Shown: positions 1-64,000 of the stretch, one piece after another | Position numbering within the stretch: the first letter of the stretch is position 1 | Layout of the letters: each line of letters starts with the position of its first letter | Assembly (NCBI GenBank): GCA_949152475.1 | Contig: OX424556.1 | Span: 1,550,001 to 1,614,000, forward strand | Source of the DNA: Terebella lapidaria | Taxonomy: Eukaryota > Annelida > Polychaeta > Terebellida > Terebellidae | Direction: 5' to 3' | Length of the DNA stretch: 64,000 nt | Notes under the pieces: generated by a model | What the model saw: only the letters and a program-made list of their open reading frames with translations | Database searches by the model: none | Told to the model about the DNA's origin: nothing | Made by a program: the position numbers and the translations under genes

Positions 1-59
1 CGAGGTGAAACAATCCAGGACAGTAACGTGTGGCCAACAAAGAAGCATTATAAATGAAC

Positions 60-150
60 TCAGAGCAACGAATACTTCTGCGCCTTCTCTGGCGGTCTTC
101 AATACACACGTGTGAGGATTCTTGTCTGGTTTCCACTGACGCTTGGGACA
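60..150 (+). repeat. Dispersed repeat fragment, copy 1
   Basis: This stretch (a segment around TCTCTGGCGGTCTTCAATAC, then TTGTCTGGTTTCCA) matches 21838-21935 in the same orientation with scattered differences and a small insertion. It is an old interspersed repeat of unknown class. No coding potential is evident. Confidence 0.5.
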
Positions 151-354
151 AACACACTGTTGAAAATGTGCGCTGTATGTGGTATTGGACTCACTTGGAA
201 TTGTCCACTTAATGATTTCGTAAACATGGTAAACTGCCCATTGGTTTGGCTTGGGATATGGATTTGTGTGCCTGTCGGTATCCACTTGTGTTTCTCTAAC
301 TGTGATTGAAAGAAACGCCACGTTATTATATGGAGCAAGGTAATGGGAGGGACC

Positions 355-720
355 TTTGGTTAGATTCACACTCGTTACTCCAAGTGCCACACTCACACCT
401 TGTGAATACTAAGTACATCCATCCAATCACTCCTATTGATATTGGCAGTAAATGTATGTTTGCTGTATTGGGAGGCTTGTATGCGAGGAATCATTCGTTA
501 GATAGAGACTTGTTACTCCAAGTGCCAAGCTGAGACCGTGAATACTAAGTACAGTCATCCAAAGATTCTTGCTGATATTGGCAGTAAATGTATTGTGCAA
601 TATGGCCAGGCCATTTTTCAGATATATACTTGTTTCTCCCAAGTTGCACATTCATACCCGGTGAATATCAAGTAAGGCATTCAATTACTCCCGTTTATAC
701 TGGCGGTTAATAGAGTTAAA
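355..720 (+). repeat. Tandem repeat, about 120-135 bp unit, 3 copies
   Basis: The phrase TTACTCCAAGTGCCA followed by GTGAATACTAAGTAC occurs near 374 and 509, and in a more diverged form near 630. Each is followed by a similar ATTGGCAGTAAATGTA-type segment. The spacing is about 135 and 121 bp. A single related copy lies in reverse orientation at about 60850-60920. The unit is therefore a dispersed repeat that is locally tandem here. Short ORFs across it are not credible genes. Confidence 0.6.
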
Positions 721-829
721 TAATTGATGTCCTGTGTTGAAAATGATATCAATTAGTATTTAGCTATTGACCATAGTACTTACTGTTTTACTTACTGTGC
801 TGATTGTTTCTATACAAACAACTCTGCTG

Positions 830-1110
830 CAATCTTTTGGCTTGCGATTAGGTACTTATGTACTTGTCATACACCTATTCCATGGGGGTTGTTTCGGGTT
901 TCTAAAATGTTGGGCAGTTGATTACATCAGGTTACAGTAGAAACAGATATATTGGCACACTGTCTGCCCCCTGATGACGCCGTTGTGGCTTCAGATAGAA
1001 ATGTTTGGTCAGGCTTTAATTCTATTCCAAAATGTTTGTTACTAGGTTTCTTACTGCCATCATCGAACTCTTGTAGTTAGCGGTAATATACTACTCAAAC
1101 TAGTTCAGGC
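830..1110 (+). repeat. Dispersed repeat family R1, copy at 0.8 kb
   Basis: This copy matches 14955-15240 over most of its length. It contains the recognisable core CACTGTCTGCCCC-CTGATGACGCC and a later segment TTTGGTC-GGCTTT. Reverse-orientation copies lie at about 8675-8915 and 27225-27400, with partial copies near 22800-22915 (reverse) and 60372-60450. The family has no visible ORF and looks like an old non-autonomous element. Its termini could not be fixed by eye. Confidence 0.55.
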
Positions 1111-3199
1111 ACATGACCAAAATGAAAACGAAAATGCTAAGTTTATTCTACATTCTGTTTGTTTCAACACGTCAAACCTATCAAGCATATGATTTTCTTG
1201 ACGAGGTTATGGTATATAACAGAAGGAAAACCTGGACTGCTCTGTATCTGTATCAAACGAATGGTTTTTGTCGTTGATGTCGCAACAGGATCGACGAAAA
1301 CAGACATGTTTGATCGGTATTTTATCACTAATATCTCTAAGAACGAGAGCTTTAGTTGCCAAATGTCTTATTTGTTTGACAAGAATTGTCCCCAATTGAT
1401 ACACTATTGGTTGTCAGTCAGCCAGCTGATGTCAGTTTTATGACATGTTCGACCAATCAATAGCTTGTTCTGTCTCCTTTTTGTCCTGCGTGGTAAAAAT
1501 ATCCATAGAACACACGGCAATATAACCACGTAACATCCGAAGAACAAACAGCGAGCCCCAAACGCTTCATAATTTTACAATACAACACTTTATGGAAGTC
1601 CTCAAAATTGGACGAACAATACTTAAATATATTTGCCCATGGTACTGGTGTGACATCATATAAACTTTTCGATAAACATGGACCTAAAACCCAGGTCCGA
1701 AGTGTACCAAGCGAACAAATTTGATTCCGTTATCCAATTTTGAATTCTGGTAACATGGTAGTTTACCGACATGCACAGTGCCAGTGTCCGCAATTGTATA
1801 CGTTCATACGCAGTGTGCGGCGGTTCCTTTGCGAATGCAGACGGAAACTTCTTTAGAATGGAAACGAAAATTTTCGGAAAATTTTATTCAATTTAATAAT
1901 TTGATTTGATTTTTACAATGTGGGCAACCACCACTCGGGTGTATTGTGGGAAGCCAGAGGCTTGTAATTTACCGCTTCACGTTGGGGTCGCAAATACCGG
2001 TATTGAATTTGATAGGCGTCGTTCATTTGGAAAAAAAACGTTAATCATAATTAACCACGATGAAAAACCCCATTTACTAAGTGCCGGCCCTGGGAGCAAA
2101 CCCCACACCTCCCGCACTGTGAGCTTCACACATGTCATATAATTAGGCTCGCTAAATTCTTGTTTAAAATACTCATTAAAATGGAGAATCTCGACCAATA
2201 AATAAAAGTCAACATTTATTTCTCGCGAGGATTCATTCCAATCCACATGGTTTCCGCTGATTCACGTTCCTTCTAACAAATGTACTTGCTGTTATACATT
2301 GGATAACGGACTCGATCGGGAAGGAAACAGTTGCCTGGAATATCATATGTTGTAGATTGCTAATTAATCAAATTGTATACCAAAAACTACGAAGAAGATT
2401 TCTCGAGACGTTATAAGTCAAATATCGTTAAGGGAGAGTTGGAACATATTGGGGACTCCCCTGATAGTCCTGAGGAAAGCGACTTGCAGAAACATTGCTG
2501 CAGTTGATCTTCATGATGAATTCTTCATAAGACTGGCATATCCATCAGCCTAGATTAGATCTGATCCGAATGTGGTTATGACAAGCAATAAACAACAAAT
2601 TACCAACCCACATATCGACATCAAATCCTTCCTGGTTCGGATCAACATCAGCATGTCTGGAACTTGACCTTGTTCATTCATATACTGAAGACATTTAATG
2701 AACGGTATTTCATTATCGAATGAATCTATTGTAATATACAGTGAACGATACATGCATCACGATAAGGTGGATCCATACTTTGTGGAGGATAAGGCTACAT
2801 CTTGATATGTTATTATATTGCAGTGCGTGACGCTTCAAGTTTAGAGCCTTGTCGAGAAACCCACTGCCGGAGAATAACTTGGGAATGTCGACGAAAATAT
2901 TTCACAGCGCCACTTTTTGCAACAGACCATTGTCCGAAGCTACTAACAATAACGGTTGATGAGCGCCTTTTGTAGCTGCATGCTCTGAGGACAAAAGTGT
3001 CTACGCAGTTCGGTTCCCATCGTTCGCGAATCCAATAAAGATAGCACTCTATGGCTTCATTCGCCGTGTTCACCACACGTTCGACAAACCAAGTGTGATA
3101 AATTATTGTCAGGAATCTAGCAATTGTTATTGTATTTAATACCTTATAAATGCTAAGGTATTCGCGTGGCGTTATCTTCCAAACAACATAACCATATTC
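1111..3199. other. Unannotated stretch
   Basis: No gene, structured repeat or RNA gene was recognised. Short ORFs occur on both strands (the longest is 134 codons on the minus strand at 2813-3217), but none shows a known motif and composition is typical AT-rich intergenic DNA. Confidence 0.5.
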
Positions 3200-3475
3200 A
3201 GATTCTACACACAACATCCATTACATTTTCAAGCATATGTCTGCTATTATGTATGCCAAGTCTCGCATACCTCACACTTGAATACCCAGAAGCGCCTGTT
3301 ACACTGGATCATGGACAAATCTGGAGTGCTGTTGGTCAGACCAAAGAGCGTGATCAACACTTCCGTCAGACGCTGTTGTTTTGGATTGTTCCACCATGCT
3401 ACGAAGGTGCTCGTGCGTTAAATATTACTCCTTACACTTCTAATGCAAGGTCACGCGTGAAACGTCTTTCAATAC
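3200..3475 (+). repeat. Dispersed repeat family R5, copy 1
   Basis: The right half (GAAGGTGCTCGTGCGTTAAA, then GTCACGCGTGAAACGTC) aligns with 12330-12600 in the same orientation and with 20095-20190 in reverse. Divergence is considerable, so these are old copies. The HINE-like element at 3482 begins right after this copy. Confidence 0.5.
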
Positions 3476-3879
3476 CTATTTTAGGTTACCGGACCTATGG
3501 TCCGATAACCTATTGGCATGGCATTGCGTCCGTCGTCCGTCGTCCGTCGTCGTCGTCGTCGTCCACATTTTTATCTTTTATGTTTAAGGGCGAATTTTTC
3601 TGAAATTTTGCACAAAATACTTAAAAATAATTAAAGAAGGAGGTATTTTTTAGTTTTTTTATTTTCACATTTTTTTCAAAATGGCGGCCGTTTTCGACGA
3701 AAAATGCCTGATTTTGGACTTTGGCGGCCATTTTCTCAAAATTTGTTCAGTAACTTTTTTTTCTTTTTGATACATAACACTCCTCATATGTACTCCTATG
3801 ATGTCTATAAATTTCGTTGCGCTTGAATCGCTCGAAGTGGGCCATTTTGGCCCAAACTTGGCCCTAATGGGACTTTCCC

Positions 3880-4640
3880 ATGTTAAATTCTCCTAAGCTT
3901 TATAATGGGACACATTATGCCTAATATCTCACTTAATATTGTGACTAGAGACTAGGAATCAATTGTGGACATAAAGGAAATGATATATGCTGAATATTCT
4001 GATGACCTTGAATTTGACCCCATTTTCAAGGTCATATGACAAAATGGCTTATATCTCGCTTATTATCGACTCTACAGCTTAGGAATCAATTGTGGACATA
4101 TAGGAAATGATATATGCTGAATATTCTGATGACCGTAAATTTGACCTTTGACCCCATTTTCAAGGTCATAGGACAAAATGGCTAATATCTCGCTTGTTAT
4201 CGACTTTACAGCTTACGAATCAGTTATGAACATATAGAAAATGATATATGCAAATTATTGCCATGACCTTGAATTTGACCTTTGACCTCATTTTCAAGGT
4301 CACAGGACAAAAGGGCTAATATCTCACTTATTATCGATTTTACAGCTTAGGAATCAATTGTGGACATATAGGAAATGATATATGCTGAATATTCTCGTGA
4401 CCTTGAATTTGACCTCTGACCTCATTTTCGAGGTCCAAGGACAAGCTGGCTCATATCTTGCTCCTCTATTGACTGTATGGCTCGGGAATCAATTGTGGAC
4501 ATATAGAAAATGATATACACTGAATATTTTGATGACCTTGAATTCGACCTTTGCCTTCATTTTCAAGGGCACAGCACAAAATTGCTAATATCTCTCTGAT
4601 AATTGAATTTACAGCTTAGCAATCAATTGTGGACAAAATA
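3880..4640 (+). repeat. 134-bp tandem array with nuclear-receptor-like half-sites
   Basis: The marker GGAATCAATTGTGGACAT recurs with unit starts near 3955, 4082, 4216, 4350, 4485 and 4619, giving spacings of 127-135 bp. Most units contain TGACCTTGA, a direct repeat close to TGACCTTTGACC, and TTTTCAAGGTCA. These resemble the extended half-site TCAAGGTCA (NR5A/ERR type) and a DR1 element (RXR/HNF4 type). Binding is inference only. The array is the core of the element at 3482-5264. Confidence 0.75.
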
Positions 4641-4704
4641 TATGCTTAATATTATATATGCTGAATATTCTCTTGATCTTGAATTTAACCAGTGATCTGG
4701 CTAA

Positions 4705-5251
4705 CATCTAATAGACGTGGAATCAATACCCAGTATTAAGTATTTCAAGCAAACAAAACAGGGTCCGTTATCCAATCTCATAGTCCAGGGACAGAAAGTC
4801 ATATCAGGCATACGAAGTGAGAGAAAACAAAATTGACAGGGAAACTCATGAACCCCCAAAAATGGCCATTAGGAGGTGAAATCAGGTGTTCCAGAAAGAG
4901 TGAGCAAGAGTAACATGAAAATAGATCTAGTTGCATGGCGGACATGGATTTGGTGTATTTATCAACCAGATCATGATGACGTCCATAGAATTTCTTAAAC
5001 GCAGCTATAAGTCTTGGTATAACATATCCTTGTCGCAGCAGTTTAGAGACTAGCTGGGCACTTCGATAGACAAAGTTCTCATATTTGCAACTAGCTCTGG
5101 AATAGCGTATAAGTTGAGAAACAAACACACCATATGCCGGTGACATAGGAATGTTGCTGCTTAGAAAAGGGAAATTTACTATGGAAAAATTGAAATCATC
5201 ACGTTTGTCATATAATCTAGTTGACAGGTTAGAATCATCATCAATCTCCAA
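4705..5251 (-). pseudogene. Retroelement reverse-transcriptase C-terminal fragment with 3' tail
   Basis: An open frame on the minus strand (150 codons, 5251 down to 4799) reads RLYDKRDDFNFSIVNFP, then SNIPMSPAYGVFVSQLIRYS, then KFYGRHHDLVDKYTKS. I recognise this as the conserved C-terminal end of reverse transcriptases common in marine invertebrate retroelements, but I cannot name the clade securely. The catalytic fingers/palm are absent, so it is a truncated relic. The 94 bp after the stop look like its 3' UTR, because the same last coding bases plus UTR recur as a short insertion inside Gypsy element A (about 33.29-33.45 kb). A more decayed copy lies at 23540-23790. Confidence 0.6.
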
Positions 5252-5464
5252 CTCCGGTAACCTATCTTTGGCCCTTGGCCTAATTTTTCATATGAATATG
5301 GATAGTTTTCAACTTCTCAGCTCAACCTAAGCAAAGCTTAATATTTCGAAATAACTTTTGAAACATCTCCGTGTATGTCATATGAACTACATATTACATA
5401 GATGTATAGATCCATGTTTTATTATATTTTGACATTTCATACACCAAATGTGGGATCATTCGCA

Positions 5465-6000
5465 TATAACCGCCTCAAGTTCATGTATCAGTGAAACATG
5501 CTTTTTGGCCCCAGTTTAGTTTTGGTTCATAGGATGAACTCATGCCGCAATTTTTCACAAAAGTTTAGATTTCTATATCAAAAACTACAGAAAAATTGGC
5601 AATCTACCCCAATGTCGAATTTAAGTCCCAAATGAGATCAAATACATTCCAACAAATTCCGGGCTTTTATCATGTTTATGCCCGTATAAAAATGAATTAA
5701 CATATTGTGTTGTTTGGAGTCGGAAGGTATAGTCGGTGTATATTAAGTATGTTTATTTTCAAGCAATATATAATTCAAACATCGAATGAAAGTTTGGGGG
5801 TTTTTTTCTGGTAGAGTTTGAAATTCCATGTCGGGGCTGGAATTTGACATTGGAATAGATTGCCAACCTTTTAAATTTTCGATTTGGAATTATGAAAATT
5901 GGTGAAAAATTGCGGCATAATACCCAATTATGAAATACAAAGTCAAGTTGATACAGCCTAAAAGGCGTGTTTAACAGATACATGAACTTGACTTTATAAG
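5465..6000. mobile_element. Fold-back (inverted repeat) element
   Basis: The two halves are inverted copies. About 5470-5620 (TCAAGTTCATGTATC, then TGCCGCAATTTTTCAC, then TTGGCAATCTA, then CCAATGTC) matches the reverse complement of about 5830-5995 in the same order, with small indels. Arms are about 150-170 bp around a 200-bp centre. This is the form of a palindromic MITE. No transposase is visible and no target duplication could be defined, so the class is open. Confidence 0.55.
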
Positions 6001-6127
6001 GTTAGGCTATACAAAGAGGATATATTAATCAGTAATATCTACTACAGCAACATCTAGTTCATTAATTTCAATGATTGCAGACCATCCGCAGTAGTGTTAC
6101 TGCTGTGTATATGAATCACATGAACCA

Positions 6128-6300
6128 ATCAGTACCTGACCTGAGAATTACTGCCACCAGCCCACGAGTAACTCACAGACATAGTGGTCTACCGCCAACT
6201 CAGTGATCATCCGACTTCTAGAGTCAATATGACCACTGCCACTGACCACGTCAATCTCCAGATATTATAACCACGATGGGTGTGTCATTGTGGCGTCTCA
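6128..6300 (+). pseudogene. Decayed copy of the exon-like unit found at 19.5-19.9 kb
   Basis: CCTGAGAATTACTGCCACCA, then CACGAGTAACTC, then GACCACGTCAATCTCCAG align with the minus-strand unit at 19521-19938, where the reading is LRITATSPRVTFTG and later DHINLQVLTM. Here the frame is not maintained. It may be a relic of a duplicated host exon or part of an unrecognised transposon. No function is claimed. Confidence 0.4.
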
Positions 6301-6886
6301 AAACGACGACACATTTCCAGGAAAAAAGATACCATTATCGAACTATTTCTGGGCAGCATAATATCTCGAATGAGCCTGACATTTGAAACGATGTAATTTT
6401 GTTGAATTGTCTTTTTACCATCATTTCTGCTGCAATGTGAGATACTCAATAACACAAGTGCAGCTTCTAGGGATGATGGATGAGGTATTCTTCAAGCTGG
6501 ATGTTTGACGCTAGTGTGTTGCATTGATGGTTGTGATGACGGAAAAAAACCAAAGGGGGGGGGGGGACGTTTTTGGTCCTTTGCAGAGAGGAAGAGGAGA
6601 CTGGGCCACATAGCCAAATGAGGTTTTCATTCGATTGAGTGAATATTCCTGCTTAAAAGAATAGTCCGAAATGGAAGTCAAGATTGTTCATGTTTGTCTT
6701 GTGAATAGATGATGGGCACCGCAAGAACAGGAAACTCGCAAAACATGTCCAAAGCCAGTAATATAAGAAAAGAAAAACGTATTTCTTTTCATGATTCCCG
6801 TTCACATTAATACCACAAGTCAAGTGGATGATAAAGATTGTACGTTACATTGGCCAGCTTCACAAATTTCCTGCGACATCGGACTA
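6301..6886. other. Unannotated stretch
   Basis: No gene or repeat was recognised apart from a 10-bp G run near 6557. It ends at the long-TIR element. Confidence 0.4.
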
Positions 6887-7973
6887 GGCGTTACGCGTTA
6901 TTCAGGGAGTACCGCATAAAATCGTGAGTATTACGCGTTATTCGTGAGGTCCTTCTTTGAGTGACCGTTAGCGGGAGATAAATACAATTTCACTAATTTT
7001 ACCGTTTTGAAATGTAGAATTTGGGTTTGCACGGAACATTAGACATATCCAGGGTAGTAGTTGATAGTTTAAATTAAAGAAATAACCCAGTGTCTACAAA
7101 ATGTTTCACATCGGTCGCAGGCGGCACAAAACTAGGTGTAATGTATCATTTGTTTATTTGCTATACTTTACGCGATTTGCCTGAGGGCATTACGCGTATG
7201 TGCATGAGTAAATATTTAGTGGAGGATGGGATATATTTCTTTTCTAATGCGAATCTTCCTCTGTTTTACTGGTCCATTGATGAAATAATTTCAAATTCTA
7301 GAGATAATGTTTGCACTTGGTGGGATTCTGTGTAAAATACATGAAAAAAACTCTCGGTATCGCCAATTCATGATTTATGGAGATAGGGAGGATAATATTG
7401 ATGATAATGATAAATGAGGAGTATCGTCAGTACTGGAAGCATGTACAACCTCAAACCATTCTTTAAAAATCTCCATTTATGCATTGCCAGCTCTACCATC
7501 CCCGACAACGCTCACATGTTTCCTCATGCTGTAACGCGTGTGCAGGTTTTCTCCCTCAGGCTGACATGTACGTAAACCACAAAAACTTTTTTGGTTTATA
7601 AACTACTCAATTAAAACAACTGGTTGAATGGTGATTGCTGCGAACATTTTATCGTTTACCGACATAAAATTCGTTGATTTCAATCGATAACCGTTGATAT
7701 TTCACAAACGAGTCGCAAGCATGCGGGTGTTGTCACGATCTGTGTGTCCATTTTCGTAAATATAACGACGTTTGCATGTAATTCTTGGTAGCATACGTGA
7801 TGTTTGCTCTTTGGGATGTTCCGTGGAAACAAAATTTTAGGGAAAAAATGAAACTTTTTAATAATTTTAGCTAGTTGAAGTGGGGACCTGTGTTGTTTCC
7901 TATGACATTTCCTCACGAATAACGCGTAATACTCACGATTTTACGCGGCACTCCCTGAATAACGCGCAACGCC
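6887..7973. mobile_element. Long-TIR DNA element flanked by TA
   Basis: The first about 64 bp (6887-6950, starting GGCGTTACGCGTTATTCAGG) are repeated inverted at 7910-7973 with only a few differences. The dinucleotide TA flanks both ends (6885-6886 and 7974-7975), consistent with a Tc1/mariner-style target duplication. A second, shorter inverted pair lies inside (GCCTGAGGGCATTACGCG near 7177; its diverged complement near 7528-7565). ACGCGT recurs near both ends. An 81-codon ORF (7090-7335) carries no transposase motif, so this looks non-autonomous. Confidence 0.7.
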
Positions 7974-8674
7974 TAGCCACCGTGTCGGAGAACAAGTTGT
8001 ATGTCATCGACATGTTATCATCGAAACGTCAGATGGCCAAAAAGCAAAAAACAAAAAGCAAAAAGTTCCAAGATATTAGCCCAATGTGTGTTCCGGGAAA
8101 TTTATAGGGAAACTCATCACTTCAGAAATATATAACATATATATTTAGGCATACAACGGACAAAAAGTCACGAATATTTGCATTGTGAATATTCCTGATG
8201 CAAACAAAATGTGATCGCTTTGTGAATTATGTGATTGCTTTGTGTTTCTTTTAAACAGTTGAGTCATCAGCTCCATATATATATATTTATGTATTTATAT
8301 GCGCTAAATTTCTCTCAGAACTTGTTTGATGTCGCAGACAGACTGCAGAGATGGTCTTCCGAGACGACGAGGGCTTTTGGCGTCGATGCCTTGAATCGTG
8401 ACTTGTTGGATAGTTGTTTATAGCGTGTAATATCCAGACTCAACATGGCGGAACGCGGATAACTAGAGATGGTTATATAGGGCTGATGTGTCTATAATCT
8501 CTTCATTGAAGCTGGCATGTAATTTCACTACATGGAAATTTATATGTACATCGATGTTTGCCGCCAATATATTACATAGGAATGCCACAATAAGCTCGTA
8601 ACTTCAATCAATATGTCCCACATAATATAAGGGTCCCGTTTATAGTACACATGAAGATATTATGACTATCATGA
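7974..8674. other. Unannotated stretch
   Basis: Short ORFs and AT-rich sequence with a small TA-rich run near 8275-8290; nothing recognisable. Confidence 0.4.
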
Positions 8675-8915
8675 GTGACAAATATTTGCCCACGAAACAT
8701 ATATATAAATGTAGGTATCAACCTATTACCACCAAAACAACTAGATTTTTATGACGACAATAGCAAATATAACATACACCATTTTGGAATAGAAACTATC
8801 ACCGACCAAATAGTTTATCCAAAGACACAATGGTGTTATTGTGGGCAGACTGTGTAAAATGTAGTTGTTGTTATTGTGCAGTTGAAGGGATTATCATACA
8901 ACTGCCCAACAACCT
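8675..8915 (-). repeat. Dispersed repeat family R1, reverse copy at 8.7 kb
   Basis: GTAGGTATCAACCTATTACC, then AGACACAATGGTGTTATTG, then GGGCAGACTGTGTAAAATGT match the reverse complement of the copies at 830-1110 and 14955-15240, and in direct orientation the copy at 27225-27400. Diverged, non-coding. Confidence 0.55.
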
Positions 8916-9035
8916 TTGAAAATAATTTACAAATCCTAAACAAACTCACTTATAACCTAGACCACTGCGAGCAAGTAAAGTAAATATCACACAAACATCT
9001 ATACTACAGGATAATAAGTTACACATGAACACTAT

Positions 9036-10277
9036 CGTCCTCACACATCCATCCATCGTCCTCACACATCCATCCATCGTCCTCATACATCCACACATCA
9101 TCCTCACACATTCATCCATCGTCCTCACACATTCATCCATCATCCTCATACACCCATCCATCGTCCTCACACATCCATCCATCATCCTCATACACCCATC
9201 CATCGTCCTCATACATCCACCCATCGTCCTCACACATCCATCCATCATCCTCATACACTCATCCATCGTCCTCATACATCCACCCATCGTCCTCATACAT
9301 CCATCCATCATCCTCATACACCCATCCATCGTCCTCATACATCCACCCATCGTTCTCATACATCCATCCATAGTCCTCATACATCCATCCATCATCCTCA
9401 TACATCCACCCATCGTCCTCACACATCCATCCATCATCCTCATACACTCATCCATCGTCCTCATACATCCACCCATCGTCCTCATACATCCATCCATCAT
9501 CCTCATACACCCATCCATCGTCCTCATACATCCACCCATCGTTCTCATACATCCACCCATAGTCCTCATACATCCATCCATCATCCTCATACATACATCC
9601 ATCGTCCTCATACATCCACCCATCGTCCTCATACATCCACCCATGATCCTCATACACCCATCCATCGTCCTCATACATCCACCCATCGTCCTCATACATC
9701 CATCCATCTTCCTCATACATCCGTCCATCGTCCTCATACATCCACCAATCGCCTCATACATCCACCAATCGCCTCATACATCCGTCCATCGTCCTCATAC
9801 ATCCACCAATCGCCTCATACATCCATCCATCTTCTTCATACATCCATCGTCCTACCACATCCACCAATCGCCTCATACATCCACCCATCTTCCTCATACA
9901 TCCATCGTCCTCACACATACACCAATCGCCTCATACATCCATCCATCGTCCTCATACATCCACCCATCGTCCTCACACATCCACCAATTGCCTCATACAT
10001 CCATCCATCTTCCTCATACATCCGTCCATCGTCCTCATACATCCACCAATCGCCTCATACATCCACCAATCGCCTCATACATCCGTCCATCGTCCTCATA
10101 CATCCACCAATCGCCTCATACATCCATCCATCTTCTTCATACATCCATCGTCCTACCACATCCACCAATCGCCTCATACATCCACCCATCTTCCTCATAC
10201 ATCCATCGTCCTCACACATACACCAATCGCCTCATACATCCATCCATCGTCCTCATACATCCACCCACGTCCTCATG
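9036..10277 (+). repeat. 21-bp minisatellite with higher-order repeats
   Basis: The basic unit is 21 bp, of the form CATCCATCCATCGTCCTCATA. A 189-bp higher-order period (nine units) is visible between 9252 and 9441. In the right part, where 20-bp units of the form CATCCACCAATCGCCTCATA are mixed in, a 301-bp period links about 9738-9968 with 10035-10265. Because 21 is divisible by three and the unit lacks stops, long ORFs arise on both strands (a 424-codon and a 271-codon frame). Their 7-residue periodic peptides are a by-product of the repeat. Confidence 0.95.
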
Positions 10278-11320
10278 TAACAGGGTTTATTTTCACTGAT
10301 TTATTGGATATCATAGTGCTCCTATGAGTGCTTGGTTTGTAGTTCTGTCATTGGTTACATTATGATGAAATCATAATGTTTGTGCATTTGATTCAGTTGA
10401 CTCAGTCACCAGATGTCTCTGGTAGTATGTGAGTGGTCATATGATCACCTGACCAGTGTTTGGTCACTTTGACATCAGATTCCATCAAGGGCACACCTAA
10501 CTTTACATGGTTGTTGTCCCTCAGTAAATCTACTAGTAACATAACTTGGTCTGAAGCTAAGAGCCAGTATTCAGCATCCAGTTTTAGCATTTGTATAGCT
10601 TCACTGCCATTGGAGTTGGTGAGTTATATTTGCTCATATCTAATTAGTCTTTATCTTGGTATTTGTGAACCCCATGGAATTTTCCATGTGGCAGCCATCT
10701 TGTTTCCCTTTGTTACTATGGTAGTATGTATTTATTAGTTTATATTAACTCTTTCTATTATGCATTTCCCCTAGCCCACCTAGCCCACCTAGCCCAGTGT
10801 CACCCTGGTTATCTCCCATTACTGTCCCAGTTACCTACTCTGGGTAAGATATTTCGCTTGTTGTAACTTAGTAATTTATTCACAATCTTAACTGGTATTA
10901 CTATTATTTTACCAGTACAGTATGGTATTCCACTATACTCAGAATATGGTTAACAGAATGTATCTATTCTACTCTTTGCATTTCGTGTGAATCATGTTGT
11001 TCATGTTCATGGTAAATTCGGTAACTGATTATTAGTATGAGGATGGTATTATATTGGTTTATATCAGATCGATTCTTCGTAAAGTACCAGTGTAGATGTC
11101 TCGTATATTTATGATAAATGTAGTCATTCATTGTCGCCTATTTTATCTGGTAATGGTTTATTCATAAATATGTTATTTGTTGTTATCTGTGTATTCTATG
11201 TTGTCAAATGATATTGTTTTACAAATGTATTTTCTGTGATTTTATAGGGTGCAATTGATGCACAACGAAATAAACCGTGACGAAATAAACTCTTCCTTGT
11301 TTGTTCGAAACAAACACGTC
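10278..11320. other. 1-kb segment splitting the minisatellite
   Basis: Minisatellite units stop at about 10277 and resume at about 11325. The interval starts GTAACAGGGTTTATTTTCAC and ends near ACGAAATAAACTCTTCC. The reverse complement of that end contains GAGTTTATTTCGTCAC, a weak match to the start, so this could be an inserted element with short imperfect inverted ends. A 9-bp unit TAGCCCACC is repeated near 10775. No coding sequence is credible. Confidence 0.45.
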
Positions 11321-11324
11321 CATA

Positions 11325-11535
11325 TACATACATCCATCCATCGTCTTCATACATCCACCAATCGCCTCATAATCCACCCGTCATCCTCACACATCCACCA
11401 ATCGTCTCATACATCCATCCATCCATCCATCCATGTTCCTCATACATCCATCCATCGTCCTCACACATTCATCCATCTTCCTCACATCCAATAGCCTCAT
11501 ACATCCACCCATCGAACGTCCTCATATATCCATCA
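11325..11535 (+). repeat. Minisatellite, distal block
   Basis: The same CATCCATC-GTCCTCATA units as at 9036-10277 resume here, about ten degenerate units with a short CATC run near 11416-11436. It is probably the far end of one array separated by the 1-kb segment. Confidence 0.85.
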
Positions 11536-11811
11536 TTGTCGGTCCTTTGTGTACAACTATATTCGACAAAATTCGAGCTCGTGTTTACCTGATGTGAGGG
11601 AATTGACTGGTTTCTATGGAACATTTCACTATATATTCGATTTTGATTTATCAAAAATCGCTATTATCTCTACAGTTGGCTTCATGTCCATTACACGACG
11701 ACTCAATGGTTCACTTGGCTATATTATGTGTTTCAAATACAAAGTGGACTAATCCAGAATTCACTCCTCTTGTAAGTATAAGCAACATTGCAGCCATTCG
11801 CAATTCATAAC

Positions 11812-11965
11812 CTCAGCAAACAAAGAACCCAGAAAATTTCCAGCCGAGTGAATGTACAGTTGTCAAGTGACTACGTTCTGGGGACGAGTGTCATTGTGTA
11901 AGTCAGTTCTACCAATCGGACACAATGGGGTTTAATCAACCAGTTTGCTTGGCTGTGGGGAACTG
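11812..11965 (+). repeat. Dispersed repeat family R2, copy 1
   Basis: GTACAGTTGTCAAGTGACTA, then GTTCTGGGGACGAGTGTCAT, then GACACAATGGGGTTTAATCA match 61095-61300 (same orientation) and 14456-14650 (reverse). Copies are about 85-90 percent identical by eye. The class is unknown. The family might derive from an exon, but the frames are not conserved between copies. Confidence 0.6.
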
Positions 11966-13763
11966 TGGGGTCTGGTACAAAAGAACTGCAAGTGTAGACA
12001 AGGGAAGTCACGAATTTCCAGAACGCAACGTTGGCGGCCTCAGATAGCGCTACCTGTCAATAATTCGCCGCTAAGCCATTTGATGAGAATCGCTGCCTTG
12101 AGATGTGTTGTCCATGCATATAGATCTATTATTTCCAGTTCTCAAATTTGGTATCGTACCCTTTGTGATATTGCCAAATCACCTTCCAGCGATTCCCATG
12201 GAATGGACCGAGAAAACATGGTTGTTTAGGCCATGTGTGGAGGATCATGAAGTTTCTCAACATTTACCGATTTTACCGGACACTGAACTTGCAATAGCAC
12301 AGCAAGTCTACTACGTCATTAGATTTTATACACAACATACAACACATTTCGAGCATAAAATCACAAACGTCTGCCATTGTTTATGTCAAATCTCACATTT
12401 GGATTTTCACACGTGGATTGAACACCGACGGCAAAGACATAGAAGTGTTTCTTGCAATTGGTTGCTTCGTGGACAACGCTCGAATCATGAACTGGTCAGA
12501 TGTTATTGTCATGAATGATTCTACCGTGGTATGAAGGCGCTCGTCCATTAAATATTATTTCATACCTTTGCAGTGTCACGCGTAAGACGTCATTCAGCAA
12601 CGATTTTTTATTTGTGTTCGCCTTTATGAACACGAATAGGTTCAATTTCAACCAAATTGTGTACTGTTTCGTACTTTTTTGGAGTTTATAATGGTTGTCA
12701 CGCTTTAGGCAGGTAATGCTCACTCTTGTTGAAACAATTGATTTCAGCTCTTTATTACTGTAGGAGTGGTGATGTGGGTGGTTCGAGGCTCACAGTTTTC
12801 GGTATCTTTATTGAACTATATAAAAACCCTGTAACAAGTATACGATGTGTAAAACAATTGTGAATATATATTTGACTCGATCGATAATAATTTAGCAAAA
12901 TAACTCCCACCAAGAATTGGGTTTTCTATGCTCGTGTAGAACTGGGTATTTGAGCTGGATGTATGGACTCACATCCAAAAACCGTCCATACAGAATACAG
13001 AGCTTCACCTTGTAAAATCTAAAAAAAATTAAACAATGTTAAATTTCCCCTTTATATATATTGGCCAATTCACTGCAAGTAGGGTCCGGGCAGTTTTACC
13101 TAAAAAGTGTAGCTCTCAGTTACATTTGTTAGAAGAACAAAGAATGGAAATTTATTATCAAATACCATGGAAGATATTTCTCTGGTTAGATTTCGATACG
13201 TCGAAATGTGATTTGTTGTCCTCAATTTGTAAACAGTCGTTGATTTCATATAACTTCACAAGCCCTAGCTCATAAACTACACAGAGCATGATGTTTGGGT
13301 ACAAACCCAAGTCACCAGGAAACCGAAATGCTGTTGGATCTCGTTCGTTGCACTTAGTGTGATATAGTTACGGGTATATGTTATATAATGCTATACATTT
13401 TGTAATAAATCATGTTTGAGAAAACGATGTTGATAACAGAATGAAGAGATATATATATACATGAAATGCTGTTCGCTAAATCAGTGAGTTTGCTGAGCAT
13501 GCAATGTGAAAGAAGTCTCTGGATGTTAACAATTCATGTAGTTTTCAAGGGAGGGTATCCTTGCACCAAAAAAAAGAGGTCATTTATTTGACTCAGACTC
13601 AAACCAGTTACGAAACCATTAAAAAGCCCTTTCCAGTACACTGTATGTCAGATCACCAGTAAATATGAGGGCACATAACTTATTTATAATACGTTAGATT
13701 TGCACGAGACCTGACAATTATTCGTATAGTCCTCAGATATAAGTAACTCAAACTGTTAGATAT

Positions 13764-13765
<2 letters not shown>
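11966..13765. other. Mostly unannotated; contains R5 repeat copy at 12330-12600
   Basis: At about 12330-12600 lies a diverged copy of family R5 (compare 3200-3475): GAAGGCGCTCGTCCATTAAA and GTGTCACGCGTAAGACGTC. A 137-codon ORF spans part of it but has no recognisable domain. The remainder holds nothing I can identify. Confidence 0.45.

Positions 13766-13842
<77 letters not shown>
13766..13842. repeat. TA microsatellite
   Basis: About 76 bp of uninterrupted TA dinucleotide repeats, roughly 38 units. Confidence 0.98.
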
Positions 13843-13844
<2 letters not shown>

Positions 13845-14455
13845 CTTACATGCTCCAGTATCGTACCAACACTGGAGTATTTGACATATAAGATTTGTTA
13901 GTATATGAACTCTGACATTCGACCACGCTGCCTCAGTAGAAGGACTTTCAAAGGAGTCGACAAAATGTCAAGGTGGGGCCAGTTGGGGTAAGAGCTTGTT
14001 AGAAAAATCATGTTCACCGCTTGGTACCACGTGATATTTTGGTGAAATCACAGACATTTTATATATTACATACTCCATACATCAATCACCAATTATTTAC
14101 GGATCAAATGATATCCATGTATTGGTAAATGAAACATATTTGCCCTATTTCTAGATGGGAAACAGTTGTACCAAATTCATATGTATCAAAATACGAATTC
14201 CACTTTAAAAAGTAGTAAAGTAAGCATAGGAAATTGAATCTATCAATCATTAAGACATACTTAAAATGATAATACACAATCACCTCTGTGCAACGTCATT
14301 TTTTGCCAGATAACTGTCCTATGGGAAATATGGCAGTAATCGCTCGTGCCCCATCGTGTTACGCTGTGCATGGCACTTTGAGCACGGAGATACCACTCAA
14401 TGTGGTGACCTTCTTGTTTCTGGTCTTGGTGACCTTTAGTGTATGTCTTCGTCCC
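13843..14455. other. Unannotated stretch
   Basis: AT-rich sequence without a recognisable gene or repeat. A short 63-codon ORF at 14288-14479 runs into an R2 copy and has no known motif. Confidence 0.4.
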
Positions 14456-14650
14456 ACAGATTGCATACTGGTTGATTAAACCCCATTGTGTCCGTTTGGT
14501 AGAACTGACTTACACAATGACACTCGTCCCCAGAACGTGGCCACTTGACAACTGTACACTGAATCGGGTGGAAACTGTGTGGGTTCTGTGTTTGTCCAGC
14601 TACTGAAGTGCAAATTACTGCATTGTTGTTGGTATATGCAAGGAAATGAT
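14456..14650 (-). repeat. Dispersed repeat family R2, reverse copy
   Basis: Reverse complement of the copies at 11812-11965 and 61095-61300. It retains TGGTTGATTAAACCCCATTG, CACTCGTCCCCAGAACGTGG and CAGCTACTGAAGTGCAAATT. Confidence 0.6.
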
Positions 14651-14954
14651 GTCTGAATTATTCTTCGTTTGTACTTTAGCATACATATCATGGCACCGTA
14701 AAAGTTATTTTTGGCTCATCAACAAAATTGAAATCAAAATATTCAATGAAATATTATGTGCAGAAAGTAGTAAATTTACAGCAGATGAACTGAATATTAA
14801 ATGGACAATGAAAATTCAAAATTGGCAGGTTAAATTATTCTGGGTTGATACTTTCATCAACCATGAAAATATATATATTGATAAAGCAAAAATAGCAATA
14901 ATATATTATTATTATCAATATTATTGCAAAATATATTGATATACAATCAACTCA

Positions 14955-15240
14955 GTAGCCTTTTGGCTTGTGATTAGGTACGTATGTACTTGTCATATAT
15001 CTATTCCATGGGGTTTGTGTCGGATATTTAAATTATTTTCATAGGTTGTTGGGCAGTATACTAATTTCATCTGGTGTACAGTAGAAACAACTACATTGAC
15101 CACACTATCTGCCCCTGATGACGCCAGTGTGTCTTTTGTTAAAGTATTTGGTCGGGCTTTGATTCGAATGCAGAATATTGTATTCTACGTTTGTTATTGT
15201 AATCATCAAAATTTCGCTGTACTGGTGGTAATAGATTGAT
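14955..15240 (+). repeat. Dispersed repeat family R1, copy at 15 kb
   Basis: Best-preserved partner of the 830-1110 copy, sharing TTTTGGCTTGTGATTAGGTA, TACTTGTCAT, CTATTCCATGGGG and the core ACTATCTGCCCCTGATGACG. Confidence 0.6.
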
Positions 15241-15928
15241 ACTTACTTTCAGACGTGCAGAATCAGATAATGTTATATGTCAAGAATACAATTTGTTGTC
15301 GAGTGTTTTCCCGCTATGGGGGCGCTGATCGCCTACTCACAAAAGACATGAAATATTTGACATATTATGACATTGCCAAAACTATCGGTTCTGCGGGAGT
15401 TCACCAACATCAAAAAGCAGACCAACATCAAACAGACCACCTGATTGATACCTTTGGGTCTCTCTGTAAGAACATCCTAACAAGTCTGATGCCAGGGACT
15501 TAATTGTGAATCACACAACGACTTTTTTGTCACAAGTCGGGAAGCATTTGTCACAAGTTCTCTTAGCTTTCATCACGCTTAGTTTGAGTACGTATGTTGT
15601 GTGTTCGACTTGTATACATTACTGCAAGAATGTGTATCGATTGCAAACAGTTAAGGACCAACGAATTTCGTACAAAATCTTTATTGAAATGTACTTGTCA
15701 TCCTCACTCCTCCTTCATTGACGATTATGTTTCACCTTTTGTCATCCTCCTCGATTTTATTGTTACATTTTAAAGGACCACAGCCTGGGAAAATATCTGT
15801 ATTTCATCGCTTTCATTCTACATCCTTCAACTTAGGGTATTTCCCAATTATTCACTTGATTCCAAGAATGTGGTTAGTGCTGATGACTTTCCAGGATAAT
15901 ATGCTATGTAGCCATAGACTAGCTATAA
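15241..15928. other. Sequence upstream of the LINE ORF
   Basis: This may include the LINE 5' UTR. I see no ORF1-like frame (no zinc knuckle, PHD, esterase or coiled coil). Three short overlapping frames (15255-15503, 15506-15721, 15718-15945) have no recognisable content. The left boundary of the LINE could not be placed. Confidence 0.4.
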
Positions 15929-18900
15929 ATGAATCCTCTTGGTGACTCTTCTGCTTCTAGCTCTGATGACGAGATTAGTGATACCCACCGTGGGAGGTAT
16001 GACCACTTACGCGACGACAGGATGCGGCTGATAAACGTCGATAGTTCGTACATTCACGTCAATGATCTGAATCGTTCGATTGACACTTTTACAAAGGCCA
16101 AATATTGTGTTGTTCATTGGAACATCCATAGTTTACCGGACAAGTATACTGAACTTTGTAACTTATTGGCACAGTTGAGAGAAAACGGTATAATAGTGCA
16201 TGCTATACTTCTCTGTGAAACTTTCCTCAATGAGAAAAATTGTCACATGTATATGATCCCTGGGTACAGTCTGGAACATGTTAGTCGTAAAACCAAAACT
16301 CGGGGTGGGGTAGCCATATATATAACTAACGATTTTACTTATAAGCTGAGGCTTGACCTATGTGTGAATGTTGAAGGAGAATTTGAAAGTATTGCCGTGG
16401 AAATCGCCTCCAAGCATGATTCACTCATTGTGGCAGAAATATACAGAATACCAAACACTGATAAGCTCACGTCTATAGAACGTTATGATGAAATGGTGTC
16501 AAAATTATGTGCTCTGCACTGTGACGTCATTATTGGCACTGACCAGAATTTTGACCTCATGAAAGTGGATACCTTTACTTATATTTCTGATTTATTGAAC
16601 ATGTTCATATCGGCTGGTGTTCTACCCACCATCAAGAGACCAACACGCATTGTTCACACTAGTGCTACGTTAATTGACAATATTTATATGAAAAATGACG
16701 CATACGTGAATATAGATTCCCGCATTTTGCTGAATGGATGTTCAGATCATTTTCCTGTAATTTCTTGCATGAGCGAAAAGCACAAATCAACTCGCAATGA
16801 GCCTTTGATTTTTGAGCACCGGCCTTTGAGCTACGCACAGAAGACCCAAATTGCCCAGGCAATGAATTCAATACCCTGGAATAGTATTTTGAATAGAAAT
16901 GACGTTAATGTGTCCTACGATACATTCGTTGGGGAATTTAAGCGAATTTTGGATCATTGTGCACCTGTCAAACGTGTGGTCATACCCCACCGGTACATAC
17001 AGCGAGAGCCGTGGATAACCACCACACTTGTCAAATGCAGTAGGAAACGCGATAGACTGTATGGTAAAGCAGTTGGCAGGCCTAGGGATAGTGTACAGTA
17101 CATCAAATATATACGCTATAGAAATATTTATAATTCTGCAAAGAGGCAGGCAAAGGTTCTGTATTACAGAAAATTATTGACTGATTACAAAGACGACATT
17201 CGTAAAACATGGAGGGTTTTAAATTCAGTGATAGGACGTGCTAGAGACAAGAGTACACTCGTTGATACATTTATGGTTGACGGTGTGCCTGTAAATAACA
17301 GTGACACAGTAGCTAATGAGTTCTGTAAATATTTCTCGAATATCGGAAAACAATATGCGGAAGCCATACCTGTTTCCTCAAAATCGTCCCAATACTATAT
17401 GGGAAACAGCCCCAATCAAAACTCATTCTTCCTTTTCCCTACTAACACGGACGAAGTATGTGAATTGATTAATTCATTTAAATCCAAAAAATCGTGTGGT
17501 GACGATGGAATTTCTATGTCACTTTTGAAGGACCTCCGAGAATGCTGCAGCCACCCTATATCCATATTGATCAATTTATCATTTGAAAAAGGGTCAGTAC
17601 CGGACTCTATTAAATTGGCACGTGTCATTCCTATTTACAAGTCCAAGTCGAAAGATCAATTCACAAATTACAGACCAATCTCACTTCTTTCGAATATATC
17701 CAAAATCGTCGAGAAAGCAGTCCACCAACGCCTGTATTCATTTGTCACGCGAAATTCAATCTTTTATGAAGGGCAATATGGCTTCAGACCGAAACGATCT
17801 ACAATCGACGCCCTTGTGGACTTCACGGCCAATGTATTGCCCGCCCTTGATAAAGGTGAAAAGTGCATTGCGGTGTTTCTGGACCTCTCCAAGGCATTTG
17901 ACACTATTAACCATAACCTTCTATTGGATAAGCTCCAATACTATGGTATTCGCGGTCTTGCCTTGGAGTGGTTCAGGAGCTACTTATATGATAGACGGCA
18001 GTATGTCCTTTATAAGAACACCTGTTCTATCCCTCGCTCCGTGGAATTTGGCGTTCCACAGGGGTCAGTGCTAGGTCCGTTATTGTTTATTTTATATGCA
18101 AATGATATACCCCGATCATTACATCATAGTAACGTAATTTTGTTCGCAGATGATACGACTGTTTTTCTCACAGGGAAAAATGAATCGAGTTTGTACAATC
18201 AAATGAACATTGACCTCAATATCTTGGGCGATTGGTTTAGAGCAAACCAACTATCGGTGAATGCTTCCAAAACTAAATACATACTGTTTTCCAGGAAGAC
18301 CAATATTGCGGCGGAACATCATCATTTATATGTTGGCGGAGATCTCATAGAGAAGGTACAAGTCATGAAATTTCTAGGAATTTATATGGACCAAAATTTC
18401 ACCTGGGAAACCCATCTTGAGTACGTCAAAAAGAAAGTTGCTTCTGGTCTATTTGCTATCAATATGTCAAAACGATGCCTTTTTGAGGCGCACAAAAAAA
18501 TCCTGTACTACAGCTTGATTTATCCATTCTTAACATACGGTGTCTTGCTCTGGGGAAATGCTTATCAGTGTTATTTGAATAAAGTTTTTGTCATACAAAA
18601 ACGAGCGATACGTGCAATTACAGGTGCAAAATATAATGATTCCACATCTCCTCTCTTTAAACATTTAGGTGTGTTGAAACTAAGCGATATTTATAAATTG
18701 AATATGGGTATTTTCTGCATACGTTTTTCATTGAACGAACTACCTGATGCATTGCTAAACATTTTTGAGGTGCATGGTAGTACTCATGGACACAATACAC
18801 GTCACAGTACTGACCCCCAGCCGCCGCGGGTAAATTATGACATTATGAAAAGGAGCTTTCTGTATTCCTGCCCTCGTTATTGGCTAACACTTGATGAACG

Positions 18901-18970
18901 TATCAGGACGTCCTTGTCGAAAGCCATCCTCAAAAGAAAACTCTCGAACCATCTCCTGAGCTCATATTAA
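15929..18970 (+). CDS. LINE ORF2: endonuclease and reverse transcriptase (CR1/Jockey group)
   Basis: An uninterrupted 1013-residue protein that copies element RNA into DNA at a nicked chromosomal target. The ATG at 15929 is the only possible start region, because an in-frame TAA lies immediately before it. An APE-type endonuclease spans about residues 50-290: VVHWNIHSLPD near 60, the acidic LLCETFLN, RGGVAIYI, IYRIPN, IIGTDQNF, and the terminal SDHFPV near 272. The reverse transcriptase spans about 530-800: NYRPISLLSNISKIVEKAV, GQYGFRPKRST, FLDLSKAFDTINH, FGVPQGSVLGPLLF, and the catalytic FADDTTVF near 737-744, then FLGIYMD. The length is usual for CR1/Jockey ORF2. There is no RNase H and no ORF1 upstream. 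The sequence shows no break, so this copy may be recent. Exact clade assignment would need a tree. Confidence 0.93.
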   Translation: MNPLGDSSASSSDDEISDTHRGRYDHLRDDRMRLINVDSSYIHVNDLNRSIDTFTKAKYCVVHWNIHSLPDKYTELCNLLAQLRENGIIVHAILLCETFLNEKNCHMYMIPGYSLEHVSRKTKTRGGVAIYITNDFTYKLRLDLCVNVEGEFESIAVEIASKHDSLIVAEIYRIPNTDKLTSIERYDEMVSKLCALHCDVIIGTDQNFDLMKVDTFTYISDLLNMFISAGVLPTIKRPTRIVHTSATLIDNIYMKNDAYVNIDSRILLNGCSDHFPVISCMSEKHKSTRNEPLIFEHRPLSYAQKTQIAQAMNSIPWNSILNRNDVNVSYDTFVGEFKRILDHCAPVKRVVIPHRYIQREPWITTTLVKCSRKRDRLYGKAVGRPRDSVQYIKYIRYRNIYNSAKRQAKVLYYRKLLTDYKDDIRKTWRVLNSVIGRARDKSTLVDTFMVDGVPVNNSDTVANEFCKYFSNIGKQYAEAIPVSSKSSQYYMGNSPNQNSFFLFPTNTDEVCELINSFKSKKSCGDDGISMSLLKDLRECCSHPISILINLSFEKGSVPDSIKLARVIPIYKSKSKDQFTNYRPISLLSNISKIVEKAVHQRLYSFVTRNSIFYEGQYGFRPKRSTIDALVDFTANVLPALDKGEKCIAVFLDLSKAFDTINHNLLLDKLQYYGIRGLALEWFRSYLYDRRQYVLYKNTCSIPRSVEFGVPQGSVLGPLLFILYANDIPRSLHHSNVILFADDTTVFLTGKNESSLYNQMNIDLNILGDWFRANQLSVNASKTKYILFSRKTNIAAEHHHLYVGGDLIEKVQVMKFLGIYMDQNFTWETHLEYVKKKVASGLFAINMSKRCLFEAHKKILYYSLIYPFLTYGVLLWGNAYQCYLNKVFVIQKRAIRAITGAKYNDSTSPLFKHLGVLKLSDIYKLNMGIFCIRFSLNELPDALLNIFEVHGSTHGHNTRHSTDPQPPRVNYDIMKRSFLYSCPRYWLTLDERIRTSLSKAILKRKLSNHLLSSY

Positions 18971-19520
18971 CCAGTGTTAACTGCTAGTACATTTTAGCCG
19001 TATAATGTGTCACTGTTTTATATGCCCACTATGTAGTTTTTTTTCGAATTTTAAATGTTGTGTACACTCTCTGAATCTCAGCTGCTTCATGATCTCGCAT
19101 CAGTAGCTTGAAGTTAAACTTAGTCAAGATGGGAGGTTTCTCAACCACCTCTTTACAGTGTATTAACCCTGGAGCACTTTACACCTTTACCTAGTTGCAA
19201 TGAAACACCCAATTATCACTCTGTAGCTACTATTCTTACCAGAGCTTGGTCCTTCATCATCCCTTATCTGCCATGTCCTCTGTGTATTTATACTAGTGAC
19301 TTACATATAAGTTATTCGTCATTAATTTCATTGTTCCTGTCTGTGTACTATGTATTATATGCTATAATTTATCTGTATGGAAGTCACGGCACTCGCGTGT
19401 TACAGACAATTGTCTCCCGTGGCTTCCATGAATGTGCAGCAGCCATGTATTATCGTATTGTATTGTTATATGAAATTATTTGCTACAGTGCACATTTGAA
19501 ATAAACTCTATCTATATTGA
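18971..19520 (+). mobile_element. LINE 3' UTR and 3' end
   Basis: Non-coding sequence following ORF2. An AATAAA signal lies at 19499-19504, followed by CTCTATCTATATTGA, a short TCTA-like tail of the kind CR1/Jockey elements carry instead of poly(A). The exon-like minus-strand unit begins at once after it, so I place the element end near 19520. A terminal target duplication was not identified. Confidence 0.6.
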
Positions 19521-19938
19521 TTTGGAGCCATGGGCAGCTTGTGAAACATGAAGCTCTGTATGCCCGAGGGAACCATTCAACTGTGGATTTATGTTGTAAT
19601 ATGGCATTTCTGTTTTTGAACTCGAGACCTGTCACCATCATGTTAAAGTGACATTCGATGCCATTAAAAATGATGTCGCTCCAAAGGTCAAGCACCCAGA
19701 CACTGTGCTGCTCACCAATAGCTGGATAAGGGATGTCTCGTCTTTCACACCACGATGGTGTATTTATCATGGTCAGTACCTGGAGGTTGATGTGGTCAAC
19801 TGCAGTCGTTACATTGCCTTCAGAACATCTTAGAATCACGGTTGCTAATCCGGTCAGTGATATACCAGTAAATGTTACTCGTGGACTGGTGGCAGTAATT
19901 CTCAGGCCAAGTACTAACTGGTGATATTTCTCCATCAC
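19521..19938 (-). other. Exon-like open frame of unknown origin
   Basis: A minus-strand open frame (about 139 codons here; it runs on into the LINE tail by chance) reads LRITATSPRVTFTG, then LATVILRCSEGNVTTAVDHI, then PSWCERRDIPYPAIGEQHS, then VTGLEFKNRNAILQH. The alternating hydrophobic pattern with a few cysteines suggests an extracellular beta-rich module, but I recognise no family. A decayed plus-strand copy exists at 6128-6300, so the unit is duplicated. It could be a host exon cut by the LINE insertion, or part of an unknown repeat. No splice sites were securely identified. Confidence 0.35.
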
Positions 19939-20251
19939 ACAACAATAATATCAATCAAAGTAGAGTCGATTATAGCTGCACACACACTCTTCATACATTT
20001 TTACATCAAGACGGGCGCTGAATAACACCCCATAGTCAGAGGTGTTCCAAAGTATCAAGCTTCGCGTAAACTGCGAAGTTGAAAACCATCCATGTTGATA
20101 CAGACCATCACGAAAATATTGTATTGAAAGACGTCTTACGCGTTACCCTGCAATAAACGTGTAAGGACTATCATTTAACGAACGAACACCTTTCTATCTA
20201 GGTAAAACATCCAAGACAATATCGTCCGACCAACAGAGAATTCTATTCATT
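19939..20251. other. Spacer with reverse R5 repeat copy
   Basis: At 20095-20190 the reverse complement of the right end of family R5 (compare 3400-3475) is visible: AAGACGTCTTACGCGTTACC. Otherwise nothing is recognised. Confidence 0.45.
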
Positions 20252-20767
20252 GTATCCCCCGAACAAAGTTCGGCGGATACTATGGATTTACGATCGTCGC
20301 GCCGCCGCCGCGTCCGCAGACACTTTCTTGTGAACGCGCTGCAGGTTGCAAATATGAACCGATTTTGATAATATTTTATATGGACATGTCTTATGGTGAG
20401 ATCTGGACACCTATCGATTTTGGTTGCCATAGCAACCAAAATAGCCGATTGGCGTAACATTTTGTGCTCAAATTAGCCTGTTTAACACACATGGGTTGTG
20501 AACGCTCTACGGGTGGGAGTTTTCAATGAATGATGATGAAATCGCACAGGCTCAATGAGAAAGACCATCACACGAAACCTATTGTTATTCAGAATGATCG
20601 AATAAATATTAATAAGTTTGAGAGGTTAACTTATTACGACAATTAAAATACCTATTTTGACATGTGTGATCACTCCAATAACCTGTACTATGAAAGCAAA
20701 TTGCACTGGATTCTTGTTCAGAATACAGAACTGATGTTTTTGGTAAAAAAAGAACAATATTACTGAA

Positions 20768-21205
20768 GAAGTTAACATTGTTTTTACTAGTTAAGTCTAA
20801 TATTGACCACAATAAAAATAGTTAAGACGAGAAACCTTTATTATTGAGCTCAACAAGGTAAAGGTTTTGTCCAGTAGAGACTTCACAGGTGTAACCGAAT
20901 AAGTTAACATTATTTTTACTAGTAAAGTCTATTATTGGCCACAATAAAAATAGTTAAGACAAGAAACATTTATTATTGGGCTCAACAAGGTAAAGCTTCT
21001 GTGCAGTAGAGATTTCATGGCTGTAGCCGAATAAGTTAACACCAGTTTTACTAGTTAAGTCTATTATTGACCTCAAGAAAAATAGTTAAGACAAGAAACA
21101 TTTATTATTGAACTCAACAATTTAAAAGTTTTGTCCAGTAGAGATTTCATGGGTGTAACCGGATAAGTTAACATTATTTTTACCAGTAAAGTCAATTTTT
21201 ACTTC
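20768..21205 (+). repeat. 132-bp tandem array
   Basis: GTTAAC occurs at 20771, 20903, 21035 and 21167, an exact 132-bp period, with the rest of each unit (AATAGTTAAGACAAGAAAC, TTTGTCCAGTAGAGATTTCA) repeated between. There are about 3.3 units inside HINE-like element 2. Confidence 0.9.
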
Positions 21206-21640
21206 GAATTTCAACTTGGAACCAAGTTTGGCACATATTATGAATTAAAATATAATTTATGGTGAAAAGATCGATCTGGCTCCAGTTTCGTCATCTTGAA
21301 ATGCAGATTTGGTAAACTTTTACTCGAATTTCAGCTTGAAACCAAGTTTGGCACATATTATGAATTAAAATTTAAATTATGGTGAAAAGTTGATCTGGCT
21401 CCAATTTCGTCATCTTGAAATGTAGTTTTGGTCAACTTTTACTTTGAATTTCAACTTGGAACATAGTATGAGTTGTTTGGCACATAGTATGAGTTGAAAT
21501 ATAACTTACAGTGAAAAGTTCGATCTGGCTCCAATTTAGTCATCTCGCAACTTAGTTGCGAACCAAGTTTGTCAAATATACTGAGTTGAAATATAGCTTT
21601 AGGTGAAAACTTTTATCTGGCTGTAATTTCGTTATTTTTT
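21206..21640 (+). repeat. 120-bp tandem array
   Basis: GAATTTCAACTTGGAACCAA-type segments start at 21206, 21326 and 21446, an exact 120-bp spacing, followed by a degenerate fourth unit. Each unit continues with GGCACATATTATGAATTAAA and GATCTGGCTCCAATTTCGTC. It directly follows the 132-bp array in the same element. Confidence 0.88.
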
Positions 21641-21837
21641 TCGAACATGTCGAAATGGAAATTCGAATGCAGTGATTTTAGTGGTGATCTTGAATTCGAC
21701 CTTCAATAAGCTGAAAGGTTTCACACTCACAATGTACATCAGCGATATATTTGGGGCAACAGGGATGATAGGGCTACGGGGGATACACCCAAGCGGTCGT
21801 AGGCGACCGGAAGCGTCTAGTTGTCCATGAACTTCGT

Positions 21838-21935
21838 ACAACAACCACTTCTGGGTCTTCTCTGACGGTCTTCAACACACGTGTGATGACCTCAGTGTGG
21901 TGTATTGTTTGTTGTCTGGTTTCCAGCGAGGCATG
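21838..21935 (+). repeat. Dispersed repeat fragment, copy 2
   Basis: Matches 60-150: TCTTCTCTGACGGTCTTCAA, ACACGTGTGA, and TTGTCTGGTTTCCAGCGA. Confidence 0.5.
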
Positions 21936-22429
21936 GCATAGTGGTACTCATTCAGATTTCACGCTTGAACTATTGTATGTTCATACACATCAAAAGTTCA
22001 GTATTCACACTATCGCCCAGCGTGGAGCGACATCACCCACGACCAGGAGCAGTTAGCACGTACCATATATTTGTTTCTGTTGTGAATTTGATGGAAATTA
22101 TCGTGACACTGCCCAATAACTGATCAGAATAACCAAACCACAAAAGACAGAGTGAACTTCCCCAGAAGTTCAAGGTAAGAAGGTAAGCGGCCTGGCATAT
22201 GACATACTGGACGAGTGTTTATTATACGTTGATAATCATTCACTTCCTTTCGATGACAATCCTGGGCAAGAGGTCAAGAGATCAGTGTATTCGTTACCCA
22301 TTGTTAACACAAGTGTGTGTATATTTAGCATTTTTCATAGCCGTTATTCCCCCCTTGTTCCTACTTTGAATCATTCAATATACACAGTAGCCTCAAGTCA
22401 TCATACTTTCATCTATACGACTGCACCGT
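21936..22429. other. Unannotated stretch
   Basis: No gene or repeat recognised. Confidence 0.4.
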
Positions 22430-22600
22430 TTTGTTATAGTCTCAAAGCATTTCATCATTAATGAGAGCCGTGTGTGAGCAACTGATGCCTGCCGGGACGT
22501 CCCTCTATGAATACAGGATGAGACGTGCAGGATGAATACCGAGGTGAATTGGCAAACTACGACCCGTGCACTCAATCATAGGGAGTAATATTCTTATGGA
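22430..22600 (+). repeat. Dispersed repeat family R3, copy 1
   Basis: AAAGCATTTCATCATTAATG, GAGCCGTGTGTGAGCAACT, and CGACCCGTGCACTCAATCAT are the reverse complement of matching segments at 59918-60092. Diverged and non-coding. Confidence 0.6.
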
Positions 22601-23535
22601 TCTACCTTCGCCCTTTGCATTATTTACACCACGTGCCCTTTACATCACGGTCCTTGTTGTCTGCCACAAATTACTATGGATACACTCAATCCGGTTATAC
22701 CAGATCACCCTGGCTCCTACGACGTTGCTCCATTACATGGGATAGAAATCGTGTCAATTTTTATTTTTTGGCCCAATGTTATGTATAATCTTATCTTATC
22801 GTAAAGCCACATTGGCGTCATTAAGGACAGGCAGTGTGTAAAATGTGGTAGGTTTGTTCTACTCTACATTGGGTGAAATCACTATGCAACTGCACAACCA
22901 CATATTGGAACAATTTTAATTCCGATTAAAAAAAACAATGCATTAGGTATGTTACATCTACACAAGTACCCAATAACAATTTTAAAAGCTACTGAGTGGA
23001 TAGTTGACAATTGTCATTTTATCTTTTAAATTTTATTGCTGTTACTGGTTTGTTGAACATGGTTTGATTACGGACATAGAAACACAATGTCATCCTCCAG
23101 TATGTAAACTATTTGAAACACATCCTTAACTCAATCGTTAACTGTTCCATAGTCATAATGACAAAATGTTGTCCACAGATTGCCTCGAACAACGCCCCGT
23201 GTCGCCGTATTGTTTAATCAAATTATGCCTTTCAAGTGGTCACATTCTGCCGCCAGACTGTTGCACTGATCAGTTGACTTCATGGCGTCTTTTCAACAGG
23301 AGGGGAGATAATTATTGACAGAATATGATGCTGTTGTTCTTTTGCAGATTCAATTGTCAACTTGGTTTTCAACAATGCCACGTTCTAGCTATGTCCATCT
23401 GGTGAGCATTTCAACAGATTATTACATGCGCTTCAGAATATATGCGAATACTGAGCATACTCCATTTGGTATGAAACTGTTATTTATGTCAATACACATC
23501 CATAATCCAATTTCAATTCCAATATCGAAAAAAAT
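22601..23535. other. Mostly unannotated; partial R1 copy at 22800-22915
   Basis: AGCCACATTGGCGTCATTAA, GGACAGGCAGTGTGTAAAAT and CAACTGCACAACCA near 22803-22905 mark a partial reverse R1 copy. A 100-codon ORF at 23315-23617 has no recognisable domain. Confidence 0.4.
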
Positions 23536-23539
23536 CGAG

Positions 23540-23790
23540 AATGACCATGAGTTGAAATCAGGTGTTTCGGAAAGATTGAGTATTTGCTGCCCCACATGTG
23601 TTGTGGTACTGCAATAATTTCCAAACAGAAGATAACATGCAAACATATCTTGTTGCGGATCTGACACAGATTTGATGTACTTATCAAGATCGTGATGATT
23701 CTTGAAAGCAGTTATTAGTCTGGGTAAATCCTTGTCGCATTAGTCTAGAGATTAGCTGGGAACTTGCATGAGACAAACGCAATAACTTCA
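23540..23790 (-). pseudogene. Second, decayed RT C-terminal fragment
   Basis: Aligns with 4870-5090: TGAAATCAGGTGTTTCGGAA, GATTTGATGTACTTATCAAG, CTTGTCGCATTAGTCTAGAG. On the minus strand it corresponds to the KFYGRHHDLVDKY-type tail of the retroelement fragment at 4705-5251, but the frame is lost. Confidence 0.5.
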
Positions 23791-24002
23791 AACAATATTC
23801 AAAGTAAACTAACAGAAGTCTTACTTCATCTGGTTTGCAAAAACTAATAAATACAGCTAATAATTATATTGTTAACCATGGTTTGAAGTTTAACGCCAGA
23901 AAACGGATTAACCATGGTTTGAAGTTTAACGCCAAAAAACGGATTAACCATGGTTTGAAGTTTAACGCCAGAAAAACGGAATGTTCTGTATTTGGTAAAA
24001 GC
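23791..24002 (+). repeat. Duplicated segment of LINE reverse transcriptase
   Basis: About 208 bp here are repeated almost exactly at 24178-24381. In frame it reads LQKLINTANNYIVNHGLKFN, the stretch that follows the FADD catalytic motif in many LINE reverse transcriptases. The 36-bp segment coding NHGLKFNARKRI is present three times in tandem within each copy, in frame. The copy stops after KTECSVFGK and the LINE does not continue from it. Confidence 0.75.
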
Positions 24003-24807
24003 AGCATCGAAATAGATTGATACATATAGTTCGAGGGTGCTAATTTCAAAGACGAATTTAATAATAAAATATCTAATAAGAACATCTAATAATAGAATAT
24101 TATCATCAATATCAATAGACACCAATCATTTGATCGATCGGAACTGGACTAATTAAATAAGGCCTCCCAGTAAAACAATATTCAAAGTAAACTAACAGAA
24201 GTCTTACTTCATCTGGTTTGCAAAAACTAATAAATACAGCTAATAATTATATTGTTAACCATGGTTTGAAGTTTAACGCCAGAAAACGGATTAACCATGG
24301 TTTGAAGTTTAACGCCAAAAAACGGATTAACCATGGTTTGAAGTTTAACGCCAGAAAAACGGAATGTTCTGTATTTGGTAAACATAGACTATATCCTGAA
24401 CCAGAGTGTTATGTAAATGGAGATGTTTTGAATGAATGTGAATGAGCGTGTTAATTATCTTGGTGTTAAGCTGTCACATAGTAATCCTCTTATTCATATT
24501 GATGGTAGGATTAATGCTTGTCGTCGTGCATTCTATAGTCTACAAGGTGCAGGCCTTTGTAATCAGAAAACTCGTGTTAACACTGTTGCTTATGTTTGGA
24601 ACACTGCTATTAGACCGGTATTGTTATATGGTTTAAACTCAGTTCACATTACTAAAAGACAATTGTCCAGGCTTCAGAAGGCACAAGCTTCTCTGGTTAA
24701 ATCATCTTTATGTATCCATAAATACTGTAAAAACCATTCCAATTCTCCAAGCTTTGCGAATTTCTACTATCGAGAAATCTGTGGATATTAGTTGTATAGA
24801 ACTTGTT

Positions 24808-25846
24808 ACCCTCGCCCCGATAGGGGCAGAGGGTATTGCAATTGGGTCTGTCCGTTTGTATGTCTGTTTGTCTGTCTGTCTGTCTGTCCGCGCGCATATC
24901 TCAAAGGAGAATGGTCCGATCAACATGAAGCTTATAGGGATGAAGCGGTATCTCAGTGGCTCGGTCCTCCTCAAATCTGGTCAAAATCGGACAAAAACTG
25001 TTGCCATGGCAACGGAAAATGTAAAAATCAATAATTGATTATAACTCCGGTTCTATTTAAGATAATTTTTTCTGACTAATTTTGTATTTTTCTATGGCCA
25101 ATTCCTGATCATCTGATATATGGCCCGTGGTCGTACGACCAAAACTCTCCATTATCGCCCGATGTCGAAAAATTGGGGGTCACGATTCCAGTTATTTTTG
25201 GCCAGCGACGTTTCAGTGCAAATGTCTGTGCTCATAACTCAAAGGCAAACGGTCCGATCGATTTGAAATTTATAGAACTAGAGTGCTATGATGGTGGCTC
25301 AGATCCTTCAGAATTTTGCCAAAGTCGGATGAAAACGGTTGCCATGGCAACGGAAAAAAAGAAAATCACATAATTGGCTCTAACTCCGGTTCTATTTGAT
25401 ATTAATTTTTCCAACTATTTTTGTATTTTTCTTTGGCCAATTCCCGATCGTTTGGTGTACGACCGATGGTCGTACGACGAAAACTCTACATTATCGCCGG
25501 ATGTCGAAAAATTGGGGGTCACGATTTCGGTTATTTTTGGCCAGCGACGTTTCAGTGCAAATGTCTGCGCTCATAACTCAAAGGCAAACGGTTCGATAGA
25601 TTTGAAATTTATAGGGCTGGAGTGCTATGGTAATGGCTCAGTCCCTTTCAAATTTTGCCAAAATCGGGTGAAAAAAAAAATCACATAATTGACTATAACT
25701 CCGGTTCTAATCAATATTAAATGTTCAACCTATTTTTGTATTTTTCTTTGGCCAATTCCCAATCGTATGGCGTACAACCGATGGTCTTAAGACCAAAACT
25801 CTCAATTATCGCCTAATTTTAGTGACTAAATCTGAAGGGCGAGGGT
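24808..25846 (+). mobile_element. HINE/pearl-like non-autonomous element 3
   Basis: ACCCTCGCCC at 24808-24817 is repeated inverted as GGGCGAGGGT at 25837-25846. The left end folds as a hairpin with arms CCCT/AGGG and CCCC/GGGG (24809-24833). A (GTCT/GTCC)n microsatellite follows at about 24860-24892, then a tandem unit of about 337 bp in roughly 2.5 copies. Each unit carries the palindrome GTTGCCATGGCAAC or a relative and GTCACGATT-GTTATTTTTGGCC. The GTCY microsatellite is a hallmark of HINE/DINE-1/pearl elements. It is inserted in the LINE relic. Confidence 0.65.
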
Positions 25847-25909
25847 CTGCAATCTCTGATTGTCTCGTTCGTAATGTTTTTGCGCAGAAATCCAGAGCAA
25901 GGTCGTTTT

Positions 25910-26351
25910 TACGGCAGCGTATTTAGGACATGGCGAAGTGTTATTTCATTTCGTACGTACGATAAAATATTCTGTACGTAAAAACTACTATTTCGTACGT
26001 ACAGATAATTATTTCGTACGTACGAATTACTATTTCGTACGTACGAATTACTAATTTGTACGTACGAAATACCAATTCGTACGTACGGACAAGCGATTCG
26101 TACGTACAAACCACTCTTTCTTTACATTGACAAAGGGTGTGGGAAAGAAATTTGTGAATATGGATTTAGCCGTCCCACCATGAGCAATTCAAATTTGGAT
26201 GATATAGCAAGCAGTACAAGCGAGTGTTTAATACTAGTAGGTATGTACAAATATGAATCTGTATGTACAAATTAATTCGTACGTACGAGTTATTGATCTG
26301 TACGTACGAAATAAAAAAATATTTCCCCCATGTCCTAAATACGCTGCCGTA
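25910..26351. mobile_element. CGTACG-rich MITE, copy 1
   Basis: A 442-bp element with perfect 24-bp terminal inverted repeats that begin TACGGCAGCGTATTTAGGAC. It is flanked by the 6-bp duplication CGTTTT (25904-25909 and 26352-26357). About a dozen GTACGTAC-type motifs, mostly in the palindromic context TTCGTACGTACGAA and about 20-25 bp apart, fill both subterminal parts. The middle is unique sequence. The host LINE reading frame continues from one flank to the other once the element and one duplicate are left out, which confirms the boundaries. No transposase is encoded. A 6-bp duplication fits few superfamilies (for example IS3EU or Dada); assignment is open. Confidence 0.9.
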
Positions 26352-26419
26352 CGTTTTATATGTACCTGTTATATAACAATAACCACTCTCACTACAACTT
26401 GATAAAACGGTCACAAAAC

Positions 26420-26891
26420 TACGGCAGCGTATTTAGGACATGGCGAAGTGTTATTTCATTTCGTACGTACGATAAAATAATCTGTACGTACAAACTACTA
26501 TTTCGTACGTACGAATTACTATTCGTACGAAATACTATAGTTACAGATAACTATTTCGTACGTACGAATTACTATTTCGTACGTACGAATTACTAATTTG
26601 TACGTACGAAATACCAATTCGTACGTACGGACAAGCGATTCGTACGTACAAACCACTCTTTCTTTACATTGACAAAGCGTGTGGGAGTAATTTGTGAATA
26701 TGGATTTAGCCGTCCCGCCATGAGCAATTCAAATTTGGATGATATAGCAAGCAGTACATGCGAGTGTTTAATACTAGTAGGTACGTACAAATATGAATCT
26801 GTATGTACAAATTAAGTCGTACGTACGAGTTATTGATCTGTACGTACGAAATAAAAAAATATTTCCCCCATGTCCTAAATACGCTGCCGTA
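26420..26891. mobile_element. CGTACG-rich MITE, copy 2
   Basis: A 472-bp element nearly identical to the copy at 25910-26351, in the same orientation, with the same 24-bp inverted ends. It is flanked by the 6-bp duplication CAAAAC (26414-26419 and 26892-26897). It is about 30 bp longer through extra CGTACG-motif sequence. It lies only 68 bp from copy 1 in the same LINE relic. The LINE frame resumes exactly after the duplication. Confidence 0.9.
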
Positions 26892-27224
26892 CAAAACGTA
26901 TGTTGTAAATACGGTATAAGTTTTATGAAATATATTATGGACCAGAATTATGCCAAGTCGTCTAAGTATGGGGTACTTGCATTTGAAAGTGATTCGTGAG
27001 TATCGGACAGTGTCAGACAGCTGCTTTTGAGTGAAGACCCGTATGACCGTGTTGTGCTTGATCTTTCATTGTCTGCGTTTTAATAATTGTCATTTTATGT
27101 ACATGTCTATGTTATGTGTATGTATATTTCTTCTTTTGAAAACAAATACAAAATAAACATTTCTCCGATTGAACACTGTCAAGATTAATTCCAAGGAGTT
27201 ATCACAAATGTTTTGCCAGATAAT

Positions 27225-27400
27225 CATATTTGAAGACATCATAATGTAGGTATCAATCTATTACCACCAATACAGCCAAATTTTGATGATTCCAATAACA
27301 AACGTAAAATACAACATTTTGCAATAGAAACAAAGCCCGACCAAAGACACACTGGCGTCATCAGGGGCAGACAGTGTGGTAAATGTAGTTGTCTAAATAA
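27225..27400 (-). repeat. Dispersed repeat family R1, reverse copy at 27 kb
   Basis: GTAGGTATCAATCTATTACC and CAAAGACACACTGGCGTCAT, then CAGGGGCAGACAGTGTGG match the other R1 copies. Confidence 0.55.
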
Positions 27401-27770
27401 AGCCTGGCATTCATCATAAATCTTCTACGGAATTCGATCATGTTAACACCCACAGTAATGGAAGTATATTGTTGTAATTTTGGATCAAAACAGAATACCA
27501 AGTTTTAACACAATTTAGTATCGCAATAATTACAGTGTGAAGTTACTTATTTAATCGCGGTACAGTGGAGTTTTCAACATTTGCACATGTATATTCTGCT
27601 TCGTTTGCCTCCAACTGTGATAGACTTTGAATATCGAAATAAAACATGTTTGGACCTACAGTACAGGGTTATTGAGGAAAAAGCATAGCGAAGCTATACT
27701 AAACCATTCTGTACTGGAATATGATTGTGTAACTTCATCAGTCCAATGCCGAAAACAATATATATTATAT
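27401..27770. other. Unannotated flank of Gypsy element A
   Basis: AT-rich sequence ending TATATTATAT at the left edge of element A. Nothing is recognised. Confidence 0.4.
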
Positions 27771-29652
27771 TGAAACGGAAAGCCTATTTTATTACAGTTA
27801 TAAACTTCCCTGGACGGACTAGCATCATTTATGACGTAGGACCACAAACATCGACGGACTGACAGATGTATCCCCCTTTTATTTTCACGCATTATTCACG
27901 CATCATTTGGACAAGTTATATTCGGGACTGGGGAATTATCTACATTTAACTGTACTTGAATAACCTTAACTACAAGGTCTACGACCTCACTGTAAAGATT
28001 TTACCATCAAATCAATTGTAAACACCAGTACATCGTATTGGAATTGACAAGTGACGGATGATTCAACTCTGTTATTTCACCACAACCAACGTGTCAAGTC
28101 CACTTCGCATAGGAATTTGTATCTATGATGTCTAGTTTCCACTCGCTACAAGTTTCAAGTTTATAGCACATCATATTGACACGTATTTATTGAAAGTCGC
28201 ATCAAAATACAACAGTTTTCACGTCAGCACGTGTTGTGATCTGACAGAGGAGTGTCCACAACCACTGTATTTCCTGATTTTAGACAGCGCCACTTTCGAA
28301 TTGGCGCATCCAAGTGATCGTTATATTCGATCTTTAAACCCAGCCAATAATTCTGATAAATAGGAATAAATTGTTATTCAGCTGCTTATACACAGGAATT
28401 GTTTGGATTTCGTCCACAGATTGTATTTCAAGCAGTTTTACAATATTCACTTCATAGCGTCTCCATGGCGTAGTAATTCTTTAGGTGGAAATCACCTGAC
28501 ATTGTAACTATTTGTGATAGGAATCATATCAGTGTGTCAAAGACCGTTTTTGATTTAAAACGGTAAATTATACCAGATTTGATGTATATCTGGCAGCTTA
28601 GCTCATATTGTTAGGGGTATTGAGGCATGCAGCCTGTGTACTATTTTTTTATGGCGGACGGATATCAGCCTGTTTACTGCCGTCCTGGCCTATATAAGAA
28701 CCTGAGAAATCCAAGCACTTCACTCTGGGTGATAGCGATCCTAGAGTGCACATCTCCAGATTTTGAGAATTCTTCAAAAACTCCTGAATTAACTTCATTT
28801 CCTGGCATATCTTGAGCCTAGCCAAAGTAAATATGAGTTTTTCAATAAATATTTCACCTTAAAAGTTCCGGAATATGTAATTGCTTGGGTTTGCTCGGAT
28901 TGCTCGGGTTTGCTCGGGTTTGCTCGGATTTTGTAGAAATGCTCGGGTTTTCTGATTCTAACGTTTAGAAATATTGACAAGGAATTTCCAAGTAAATATA
29001 ATCATAATGTAGGGTGATAATGATCCCTAAATGAAGTTAAAATCCAATGAAATGGGGTAGTACTTAGGGTGATAATGATCCCTAGTTTGTCATCTGTAAA
29101 TACACATTATTGGCCAGCCAGTTCGCCGATGTTTAATTCATCAAATTCGTACTAACCTGTGGTACAGTGTACAAAAATGAGTTATGAAATAAAGAATTTG
29201 TTGAATTTCATCTTCACACTGTTTTCTCCATATTAGTCGGGAAATTGTTTGAATATTATATCTGCCAATTCAGGTGATAGTGAACCTGAACACATCTACA
29301 TCACATGGAAATTCAGGTGATAATGAACCTGGAAACATGAACTTGCATGAGTAATAGTAATAGAGAAGTTTTCACAAACATATGTGTACTGTCCTGACAA
29401 AAATCGGAATCGCTCGGGAAACTTCGGAACACAGAAACGCTCGGAAAACTTGGAAACACAGAAACGCTCGGAAAACTTGGAAATACGGAAATGCTCAGAT
29501 AGATTGGAAGCGCTTACAATTTGATGACAACTTCATGAATACGCATTGATTGAAGAATTAATATTTGAATATATGTCAGAGAAGCCAAAACCCACACACC
29601 CTCCATAAATCAACACATGCATTTAACTATTGTGTAGCACTTGTCCGTTACA
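27771..29652 (+). repeat. 5' LTR of Gypsy A
   Basis: 1882 bp, TG...CA bounded. A TATA box (CTATATAA) at 28690-28697 and AATAAA at 29188-29193 suggest that R begins near 28720 and ends near 29210. GCTCGG-containing short tandem units occur near 28875-28945 and 29405-29500. Four small hairpins with a shared loop lie at 29011-29331 (see findings). Confidence 0.93.
28690..28697 (+). promoter_or_regulatory. TATA box in the 5' LTR of Gypsy A
   Basis: CTATATAAGAA lies about 500 bp ahead of the LTR AATAAA signal, as expected for the U3 promoter of a Pol II transcribed LTR. The same box is in the 3' LTR at about 38520. Confidence 0.7.
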
Positions 29653-29666
29653 TAATAAATAATTTT

Positions 29667-29684
29667 TGGTGTCAGAAGTGGGAT
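29667..29684 (+). other. Primer-binding site of Gypsy A
   Basis: TGGTGTCAGAAGTGGGAT begins with the TGG that pairs with a tRNA CCA end and is of the kind seen in many Gypsy elements. It lies 14 nt after the LTR end, further than usual. The tRNA species was not determined. Confidence 0.7.
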
Positions 29685-29720
29685 ACCTAGTCTTTAGGGT
29701 ATCCAGTGAAACGAACTCAC

Positions 29721-31367
29721 ATGGAGGGTGGCATTGGCACAAGATCAAAATCCAAACAAGCACAACAGGAAGCAAGCATGTTTGAACCAGTTGAAGTTGA
29801 AGCTAGAAGTTCTGAAGTTGCAGGAGGAGACACGTGTGATCAACAATCCATCCTAACTGACCGATTGAAACCATCTCATGTGCACTACAGTCAAAACACG
29901 GAGGGTCTGCATGACATCATGGTGGGACTCAGAAATGATATGGGGAATGTTCTGGGCGTCATACAACAATTTGCACAAAACACTAACCAACTGCTGCAAA
30001 ACCACTATCCAGATCAAGGTTTGCTTCAGTCCAACACAGTCAGGCGTGGGTCAACAGTTAGACATCATCGTCCACACACACCCAGACAAACTCACCCATC
30101 ATCTCAAATTGAAAACGAGTCTACAAGCCTTTCAGAAGATGAAGAACTTGTCCGAAACCATATCAGTGGCTCAGATTCTACGAGAAGCTTCACACAAAGA
30201 AATCGGCCAAATCGTCCACAGAGATCTCCTGGGGCCACAAACTCCAAGTTGCCCCCATTCACAGGAAAAGAAGCTTGGCATGTATGGTACAACCGCTTCA
30301 CCGATGTTGCCAGATTGAAGGGATGGACTGCAATGCAAAAACTGGAAGAACTCCTCCCAAGATTACAGGGTACAGCAGGAGAGTTTGTGTATGACCAACT
30401 GACCCCAGCTGTTAGAGCTGATTACGAAGCTCTAGTCGAGGAGTTAAATAGCAGGTTCCGAGTGGTGGAAACCAGGAAAACTTTTGGCACCCAATTCAAC
30501 AATCATATGCAAAAACCAGGGGAATCAGCAGAGGATTTTGCAGCAAATCTTAAGCGACTCTACATGAAAGCATACCCCGACCGCAGACAAGAAACTCGCC
30601 AGGAGGATTTACTTCGCCGTTTCCTCAATGGACTGCTGGATGACCGTACCCGCTTCCATGTAGAGTACATTAAAGAACCTGACAACATTGACACAGCTGT
30701 GTATGAAGTTGTAAATTTCCAGGAAACTCGTCGTCGTCCACTTCCAAGAGAAAATACCCCAAATAATCACAAGAGACCCACTCGTGCAATAAAGGAAGTC
30801 GATTATGATGCTCTATCGGAAGAAGATTTTGAGGAAACTATGGAGGACCGAGTCGCTCGCCTACCAGCCAAGAGTAAAGCAAAGCCTTTGTTAAAAACCA
30901 GCGGCAACAACACCAGTGAAAATGGTGATCCCAGTATTACTGCAAACAAAAAGGCTGAGGGTGATGAGAAAAATCAAACTAAGCCCGAGATCTCTGATCT
31001 ACTTCAACAAATTTGCACTCGCCTGGATAAATTGGAGAGTAACAAACAATTTCGTCCACAAGGAACGAACAGGGGACAAAAACAATACCACAACAATCCC
31101 AGTAACTCTCCAAACTACATGTACAAGACAGGACCTCGGGACAATACACAGGGACACTGGACAACATTCTCTTGTTTCTCATGTGGCAGAGAGGGACATT
31201 TCTCAAGAGACTGCCCAAATCGTCAGTGGGTAGCAGGCCAATTTCAAATGGGAGTACAACCGACACCAAATCCTCAACAGCCATCTCCGAGCAAGGAAAA
31301 ACAGGGAAGCAGTGCAGCTAACACTGGTCCACAGACCCATCAAACTAACAACCCTCCAACAAACTAG
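29721..31367 (+). CDS. gag: Gag of Gypsy A
   Basis: Structural protein of the retrotransposon particle, open throughout (about 548 residues from the first ATG; the frame is also open a few codons upstream). A retrotransposon gag core is visible around residues 185-330 (WHVWYNRFTDVARLKGW, LEELLPRLQG, SAEDFAANLKRLYMKAYPD). A CCHC zinc knuckle, CFSCGREGHFSRDC, lies near residue 484 and binds RNA. The N-terminal 150 residues and the tail after the knuckle are polar and low complexity. Pol begins in a different frame with a short overlap, the arrangement for which this family uses -1 frameshifting. Confidence 0.92.
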   Translation: MEGGIGTRSKSKQAQQEASMFEPVEVEARSSEVAGGDTCDQQSILTDRLKPSHVHYSQNTEGLHDIMVGLRNDMGNVLGVIQQFAQNTNQLLQNHYPDQGLLQSNTVRRGSTVRHHRPHTPRQTHPSSQIENESTSLSEDEELVRNHISGSDSTRSFTQRNRPNRPQRSPGATNSKLPPFTGKEAWHVWYNRFTDVARLKGWTAMQKLEELLPRLQGTAGEFVYDQLTPAVRADYEALVEELNSRFRVVETRKTFGTQFNNHMQKPGESAEDFAANLKRLYMKAYPDRRQETRQEDLLRRFLNGLLDDRTRFHVEYIKEPDNIDTAVYEVVNFQETRRRPLPRENTPNNHKRPTRAIKEVDYDALSEEDFEETMEDRVARLPAKSKAKPLLKTSGNNTSENGDPSITANKKAEGDEKNQTKPEISDLLQQICTRLDKLESNKQFRPQGTNRGQKQYHNNPSNSPNYMYKTGPRDNTQGHWTTFSCFSCGREGHFSRDCPNRQWVAGQFQMGVQPTPNPQQPSPSKEKQGSSAANTGPQTHQTNNPPTN

Positions 31368-34300
31368 ATGGGGCCGTCTCTGTAGGCCAAGAGCCGGTCC
31401 AAATATCAACCAATGATTTAGTTAAGGGAAATGAGTCAATTTTAACTTCAGCAAGGCCTGAAATTCGTACAGAGTATGGGAAGGTTGAGAAAACTATTTC
31501 TAATGTTATCCGCAGGGAGACACCCAAGAGCCCTGGGATATACATCAAAGGGAGTGTGAATGATGTTGATTTATGGTTTACTGTTGATACTGGGGCATCA
31601 TGCACAATTGTCTCAGAAAAAGTTTTTCAAGTTATTAGCGATAAGCAGTCAATGGAACTGAACACAAATTCACAGATCCCGCTGCAACAAGCAGATGGAA
31701 ATCGTCTCAAGAAATCTGGGACTTGTTTACTGGAACTTCGAATAGGACCATTATCAATCGAGAGGGAAGTCACCATCGCCAACATCAGTGATGATGTACT
31801 GCTCGGCATGGATATGGAAGAAATGGATGTAATCACTAGTCAAGGAATTGTGAGAATCAACGGCGAAGAAATACCAGCAGTTCAAGTCAAAGTCGACTGC
31901 ACACGTCAAGTTTGTGTTAGCGAGAGTACAACTATTCCTGAGTATTCGGAAACAGTAGTAAATGTGTCATTCAATAAGGCTGATACAGACTTGGAATCTA
32001 AAGAAGTAATGATTGAACCTTCAGAATCTTTCATGGAAAAACATTCCCTCATAATGGCAGCTAGTTTAGTGGACACCACGAGAAAACAAGGCATAATCAG
32101 GATTATGAATCCCGGAGCAAAACCGATTGAAGTAAAGAAGAATACTCGTGTGGGAAATTTAGAAGAGTGTGAAATGCTGACTCCAATCATCAATGAATCT
32201 GCAGAACCAAGTGAGCTTGGGTTAACTACAAGAAGGTTGAAGTTCGAAAATCAAGAGGAGAGACTCCAGGAATTCGGCAAATCGTCATGGGACAGAAATG
32301 TGTCTATTTTTGATGCACCTGGGTGGCGCATAAACAATTTAGGATCAGAGTCTTGGGAAGACTCAAATGTGTGTGGGACACACAAACATTTAACAGGAGC
32401 TGTTCGTCAGTCAGGGACAAGTGGATTGCCCCAAAGTGATTTTTGTTTGAAAGTGGAGGAAACTGACACAATGCCGAGCCCGGTAGAGAACTTTGAGGAG
32501 TCATTGCCACAGCATCTACGAGAAATGTTTCACAATGCTCAAGATGGGAAATCATTGAATGAGAGGAAGCAACTTAGAGATTTACTACAGAAATTCGAGA
32601 GTTCATTTTCCAAGGATGACATGGATCTAGGGTATACAACTTTGACTGAACACATCATTGATACTGGGGATGCGCGTCCAATAAAACAAGCACCACGTCG
32701 ACCACCATTAGCACTAGCTGGAGAAGAGAAGAAAGCCATTGATCAAATGTTACAGCAAGGAATTATCCAGCCATCTTCATCACCATGGGCTTCACCAATA
32801 GTTTTGGTTCAAAAGAAAAATGGAAAAGTTCGACCCTGCATTGATTACCGAAAGTTAAATAGTGTCACTAGGAAAGATGCCTATCCAATTCCAAAAACAC
32901 AAGACTGCTTAGACTCCTTGAGTGGATCTACAATCTTTTCAACTCTAGATTTGACCTCTGGGTACCATCAAGTTCCCATCAGATCTGAAGACATACCGAA
33001 AACAGCATTTGTCTCAAAGCATGGACTCTTCGAATTCAAAACGGCACCTTTCGGACTGTGCAACATGCCAGCCTGTTTCCAGCGAGTGATGGAATTAGCA
33101 CTTCAAGGACTTCAATGGACATCATGCCTCCTGTACATCGACGACATTATAATTCACAGTAAGACAACTGCGGAACACTTGAAACGCCTTGAAGCTGTGC
33201 TCGGAAGGCTGAAATCCGCCAATTTCAAGTTGAAGCCAGAAAAATGTAATTTATTTCAGAATGAAGTTGAATTTCTAGGACACATTATAATTCACAGTAT
33301 ATGATTAGTTTCCCTGTCATTTTTGTTTTCTCTCGCTTCGTATGCCTGATATGACTTTCTGTCCCCGGACTATGAGATTGGATAACGGACCCTGTTTTGT
33401 TTGCTCGGAATACTTGATACTGGGTATTGATTCCACGTCTATTGTATCAAAAGACGGCGTGAAACCCAACCCACAGAACACCTTGAAGATTAAACACTGG
33501 AAATGTCCAGAAAGTTTGACAGATGTCAGATCATTTATTGGCCTGTGTTCTTACTACAGAAGATTTGTGAAAGGATTCTCCATCATCGCCAAGCCCCTGA
33601 GTGATCTTACCAAGAAGGATTCAAAAATGGAGTGGACTCAAGACTGCCAACAAGCTTTTGAACAACTCAAATCTGTTTTAACTGGACCAGAGATCATGGC
33701 ATATCCCAAAGACAACGGAGAATACATTTTGGACACAGATGCCTGCGATGTGGGTATTGGCGCGGTTTTGTCTCAGATGCAAGAGGGTCGCGAAAAAGTC
33801 ATCGCGTATGCGAGCCGTTCTTTGAACCGAGCAGAGAAAAACTATTGCGTTACCGATAAAGAATTACTGGCGGTTGTTTATTTTATCGAATATTTCCGAC
33901 ATTATCTACTTGGACAACAATTCACAGTGAGAACAGATCATCAAGCACTGAAGTGGCTTTTCAGTTTGAAGGAACCAAAGGGACGGATAGCACGATGGAT
34001 TGAAGCACTTTCATCCTACAATTTTTCAATTGAATATCGACCGGGACGTCAACATGGAAACGCAGATGGACTTTCCCGATGTCCGAATCCGAGAGATTGT
34101 CAGTGTGCCGAGAACAACATTCTAAAATGTGGCCCATGCTCAAAATGCAAGAAGAAAGGTGAAGAAATGGTAGATTACAATCAGCTGGAACCTGCACGTC
34201 GAATACACCAAGCTGAGTGTACAGCTATCATGAAATGTGGTGACATAGCGAAAGCAGTATTTTCAGAGCTCTATAACTTCGCCCTCGTAGCATTTGTAAA

Positions 34301-35978
34301 TCTACTTGGTTGGATTCTGTGTGTCTTTCCCAAACCAATGGAAAACTACACCACTATAAAATTGGAACGACTGACACCCAACAAAATCTTCAGACACCGC
34401 CAACCGAAATCGAGACTGTCATCTCTTTCAGCTGATGACGGGAGAACACGACCAAAATTGAATTCAATTTGGTCTACAGACAGATTCGGAGACGCCTATC
34501 GACAATGGAAAGGGAAATTAATCAATTTGTGCTCACAAGGATTGACAAAAAATCAGAAAATTCATCGGGTTACACGAAACAGAGTCAACAAACCACAGCC
34601 GGCAACACGAGACACATGGTTTTCGGGTCACAGTACAAAGGAATTACAAACATTACAAGCTAATGATCCAGCTATTTCTGCCTTACTTGAGTGGAAACAG
34701 AAGGGTGGAAGACCTTCTGGTAAAGAGATGAGTTCGACTTCTCCTGAAATTCGTCACTATTGGACATACTGGAATTCCATAGAACTTCACGATAAACTTT
34801 TGTATAAAAGAACATACATCTTGGAAGGAACTGACACAGTCTTGCAATTTTTAGTCCCGGCAGCACTTAGGAAAGAAATTTTCAAGCACATGCATGAGTC
34901 TCTACTGTCAGCACATCTTGGACGGCGGAAAACTTTAGAGAAGATTCGACAACGATTTTATTGGTACAATTTACGAGAGGATATTTTTCGATGGGTGCGA
35001 CAATGCAACAACTGCGCTGCTAATAAATCACCAGTGAAGAAACCTAGAGCACCTCTAGGTAGCATGATGGTAGGAGCGCCAATGGATCGATGGTCAACTG
35101 ACATGCTCGGGCCATTCCCAACAACACCCAGAGGAAATAGATACATCCTAGTTGTCACAGATGCATTCACGAAGTGGACAGAAGCATTTGCTGTGCCAGA
35201 TCAAACAGCTAAAACTACAGCTAGATGCATTATGACCGAAATGATTTGTAGGTTAGGCTGTCCGTTGGATATACATTCCGATCAAGGAAGAAACTACCAG
35301 AGCAACATTTTCCGCAGTCTGTGTGATTTCTTGGAAATTCGCAAAACCAGAAGTAGTCCAAGACATCCTCAATCAAATGGGCAAGTAGAGAGATTCAATA
35401 AAACACTTATCCGAATGATCAGAGCCTACATCAAGGAAGACCAAACAGAATGGGATTTACATCTGAGCTGTTTAACGGCGGCTTATCGTGCAACACCAAA
35501 TGAGTCGACTAATTTCACCCCAAATATGCTCATGATGGGAAGAGAAGTTAAATTTCCAGGTGAAGTGACTGCACCTATATCACAGAACGCTGAACCGTCT
35601 CACCCGGAATTTGTAGAAAACCTAAGGAACAAGCTTCAAAAAGCTCATGAAATAGCTAGAAAACATCTCCAGAAAAATGCACTTCGGCAAAAAGATTTTT
35701 ATGATGCTAAGTCGACAATGGAAACTTACAACATGGGAGACCTTGTGTGGTACCAAAGTGAAGTTCGCAAGGAAGGCATAAGCCCAAAACTCATCAGCCC
35801 ATACCTTGGTCCTTGTATGGTACTACAGAGACACAACACAGTAGACTACTCAATACAACTCGATAAAAAGGGAAAAAGGCGCACCGTTCATTTCAACAAG
35901 TTGAAACCTTACCATGGAACATCGATTCCAAAATGGATCTCCACACTCAAAAGGAAAAACAGACCGGAAAAATCCTAA
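31349..35978 (+). mobile_element. pol: Pol region of Gypsy A: protease, RT, RNase H, integrase
   Basis: Protease: LWFTVDTGASCTIVS near 31.57 kb. Reverse transcriptase: VRPCIDYRKLNSVTRKDAYP, DLTSGYHQVP, and the catalytic LLYIDDIIIHS near 33.13 kb. RNase H: YILDTDACDVGIGAVLSQ, KELLAVVYFIEYFRHYL, RTDHQALKW. Integrase: an HHCC-type zinc region near 34.9 kb, RWSTDMLGPFPTT, DIHSDQGRNYQSN, and SPRHPQSNGQVERFNK (the D,D,E core), then a GPY/F-like tail with ISPYLGPCMVLQR. No chromodomain is seen. A retroposon fragment of about 155 bp is inserted within the RT/RNase H part, so this copy's pol is interrupted; otherwise it looks well preserved. Confidence 0.92.
33285..33448 (+). mobile_element. 5'-truncated retroposon inserted in Gypsy A pol
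   Basis: This segment is the reverse complement of about 4705-4850, with roughly 90 percent identity by eye. It contains the last codons (SFPV-FVFS-FVCLI) and the 3' UTR of the retroelement whose longer fragment lies at 4705-5251. It looks like a heavily 5'-truncated copy, the normal product of target-primed reverse transcription. About 17 bp at its left junction (CATTATAATTCACAGTA) also occur about 140 bp upstream in the surrounding pol sequence. Confidence 0.75.
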
Positions 35979-36166
35979 AAAGACAAGCTGGAAATATTTT
36001 GCAGCAGATATTTAAGTTGTTTGATTACTTGATAAGTTCAACTTTATCCGTTATCCACTAATCCGAGGCTGGCTGATACAAAAGATGGGGAAATTTCAAC
36101 ATGACATTCTGAAAGTTTGAATGCAGTGACTGACATCTTGCTCATTATTACAGATCCAACATCAAC

Positions 36167-37492
36167 ATGCCAGTAAGCAGGGGACGCGTATACCGTTGCA
36201 AGAGATGTGCATGGCGAGGGGAGAAGTCTTGGGCGATGGCCCATTTTGCTAAGAAACATTCTACGATGAAGGAGGCACCGTATGCTTGTGTGCGCTGCAA
36301 CTTCAAGTGTGCGAGTGAGGTCCGCCTCGAGGAACATTTGTTAAAACAGCAACACACAAAAAAACACGAGAAAATCACCCCCACTTTATTCAAGAAAGGC
36401 GGAGCCGAAAAACTGCTCGAGAACTTCGACAAGTTGACTACGGAACAGTCTACAACTGAATGGAGGCAGCGGGAAGACGGGGAGAACAGTAGTGGCACCT
36501 CAAAAACACTGGCGGAGTTTCTCCGGACGTCAGGGATGTCGGCGAGTGACATTATCTCTCAATTGAAGACGCCGTATGACCCAACAGAACCCAACATCAA
36601 AGCGGGAGGGGATCAGACACGACCTATAGACTTGACAGGAGTGACAGAAGTGACAGAAGCGACCAAGACAACAGAGACGACGGAGACAGGACCAGACATA
36701 GTGACTACAAGGAAAGACGAGCGACCACACATTGACAACAGGACATCATCAGACAAAACACAGGACAAGACACAGACACAAGACCAGGACACAATTGACA
36801 AAGACCAGACGAACACCACAGTACACCCCACCACATTAGACACTACAACACAAGAACAAGACACCAGAACATTCATCGAACTCACAGCACCTTCATGTGG
36901 ATTGACACTTTCTACTTCTTCATCTTCATCATCATCTGGCTCATGTAATACAAACTGCTCATGTCTCAAAACACAAAAGCGCACTCACAGTGACACCCAC
37001 TCCCAGGACATCTCACCACAGAAAAAACAAAGAACAGACACACCTCAGACACCGGAAGAAATCACACCCACACCAAACACCACCATCGACATCTTTAATA
37101 CAACACTGCTGACCACACTGACTCAGACATCAAAACACCTCTTTGAATTAAATCAGACAATTCGAGATCGTGCAAATCAAGACAACAGCCTCAGACAATC
37201 ACTTGAAAACAACACCCGCACTCTCCAGGAACTAGCCAACAACGTAAAAGACTTAACAGAACAACTAAGAAAACAATCACCACACACCTCAACACCAACA
37301 GCACAAGAACCACTTACCCTCATACCTATCGACAGGACGAACGCCTACGAGGACCGACCAGACCCACGACCCTCAAACTACCAAAGACGAAATTTCGATA
37401 AAGACTGGGACAGACAAAGGACGCAGACACAGGACGAGAGACGACATTTTACATACAACGGACATTACAGAGGGTTGGGACGTCGTCACTAG
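36167..37492 (+). CDS. Accessory ORF of Gypsy A with C2H2-like zinc fingers
   Basis: A 441-residue ORF between pol and the 3' LTR, where some Gypsy elements carry env. It is not envelope-like: there is no signal peptide or membrane segment. Residues about 8-62 hold two C2H2-like fingers (YRCKRCAWRGEKSWAMAHF and YACVRCNFKCASEVRLEEHL with their histidines). The middle is Thr/Asp/Gln-rich and low complexity, with a Ser run and a basic KKQR patch. Residues about 320-385 have a heptad-like coiled coil (LFELNQTIRDRANQDNSLRQ), and the C terminus is basic. A good splice-acceptor-like sequence (CTCATTATTACAG) ends 13 nt before the ATG, which suggests expression from a spliced RNA. Role unknown; nucleic-acid binding is inferred. 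Confidence 0.75.
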   Translation: MPVSRGRVYRCKRCAWRGEKSWAMAHFAKKHSTMKEAPYACVRCNFKCASEVRLEEHLLKQQHTKKHEKITPTLFKKGGAEKLLENFDKLTTEQSTTEWRQREDGENSSGTSKTLAEFLRTSGMSASDIISQLKTPYDPTEPNIKAGGDQTRPIDLTGVTEVTEATKTTETTETGPDIVTTRKDERPHIDNRTSSDKTQDKTQTQDQDTIDKDQTNTTVHPTTLDTTTQEQDTRTFIELTAPSCGLTLSTSSSSSSSGSCNTNCSCLKTQKRTHSDTHSQDISPQKKQRTDTPQTPEEITPTPNTTIDIFNTTLLTTLTQTSKHLFELNQTIRDRANQDNSLRQSLENNTRTLQELANNVKDLTEQLRKQSPHTSTPTAQEPLTLIPIDRTNAYEDRPDPRPSNYQRRNFDKDWDRQRTQTQDERRHFTYNGHYRGLGRRH

Positions 37493-37633
37493 ATTTCAAG
37501 AGTAACTATGGAGAGGAAAACTTTTGTTGCATTTGTCACAAGTTTCGGAATATTTAAGAGTTCACCTATTTTGCTTTGTAAATGAGTTGGTCTTCAATGT
37601 TGAAGGGACTTCTAACATTAAGACGGAGGGTAA

Positions 37634-39125
37634 TGAAACGGAAAGCCTATTTTATTACAGTTATAAACTTCCCTGGACGGACTAGCATCATTTATGACGT
37701 AGGACCACAAACATCGACGGACTGACAGATGTATCCCCCTTTTATTTTCACGCATTATTCACGCATCATTTGGACAAGTTATATTCGGGACTGGGGAATT
37801 ATCTACATTTAACTGTACTTGAATAACCTTAACTACAAGGTCTACGACCTCACTGTAAAGATTTTACCATCAAATCAATTGTAAACACCAGTACATCGTA
37901 TTGGAATTGACAAGTGACGGATGATTCAACTCTGTTATTTCACCACAACCAACGTGTCAAGTCCACTTCGCATAGGAATTTGTATCTATGATGTCTAGTT
38001 TCCACTCGCTACAAGTTTCAAGTTTATAGCACATCATATTGACACGTATTTATTGAAAGTCGCATCAAAATACAACAGTTTTCACGTCAGCACGTGTTGT
38101 GATCTGACAGAGGAGTGTCCACAACCACTGTATTTCCTGATTTTAGACAGCGCCACTTTCGAATTGGCGCATCCAAGTGATCGTTATATTCGATCTTTAA
38201 ACCCAGCCAATAATTCTGATAAATAGGAATAAATTGTTATTCAGCTGCTTATACACAGGAATTGTTTGGATTTCGTCCACAGATTGTATTTCAAGCAGTT
38301 TTACAATATTCACTTCATAGCGTCTCCATGGCGTAGTAATTCTTTAGGTGGAAATCACCTGACATTGTAACTATTTGTGATAGGAATCATATCAGTGTGT
38401 CAAAGACCGTTTTTGATTTAAAACGGTAAATTATACCAGATTTGATGTATATCTGGCAGCTTAGCTCATATTGTTAGGGGTATTGAGGGGTATATCAGCC
38501 TGTTTACTGCCGTCCTGGCCTATATAAGAACCTGAGAAATCCAAGCACTTCACTCTGGGTGATAGCGATCCTAGAGTGCACATCTCCAGATTTTGAGAAT
38601 TCTTCAAAAACTCCTGAATTAACTTCATTTCCTGGCATATCTTGAGCCTAGCCAAAGTAAATATGAGTTTTTCAATAAATATTTCACCTTAAAAGTTCCG
38701 GAATATGTAATTGCTTGGGTTTGCTCGGATTGCTCGGGTTTGCTCGGGTTTGCTCGGATTTTGTAGAAATGCTCGGGTTTTCTGATTCTAACGTTTAGAA
38801 ATATTGACAAGGAATTTCCAAGTAAATATAATCATAATGTAGGGTGATAATGATCCCTAAATGAAGTTAAAATCCAATGAAATGGGGTAGTACTTAGGGT
38901 GATAATGATCCCTAGTTTGTCATCTGTAAATACACATTATTGGCCAGCCAGTTCGCCGATGTTTAATTCATCAAATTCGTACTAACCTGTGGTACAGTGT
39001 ACAAAAATGAGTTATGAAATAAAGAATTTGTTGAATTTCATCTTCACACTGTTTTCTCCATATTAGTCGGGAAATTGTTTGAATATTATATCTGCCAATT
39101 CAGGTGATAGTGAACCTGAACACAT
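37634..39125 (+). repeat. 3' LTR of Gypsy A, left part
   Basis: Matches 27771-29295 with near identity, apart from a roughly 33-bp segment present near 28627-28660 in the 5' LTR and absent here. It continues at 44289 after the inserted transposon. Confidence 0.93.
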
Positions 39126-39139
39126 AGCATGAATTCCAG

Positions 39140-39545
39140 CGTGACGGAATCACCATTTGGGCACTAAATTCACAGTTCACAGTCCGTTTTTGTGATGATT
39201 ATCACACAATGTTGAATAATTTTTGGTCTTGTGTATTTTAAAAGGGTGAATACTGTTAGGTTCAGTGGGTTTTGTGACAATAAATATAACCAGTCATGAA
39301 GTATACACTCATTAATCAGTGTGACGGAATCACGAGAGTTTTAACCCATCGAAAAAGTATTTTGTGTATTTCCTAAAACTCTGCTCTGTTGAAGAATAAA
39401 CAAAATTGTTGTCAGTGTTATTGAGAAAAACACTACCTCGACTATTTGTATGAAGTTTTCTTTCATTACTTTCCTTCATATTAATTATTTGCGGAAGCGA
39501 TAAACGCCGTGACGGTATCACCGAAAATATCGTGACGGAATCACC
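39140..39545 (+). repeat. Left subterminal motif cluster of the transposon
   Basis: CGTGACGGAATCACC occurs at 39140-39154 and 39531-39545, with close variants at 39320-39334 and 39508-39522. The motif is partly palindromic (CGTGA/TCACG). Repeats of this kind near transposon ends usually bind the transposase. Confidence 0.85.
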
Positions 39546-39831
39546 GTGCAATATGTTGCCCATTTGTAGTGGATTAAGTCTGCTTAATTCGGATCAACCA
39601 ATAAAATTAGTGGCAAAATTCTGTGTCAATCATTATTTAAACTGTTAGATATTAGACTGAAACTAATGCATAGTGTTGTGTACAAATATAATTTTCGCAA
39701 TAATAACTATTATGTACCATATTGAAATACTATGTGCAGCCCTATATACATGTATATTCACATAATTATGTGTCTATTGATAATCAATAAATCATTCGGA
39801 AATGAAAACTATCAACAGAATTGTAAGTTTG

Positions 39832-39974
39832 TGTAGGGTTCGGCGACCCCACGATAAAGAGGTACCGGTATACCCCATTACTGGAGTGTCGCCGAATGTC
39901 TTATAAACCTGTCCGCACGTTCACGCTATAATCGTGGTGTCACTACTAGGTAGCCACCACGTCATAACGCTACA
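39832..39974 (+). repeat. Left terminal repeat of the TRIM-like element
   Basis: 143 bp; contains CGACCCCACGATAAAGAGGT, GGAGTGTCGCCGAATGTC and TAGCCACCACGTCATAACGC. TG...CA bounded. Confidence 0.75.
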
Positions 39975-40173
39975 GTGCTTTCCCCTTTCGGAGAGACCTC
40001 GTCCCCGAGGTCAGCTATATCCCACTGCCCAGTCACATCACAGCACCGAAGATCAAGGGCGCCGCAGCTACCCGATTATGTACACATACTTGGCTGCGAT
40101 GTGAATCTCAGTGAGGGGCTGACCCCAGGAACGACACCGAGAGAACCCAGTGGTTCGAAAGGTACGGTACCAA

Positions 40174-40310
40174 TGTAGGGTTCGCCGACCCCACGATAAA
40201 GAGGTATACCCAATTACTGGAGTGTCGCCGAATGTCTTATAAACCTGTCCGCACGTTCACGCTATAACCGTGGTGTCACCACTAGGTAGCCACCACGTCA
40301 TAACGCTGCA
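40174..40310 (+). repeat. Right terminal repeat of the TRIM-like element
   Basis: 137 bp; nearly identical to 39832-39974, lacking 6 bp in a CCGGTA-like short repeat and with a few substitutions. Confidence 0.75.
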
Positions 40311-40679
40311 TTTGAATCAAATTTATTAGTGACGTTATGCGTGCAACACTTTGACACATGGCCGACATGAAATTCTGGCATTTTCTGTTCATGAACTATT
40401 GCAATGTTGTCCTTATAATCTGTCCCCACATTTTATAAATATGTATCATCACATCTTATGAATATATGTATGTTGCATTTAAACGTATGTAATTTCAATT
40501 CTAATACATGTATTTTCATCACGAATGCCTCGATCAAGACATGTACAGTAACCATTGGACCTTAGTATCTACATGTTATCATGTCATATCTTCATATTAC
40601 TACCACAAAACAATGTGTCAAACTGGAAACGACTATTTTGTTCATTTGTTCATTCCTTTTCTACGTGGGAGAATCCAGA

Positions 40680-42683
40680 TTAACAGCAACCAATACATGT
40701 GAACTGATTATCATCCAGTATTCCATTCTCTTCTGCGCAGCTCTCATGGAACCACTTCTGGCATGCTGCACCACACTTGATCCAATCTTCTCCTTTCTTG
40801 GGGTCAGCTTCGTCACCATAGACACGACCGCACACTGTGCACGGATACTTGGACTCTGTTGTCGATGCGACCCGCTTCCGTTTTTCTTTCCCTCTTTGCT
40901 GTTTTGCTGCCTTGACATTCAGAGTTTGCTCGTTCAGCTCAACTGCACTGGAGTAGTACCTGAGGGCCAGGGAAGTGCTGTTGATCGCTCGAACGCAGTG
41001 GATGTTCACGATCCCACTCATGGTGCCAAGTGAAGCCCATCTGTCGACTGCTCCAAGCTTCGAACACTCTGCATGGATATCCTGTTCTTCAACTAAGGAA
41101 ACCTTTATTGAGGTATGGGCGCTTTCCAGAGCAGTAACAAAACTTCTTGCACTGGTAACAGAGCATGCCCGGGACAGAACCTTCCGCTGTACAACCCGCT
41201 TGAATGTGCCGCCGATTGCATCGACAGGTCCTTTTCCATGACTGGTAGCGAAAAAGTTCCACTGTACCCGGAAACCACGGACTTCCTCGAAAACAGGCAA
41301 CATGGAGAAGACATACTTGTTCTTGTATTGGCTGCTGGGGCCATCCGTCCAAATGTTGACACTCTGTGCGGTCGAGAATCTCAACTTCGCCCCTGCAAGG
41401 ATGATGTTGGTGAAGGCTGTCACCGATGTCTTATCCTTCTCCTTGAAGTCGGAAACTAACACCCATGAAACGGTGGACGTTCGGTGCCACATTACTGTAG
41501 TGTACACTGTAACGTGCCTCTGTGACCAGTGGGCTGATTGGATTTCGTCCTGATAGAGTGAAGCATAATTTTCAGAGAAGTCCATCTGGATGGTGCACTC
41601 AGTACTCTCGGCTTCTGTGGAAGCTCGCTTGTCCTGTTCGTAGGCTTTCGCTTGTCGGTCCTTGATGAACACATGCCACCAGAACTGGATCAACTTCTTC
41701 CCCAGAGAACTCACCAGTTCTTCGACTATGCCTTGTTTTGGTAGTTTTGCCACGTGTCCAGACTCATCATTGCCCCACTCGAACCATCGAATGACGTCAT
41801 CTTTCACCTGCTGGGTGGCCTCTGTCATGTACTTGTTGTACAGCACATTGTCTTGGCAGTTGTCGCAATTGTTGGACATACACAACTCATTTTCAATATC
41901 ACACACACATATCTGGCCGAATGCTTCCTTCGAATACAGTGGGACGGTAGGGCATTTTCTATGGAGTGCTTCCAGTGCCAAGATTGTGTTGCTGTGGTAC
42001 TTGCAGCCGCAAACATTTTGTGGCGTTTTGCTGACTAACAGCACATGTACGGGTCTTAGTTCGGCAAACTTCGATTTGCCGATTTTGTGGCCGGGATTCT
42101 CTGTTTGAAAGATTTGAAATGCCTCCGCTATTGTCATAATCATGTGGCGCTTTTGCTTCGTCTGCTTCTGACCATCGACTTTGACCACCATACAGTCTGC
42201 CTTGCCTGGCATCACTCGCGAGATGGAGTCGCTCTCGAAGAACAGCATTACCTTCTCTTCCACTTCCGAAATTCCAGAGCTAGGTGTGGGCTTCGGGAGC
42301 TTTACTTTGAGAACATCATTTGCCAGCCTCTTAACAATTGCTGCTCTCTTTTTGGGACTTGATGGCAATGCACTTTCAGCGCGTCTTCTCGCCTTGCCGA
42401 ATGTCGCTGGTGACTTGAATGTCCCCAGTCCCGACGTCAGATCAACACCATCATCGTCACGTGTTGCATTGATGGATGCTCTCCACTTCCTGGTGGCTGC
42501 CTTCCCACGCTTCCGTACCTCCTTCAGCCCAACTTCCGTCATCTCCATGCGACCCAGCTGTTTCCTAATGCGATCTTTTTCCAGGTGGAGTGCATAGACT
42601 TCTCTGTCAGCCTTTACACGTGCCCGACGTGCCCTCTGCCGTTCGGCAGCAGTTTTCGGGAGGACCTTCGAGACTCCGAGCAT
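40680..42683 (-). CDS. DDE-transposase-like protein with C-terminal PHD finger
   Basis: About 667 residues from the first ATG at 42683. The frame is open slightly further, to a splice-acceptor-like TTTATTGCAG ending at about 42694, so a 5' exon is likely. The N terminus is basic and helical (KTAAERQRARRARVKADREV), probably DNA binding. A Cys/His-rich middle follows (CGCKYHSN, CMSNNCDNCQDN). The core has three acidic motifs in RNase H-fold order: IQMDFSENYASLYQDE (D368), NIWTDGPSSQYKNK (D447) and ATSHGKGPVDAIGGTFKR (D488). Residues about 613-667 form a C4HC3 PHD finger (CTVCGRVY, WIKCGAACQKWFHESC, CIGC), which in other proteins reads histone tails. I recognise this as a family of uncharacterised invertebrate proteins; calling it a transposase is inference from motifs and its position in an inverted-repeat element. 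Confidence 0.75.
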   Translation of the reverse strand: MLGVSKVLPKTAAERQRARRARVKADREVYALHLEKDRIRKQLGRMEMTEVGLKEVRKRGKAATRKWRASINATRDDDGVDLTSGLGTFKSPATFGKARRRAESALPSSPKKRAAIVKRLANDVLKVKLPKPTPSSGISEVEEKVMLFFESDSISRVMPGKADCMVVKVDGQKQTKQKRHMIMTIAEAFQIFQTENPGHKIGKSKFAELRPVHVLLVSKTPQNVCGCKYHSNTILALEALHRKCPTVPLYSKEAFGQICVCDIENELCMSNNCDNCQDNVLYNKYMTEATQQVKDDVIRWFEWGNDESGHVAKLPKQGIVEELVSSLGKKLIQFWWHVFIKDRQAKAYEQDKRASTEAESTECTIQMDFSENYASLYQDEIQSAHWSQRHVTVYTTVMWHRTSTVSWVLVSDFKEKDKTSVTAFTNIILAGAKLRFSTAQSVNIWTDGPSSQYKNKYVFSMLPVFEEVRGFRVQWNFFATSHGKGPVDAIGGTFKRVVQRKVLSRACSVTSARSFVTALESAHTSIKVSLVEEQDIHAECSKLGAVDRWASLGTMSGIVNIHCVRAINSTSLALRYYSSAVELNEQTLNVKAAKQQRGKEKRKRVASTTESKYPCTVCGRVYGDEADPKKGEDWIKCGAACQKWFHESCAEENGILDDNQFTCIGCC

Positions 42684-42693
42684 TTTCTCAGCC

Positions 42694-43698
42694 TGCAATA
42701 AATTGTGTACAGTATGTATTTTAGTACATGTCAGATAAATCTGATCACATTCAAGTGACCCTTACTTGGGCCTCGTTACAGTAACCACGATAGGGTAATC
42801 AAATAAGCAAGTACACGATACGCAAGAATCATGTGATGCAATAAGAATGACAACTGACCTGAACTTGATTTGACTATCTTGATATTGACAGATCTTGATT
42901 TGACAATCTTGAATATCGAAATTGGTATTATTTCCAATTTAGCATTATTTATTTTGTAACTAACGTTAAGAAGGAATAAATGAAATAATAGTAGGTAGTT
43001 CATTCGCTACTTATAAATACAACTGTTGTATAGTTTTATTATCAGGCCTACATTAATCTTCAATCGGACCAACTAACAAGAAAAATTTGACATGGAGGTG
43101 TGTCATAAAGACATCATAGCCTACAATATTTAATACTATTGGTACTAACATGGCTAACGCTATTAACAAATGTTGTGTTTGTAAGAATTTATAATCGACC
43201 GGGCGTTGACAATTTTGTTGCAGTACATATAAGCGGAAAATATTGATTCGTTGAAGGATATAAATTATATGAATTTTATAAAACCACAGCGTGACACTTG
43301 GACCTAAATATTGATATTAATGTGATTTTATAGCTTTATTAGTTGACCATGCATAGCATATATACGTATATATATATATTGCATTGAATTTATCTAAATT
43401 ATTTACATTTTATTTAGTCCCTACATGAAAAACAAAATAGAGATTGTATTTCGTGGGTCCCTGTACATTGTTTTCATGACATGTGTTACTGTAATACCCC
43501 CACCCCCCCCCCCCACCCCACACACACACACACAAACACATAGCCAACACATCATCATAGGCCTACAGTTAAATATATGTAATGTCGGAATGGAAGACTA
43601 CTGTCATACACATATAATATTGAAAATATGAAATAATTATATTTATTTCATGCTCGCACATGCATGCAGTATGGGATACAGAATGACCGACTGTTCTT
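42694..43698. other. Upstream region of the transposase gene
   Basis: Non-coding part of the 5.16-kb transposon. It likely holds the promoter, first exon and an intron of the minus-strand gene; the donor site was not identified. A C/CA-rich microsatellite lies at about 43496-43540. Confidence 0.45.
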
Positions 43699-43892
43699 GG
43701 TGATTCCGTCACGCTTTGTCGGTGATTCCGTCACGTAATTTATCTTCGTTATGAGACCGAAAAAGCATTACTGACTGTGTTTTGTTACCAGACATTCATG
43801 ATTTTTTATTCGAAATGTAAACAAGAACAACATTGTATATACACATTTGTTTTAAAACAAACTTTCTGTGTGTGGAGCGTGACGGAATCACG
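43699..43892 (+). repeat. Right subterminal motif cluster of the transposon
   Basis: GGTGATTCCGTCACG at 43699-43713 and 43721-43735 (reverse orientation), and CGTGACGGAATCACG at 43878-43892. The same motif occurs in the left cluster. Confidence 0.85.
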
Positions 43893-44288
43893 AGCACCGG
43901 CCCAACCAATATTTCTAAACAATCCACAACATGTTGAAACTGCTCTGCTATCGGTGATAAATTGTGATATATATCTTCCTGATTTAACTAAGTAACCACC
44001 TTATTCACGTAATGACATAAATGGGGGCGTTTTTCTTGTATTTATGGCAACTAGGGCCCTAGTAGTGAACACGTGTTTACCTTTGAATTTCGCGCCTTTT
44101 TTCGACGAAATCCACTTCCGGTTTACCGTACTTGACCACATGTTTCTTCAAAAGGACGATCTCTGGACTCATTTGTTGTCGAAAATTTAGATGCGGCCGA
44201 CACTCTCCAATAAAATAGAGTCAACTGCGATGAACAATTCGCGAAAAAATAAATCGACCCCAGGGTGACGTTTTCCATGGAATTCATG

Positions 44289-44674
44289 ATCTACATCACA
44301 TGGAAATTCAGGTGATAATGAACCTGGAAACATGAACTTGCATGAGTAATAGTAATAGAGAAGTTTTCACAAACATATGTGTACTGTCCTGACAAAAATC
44401 GGAATCGCTCGGGAAACTTCGGAACACAGAAACGCTCGGAAAACTTGGAAACACAGAAACGCTCGGAAAACTTGGAAACACAGAAACGCTCGGAAAACTT
44501 GGAAATACGGAAATGCTCAGATAGATTGGAAGCGCTTACAATTTGATGACAACTTCATGAATACGCATTGATTGAAGAATTAATATTTGAATATATGTCA
44601 GAGAAGCCAAAACCCACACACCCTCCATAAATCAACACATGCATTTAACTATTGTGTAGCACTTGTCCGTTACA
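44289..44674 (+). repeat. 3' LTR of Gypsy A, right part
   Basis: Continues the LTR from 39125. It carries three copies of a roughly 26-bp unit with AACGCTCGGAAAACTTGG, where the 5' LTR has two. Confidence 0.92.
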
Positions 44675-44684
44675 ATATACTGAG

Positions 44685-44834
44685 ATTCCAGTTCGTTTCT
44701 GCAAAGTTCTTCTTCCAAAAGACGATCTGTACAGTGGTCAAGGTGTAATTTTCGAGAGCGATACCAACGATCCTGTAGCTATAGGATCGTTGGTGATACC
44801 AATGGATAACAAACCAAGTGTTACACGGAAATAG
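44685..44834 (+). other. Possible terminal-exon-like open frame
   Basis: Directly right of Gypsy A a frame reads EIPVRFCKVLLPKDDLYSGQ, then GVIFESDTNDPVAIGSLVIP, then MDNKPSVTRK and a stop. The codons look plausible for protein, but I recognise no family. It could be the last exon of a host or transposon gene interrupted by element A. A near-perfect hairpin with 11-bp arms (ACCAACGATCC and its complement) sits inside at about 44762-44793. Confidence 0.3.
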
Positions 44835-45188
44835 GGCGTGAGTATACATACGCCCTTATGATGTGCAAATTTGTTTGAAATATATTTTTCTTTTATGCAA
44901 ATATTACATTAACGAAAGTTATTGCATTAAATATAGTGATGTTGAACTTCCCTTTAAGATCAAAATCCAATCCAATAAAAAATACTGAATACCACTGTTC
45001 ACATTTTGAAATACGGCCTTATTACGCAAAAGGTTACTATCAGTGATATCAACTCGCAGGTGGAAGATTAAAGAATTTCTATCAAGTTATTAATTTATGG
45101 TAACCAATCCTCTTTAAGTGCAATCAAATAAATGTTTGTAATGTCTACAAAAGTTCATCCAAATATTGATTAAAATTATTTTCCGAAA
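44835..45188. other. Unannotated stretch
   Basis: AT-rich with no gene or repeat recognised. Confidence 0.4.
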
Positions 45189-45303
45189 TAAGGGTTTCCC
45201 TTAATATGGCCCACCGGATGTATGGCCCATGGGTGATAATTCGGATTCATTAAAAAAAAATTTTGGTGATATAATTTTTTCTATAACGTATTTTCGATGA
45301 AAA

Positions 45304-46046
45304 TGTGATAAATATCGTTCTGTGGCCGATATCAGGCCGAAATGTCTGTGATTGCTGTGCAAATCACAAGGCCGGCAGTTCAGTTCAATAGTTTATTTGG
45401 GATGATAGCCGACAATGCCGCAAACACACTACAAGGCCGAACACACCTAAGTCCGATGAATCCCTGTCGACAACACTATATCCTAGATATTTAGTCCTTT
45501 GAACAATCCAACATATAAATATCACAGTTCAGTTATTTAATAGTCCTCGTGTTAAGCCTTTGCTTTACAATCACGGCCACATCTTGTAACACGTCTGTTC
45601 ATGAGGACATCCACTTCTCAACTCCCTGAGAAAGGCCGGGGCCGGCAACATGTGGTGTAGGTTTTCCCGCCAAATGTCTGCGGTGTTGTGTCATTGGCTG
45701 AATGTATGCTGATCTCACCGGGAAAGTGGAATTCCCCGGTGCGTGTCTTGACTACTATGGTCTGTATCTGTACACGTGATGTGAGTGTTATGCATGTCAT
45801 GTTCTATGTTTAGAAGTAGGTGCTGGTAAAGGTCAAGGCCGAAACTAACTGGGTCGATGTACCGAATGAATGGGGCCGCAAGTGCATGTGGATTGACCTG
45901 TGTATGTAACCAGGACTACATGGAGTTTATGCTTGTGATCGTATAGTGTGTACTTGTCCTGTATGTAAGTCATGTAGAATGAATGTTTGTTGTGGAAATA
46001 TGTATGCGCGGGAGGGACGGGGGTTACAGTCGCTAAAATTACTACA
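45304..46046 (-). repeat. 3' LTR of Gypsy B
   Basis: 743 bp. On the plus strand it starts TGTGATAAATATCG and ends AAATTACTACA. It matches 57515-58256 with only a few substitutions noticed. The sense-strand polypurine tract (GAAGGGGTG) lies immediately inside, at about 46047-46062. Confidence 0.93.
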
Positions 46047-46596
46047 TTACACCCCTTCATTAATTCTACGCCCTCGGAATTACCCTACCCGGACCCTACC
46101 GTCGCCAAAAACTAAACAATAAAAAGCTAAGAAGTCCTAGAAGGTCAAACCCCAACACTCACACACACACGCCGCGCGACAATGGGAAAACACTTCATAC
46201 AATAAAAATTTCTAACCGTCAAAATAAACGTCATCAGTCAGTCCGTCAATAGTTGCTACGATGATACATTTACACATACATGCACAACAACGAATGATGA
46301 TGAATGGAATGTATGAACAAAACTCCTCGACGTTTCATAATGAAACGGAAACTATTTAAAGTCTATAAACTGAAAAAGAATTGTCTGGATTAACCTTAAC
46401 TAAATTACATGAATAAAATACCGTGACTAGGATAACTATTTACAAATATTTACAGATTTTGGCCGACATTACAATGAGCCGACATGACCAGGATGATCAC
46501 AGTGACCAAGATTTTCCAAGTCACTTTCTCTCATCGGGCCGACATAATTCATTTAAGGCCGACAGTTTCTCATTCATCACCACCAGGCCGAAACGC

Positions 46597-49275
46597 TTAC
46601 TCCTTCCTGCCTCGCTTGCCAGCAGGAGGGGGTGGTGGTGCCGGCGAAGCCTGCCGCATTAATTGTTGTTGCTCCTCTGGTGGCAGACGGGGCAAAATCG
46701 ACACAATAGTGGCGAGCAGGTCGCCCGGGATAGTTGTACCCGAGTCGCTCTGTGTCGCGGCCGTATCTGTCGGGGTCGAAACTGGGGCCGACTGCTCCAG
46801 GTGTTTCACCCGGGCACGTAACTGTTCGTTCTCCTGCCGTAAATCCTCGTTTTCGTCCTCAAGCCGATGTAGCTGCCGACGTAGGTGGTCGGTCTCTTCC
46901 TCGAGCCGATCAGGGAAGGTCGGGAGATGCCGTTCGTGGAGGGCTCCCATCCCGAATCCCACAGAGAGGCCGCTATACTCAGCCTGCCGAATATGTTGGT
47001 CCATAGCTTCTAGGTAGAAACGCCGGATCTCCCGAAAATGTTGGTTCGCCATGTCATCGGCGCGTGCCAGGTACAAGGTCGGAAGGTGTTCACTCTTCCG
47101 GGCCGGCAAGATCAACGGGTCGGCGTTGTGGGCCGCCTGGGCGATATGAGACACCCAATGTTCCTCGTGGACACGGGGAAGATTTGGAAGCTGGTTCGCT
47201 TCCCGACTCCTGAGGGGGTTGGCCAGATCCGGGTTCTGCCCTGGCAGGGCCTGTAGGCCGGGAAGCATCCGAGTCGACAACCGTGTCCCGTGCTACTGCA
47301 CAAATTGGATATCAGCCGAAAACTCTCCTGAGCCGTGAAACGGCAGCCGTTCATCCAAGTCCCTGTGGAGAGGTTCCAGCGACTCAGGCTCGTCATATTG
47401 TAGCCGCGGCCGATCAGCGGTCGAATCCTTAGTAACGACCATCTGTATTACCTCCATGCTGCTGTCCAGATATGGAGGTTCGTCCGTCTGAAGGACCGTT
47501 CGCCTGGACGGAAGGGGCGAATCCTCACAGTCGCTAACCGAGGCCGAAATCGATTCCTGGCGGGCTTCCTCCGCAGCCGGCTGTAGAGGTGGAGGAGAGT
47601 CCCGTGACTGGGCCGTTACCTCCTTCCGGTCGGTCTCCTGTCCTGTCGGAGGCGATGCCGACAAAGGAGGAAATTCCTCCGGTGGGGGAAACAATCCTTC
47701 CCTCACGCGATAATCTGTGACGTTTGTCGCCGTAGGCCGCTCTACCACAAGTTTCCGTGGGATGATGTCCGATGGCCGAGTTTGCACCTGGGTCGTCACA
47801 GGGGTGGACTGAGCCGATGGCTCCGAAACCACGGAGCTGGGAGGCTTGAGTGCGTCCGTCTGGTAGGCGACTGGCCGAGTGAAAAAGATTGTGCTAGGCC
47901 GACGTATTGTTACCCAGCGATTCATCGCCATGATGTCATTGATCATCCGAGCTAGGCGATCCTCCTCCGCTCGAGTTGAAGGCCGAAGGTACTCAAGGCG
48001 TCGGAGCACTTGATGAATTTCCGGGGCCGAATTCGGGGGGTATTGGTCGAACAGTGGAGGCGCCATGTGCCAAATCCCGAAAGTGAGCACTCTGTTGACA
48101 TCCCGTCGGAAGATTGGGATGTCGGCCGGAACACGAGGAGGCCGATAGTTTGGACTGGGCTGCATATCTACGCGGCAGCGTAGCGCGAACCGTTGCAGCA
48201 TAGGGCCGGAAGCGTTGAGCTGTCCCTGCTCAAACAGCGGGAGAATGCCGACGTGGGTCTGAGTTGCCTCACTCAGGTGCCGAATCATGTCTTCCGACGT
48301 GAGCGTGACGTAATTGTCTTTGGCCGGACAGACGAAAAATCGTAGAAGCGGAAAATGGTACGCCAGGACGTGGGCGTCCAAATCCGAGGCCGAACGGAAA
48401 GGTCCACGTCGAGGTTTCGTTGGCCATATCCTCCCTTCCTCTCCATCCTCCTCTCCAATACAGAAGGGACATAAATACCGGCCGTCTTCCCTCCTTAGTG
48501 GCTCCAAGGTCGCCAAATTTCCCTCCGTAAGTCATGAGGGTGCGCCGAAATTGTGTTCATGGCCGTAACCATCATGTCGGTTCCGAAGATGGAACGGAAC
48601 GTCATTCCAGTTAATCGGCTGAGCTCCGTACGGAGTGATTGGGGCCGGAACTAGAGCCATGAGCTCCGATATCTGACGACGATAAGCCGAAGCACGTGTC
48701 ACAGGGCCGGAACTAGCGCGTCGCGAATTTCGCGCCGACGAGTGAGGACTTCTGCCGGACGACGAACTCACTGACGAAGCCGAAGACTGTGCCGGTGACG
48801 TGACGGCACGGGGCCGAACTACCAGCGTTGATGAGGCCGAAGATGCTGGGGCAGGCTCGATTGGTGTCATCGCCTGCTGAGCGGGAGCCGACTTTGCCGA
48901 ACTGGCGGCTTCTGCCACGCGTTGAGCCTCCAAGGCTCGACGAACAATTTCCCCACCTTCCTCTAGTTGCCGAAAACGATCCGGGTCGTCCTCTGAGGTC
49001 GGACTCGGAGTGTGCCGGGAGCCGCGTTGCGCCAGTCTCGCCATGATTTTGTATCGTGGCTGTTTATTTGGGCCGGATGCCGTAGCTGTTTGTTCCGAAC
49101 TGGGTTCGGGGCCGATCGCGGACAACTCCTCGTCCGTCAGTACAATTGGGTTGTCCTCTTCATCACCACGCTCGACAACCTCAACTGTCAATTTGGTTCC
49201 GTCAAACTTGATGGAACGAGGCCGATTATCGTTAGAGCCGTCATCATCTTTATCATCGCCAGGCTTGTCAGCCAT
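46597..49275 (-). mobile_element. Accessory ORF region of Gypsy B, downstream of integrase
   Basis: Consecutive open segments on the element's sense strand lie between integrase and the 3' LTR. The first part (from 49275) is Ser/Ala/Pro-rich and low complexity after an acidic start (MADKPGDDKDDDGSN). The middle opens with a C2H2-like finger (YLCPFC, then SASDLDAHVLAYH) followed by conserved-looking globular sequence (VNRVLTFGIWHMAPPLFDQY). The last part holds a strong leucine-zipper-like coiled coil (LEEETDHLRRQLHRLEDENE) and a proline-rich, basic tail. No signal peptide or membrane segment is seen, so it is not an envelope gene. The finger plus coiled-coil plan recalls the accessory ORF of Gypsy A. 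Confidence 0.7.
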
Positions 49276-50676
49276 GACGAAAGCCGAAGTGTGAATGTCT
49301 CACTATACGTACTAGGCCGACTGTAACTTATAAGTCCCAATCTCTTCAGAACCGACCTAGTAATTCTATCCGACACAGTGTTCGTTACTTATCCCGAGCT
49401 ATTAATTTCCTTCTTACAATGTCCGTAATTATTGAAAGAATAGTCCGTGATAATTGCCACAAATCTTCCTTTCGACACAAACGAGCTCCTGCCACTTCAA
49501 AAGTTCAGGCGCAAATGACCTACTTGCCGCTAAATTTCCACTGCCGTACACTGAGATGCTTATCAGTATCCCAATTCCACGAATCGGGCCGGGGGGCGCT
49601 CTCTGCCGATATACAAAAACGTCTTTACGCTGTATACCATTGTTCCAAGCGTATCTGCAACAAGGCGGGCCGTTGTCAGGGAAACGCAGGACGATCTCTC
49701 TCTGACCTATCCGGGTCAGTCCATTACGACAGTAGGGGGGTCCTCACACTGTCCATTTTTCCGAATGTCCATCTGCCGTCCCCTGGATTACACGTTCCTA
49801 TACATTGTCTATTTGTGCTAATCGACTGTTCAAATTACTGGGCTCTTTTTGCCCGACGACTCACTATTGTCTTTATCAGGGGAGATTTCATGTGGGTGCT
49901 GTAAACAGCTTAAATGTTTATCTGCGCTCGTGCGAACCTTGTGAACTATGTAGTTTATCGTTCCTTCTCTTTACAAATTAGCGCACAATAAACGAACGGC
50001 CGAATTGCTGTTTCACAGACGACACACAGTTATTAAAGGCTGAGATATTAATATCAATCACTCACAGGGGCGGACATCGTTCCATTCATTATCAGCCAGT
50101 TCACAAGACAACGGGGCCGCTATATTGTAGGGGGTCGAAATTGCAATGATCAGGGTCGGTCACACCGTGGCGCTTTGAATATTTTTGGGTGATGAATTTG
50201 ATGACAGGCCGCATCTTGGTATGATAGCTTTTCCGTGACTGGTTCCCGTACCACTGGGTCGTTCCTCCGAATATTACATGGAGTGGGTAGAGGCTCTGTC
50301 GACGCATACCCCGGAACGAATCACCCTACCACCTCTTCGACAACTAAGTGGCCTTACTCACAGCGTGACATGAATTATCCTCTTCGGCTGACACATGGAT
50401 AGAAACTTGACATGATAATTTTAGTTAGTGCGTAACACACGCGGAACAATAGTACATGCTATACGGGGTCGAAACCAATTATTCACCAGCATCATAATTA
50501 TGAAATCATATCAAGTGTATATATACCGAAATTGCCTCACTGACATCTTGTACATATTAAATGCATATATTGTTATTGTAATATAATATATTATTATGGG
50601 GAATGACATGATATCATAGTCCGTTAGACATGCATAATTCATCATCAATGATATCAATCAGATAACAAGGCCGGGG
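49276..50676. other. Non-coding interval inside Gypsy B
   Basis: About 1.4 kb between the accessory region and integrase with no credible sense ORF. Plus-strand frames (for example 49419-49904) carry no motif. GGCCG-type motifs continue here, though it appears non-coding. Confidence 0.5.
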
Positions 50677-52650
50677 TTATCTGTATCGGGCCGGTCTGCG
50701 TGCGTTGCGTCTGGGTCGATTTGGTCGTGCAAGCAGGGGCGTAGCCTCGCTTGTCTCGGGGTCGGATGATATCACAGGCTTTTGCCTGCGTGTCTTGCGT
50801 GCCGGTTTTGGAATGTCGGAATTTGATCTGTGCGATATTTTCCTTTGCCGATGTCGACTTGAGCCGGAAGAAGTCGGAGATCGCGGTTGACGATCCTGGG
50901 TCGCTGGCGAGTCAGACTCAGCTGTTTGGTCTGTATCTGTATGCCGATCTTGTACTGTGACCTCCCAGGGGTAGTAAAACTCCTTGAGAAGCCCCAGGGG
51001 GTCGGCCGACTGTTCTGAGCCAGACTTGCTTGACGACGTCGAAGGTCGCACAGGGTCGGAATAGATGTGAGCCGCTTGGTTGTCACCTTCGTACTGCTTG
51101 AGCACGTCCAGATGAACAACACGAGTGTTCCGAGGGTTGGAAACCAAGGCGATTCGGTAATCTACCTCGGTCACACGGTCGACGATCCTCCAGGGACCAG
51201 TCCAAGGCCGAGCGAACTTATTATTCTGCGTGAGGGGCAGATAATAATACCGGACCAGTTCTCCTGGTTGAAACTGGGGTCGTGGTTTCGCATGGGCATC
51301 GTAACCCATCTTCTGTCGAATTGCTGCTTTCTCAAGATGGTCTTGAGCGAAACCGTGGGCCGTCCTGATGGCTTGCCGCAAATACTCCACATACTCCGGA
51401 CCACATGGAGGAAGAGGTTCGGGGTCGTAAGTCGGAAACATGAGGTCGACTGGCAAGTTACACTCGTGTCCGTACACCATCAGATGCGGGGTGCATCCCG
51501 TGGACGAGTGTACTGAGGTTCGATAGGCCATTAACACATATGGCAGGTGCACGTCCCAGTCGTTTGCACGATCGCTGACGAATGCACTCAGCATGTTGAG
51601 CAATGTCCTGTTGAATCGCTCCACTTGGCCGTCGCTCTGGGGTCGATATGGGGCCGTGCGGATCTTCTTAGCGCCCAGAAGACGCACAACATGCCAAAAC
51701 AGAGAGGACTCAAATTCAGTGCCCTGGTCGCTATGGATCGCCTTGGGGACACCATGGTAAACTATCCATCTGTTCACCAGGACGTCGGCAACATTTTTGG
51801 CGGTATGTCGCCGCAGCGGAAAGGCGTCCGTATATTTCGTGAAATAGTCCGACACAACGAGGACGTACCGATAGCCTCTTCCCGTGACCTTGTGGGTGTC
51901 GAGGATGTCCATCGCTATTCGGTCGAAAGGAGCTCCTGTTGGTAACTGCGTCAGGGGCGATCGTTTTGGGGCCGGTTTACCCTTGCGGGTCACACATTGC
52001 GGGCAGCGGGCACACCAGCGGGCGACATCCAGTGCCAGACCAGGCCAGTAGAATCGGCGCCTGACTCTCTCGATGGTTCGCTGAATGCCGAGATGTCCGA
52101 CAATCTTCAGGTCGTGAAGTTGGTGCAGAACCTGCGTTCTGAGTGCTACGGGGAGCACGGTTTGCACCACAGGCCGTCCAGCGGGGTCGGGTTTTACGTC
52201 CTGAACTAGTACTCCATCTTGTAGCGCCAGGAGGCTCCATCTGGAAACAAGTGTCTTTACCTCCTCCCCATGGCGCGCTACTTCCCGCATGTCCGGTTTC
52301 GTGCCGGCTAGTACCCATTGTCGCACTTTTCCGACGCTCGGGTCGGCTTGCTGTGCCGCGACAATGTCCTGGGTCGAATAGTCCGAAAGCCACTTTTGTC
52401 CATCAAGTGTGGCGTCCAAAGCACGGACCCAAACAACTTGGCGTGCCGAAACTAGTTGGGGCAAGATCGGTGATGTTATCGAATCACTGTCCAGGAGGTC
52501 TGCCCTTGTCTTGGCCGGAACAACAGTGATCCGACGAACTGGAAGTTCTCCGGAACTTGTTTCTGGGTCGGTCGGAGGTGTGACGAGTCGTCCGGGACAG
52601 TCCTGGTGTTTACAACTGTGACACCGTGACAGGCCATCTGCGTTGCCGTG
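50677..52650 (-). mobile_element. pol: Integrase region of Gypsy B
   Basis: Sense-strand frame with an HHCC zinc region (LHDLKIVGHLGIQRTIERVR, then CARCPQC), the catalytic core (IAMDILDTHKVTGRGYRYVL, IHSDQGTEFESSLFW, YRPQSDGQVERFNRTL) and a GPY/F-like part (FARPWTGPWRIVDRVTEVDY), ending in a basic, disordered tail. No chromodomain is seen. Confidence 0.88.
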
Positions 52651-53990
52651 AAGTTTGCCGGGCCGATGCTCTATCCGGAAGTCGTACTGTTGTAGCTTGG
52701 CGAGCCACCTGGCGAGCATGCCGTCGGCGTCGCTGTAATTCTTTAGCCACCTCAGTGAGCTGTGATCGGTCCAGAGGAGGAACTTCCTACCCCAAAGATA
52801 ATGCCGATAATGTTGTACCATTTCTACCACTGCCAGCAATTCTCTGTATGTGGTACAATAGTTCCGTTGGGTTCGGGATAGGGTTTTGCTGGCGAACCCG
52901 ATGGGGATTTCTTTCCCGTTGACCCTTTGTGAGAGCGTAGCCGCTTGCGTCAGTGTCGAGGATGAAATAATCATCCGGACTCTGGGTCGGATGTGCGAGC
53001 TTAGGCGCCTGGATGAGGGCGTCGCGGAGTCGCTGAAAAGCTCGTCGCTGGGCCGGTCCCCAAGTGAAGTGGCATTCACCTCGGGTGAGCGCTACGAGAG
53101 GTTCGCCGATCTCAGCGTAGTCCCTGATGAATCGCCTGTGGTAATTGGCGAAACCAAGGAAAGACCTGACATCGGAGATCTCGCACGGGGTCGGCCATTC
53201 TCTGATGGCTTTGACTTTGTTGGGGTCGACTCGAATTCCTTGGCCGCTCACTATAAACCCCAGGTACAAGATTTCCCTTTGGAACAACTCGCACTTCTTG
53301 GGCTGAAGTTTCAGGCCTGCCGATCTGATCTGATCCAGGACCGCCTCCAGGTTTGCGAGTGCCTGATTGAATGTTCTGCCGTAAGCGATGACGTCATCAA
53401 GATAGCACATACACCGTGTCCACAAGTACCCACGGAGTATGGTTTCCATCAGTCGTTCAAATGTTGCCGGTGCATTGCTGAGGCCGAATGGCATGACCTT
53501 GAACTGGTACAGTCCTTTCCTTGTGGCAAAGGCAGTTTTCGGTCTGTCAGCCGGGTCGACTTCGACCTGCCAGGAGCCCGAGGCCAGGTCCAGGGCCGAA
53601 AAGTATGTTGCGCCCGCCAGGGCGTCATGAGTGTCCTGAATGTTGGGCAAAGGATATGAATCCTTGCGGGTGACGTCATTCAGGAGCCGATAATCGACGC
53701 AGAATCTTACTTGTTTTTTTTTTTTTTTTTTCACGCACGAGCACCACCTGTGCGCTCCAGGGCGAATCTGACGGCTCAATGCACCCCAAGCGAAGCATCT
53801 TGTCGACCTCCTCATCTATGATGCTCTGCTGCGCCTGAGGGACGCGTCGTTGACGTTGCCGAATCGGGGCCGAGTTGCCGGTGTCGATCTTGTGTTGGAC
53901 GACTTGAGTCCGTCCTAACTGTCCATCCGGGTGCATGAAGGTGTCCTGATATTGATGAATCAGGTTAGCGCAACGCCAGGGTGTTGTTCT
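52650..53990 (-). mobile_element. pol: Reverse transcriptase and RNase H region of Gypsy B
   Basis: RT motifs: RFCVDYRLLNDVTRKDSYPL, FSALDLASGSWQVEVDPADR, MPFGLSNAPATFERLME, and the catalytic CYLDDVIAYG. RNase H: YFILDTDASGYAL, then a tether with TTYRELLAVVEMVQHYRHYL and WTDHSSLRWLKN. The coding sequence is interrupted. Confidence 0.85.
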
Positions 53991-54904
53991 GGCGCTAGTC
54001 CAGCGCGATCCACCATCTCTTGTAGATGCGGCGGCAGGTCGCAGTAGTGACTGGCGTCTGCCGTGGGCAGGTCGGGCTCCTCTCCGGGTCTTGGTAGAGC
54101 TCCGACGACACTCTCGATCGGACTGGCTATGGCGACGGGGTCGGATCGAGTAAGTGCAATACCGATATCTGCTGTATTGACGACAGACACCTTTACACAT
54201 TGACGGTCCAGGGTCGTTAATGTTCTTCCCATGATGAGGTCGGTATCCTCGGGAAAGGCCGTCAGTGGTTGAATCATCCGTGGATGTTGTCGAACCCGAA
54301 CTCTGGAGGTTGGGACCAGTACAACGATTGCCTCGCTGCGTGCGGGGACGGTGACGGCTCGGCGCACGGCCATTCTGACAACGTTGGCCTCAATGTCTTT
54401 GTGCGCGAACAGGATCTCTTTGTGCACTTGTATTGTTCCTTCACCGTAATTCACCACAGCGTGAGCTTGCCGGAAAAAGTTCATGCCGAGTATCATGCCG
54501 TCGTGGATGTCAGCCACACAAAATGTCACAATCATATGGTTGGTTCCGACCTGAATTGGAAGGTCGATCAGTCCATCGATTGGGCTTGACTGTCCGTTGA
54601 CGTCACGAATCGTGGCCAAAGTATGCCGTAACTGTCGTTGATCGGCGGGGACGTGTCGGAGCTGATCGCGTCAGAGCAAAGATATTTGCGCTCCGGAGTC
54701 GAGCACAGCTTGCATTGTCTTATCTCCGACGCGTACCGATAACTTCCAGCACTCGTGTGCCGCTCTCGAATTGTCTATGACGGCCGGAACTGAGGGATCG
54801 TCTGGTGGCTTGAAGAGCATGTGCAACGGCGGCAACTTGGGTTCCGGTCCGTATGGAAACGCATAGAACCCTCCGTCGTCGGATATCCATTCCACCTCGG
54901 ACAT
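53990..54904 (-). mobile_element. pol: Protease region of Gypsy B
   Basis: The aspartic protease active site is recognisable as MQAVLDSGAQISLL near 54.68 kb, followed by a retropepsin-like stretch (VADIHDGMILGMNFFRQAHA). Interrupted. Confidence 0.7.
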
Positions 54905-55193
54905 ACTGTCCCGGTGCCGTTGGCGGTCGGGGGCGACACCCCTTCAGGACGACGGTTTCCCCGTGGAGGTCGTTGTGGACGTGGTGCGGACACCCCTTCA
55001 TGAGGGAGAGCCGGCTTTGAGGTCGAAGCTTGACACTTAGTACACACCCCTTCAAGGAGCTGAGGTGCGGGCTGGGCCGGCTGTGGGGTCGTAACTGGCG
55101 GTTGTGCTGACTTGGTCGTCATGGCGACCACGGGTGTGGAGCATGTAACATTGTTCTGTTGCCCGGAAGGTCCTTGCTCCTCAGCACCGTCCA

Positions 55194-57454
55194 CTACTGG
55201 TTTAACGCCTGAGCTGTGGGCACTGTCGGGGCCGACTTGGCCTGTTGGCCGATTTGGTTAGGTACTGACAATACATGATCTGTCCTTCGGTCAGTACCAG
55301 CACCATTAGGTCGAAAGGCTAACGGCTTCATTCCATTGCGCACTAACACGTCTTTAAGCCGAAAACACCGCATCCAGCGATGGCCGGGCTTCTTGCAGAA
55401 AAAGCACACGGCTGGTCGTCCGGGCTGTGGGGGTCGATCACCTTTAATCGGGGCCGTAGTTCGCAGGACGGAATAGATGGATGTCTCTTCACATATTCCA
55501 TTCTCGTCGCTGAGGACGCACTGAAAAGCTTCCGCTACCCACTCGCGTGAGCACGCTGGCACAGAATGTTCTTCACATCCTTGAAGGCCGGTTGTGTCAC
55601 TGTCGGCGGGGTCGTAATAAGCCGCAACTTGTTCAAGGGTTGGTGCTTCCCCCTGATTGATCTGCCCCATGGCACAGGACAGTTCTTGGTCGACACAATC
55701 ATCATCCGTGTATCCGTTCACGGAGATGTCGGCACGTCGTGTGCCCCTCTGACGATCTCTGTTTGTCCGTTGCTGACGACTTTCAGCTTTGAGGACGGCC
55801 GTCAGCGCTTCACTGTAACTATGGAAAGTGAACACGCACAGTTTGTCGGCAATGTGGTCGGGTTGGCCGTTGACGAACTGAGAGATTACTGTTCGTTGCC
55901 GGGACTCTGGCGTGACATCGTCAAACACTTGCTCAGCCAGAGCTTGAAGCCGTTCAAAGTAATGTTCCGCATTCTCCTTCCGTTCTCTTTTTAGAAACGG
56001 AAAATCGTCCCGTTTGGACTGCCGACGAGGTGCGGGTTCCCAGCCCTCCAAGAGCTGACAACGGAACTCCTCCCAAGGAGTCTCGACCGGAATGTTCAGA
56101 GCTAACGCTTCGTCGCAGTGAATTGCTCGAAGCTCCGTATGTACTGTGTGAGATTGCCCTCTTTGAAGGTCGCACGCCATTGAGCCGTTTTAGCCATTGC
56201 TAACGGTTGGGGCTCAGACGTGAGTCTCTGGGGCGTGGGCGTGTCGACGCTCACCACAGTCGGCGTTGTTGTGACGGGAGCAGTCGTTGGCGTGACAGCC
56301 GGAGCAGTTGGGGTCGTAACAATCGGAGCTGCCGAGATCGTGTTAGCGGGTGCGGTCGGTGCTGTTGTCGCGGAGACGGCGGGCGAAGTAGCGGGTGGTG
56401 CCGGAATGCTGTTGGGGTCGTACACTATTGGTGCGACAGGGGCCGTTTGACTGTATTGTGGCGTCACCCATGGTATCCCGACTGAGGGTGGGATTACAGC
56501 TGGCGGTGGATATCGGTATGTCGATCCGTCTGGGCCTACACCATGGTACACTAATCCGGTTTGTGCACCATGATAGCCGGTGTCAGCTATCACACTTGGA
56601 ACGCCACCGTATCCCGGTGGTGGGTTCATATAGCCGACATGTGGTTGGTAGTATCCGACAGCTACTCCATTTGGAACACCGCTTGTTGCGCCAGGGTATC
56701 CGACTGGTGGTACACCATATCCATTGGTGTTTCCGACTGATTGGGAGATCGGAGGTCCGATCTGGGCATCGGTCGTCGCCGGGATGCTCTCTGTCGTTAC
56801 TCTCGCCTGGCCGGGTTGTGTGTACTCTACCACCGTTGGTTCGGTCGGTATGCGCGAGTACGTCTCGGGCGCGGGGTCGTGTCGTCTCGGCGTCATTGAC
56901 GGCGCCAGTGGTCGATCTACCGAATAAGCGCTCGGCTGGACCGGTTCCGGAACATTGTCAGACTGACAAACCCACTGTCGTATCCGGGAGTTACTCGGTG
57001 GGTGTGTAACCATTGACGTGTCTATGGTTACCGGCCGAACGTTCACTGATAACTGTTCTGGGTCGGTAGCACGATATACGCTCGCTCTTTGACGTGAGCG
57101 CGTATAGTCTCTGTCGGCAGAGTTCAATAGTCTCTGGATTGTTCTGGCCGACGTTGCCGAATACGCCCTAGCGTGTGCACTCAAAATGTCACTTACTGTG
57201 TGTTGAGGTGCGAGCGGGTCTGCGTCGAGGAACTCCTGTACCAGGTCGACGGGCGGCGAAGACGATCTCAGGGTCGAATGTTCGTCCATGGAGTCGAACA
57301 GGCCGGTCGGTTGTTGTTCCTGTGACAACGGAACTGTGTCGCTCGTGACAACTGAGCGGGGGCCGGAAGGTCGGAAGGTCAGGTTGAACATAACTTCTTC
57401 ATCTGTCTGGTCGGCCGACTCACCTCGGAACGCTCCCGGGGCCAATGCCATCAC
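55194..57454 (-). mobile_element. gag: Gag region of Gypsy B
   Basis: The N-terminal part is Pro/Thr/Ala/Tyr-rich and low complexity (many repeats of the type VGYPGATSGVP). It is followed by a retrotransposon gag core (LEGWEPAPRRQSKRDDFPFL, AEHYFERLQALAEQVFDDV) and a CCHC knuckle, CFFCKKPGHRWMRC, near 55.4 kb. The identity as gag is supported by position and knuckle. Interrupted. Confidence 0.8.
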
Positions 57455-57479
57455 TGCCGGTAAGTTAGGGTCGGTAATC

Positions 57480-57514
57480 CGAGACTAGCTCAGATCCTGG
57501 TCTCACGGCGCCAA
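57480..57514 (-). other. Primer-binding site of Gypsy B
   Basis: Reading the sense strand out of the 5' LTR, the sequence begins TTGGCGCCGTGAGACCAGG. TGGCGCC directly after the LTR is a classic primer-binding-site start. Confidence 0.75.
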
Positions 57515-58256
57515 TGTGATAAATATCGTTCTGTGGCCGATATCAGGCCGAAATGTCTGTGATCGCTGTGCAAATCACAAGGCCGGCAGTTCAGTTCAAT
57601 AGTTTATTTGGGATGATAGCCGACAATGCCGCAAACACACTACAAGGCCGAACACACCTAAGTCCGATGAATCCCTATCGACAACACTATATCCTAGATA
57701 TTTAGTCCTTTGAACAATCCAACATATAAATATCACAGTTCAGTTATTTAATAGTCCTCGTGTTAAGCCTTTGCTTTACAATCACGGCCACATCTTGTAA
57801 CACGTCTGTTCATGAGGACATCCACTTCTCAACTCCCTGAGAAAGGCCGGGGCCGGCAACATGTGGTGTAGGTTTTCCCGCCAAATGTCTGCGGTGTTGT
57901 GTCATTGGCTGAATGTATGCTGATCTCACCGGGAAAGTGGAATTCCCCGGTGCGTGTCTTGACTACTATGGTCTGTATCTGTGCACGTGATGTGAGTGTT
58001 ATGCATGTCATGTTCTATGTTTAGAAGTAGGTGCTGGTAAAGGTCAAGGCCGAAACTAACTGGGTCGATGTACCGAATGAATGGGGCCGCAAGTGCATGT
58101 GGATTGACCTGTGTATGTAACCATGACTACATGGAGTTTATGCTTGTGATCGTATAGTGTGTACTTGTCCTGTATGTAAGTCATGTAGAATGAATGTTTG
58201 TTGTGGAAATATGTATGCGCGGGAGGGACGGGGGTTACAGTCGCTAAAATTACTAC
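57515..58256 (-). repeat. 5' LTR of Gypsy B
   Basis: 742 bp, matching 45304-46046. Confidence 0.93.
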
Positions 58257-58784
58257 AAAAATATAAACGATTTATTGAACATGGATATATTCAATCAAAC
58301 AAGTGTCAAGTTTTTACATCATGAAACTGTCACAGGGGCGTCTAAATCACAACGGGGTGACTGTTACGCTTATTGGCTTGAAATAGGGGCGTCAAAATCT
58401 CAATTCAATGTGAGGAAACTTTTTTGCACCGCAGAAAGTTTCAAGTTAAATCAGTATACTATAGACCTAAACTATGTGTATAGGTATTACTTGTACTATA
58501 CTAATTCGTGTGAAGTATGCAACTGGAATAATTGAAAAGAGCCTAATTGTATACCAAGGTGTGTATAATTTCGTATTAGAGGCACCGATGCGCAATTCTT
58601 ATCTATCGGTGAGAATTCTTTTTCTATTGCCTGGTGTTTCTCTGATATAGACATGCATTTAAAAACTGAACATATATCCGTCATATATTCAGTATTTTAG
58701 CGATGTATTGGTGGAAAACGTTTTTCCGAAAGATCGCCCATGGGCCATAATTCGGATTCGATTTTCATTTGGTGAGATGCTATT
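58257..58784. other. Interior of the older element, right of Gypsy B
   Basis: An 86-codon ORF (58275-58535) has no recognisable motif. Otherwise nothing. Confidence 0.4.
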
Positions 58785-58835
58785 TTCCGAAAGATCGCCC
58801 AGGCCCATATTACGGAAAAACCCGGTACACTTATG

Positions 58836-59917
58836 CCCTTTTTCTGTGCAACAGTCGCAATAGAATGTCTCGTTGCTAGATGATGGAATATTTACTCGGT
58901 TACTTGTAACAATATATTATATATTCACTCGAAATCTTCTAAATATGTGCTCGGATACGTCTTCATCCTTGGTGGTTGTTGATAAAAAAAATCAATGTAC
59001 GAGATCGGGATGAAAGTTGGAATCAATTTTAAATTCAGCCAGATTTAGCATTCTTGTTTGTCACGAAAAGTTGAAAGTACATCTCGAGATAGTCGGGAAT
59101 ATATAGGAAATATGCACAGTTCGACAACACATACTCAGAAAATTGTAATCGTGCATGAAAACAGTGAATAAAGAATGATCGGCCTGCCTACATTGCCGGT
59201 TGCCACAGTATCTAAACAAATACCAATGACGTCATCAGACTGTGTATAGAACTCGCCCACAAGGCGGGCCGCTTTGAGGAAAAAAATGATGCGCCCGAAT
59301 TTGAAACATAATACACATTTTCAGACCCAAATTTGTACGATTTGTCATTCTGTAAACAAAAAAAAAGGCTAAAGTGATTATAGCTTGAATTGTTCCATGT
59401 TCTTGTTTCATGTTCGAAATGTGCCGTCAGTGAGCAGATTACCACTCTTGAAGATACAGAGCTTTCAACTGCAACACCTAAATCAGTGTGTGGTCCATAG
59501 GACGGCACAAAACGACCTTGGGTGATTTACGATAAATCCTTGAGATTCAGGCTGTCAGGATGTCTTTGCTGGGAGACCCACCAGGAAATCAAACGCCGAG
59601 TTTGTCACTGAATATGTTGATTATGGTCAAGCAACACGTTCTCAGCTGAGTGCAGACTAGCCCTGAATAGTTTGTTTTTGTGTTCAGTGATGTGTCTAAA
59701 TTGTCAATGAAAGCAGTGTGGTATTTTAATACATGTATTTATGGACTAAAACGCAAGTCAATCACTTTGGATGATAAAGGTTTGCTTTTGCTTACTCATG
59801 CTTGAGTTTCCACACTTATGATACAGTTTATTGAGAGCAATCAGTAACAAAATGAAAAAATATGTTAAGATGGACCTGATAAACAAACCACCTGTGCACT
59901 ATTCTCTATGCGGAGCT
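58836..59917. other. Unannotated stretch
   Basis: A 98-codon minus-strand ORF (59212-59508) has no recognised domain. A perfect CRE-like TGACGTCA lies near 59226, without supporting promoter context. Confidence 0.4.
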
Positions 59918-60092
59918 AGATCCTGAGCACAATTATTCCTTATGATTGAGTGCACGGGTCGTTATTTGCCAATTCACATCGGTAGTCATCATGCACGTCT
60001 CATCCTATATTCATGGAGGGAAGTCCCGATAGGCATTAGTTGCTCCCACACGGCTCTAATTAATGATGAAATGCTTTGACATTATGACAAAA
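59918..60092 (-). repeat. Dispersed repeat family R3, reverse copy
   Basis: ATGATTGAGTGCACGGGTCG, TTGCTCCCACACGGCTCT and AATTAATGATGAAATGCTTT are the reverse complement of segments at 22430-22600. Confidence 0.6.
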
Positions 60093-60371
60093 GTGTAGAG
60101 CAGGTTATTGGTTTGATGTATTGTTGGCTATTAGGTGTTGTAAATCAATAAAGACAGGAACACGATTAACGTCCATGCTGCAGACTATGATATAATCTTC
60201 CGGACAATGTGTTTCATGAATTAGTCATGAATGTTCTATTTTAAATGTACGTTTCGACTGATATATGACCTTTTTGTATAAATGATTTTGCGACAACAAT
60301 ATTTTATTGTTATAGTCATAAAACTGAGCCGATGTCACTGCTGGTGGATGTTAAATCTGTCCCGAGGATAC

Positions 60372-60920
60372 CGTAAACTCATTAGCCTTTCGGCATATGA
60401 TTAGATTCTTATTACTGTATTTAGTCATATATCTATTTTACATTTTCTTTCCTTGTGGCACCAGTCATGAACTACAGAAAAAAAGTTATTTATCATAATT
60501 ATAAGCTGAAATATAGGCTGGAATATGGGCTGAAACTTATTTAAGTGTACACCACAAGAAGATTGGTACCGTCTGGATGGTTAGGACCATTCCTGTTGAA
60601 AACAATACTAAGTGTTCACGGTGTCGGGTGGACATGTTCGCCTGAAGTGTCGTGAATTAAATGGTTGAACAATATCCAGCGTGGTCATTTACACGTCATA
60701 CATAACGCCAGACCTACACAGTAGAGATCAAATGGAAATCTAGGAGTTTCATCCCGGAGGTTTTTACCAGATACAAACCGGAGTATAGGAGGGTGATATC
60801 TCATATACATCCTGCTGCATGCTTTTGTTTGATCCATAAAACCCAAGAGTGATTGAATTCATTACTTAGTATTCACGGGTTGTCAACATGGCACTTGGAG
60901 TAACAAGTGTGTATATCACG
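60372..60920. repeat. Fragments of families R1 and of the 355-720 tandem unit
   Basis: A partial R1 left end is seen at about 60380-60450 (TTAGCCTTTCGGCATATGATTAGA). At about 60850-60920 a reverse copy of the 355-720 unit is seen (TACTTAGTATTCACGGGTTG, then GGCACTTGGAGTAACAAGTG). Confidence 0.5.
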
Positions 60921-61094
60921 CATGGTCCATCCTAAAAGAAAACACATCACAATCAGGGATTCCTAGTGTACATTAATCTTTGACATGTATAACTCTTCAT
61001 AAATATGTTTATTCCAATCAATAAAAAAGAACGTTTTCATTTATAAACCGCCTTGTCCTAAAAGTACAAGGCGGAATAATCTGGACTTGTCAGT

Positions 61095-61300
61095 GTTAGC
61101 AGCAATGCAGTAATTTGCACTTCAGTAGCTGGACAAACAGAGGACCCAGACAGTTTCCAGCCGCGTGAGTGTACAGTTGTCAAGTGGCCACGTTCTGGGG
61201 ACGAGTGTCATTGTGTTAAGTCAGTTCTACCAAACGGACACAATGGGATTTAATCAACCAGTTTGCTGGGCTGCGGGGAACGAGCACAATTGTCTCAAGT
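61095..61300 (+). repeat. Dispersed repeat family R2, copy 3
   Basis: GCAGTAATTTGCACTTCAGT, GTACAGTTGTCAAGTGGCCA, TTCTGGGGACGAGTGTCATT and GACACAATGGGATTTAATCA match 11812-11965, and in reverse 14456-14650. A small fragment of the RT-tail retroelement (TCAACCAGGTCGTGATGACG) follows at about 61516-61550. Confidence 0.6.
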
Positions 61301-61550
61301 ATAGAAGGACGGTATTCACTAGATCTACCTTAAATGTTTTATTCCTGCAAAAAATCGTACTGCAGCGTTTCGTTGTTGGAGACGAGTCTTTCAATTCGTC
61401 CATGGGTAGTGACAAAGCAAATATGGTATGTACAAACTACAAAGGGTCACTATGTTTTGTGTTTTGGTATGGTTATTGAACAAAAGTTTGTGTTTTACAA
61501 TTATTTTACAATATTATCAACCAGGTCGTGATGACGTCCATGAAATTGTT

Positions 61551-64000
61551 TACCCAGACTATAACACAGTTATAGATATATCAAACTTTAATGGAAAAGG
61601 TCATTTTCTCCTATTTCGGATTTGATTGCATGGATACGATGTATTACGGTACTACTAGTATTCCCTTATGATTCATGTCAACTTTCAGCCCTATCGGTTC
61701 ATCTGTTTCGACGTAATTCACGTTTCTATGGCAAAAAAAAATCATCATAAGTGAAAATGCAGTGTGAATGATATGTTTAATATAGTATCAAACCTTCTTG
61801 TAGTCAGGGAGAGTACTTTTGACTCTCAAACGTTCAAGGTTGACGATGAAAAGTCAAGGTAAATATTGACCTTCAAATGAAAACTGAGTTAGTCACTATA
61901 CAGCTTTTATATGTACATTTAAGGCATATGAACTATAGCCTTTCCAAGCACCTGAGGTCGAGGTTTTGAAGGTATTTGAGAGTGATTCCAAGTTCTTCAT
62001 TATTTTCACAATTTTAAATCATTTGACGTCATTATGACATCAACCGTCATTTTTTACATGCACTCAGTGCTTCTTTACATGGTATGTGTAATTTTTTCAT
62101 GGTTATTGTGGACTTGATGTTGTAAGAAGTTTTAGGAATATTTAGTGAAGCCACATTCTAATTCTATTGGTTTGTCGTAATTGACGTTTTTATAAATACA
62201 ATTTGGTATTTTTCAAGCAAAATGCATATTCGAAGGTATATAGTAGCGTCCAGCATCAATAGAACATAGACTCTCGTCTTTGGAATTTACAAAGTACCTT
62301 TAGTCAGGCAGCTATTCCGGCAAGTTAGTTGACTATGTCGCTCTCGCAAACCGCGAGAAAAGTCCTACAGACATACCATGTGCTTTTGTTTGAGTGAGCC
62401 GGGAATAATGCAAATTTTGCTTGCTTCTGTATACACATTCGTTTTGTAAAATAATACACCATATTTCACATGTCTATACTCATAGAGGAATGGAGAATAT
62501 ATTAAGCCAAATATTAGGCCTATTTGGCTTTACTTGGCCGTGAGTGCGTCAGAAGTACACTATCATCCCACTTCATTCAAGAGATTGGGCTGTTGAACAC
62601 GCCGGTTTTGTTTGTGGAACTTCTACGTTTTGGCGCATTTTTTGATACTTTTTGATTGGGTAGTAAATATGGAAGTGGGCGGGGCTTACTTATCATCGGA
62701 ACTATGAATTGGTGGAAATGAACTTGCAGGCTGAATAGTCATTTCGGGAACACTGACCAGAATCATGATCGTTGAACCCGAAATCTAGCGCAACATGCTT
62801 GACGGTCATCAGCTAGTACTAGTGTATGACTTAGGGCCCCATTGAAGAATGATGGCAAAAAATTCCACTAGTTTTCCAACACCATGAATAAATATTCGTT
62901 GTGAAAAAATCTACACAATATCATTCGTGTTCGCGCGTGAATGAATAAATGAAGCGGGAAACAGAGCATTAAATGACGTTTGATGTTTCGTAGTAATATA
63001 GCCAGTGCAATTGCACTGCTAAGAAATAAATGACCTGCACGATTCGTTCCACGGTAACTACATGTATATTTTTTCATAAAAATTATGTGATATAGCGATG
63101 AATGGTGATCATTCATAAATTTGAGCGTAGTCAACCTGTAGAAGTTGGCGATCACAAGCAATACAAGGCTTGGTGACAACCTATGGAATTGTGGTCACAA
63201 CCGTTAGGCATTTTTGAGATGGACCCTACCGAAGTACACTGTGCTGGTCAGTCGAGTCTGTCCCAGTGCGGCCCTGAACATGGCTGTGATTCTCATGTTA
63301 AATCTCCCTAAGAAAATAGAAACATCGAGTTTTAAACAAGGTTTGTTTGAAGACTGGTATTCTCCAAATTATTCGACAAACCAAATCAGTTTTTTTTTAT
63401 CCCGTTTTCATTTTACATTCCGAGTCAGAGCACAAGTTGTCTCATTTTCGTTGGTATGATCCAATCCATTGGTCAATATACTATATGAGCAGACAATAAC
63501 TTCAAGTTTGAGTTACTTAGCTCGCTTTTGGGTGTACAGGCAACACCTTTCTTTGAAACTATAACATTTCCTGTGAATTTCATCAACATTTTCTAAAAAA
63601 AAAAAAAGATTCACATATTCTACACCCAGATGTTTACCATAGCGAAATGAATGAAGAACAAGATCAAATGATATTTTGACTCATATTTTTTTTGTTCTTT
63701 TTGGAGTTTATCAGCTAGGCCATGTGAAATTATCAATCTTGATTTTTGTTAGACTGACAGTTGTGATCCTCAGTCAGGACTACAAGGGGCATACTTGAGA
63801 TAGATTACCAGTCTCGCGTTACTGACTCTGAAAGGCGCATTATTCAATCCTGCTTTCTGGGTCAGCGATGCCATTTATCCGAAATAACTTTCTATCAATG
63901 TTGGTAAAACAAAATTCAATGATCTTATAAAAAAAGTGGTTTCTTGCCCGTATTATATCAGCACAAATCACAGTACAACTTAGCTTTCCGGGACACGCCT
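61551..64000. other. Unannotated stretch
   Basis: AT-rich sequence. No gene, repeat or RNA was recognised; ORFs here (for example 62868-63179 minus) lack motifs. Confidence 0.4.

Follow-up and report, generated by a model that had tools for sequence, protein, structure and literature searches.

The insert described here lies in a stretch of DNA of 64,000 nucleotides, referred to as the window, which is positions 1550001-1614000 of contig C2 in the source genome searched (761.6 Mb). The host of the insert is a Gypsy element; its 5' LTR occupies 27771-29652 and its 3' LTR, which the insert interrupts, starts at 37634. As the preliminary description of this DNA had proposed, the 5' LTR provides the uninterrupted site. 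It reads ACACATCTACATC, with ATCT at 29294-29297, and the filled site in the 3' LTR reads ACACATAG / CATGAATTCCA...TGGAATTCATG / ATCTACATC. A piecewise comparison of the two LTRs shows only a 33-base gap with two neighbouring mismatches at its side and a 27-base gap within a minisatellite; with so few differences the Gypsy copy is young, and the insert younger still.

The insert had been described as a complete-looking DNA transposon at 39126..44288, and as such it stands. The right end is kept, but the left end has to be moved to 39128. A 355-base query from the left end matched three places in the source genome, and the two besides the window aligned only from its base 3; the element therefore begins at CATG. 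No derivatives sharing the left end at length were seen in this search, which returned only these 3 places. The inverted ends noted earlier are also real: they have in common an 11-bp run, and when 20,000 pairs of window positions were drawn at random, none reached this length. The features of the locus are collected in Table 1.

Table 1. Features of the transposon and its insertion site (window coordinates)
Feature	Position	Strand	Remarks
DNA transposon, 5161 bp	39128..44288	-	transposase gene on minus strand; ends from empty site; CATG at both ends of copies 2 and 3
Left duplication copy, ATAG	39124..39127	strandless	two bases differ from target ATCT
Right duplication copy, ATCT	44289..44292	strandless	
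Left terminal inverted repeat, CATGAATTCCA	39128..39138	+	
Right terminal inverted repeat	44278..44288	-	CATGAATTCCA on minus strand
Subterminal 13-mer, GTGACGGAATCAC	39141..39153	+	
Subterminal 13-mer	39321..39333	+	
Subterminal 13-mer	39509..39521	+	1 mismatch
Subterminal 13-mer	39532..39544	+	
Subterminal 13-mer	43700..43712	-	
Subterminal 13-mer	43722..43734	-	
Subterminal 13-mer	43879..43891	+	
Nested TRIM-like element	39832..40310	+	direct repeats 39832-39974, 40174-40310; TTTG duplication; TRIM reading by eye
Transposase ORF, 667 aa from first ATG	40680..42683	-	ATG 42683, stop 40680; stop included
Cys/His cluster C226, C228, H231, C262, C269, C274, C277	41856..42011	-	conserved
Predicted RNase H-like catalytic core, residues 361-530	41097..41606	-	structure prediction
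Codon, presumed catalytic D369 (D368 from M)	41580..41582	-	60/60 rows
Codon, presumed catalytic D448 (D447)	41343..41345	-	60/60 rows
Codon, presumed catalytic D489 (D488)	41220..41222	-	60/60 rows
C-terminal PHD finger, C4HC3, residues 616-667	40686..40841	-	

The source genome contains three copies in addition to the window element; two of them have an intact frame and about 99.5% identity, while the third contains two stops. Over 5005 columns copy 2 (L003) shows 14 mismatches, and copy 3 (L004) shows 14 over 4550; copy 4 (L005/L010), where both stops are TAG, is 98.2% identical over the part compared. Near-identical copies with intact frames single the family out as a candidate for an animal transposon that still works. 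A protein search of the same genome returned at least 75 matching stretches, some of which are pieces of one gene. The repeats of the TRIM-like element sit at the same place in the window, copy 2 and copy 3, so the transposon has moved together with it. Rfam gave no match on 38000-45200, nor did a tRNA search of the whole window; a search of viral contigs, both by protein and by end sequence, gave none either.

A probable 2-bp AT duplication had been suggested at the insertion, together with a genome search for copies with the same ends that would fix its length. Further copies were found, and these and the related families set the duplication at 4 bp. It is perfect in nine of the 14 insertions of the window family and related families in which both ends were read (L018 and copy 4, with one end read only, and L009, L047-L049 and L051 stand outside this count). 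In the window family alone one of three insertions is perfect, that of copy 3 (TTTT / CATG...CATG / TTTT); the window (ATAG / CATG...CATG / ATCT) and copy 2 (ACGA / CATG...CATG / ACAT) each agree at two of the four bases. Related families in the source genome give perfect AGAT (L006) and AATT (L012), loci L014-16 give ATTT, CAAA and TACT, and loci L017, L019 and L020 give ATGT, ATAT and GTAC. Three of four bases agree at L007 (left end L052) and L013, and one of four at L001 (AAAT/TTCT).

The window by itself is compatible with a 2-bp duplication, or none, and thus with a transposon that duplicates AT and owns the adjoining AG. This reading is highly improbable, however, since copies 2 and 3 lack the AG and start at CATG, and since the TTTT of copy 3 and the duplications in related families are perfect over 4 bp. 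The window insertion went into ATCT, as the empty site in the 5' LTR shows, and in the window as in copy 2 the two duplication bases that fail to match lie directly at the left end. One explanation would be that a pair of donor bases remained attached there and survived gap repair.

The insert carries one large gene on the minus strand, as had been reported, and no other stop-to-stop frame of at least 160 aa overlaps it. A sequence resembling a splice acceptor was seen by eye just upstream of the ORF; an earlier exon could lie upstream. Residues are numbered here from the K before the first M, so that D369, D448 and D489 are D368, D447 and D488 counted from M. These are the three acidic motifs singled out earlier, and each is invariant in all 60 aligned rows. 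The three catalytic motifs are likewise present at all 16 loci checked (L002-L004, L006-L009, L012-L020). D413, invariant in family alignment A1, is N in copy 2. The conserved Cys/His cluster (C226-C277) probably binds zinc.

Structure prediction, proposed earlier as a check, gives the window protein an integrase-type RNase H-like core. In predicted fold only, this resembles retroviral integrases, IstA and Mos1, with an RNase H-like core and three acidic residues; identity is 4-16% among the matches listed, and the third residue (D), the Cys/His cluster and the C-terminal module differ here. Foldseek found no match of the model to the PDB with E up to 0.001, and its list includes a Hermes chain at E 0.02. 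No hAT, piggyBac, Transib or MuA chain was among the 50 matches listed by VIA-align, a result that excludes none of them. A PDB sequence search with the family profile returned nothing credible. A Pfam search of the 60 rows, with E up to 1, gave no transposase model among the 25 families listed of 52, and further Pfam/NCBIfam profile searches (25 of 25 families in one) gave none among the families listed. The predicted RNase H fold, the invariant DDD and the near-identical copies at other sites together support the earlier suggestion that the protein is a transposase. Alternatively, the element could be mobilised by some other transposase, and the ORF would then be cargo, either a host gene or a passenger. 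The catalytic activity assigned to the ORF is itself conjectural, which leaves room for such a view; but the families with mapped ends each carry their own version of the gene, the catalytic motifs are found at 16 of 16 loci and the insert has no second frame of at least 160 aa, so that a passenger gene is scarcely credible.

Relatives have in common an inner terminal core, A[A/T][T/C]TCCA. It takes the form AATTCCA in the window family, L014-16, L017, L019, L020, L001 and the left ends of L012, L013 and L018, the form ATTTCCA at the right ends of L012 and L013, and is CATGAACTCCA and CATGATTTCCA in L006. The outermost four bases vary (CATG, GGGC or GGCG, with single variants in L013 and L014). 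Most relatives also have a 13-bp subterminal repeat of one type: GTGACGGAATCAC in the window and L023, GTGACGGAATTAC in L006-L009, GTGACGGACGTAC in L012 and L013, GTGTCGGACGTAC in L014-16 and GTGTTGGACGTAC in L001. L017-20 carry a different repeat, GTGACTTATGGGAC, present 7, 6, 7 and 7 times. With up to 2 mismatches, GTGACGGAATCAC has 7 sites in the 64-kb window, all inside the insert, against a mean of 1.48 and a largest value of 4 in shuffles; L001 has 8 sites against 0.04. The family-wide 13-mer pattern had no site in 7 of the 20 stretches scanned (L017, L019, L022, L025, L027, L028 and L031). The left-end 20-mer, again with up to 2 mismatches, matched the source genome 9 times, and its reversed control once. 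Together with the correction to 4 bp, the core and repeat motifs offer a route to further members that does not depend on the protein.

The C-terminal C4HC3 PHD finger recognised earlier is present, with a Trp before the His. The pattern occurs in 13 of the 60 rows, and the Trp in 11 of these 13. The Pfam score for PHD is 17.2 bits, below the gathering cut-off of 24, and the closest solved relatives by sequence are the PHD fingers of Pygopus and KDM5. Outside one clade, many members have at the same position what the structures suggest is a Tudor/SH3-like barrel in place of the PHD finger; sequence searches of this barrel against the PDB and Pfam gave nothing credible. Some retroelements are known to be tethered by chromatin-reader domains. 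The PHD finger probably engages the tail of histone H3 (H3K4-methyl type) in donor or target chromatin, and the presence of a PHD finger in one element and of another reader-type domain at the same place in its relatives suggests that chromatin may steer where these transposons land. Alternatively, the PHD finger and the barrel may be structural or bind DNA, and read no histone; the barrel could then be the counterpart of the SH3-like domain at the C-terminus of retroviral integrases. Several integrase rows in the structure comparison do span both core and C-terminal barrel (rmsd 12.5-17.9), the PHD scores are modest and the barrel sequence gave no credible hits; we regard this as a real possibility, if the less probable one. 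If the modules are readers, a single genome holding related transposases that differ in the reader-type module at one position would make the effect of reader choice on insertion site directly testable. The modular readers, together with the shared repeats, are what deserves further study.

From the observed ends, copies, duplication and conservation, and from a transposase fold predicted by modelling, we are confident that this is a recently mobile cut-and-paste DNA transposon whose DDD transposase would bind its ends and repeats and act with a 4-nt stagger, its PHD finger probably contacting H3. One protein would recognise both the 11-bp ends and the 13-bp subterminal repeats, and its RNase H-like DDD active site would cut both ends. 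The 3' ends would then be joined to the target at positions 4 nt apart on the two strands, giving the 4-bp duplication, and the C-terminal PHD finger, or in relatives the Tudor/SH3-like barrel at the same position, may engage chromatin, the former through the H3 tail.

Several known systems were compared. A PHD finger in a transposase is already known, since Rehavkus, of the MuDR group, has one; the passage describing it also gives a 9-bp duplication, with a minisatellite preceding the 3' TIR (PMC6446971). The window family resembles Rehavkus in the PHD finger, but its duplication is 4 bp rather than 9 bp, and MuDR/Rehavkus was rejected on this ground (PMC6446971). MuDR, hAT, P, Kolobok and Dada are described as having a C/DxxH motif between the second D and the last E. 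The motif is absent between D448 and D489 of the window protein (2 of the 60 rows match) and the third residue is D; these groups were also set aside. Kolobok and piggyBac, described with a TTAA target duplication, do not fit perfect duplications that include no TTAA (TTTT, AGAT, AATT, ATTT, CAAA, TACT, ATGT, ATAT, GTAC). Nor does Tc1/mariner, given a 2-bp TA duplication in the relevant part of a plant-TE review (PMC10741241); the duplication here is 4 bp and not TA. A C-terminal Tudor domain is described for Gypsy-10_Ec32 of Ectocarpus, to its authors' knowledge, in the 2025 passage concerned, the first reported in a TE (PMC12477816). The relatives of the window element are similar in having a Tudor-type domain at the C-terminus of a mobile element, but Gypsy-10_Ec32 is an LTR retrotransposon and these are DNA transposons (PMC12477816). 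By title and listing, Tudor-type tails in DNA transposases appear unreported in the open-licence literature. Proteins of Pfam DUF7869 show weak similarity to 4 of the 60 rows, the lowest E being 0.0046. When A1 was aligned by hhalign with 11 frames from source-genome loci, the probability was 1.2% and E 0.042; some of the frames were plainly the wrong ones, which makes this a poor test, and any kinship is at best weakly indicated.

Sola was reportedly defined by Bao (2009) and Yuan and Wessler (2011). In its Sola passage the plant-TE review gives a DDD transposase, a 4-bp TSD, a TIR of 11 to 1124 bp and a size of mostly 2-9 kb (PMC10741241), and for Sola2 a second source, in the part concerned, gives 4-bp AT-rich TSDs and TIRs of 12-13 or 21 bp (PMC3627910). 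The family here has D at the three positions in 60 of 60 rows, a 4-bp duplication (perfect in 9 of 14 insertions), and 11-bp TIRs, the window element and relatives being 5161, 4189, ~3385 and ~3791 bp long. By description it is thus like Sola, Sola2 in particular, in its DDD transposase, 4-bp duplication, short TIR and size of 2-9 kb; it is unlike Sola in its 13-bp repeats and PHD/Tudor modules, which are absent from those Sola passages (PMC10741241, PMC3627910). The family is most likely a Sola-like lineage with modular chromatin readers, likened to Sola by published description only, and its superfamily is probably known in outline. It may even be a plain catalogued lineage (Sola1, 2 or 3) that lacks only the label, and we consider this fairly likely: the family has the set of features in the review's Sola passage (PMC10741241), and the named homologues, among the matches listed, come from animals of several phyla, which makes an earlier catalogue entry likely. 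Against this, the likeness is one of description, and a search of the open-licence literature for the protein motifs showed no transposon paper by title among 20 listed of 21. No title on the window family itself was found among the open-licence papers listed.

It is doubtful that the family is undescribed at the superfamily level, because the Sola description, as far as the review's passage gives it, fits (PMC10741241). An undescribed animal DDD superfamily, with one inner core, a diverging 13-bp iteron and exchanged C-terminal histone readers that choose chromatin by mark, seems unlikely; if true, its lineages would choose chromatin by different histone marks. On that reading a PHD finger is found in one clade and Tudor in others, and further members have OTU or Ulp1 protease domains.

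At the left end of the transposon, the two bases of the target duplication (39124-39127) that adjoin the element do not match, and this is seen both in the copy in the window and in copy 2, one of the two near-identical copies with an intact frame elsewhere in the source genome; in the other, copy 3, the duplication is perfect. It is possible that retention of donor bases at this end is one cause of the two mismatches. The transposon itself harbours a nested element which, judged by eye, is TRIM-like; its direct repeats (143 and 137 bases) have TG...CA ends, it is flanked on both sides by TTTG, and repeats of the same element are also contained in copies 2 and 3.

Positions in the window of the nested element and of other mobile elements and repeats
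Feature	Position	Remarks
TRIM-like element	39832-40310	inside the transposon
Flanking TTTG	39828-39831; 40311-40314
Gypsy A, additional open frame	36134-37492	452 aa, stop to stop
Second Gypsy-like element	45302-57812	pol frames on minus strand
Its direct repeats	45302-45601; 57513-57812	99% alike
Open frame, 1013 aa	15929-18970	endonuclease- and reverse-transcriptase-like
Minisatellite, 21 bp	8887-10327	long array

Two loci of the source genome, L048 and L051, have in common a further end variant, CATGAATTCCATCGTGACGG / CAGGAATTCCATCGTGACGG, around position 1501, and the sequence after it is also common to both; therefore another family with such ends exists. That genome also contains three relatives of greater divergence, L025, L028 and L031; these retain D, D and D in an HGK...D context, and the 13-mer subterminal repeat was not found in their scanned stretches. 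A transposon of animal type, whose 690-aa ORF is intact, was also found at L001:1-4028, on contig JAAEPJ010000558.1, which is filed as a bacterial MAG; this is probably eukaryote contamination.

The additional frame of Gypsy A, the LTR element whose 3' LTR holds the transposon, lies between pol and that LTR, and by eye its start has C2H2-like cysteine/histidine patterns. The 1013-aa frame appears on visual inspection to be a non-LTR retrotransposon, and the minisatellite has open frames on both strands.
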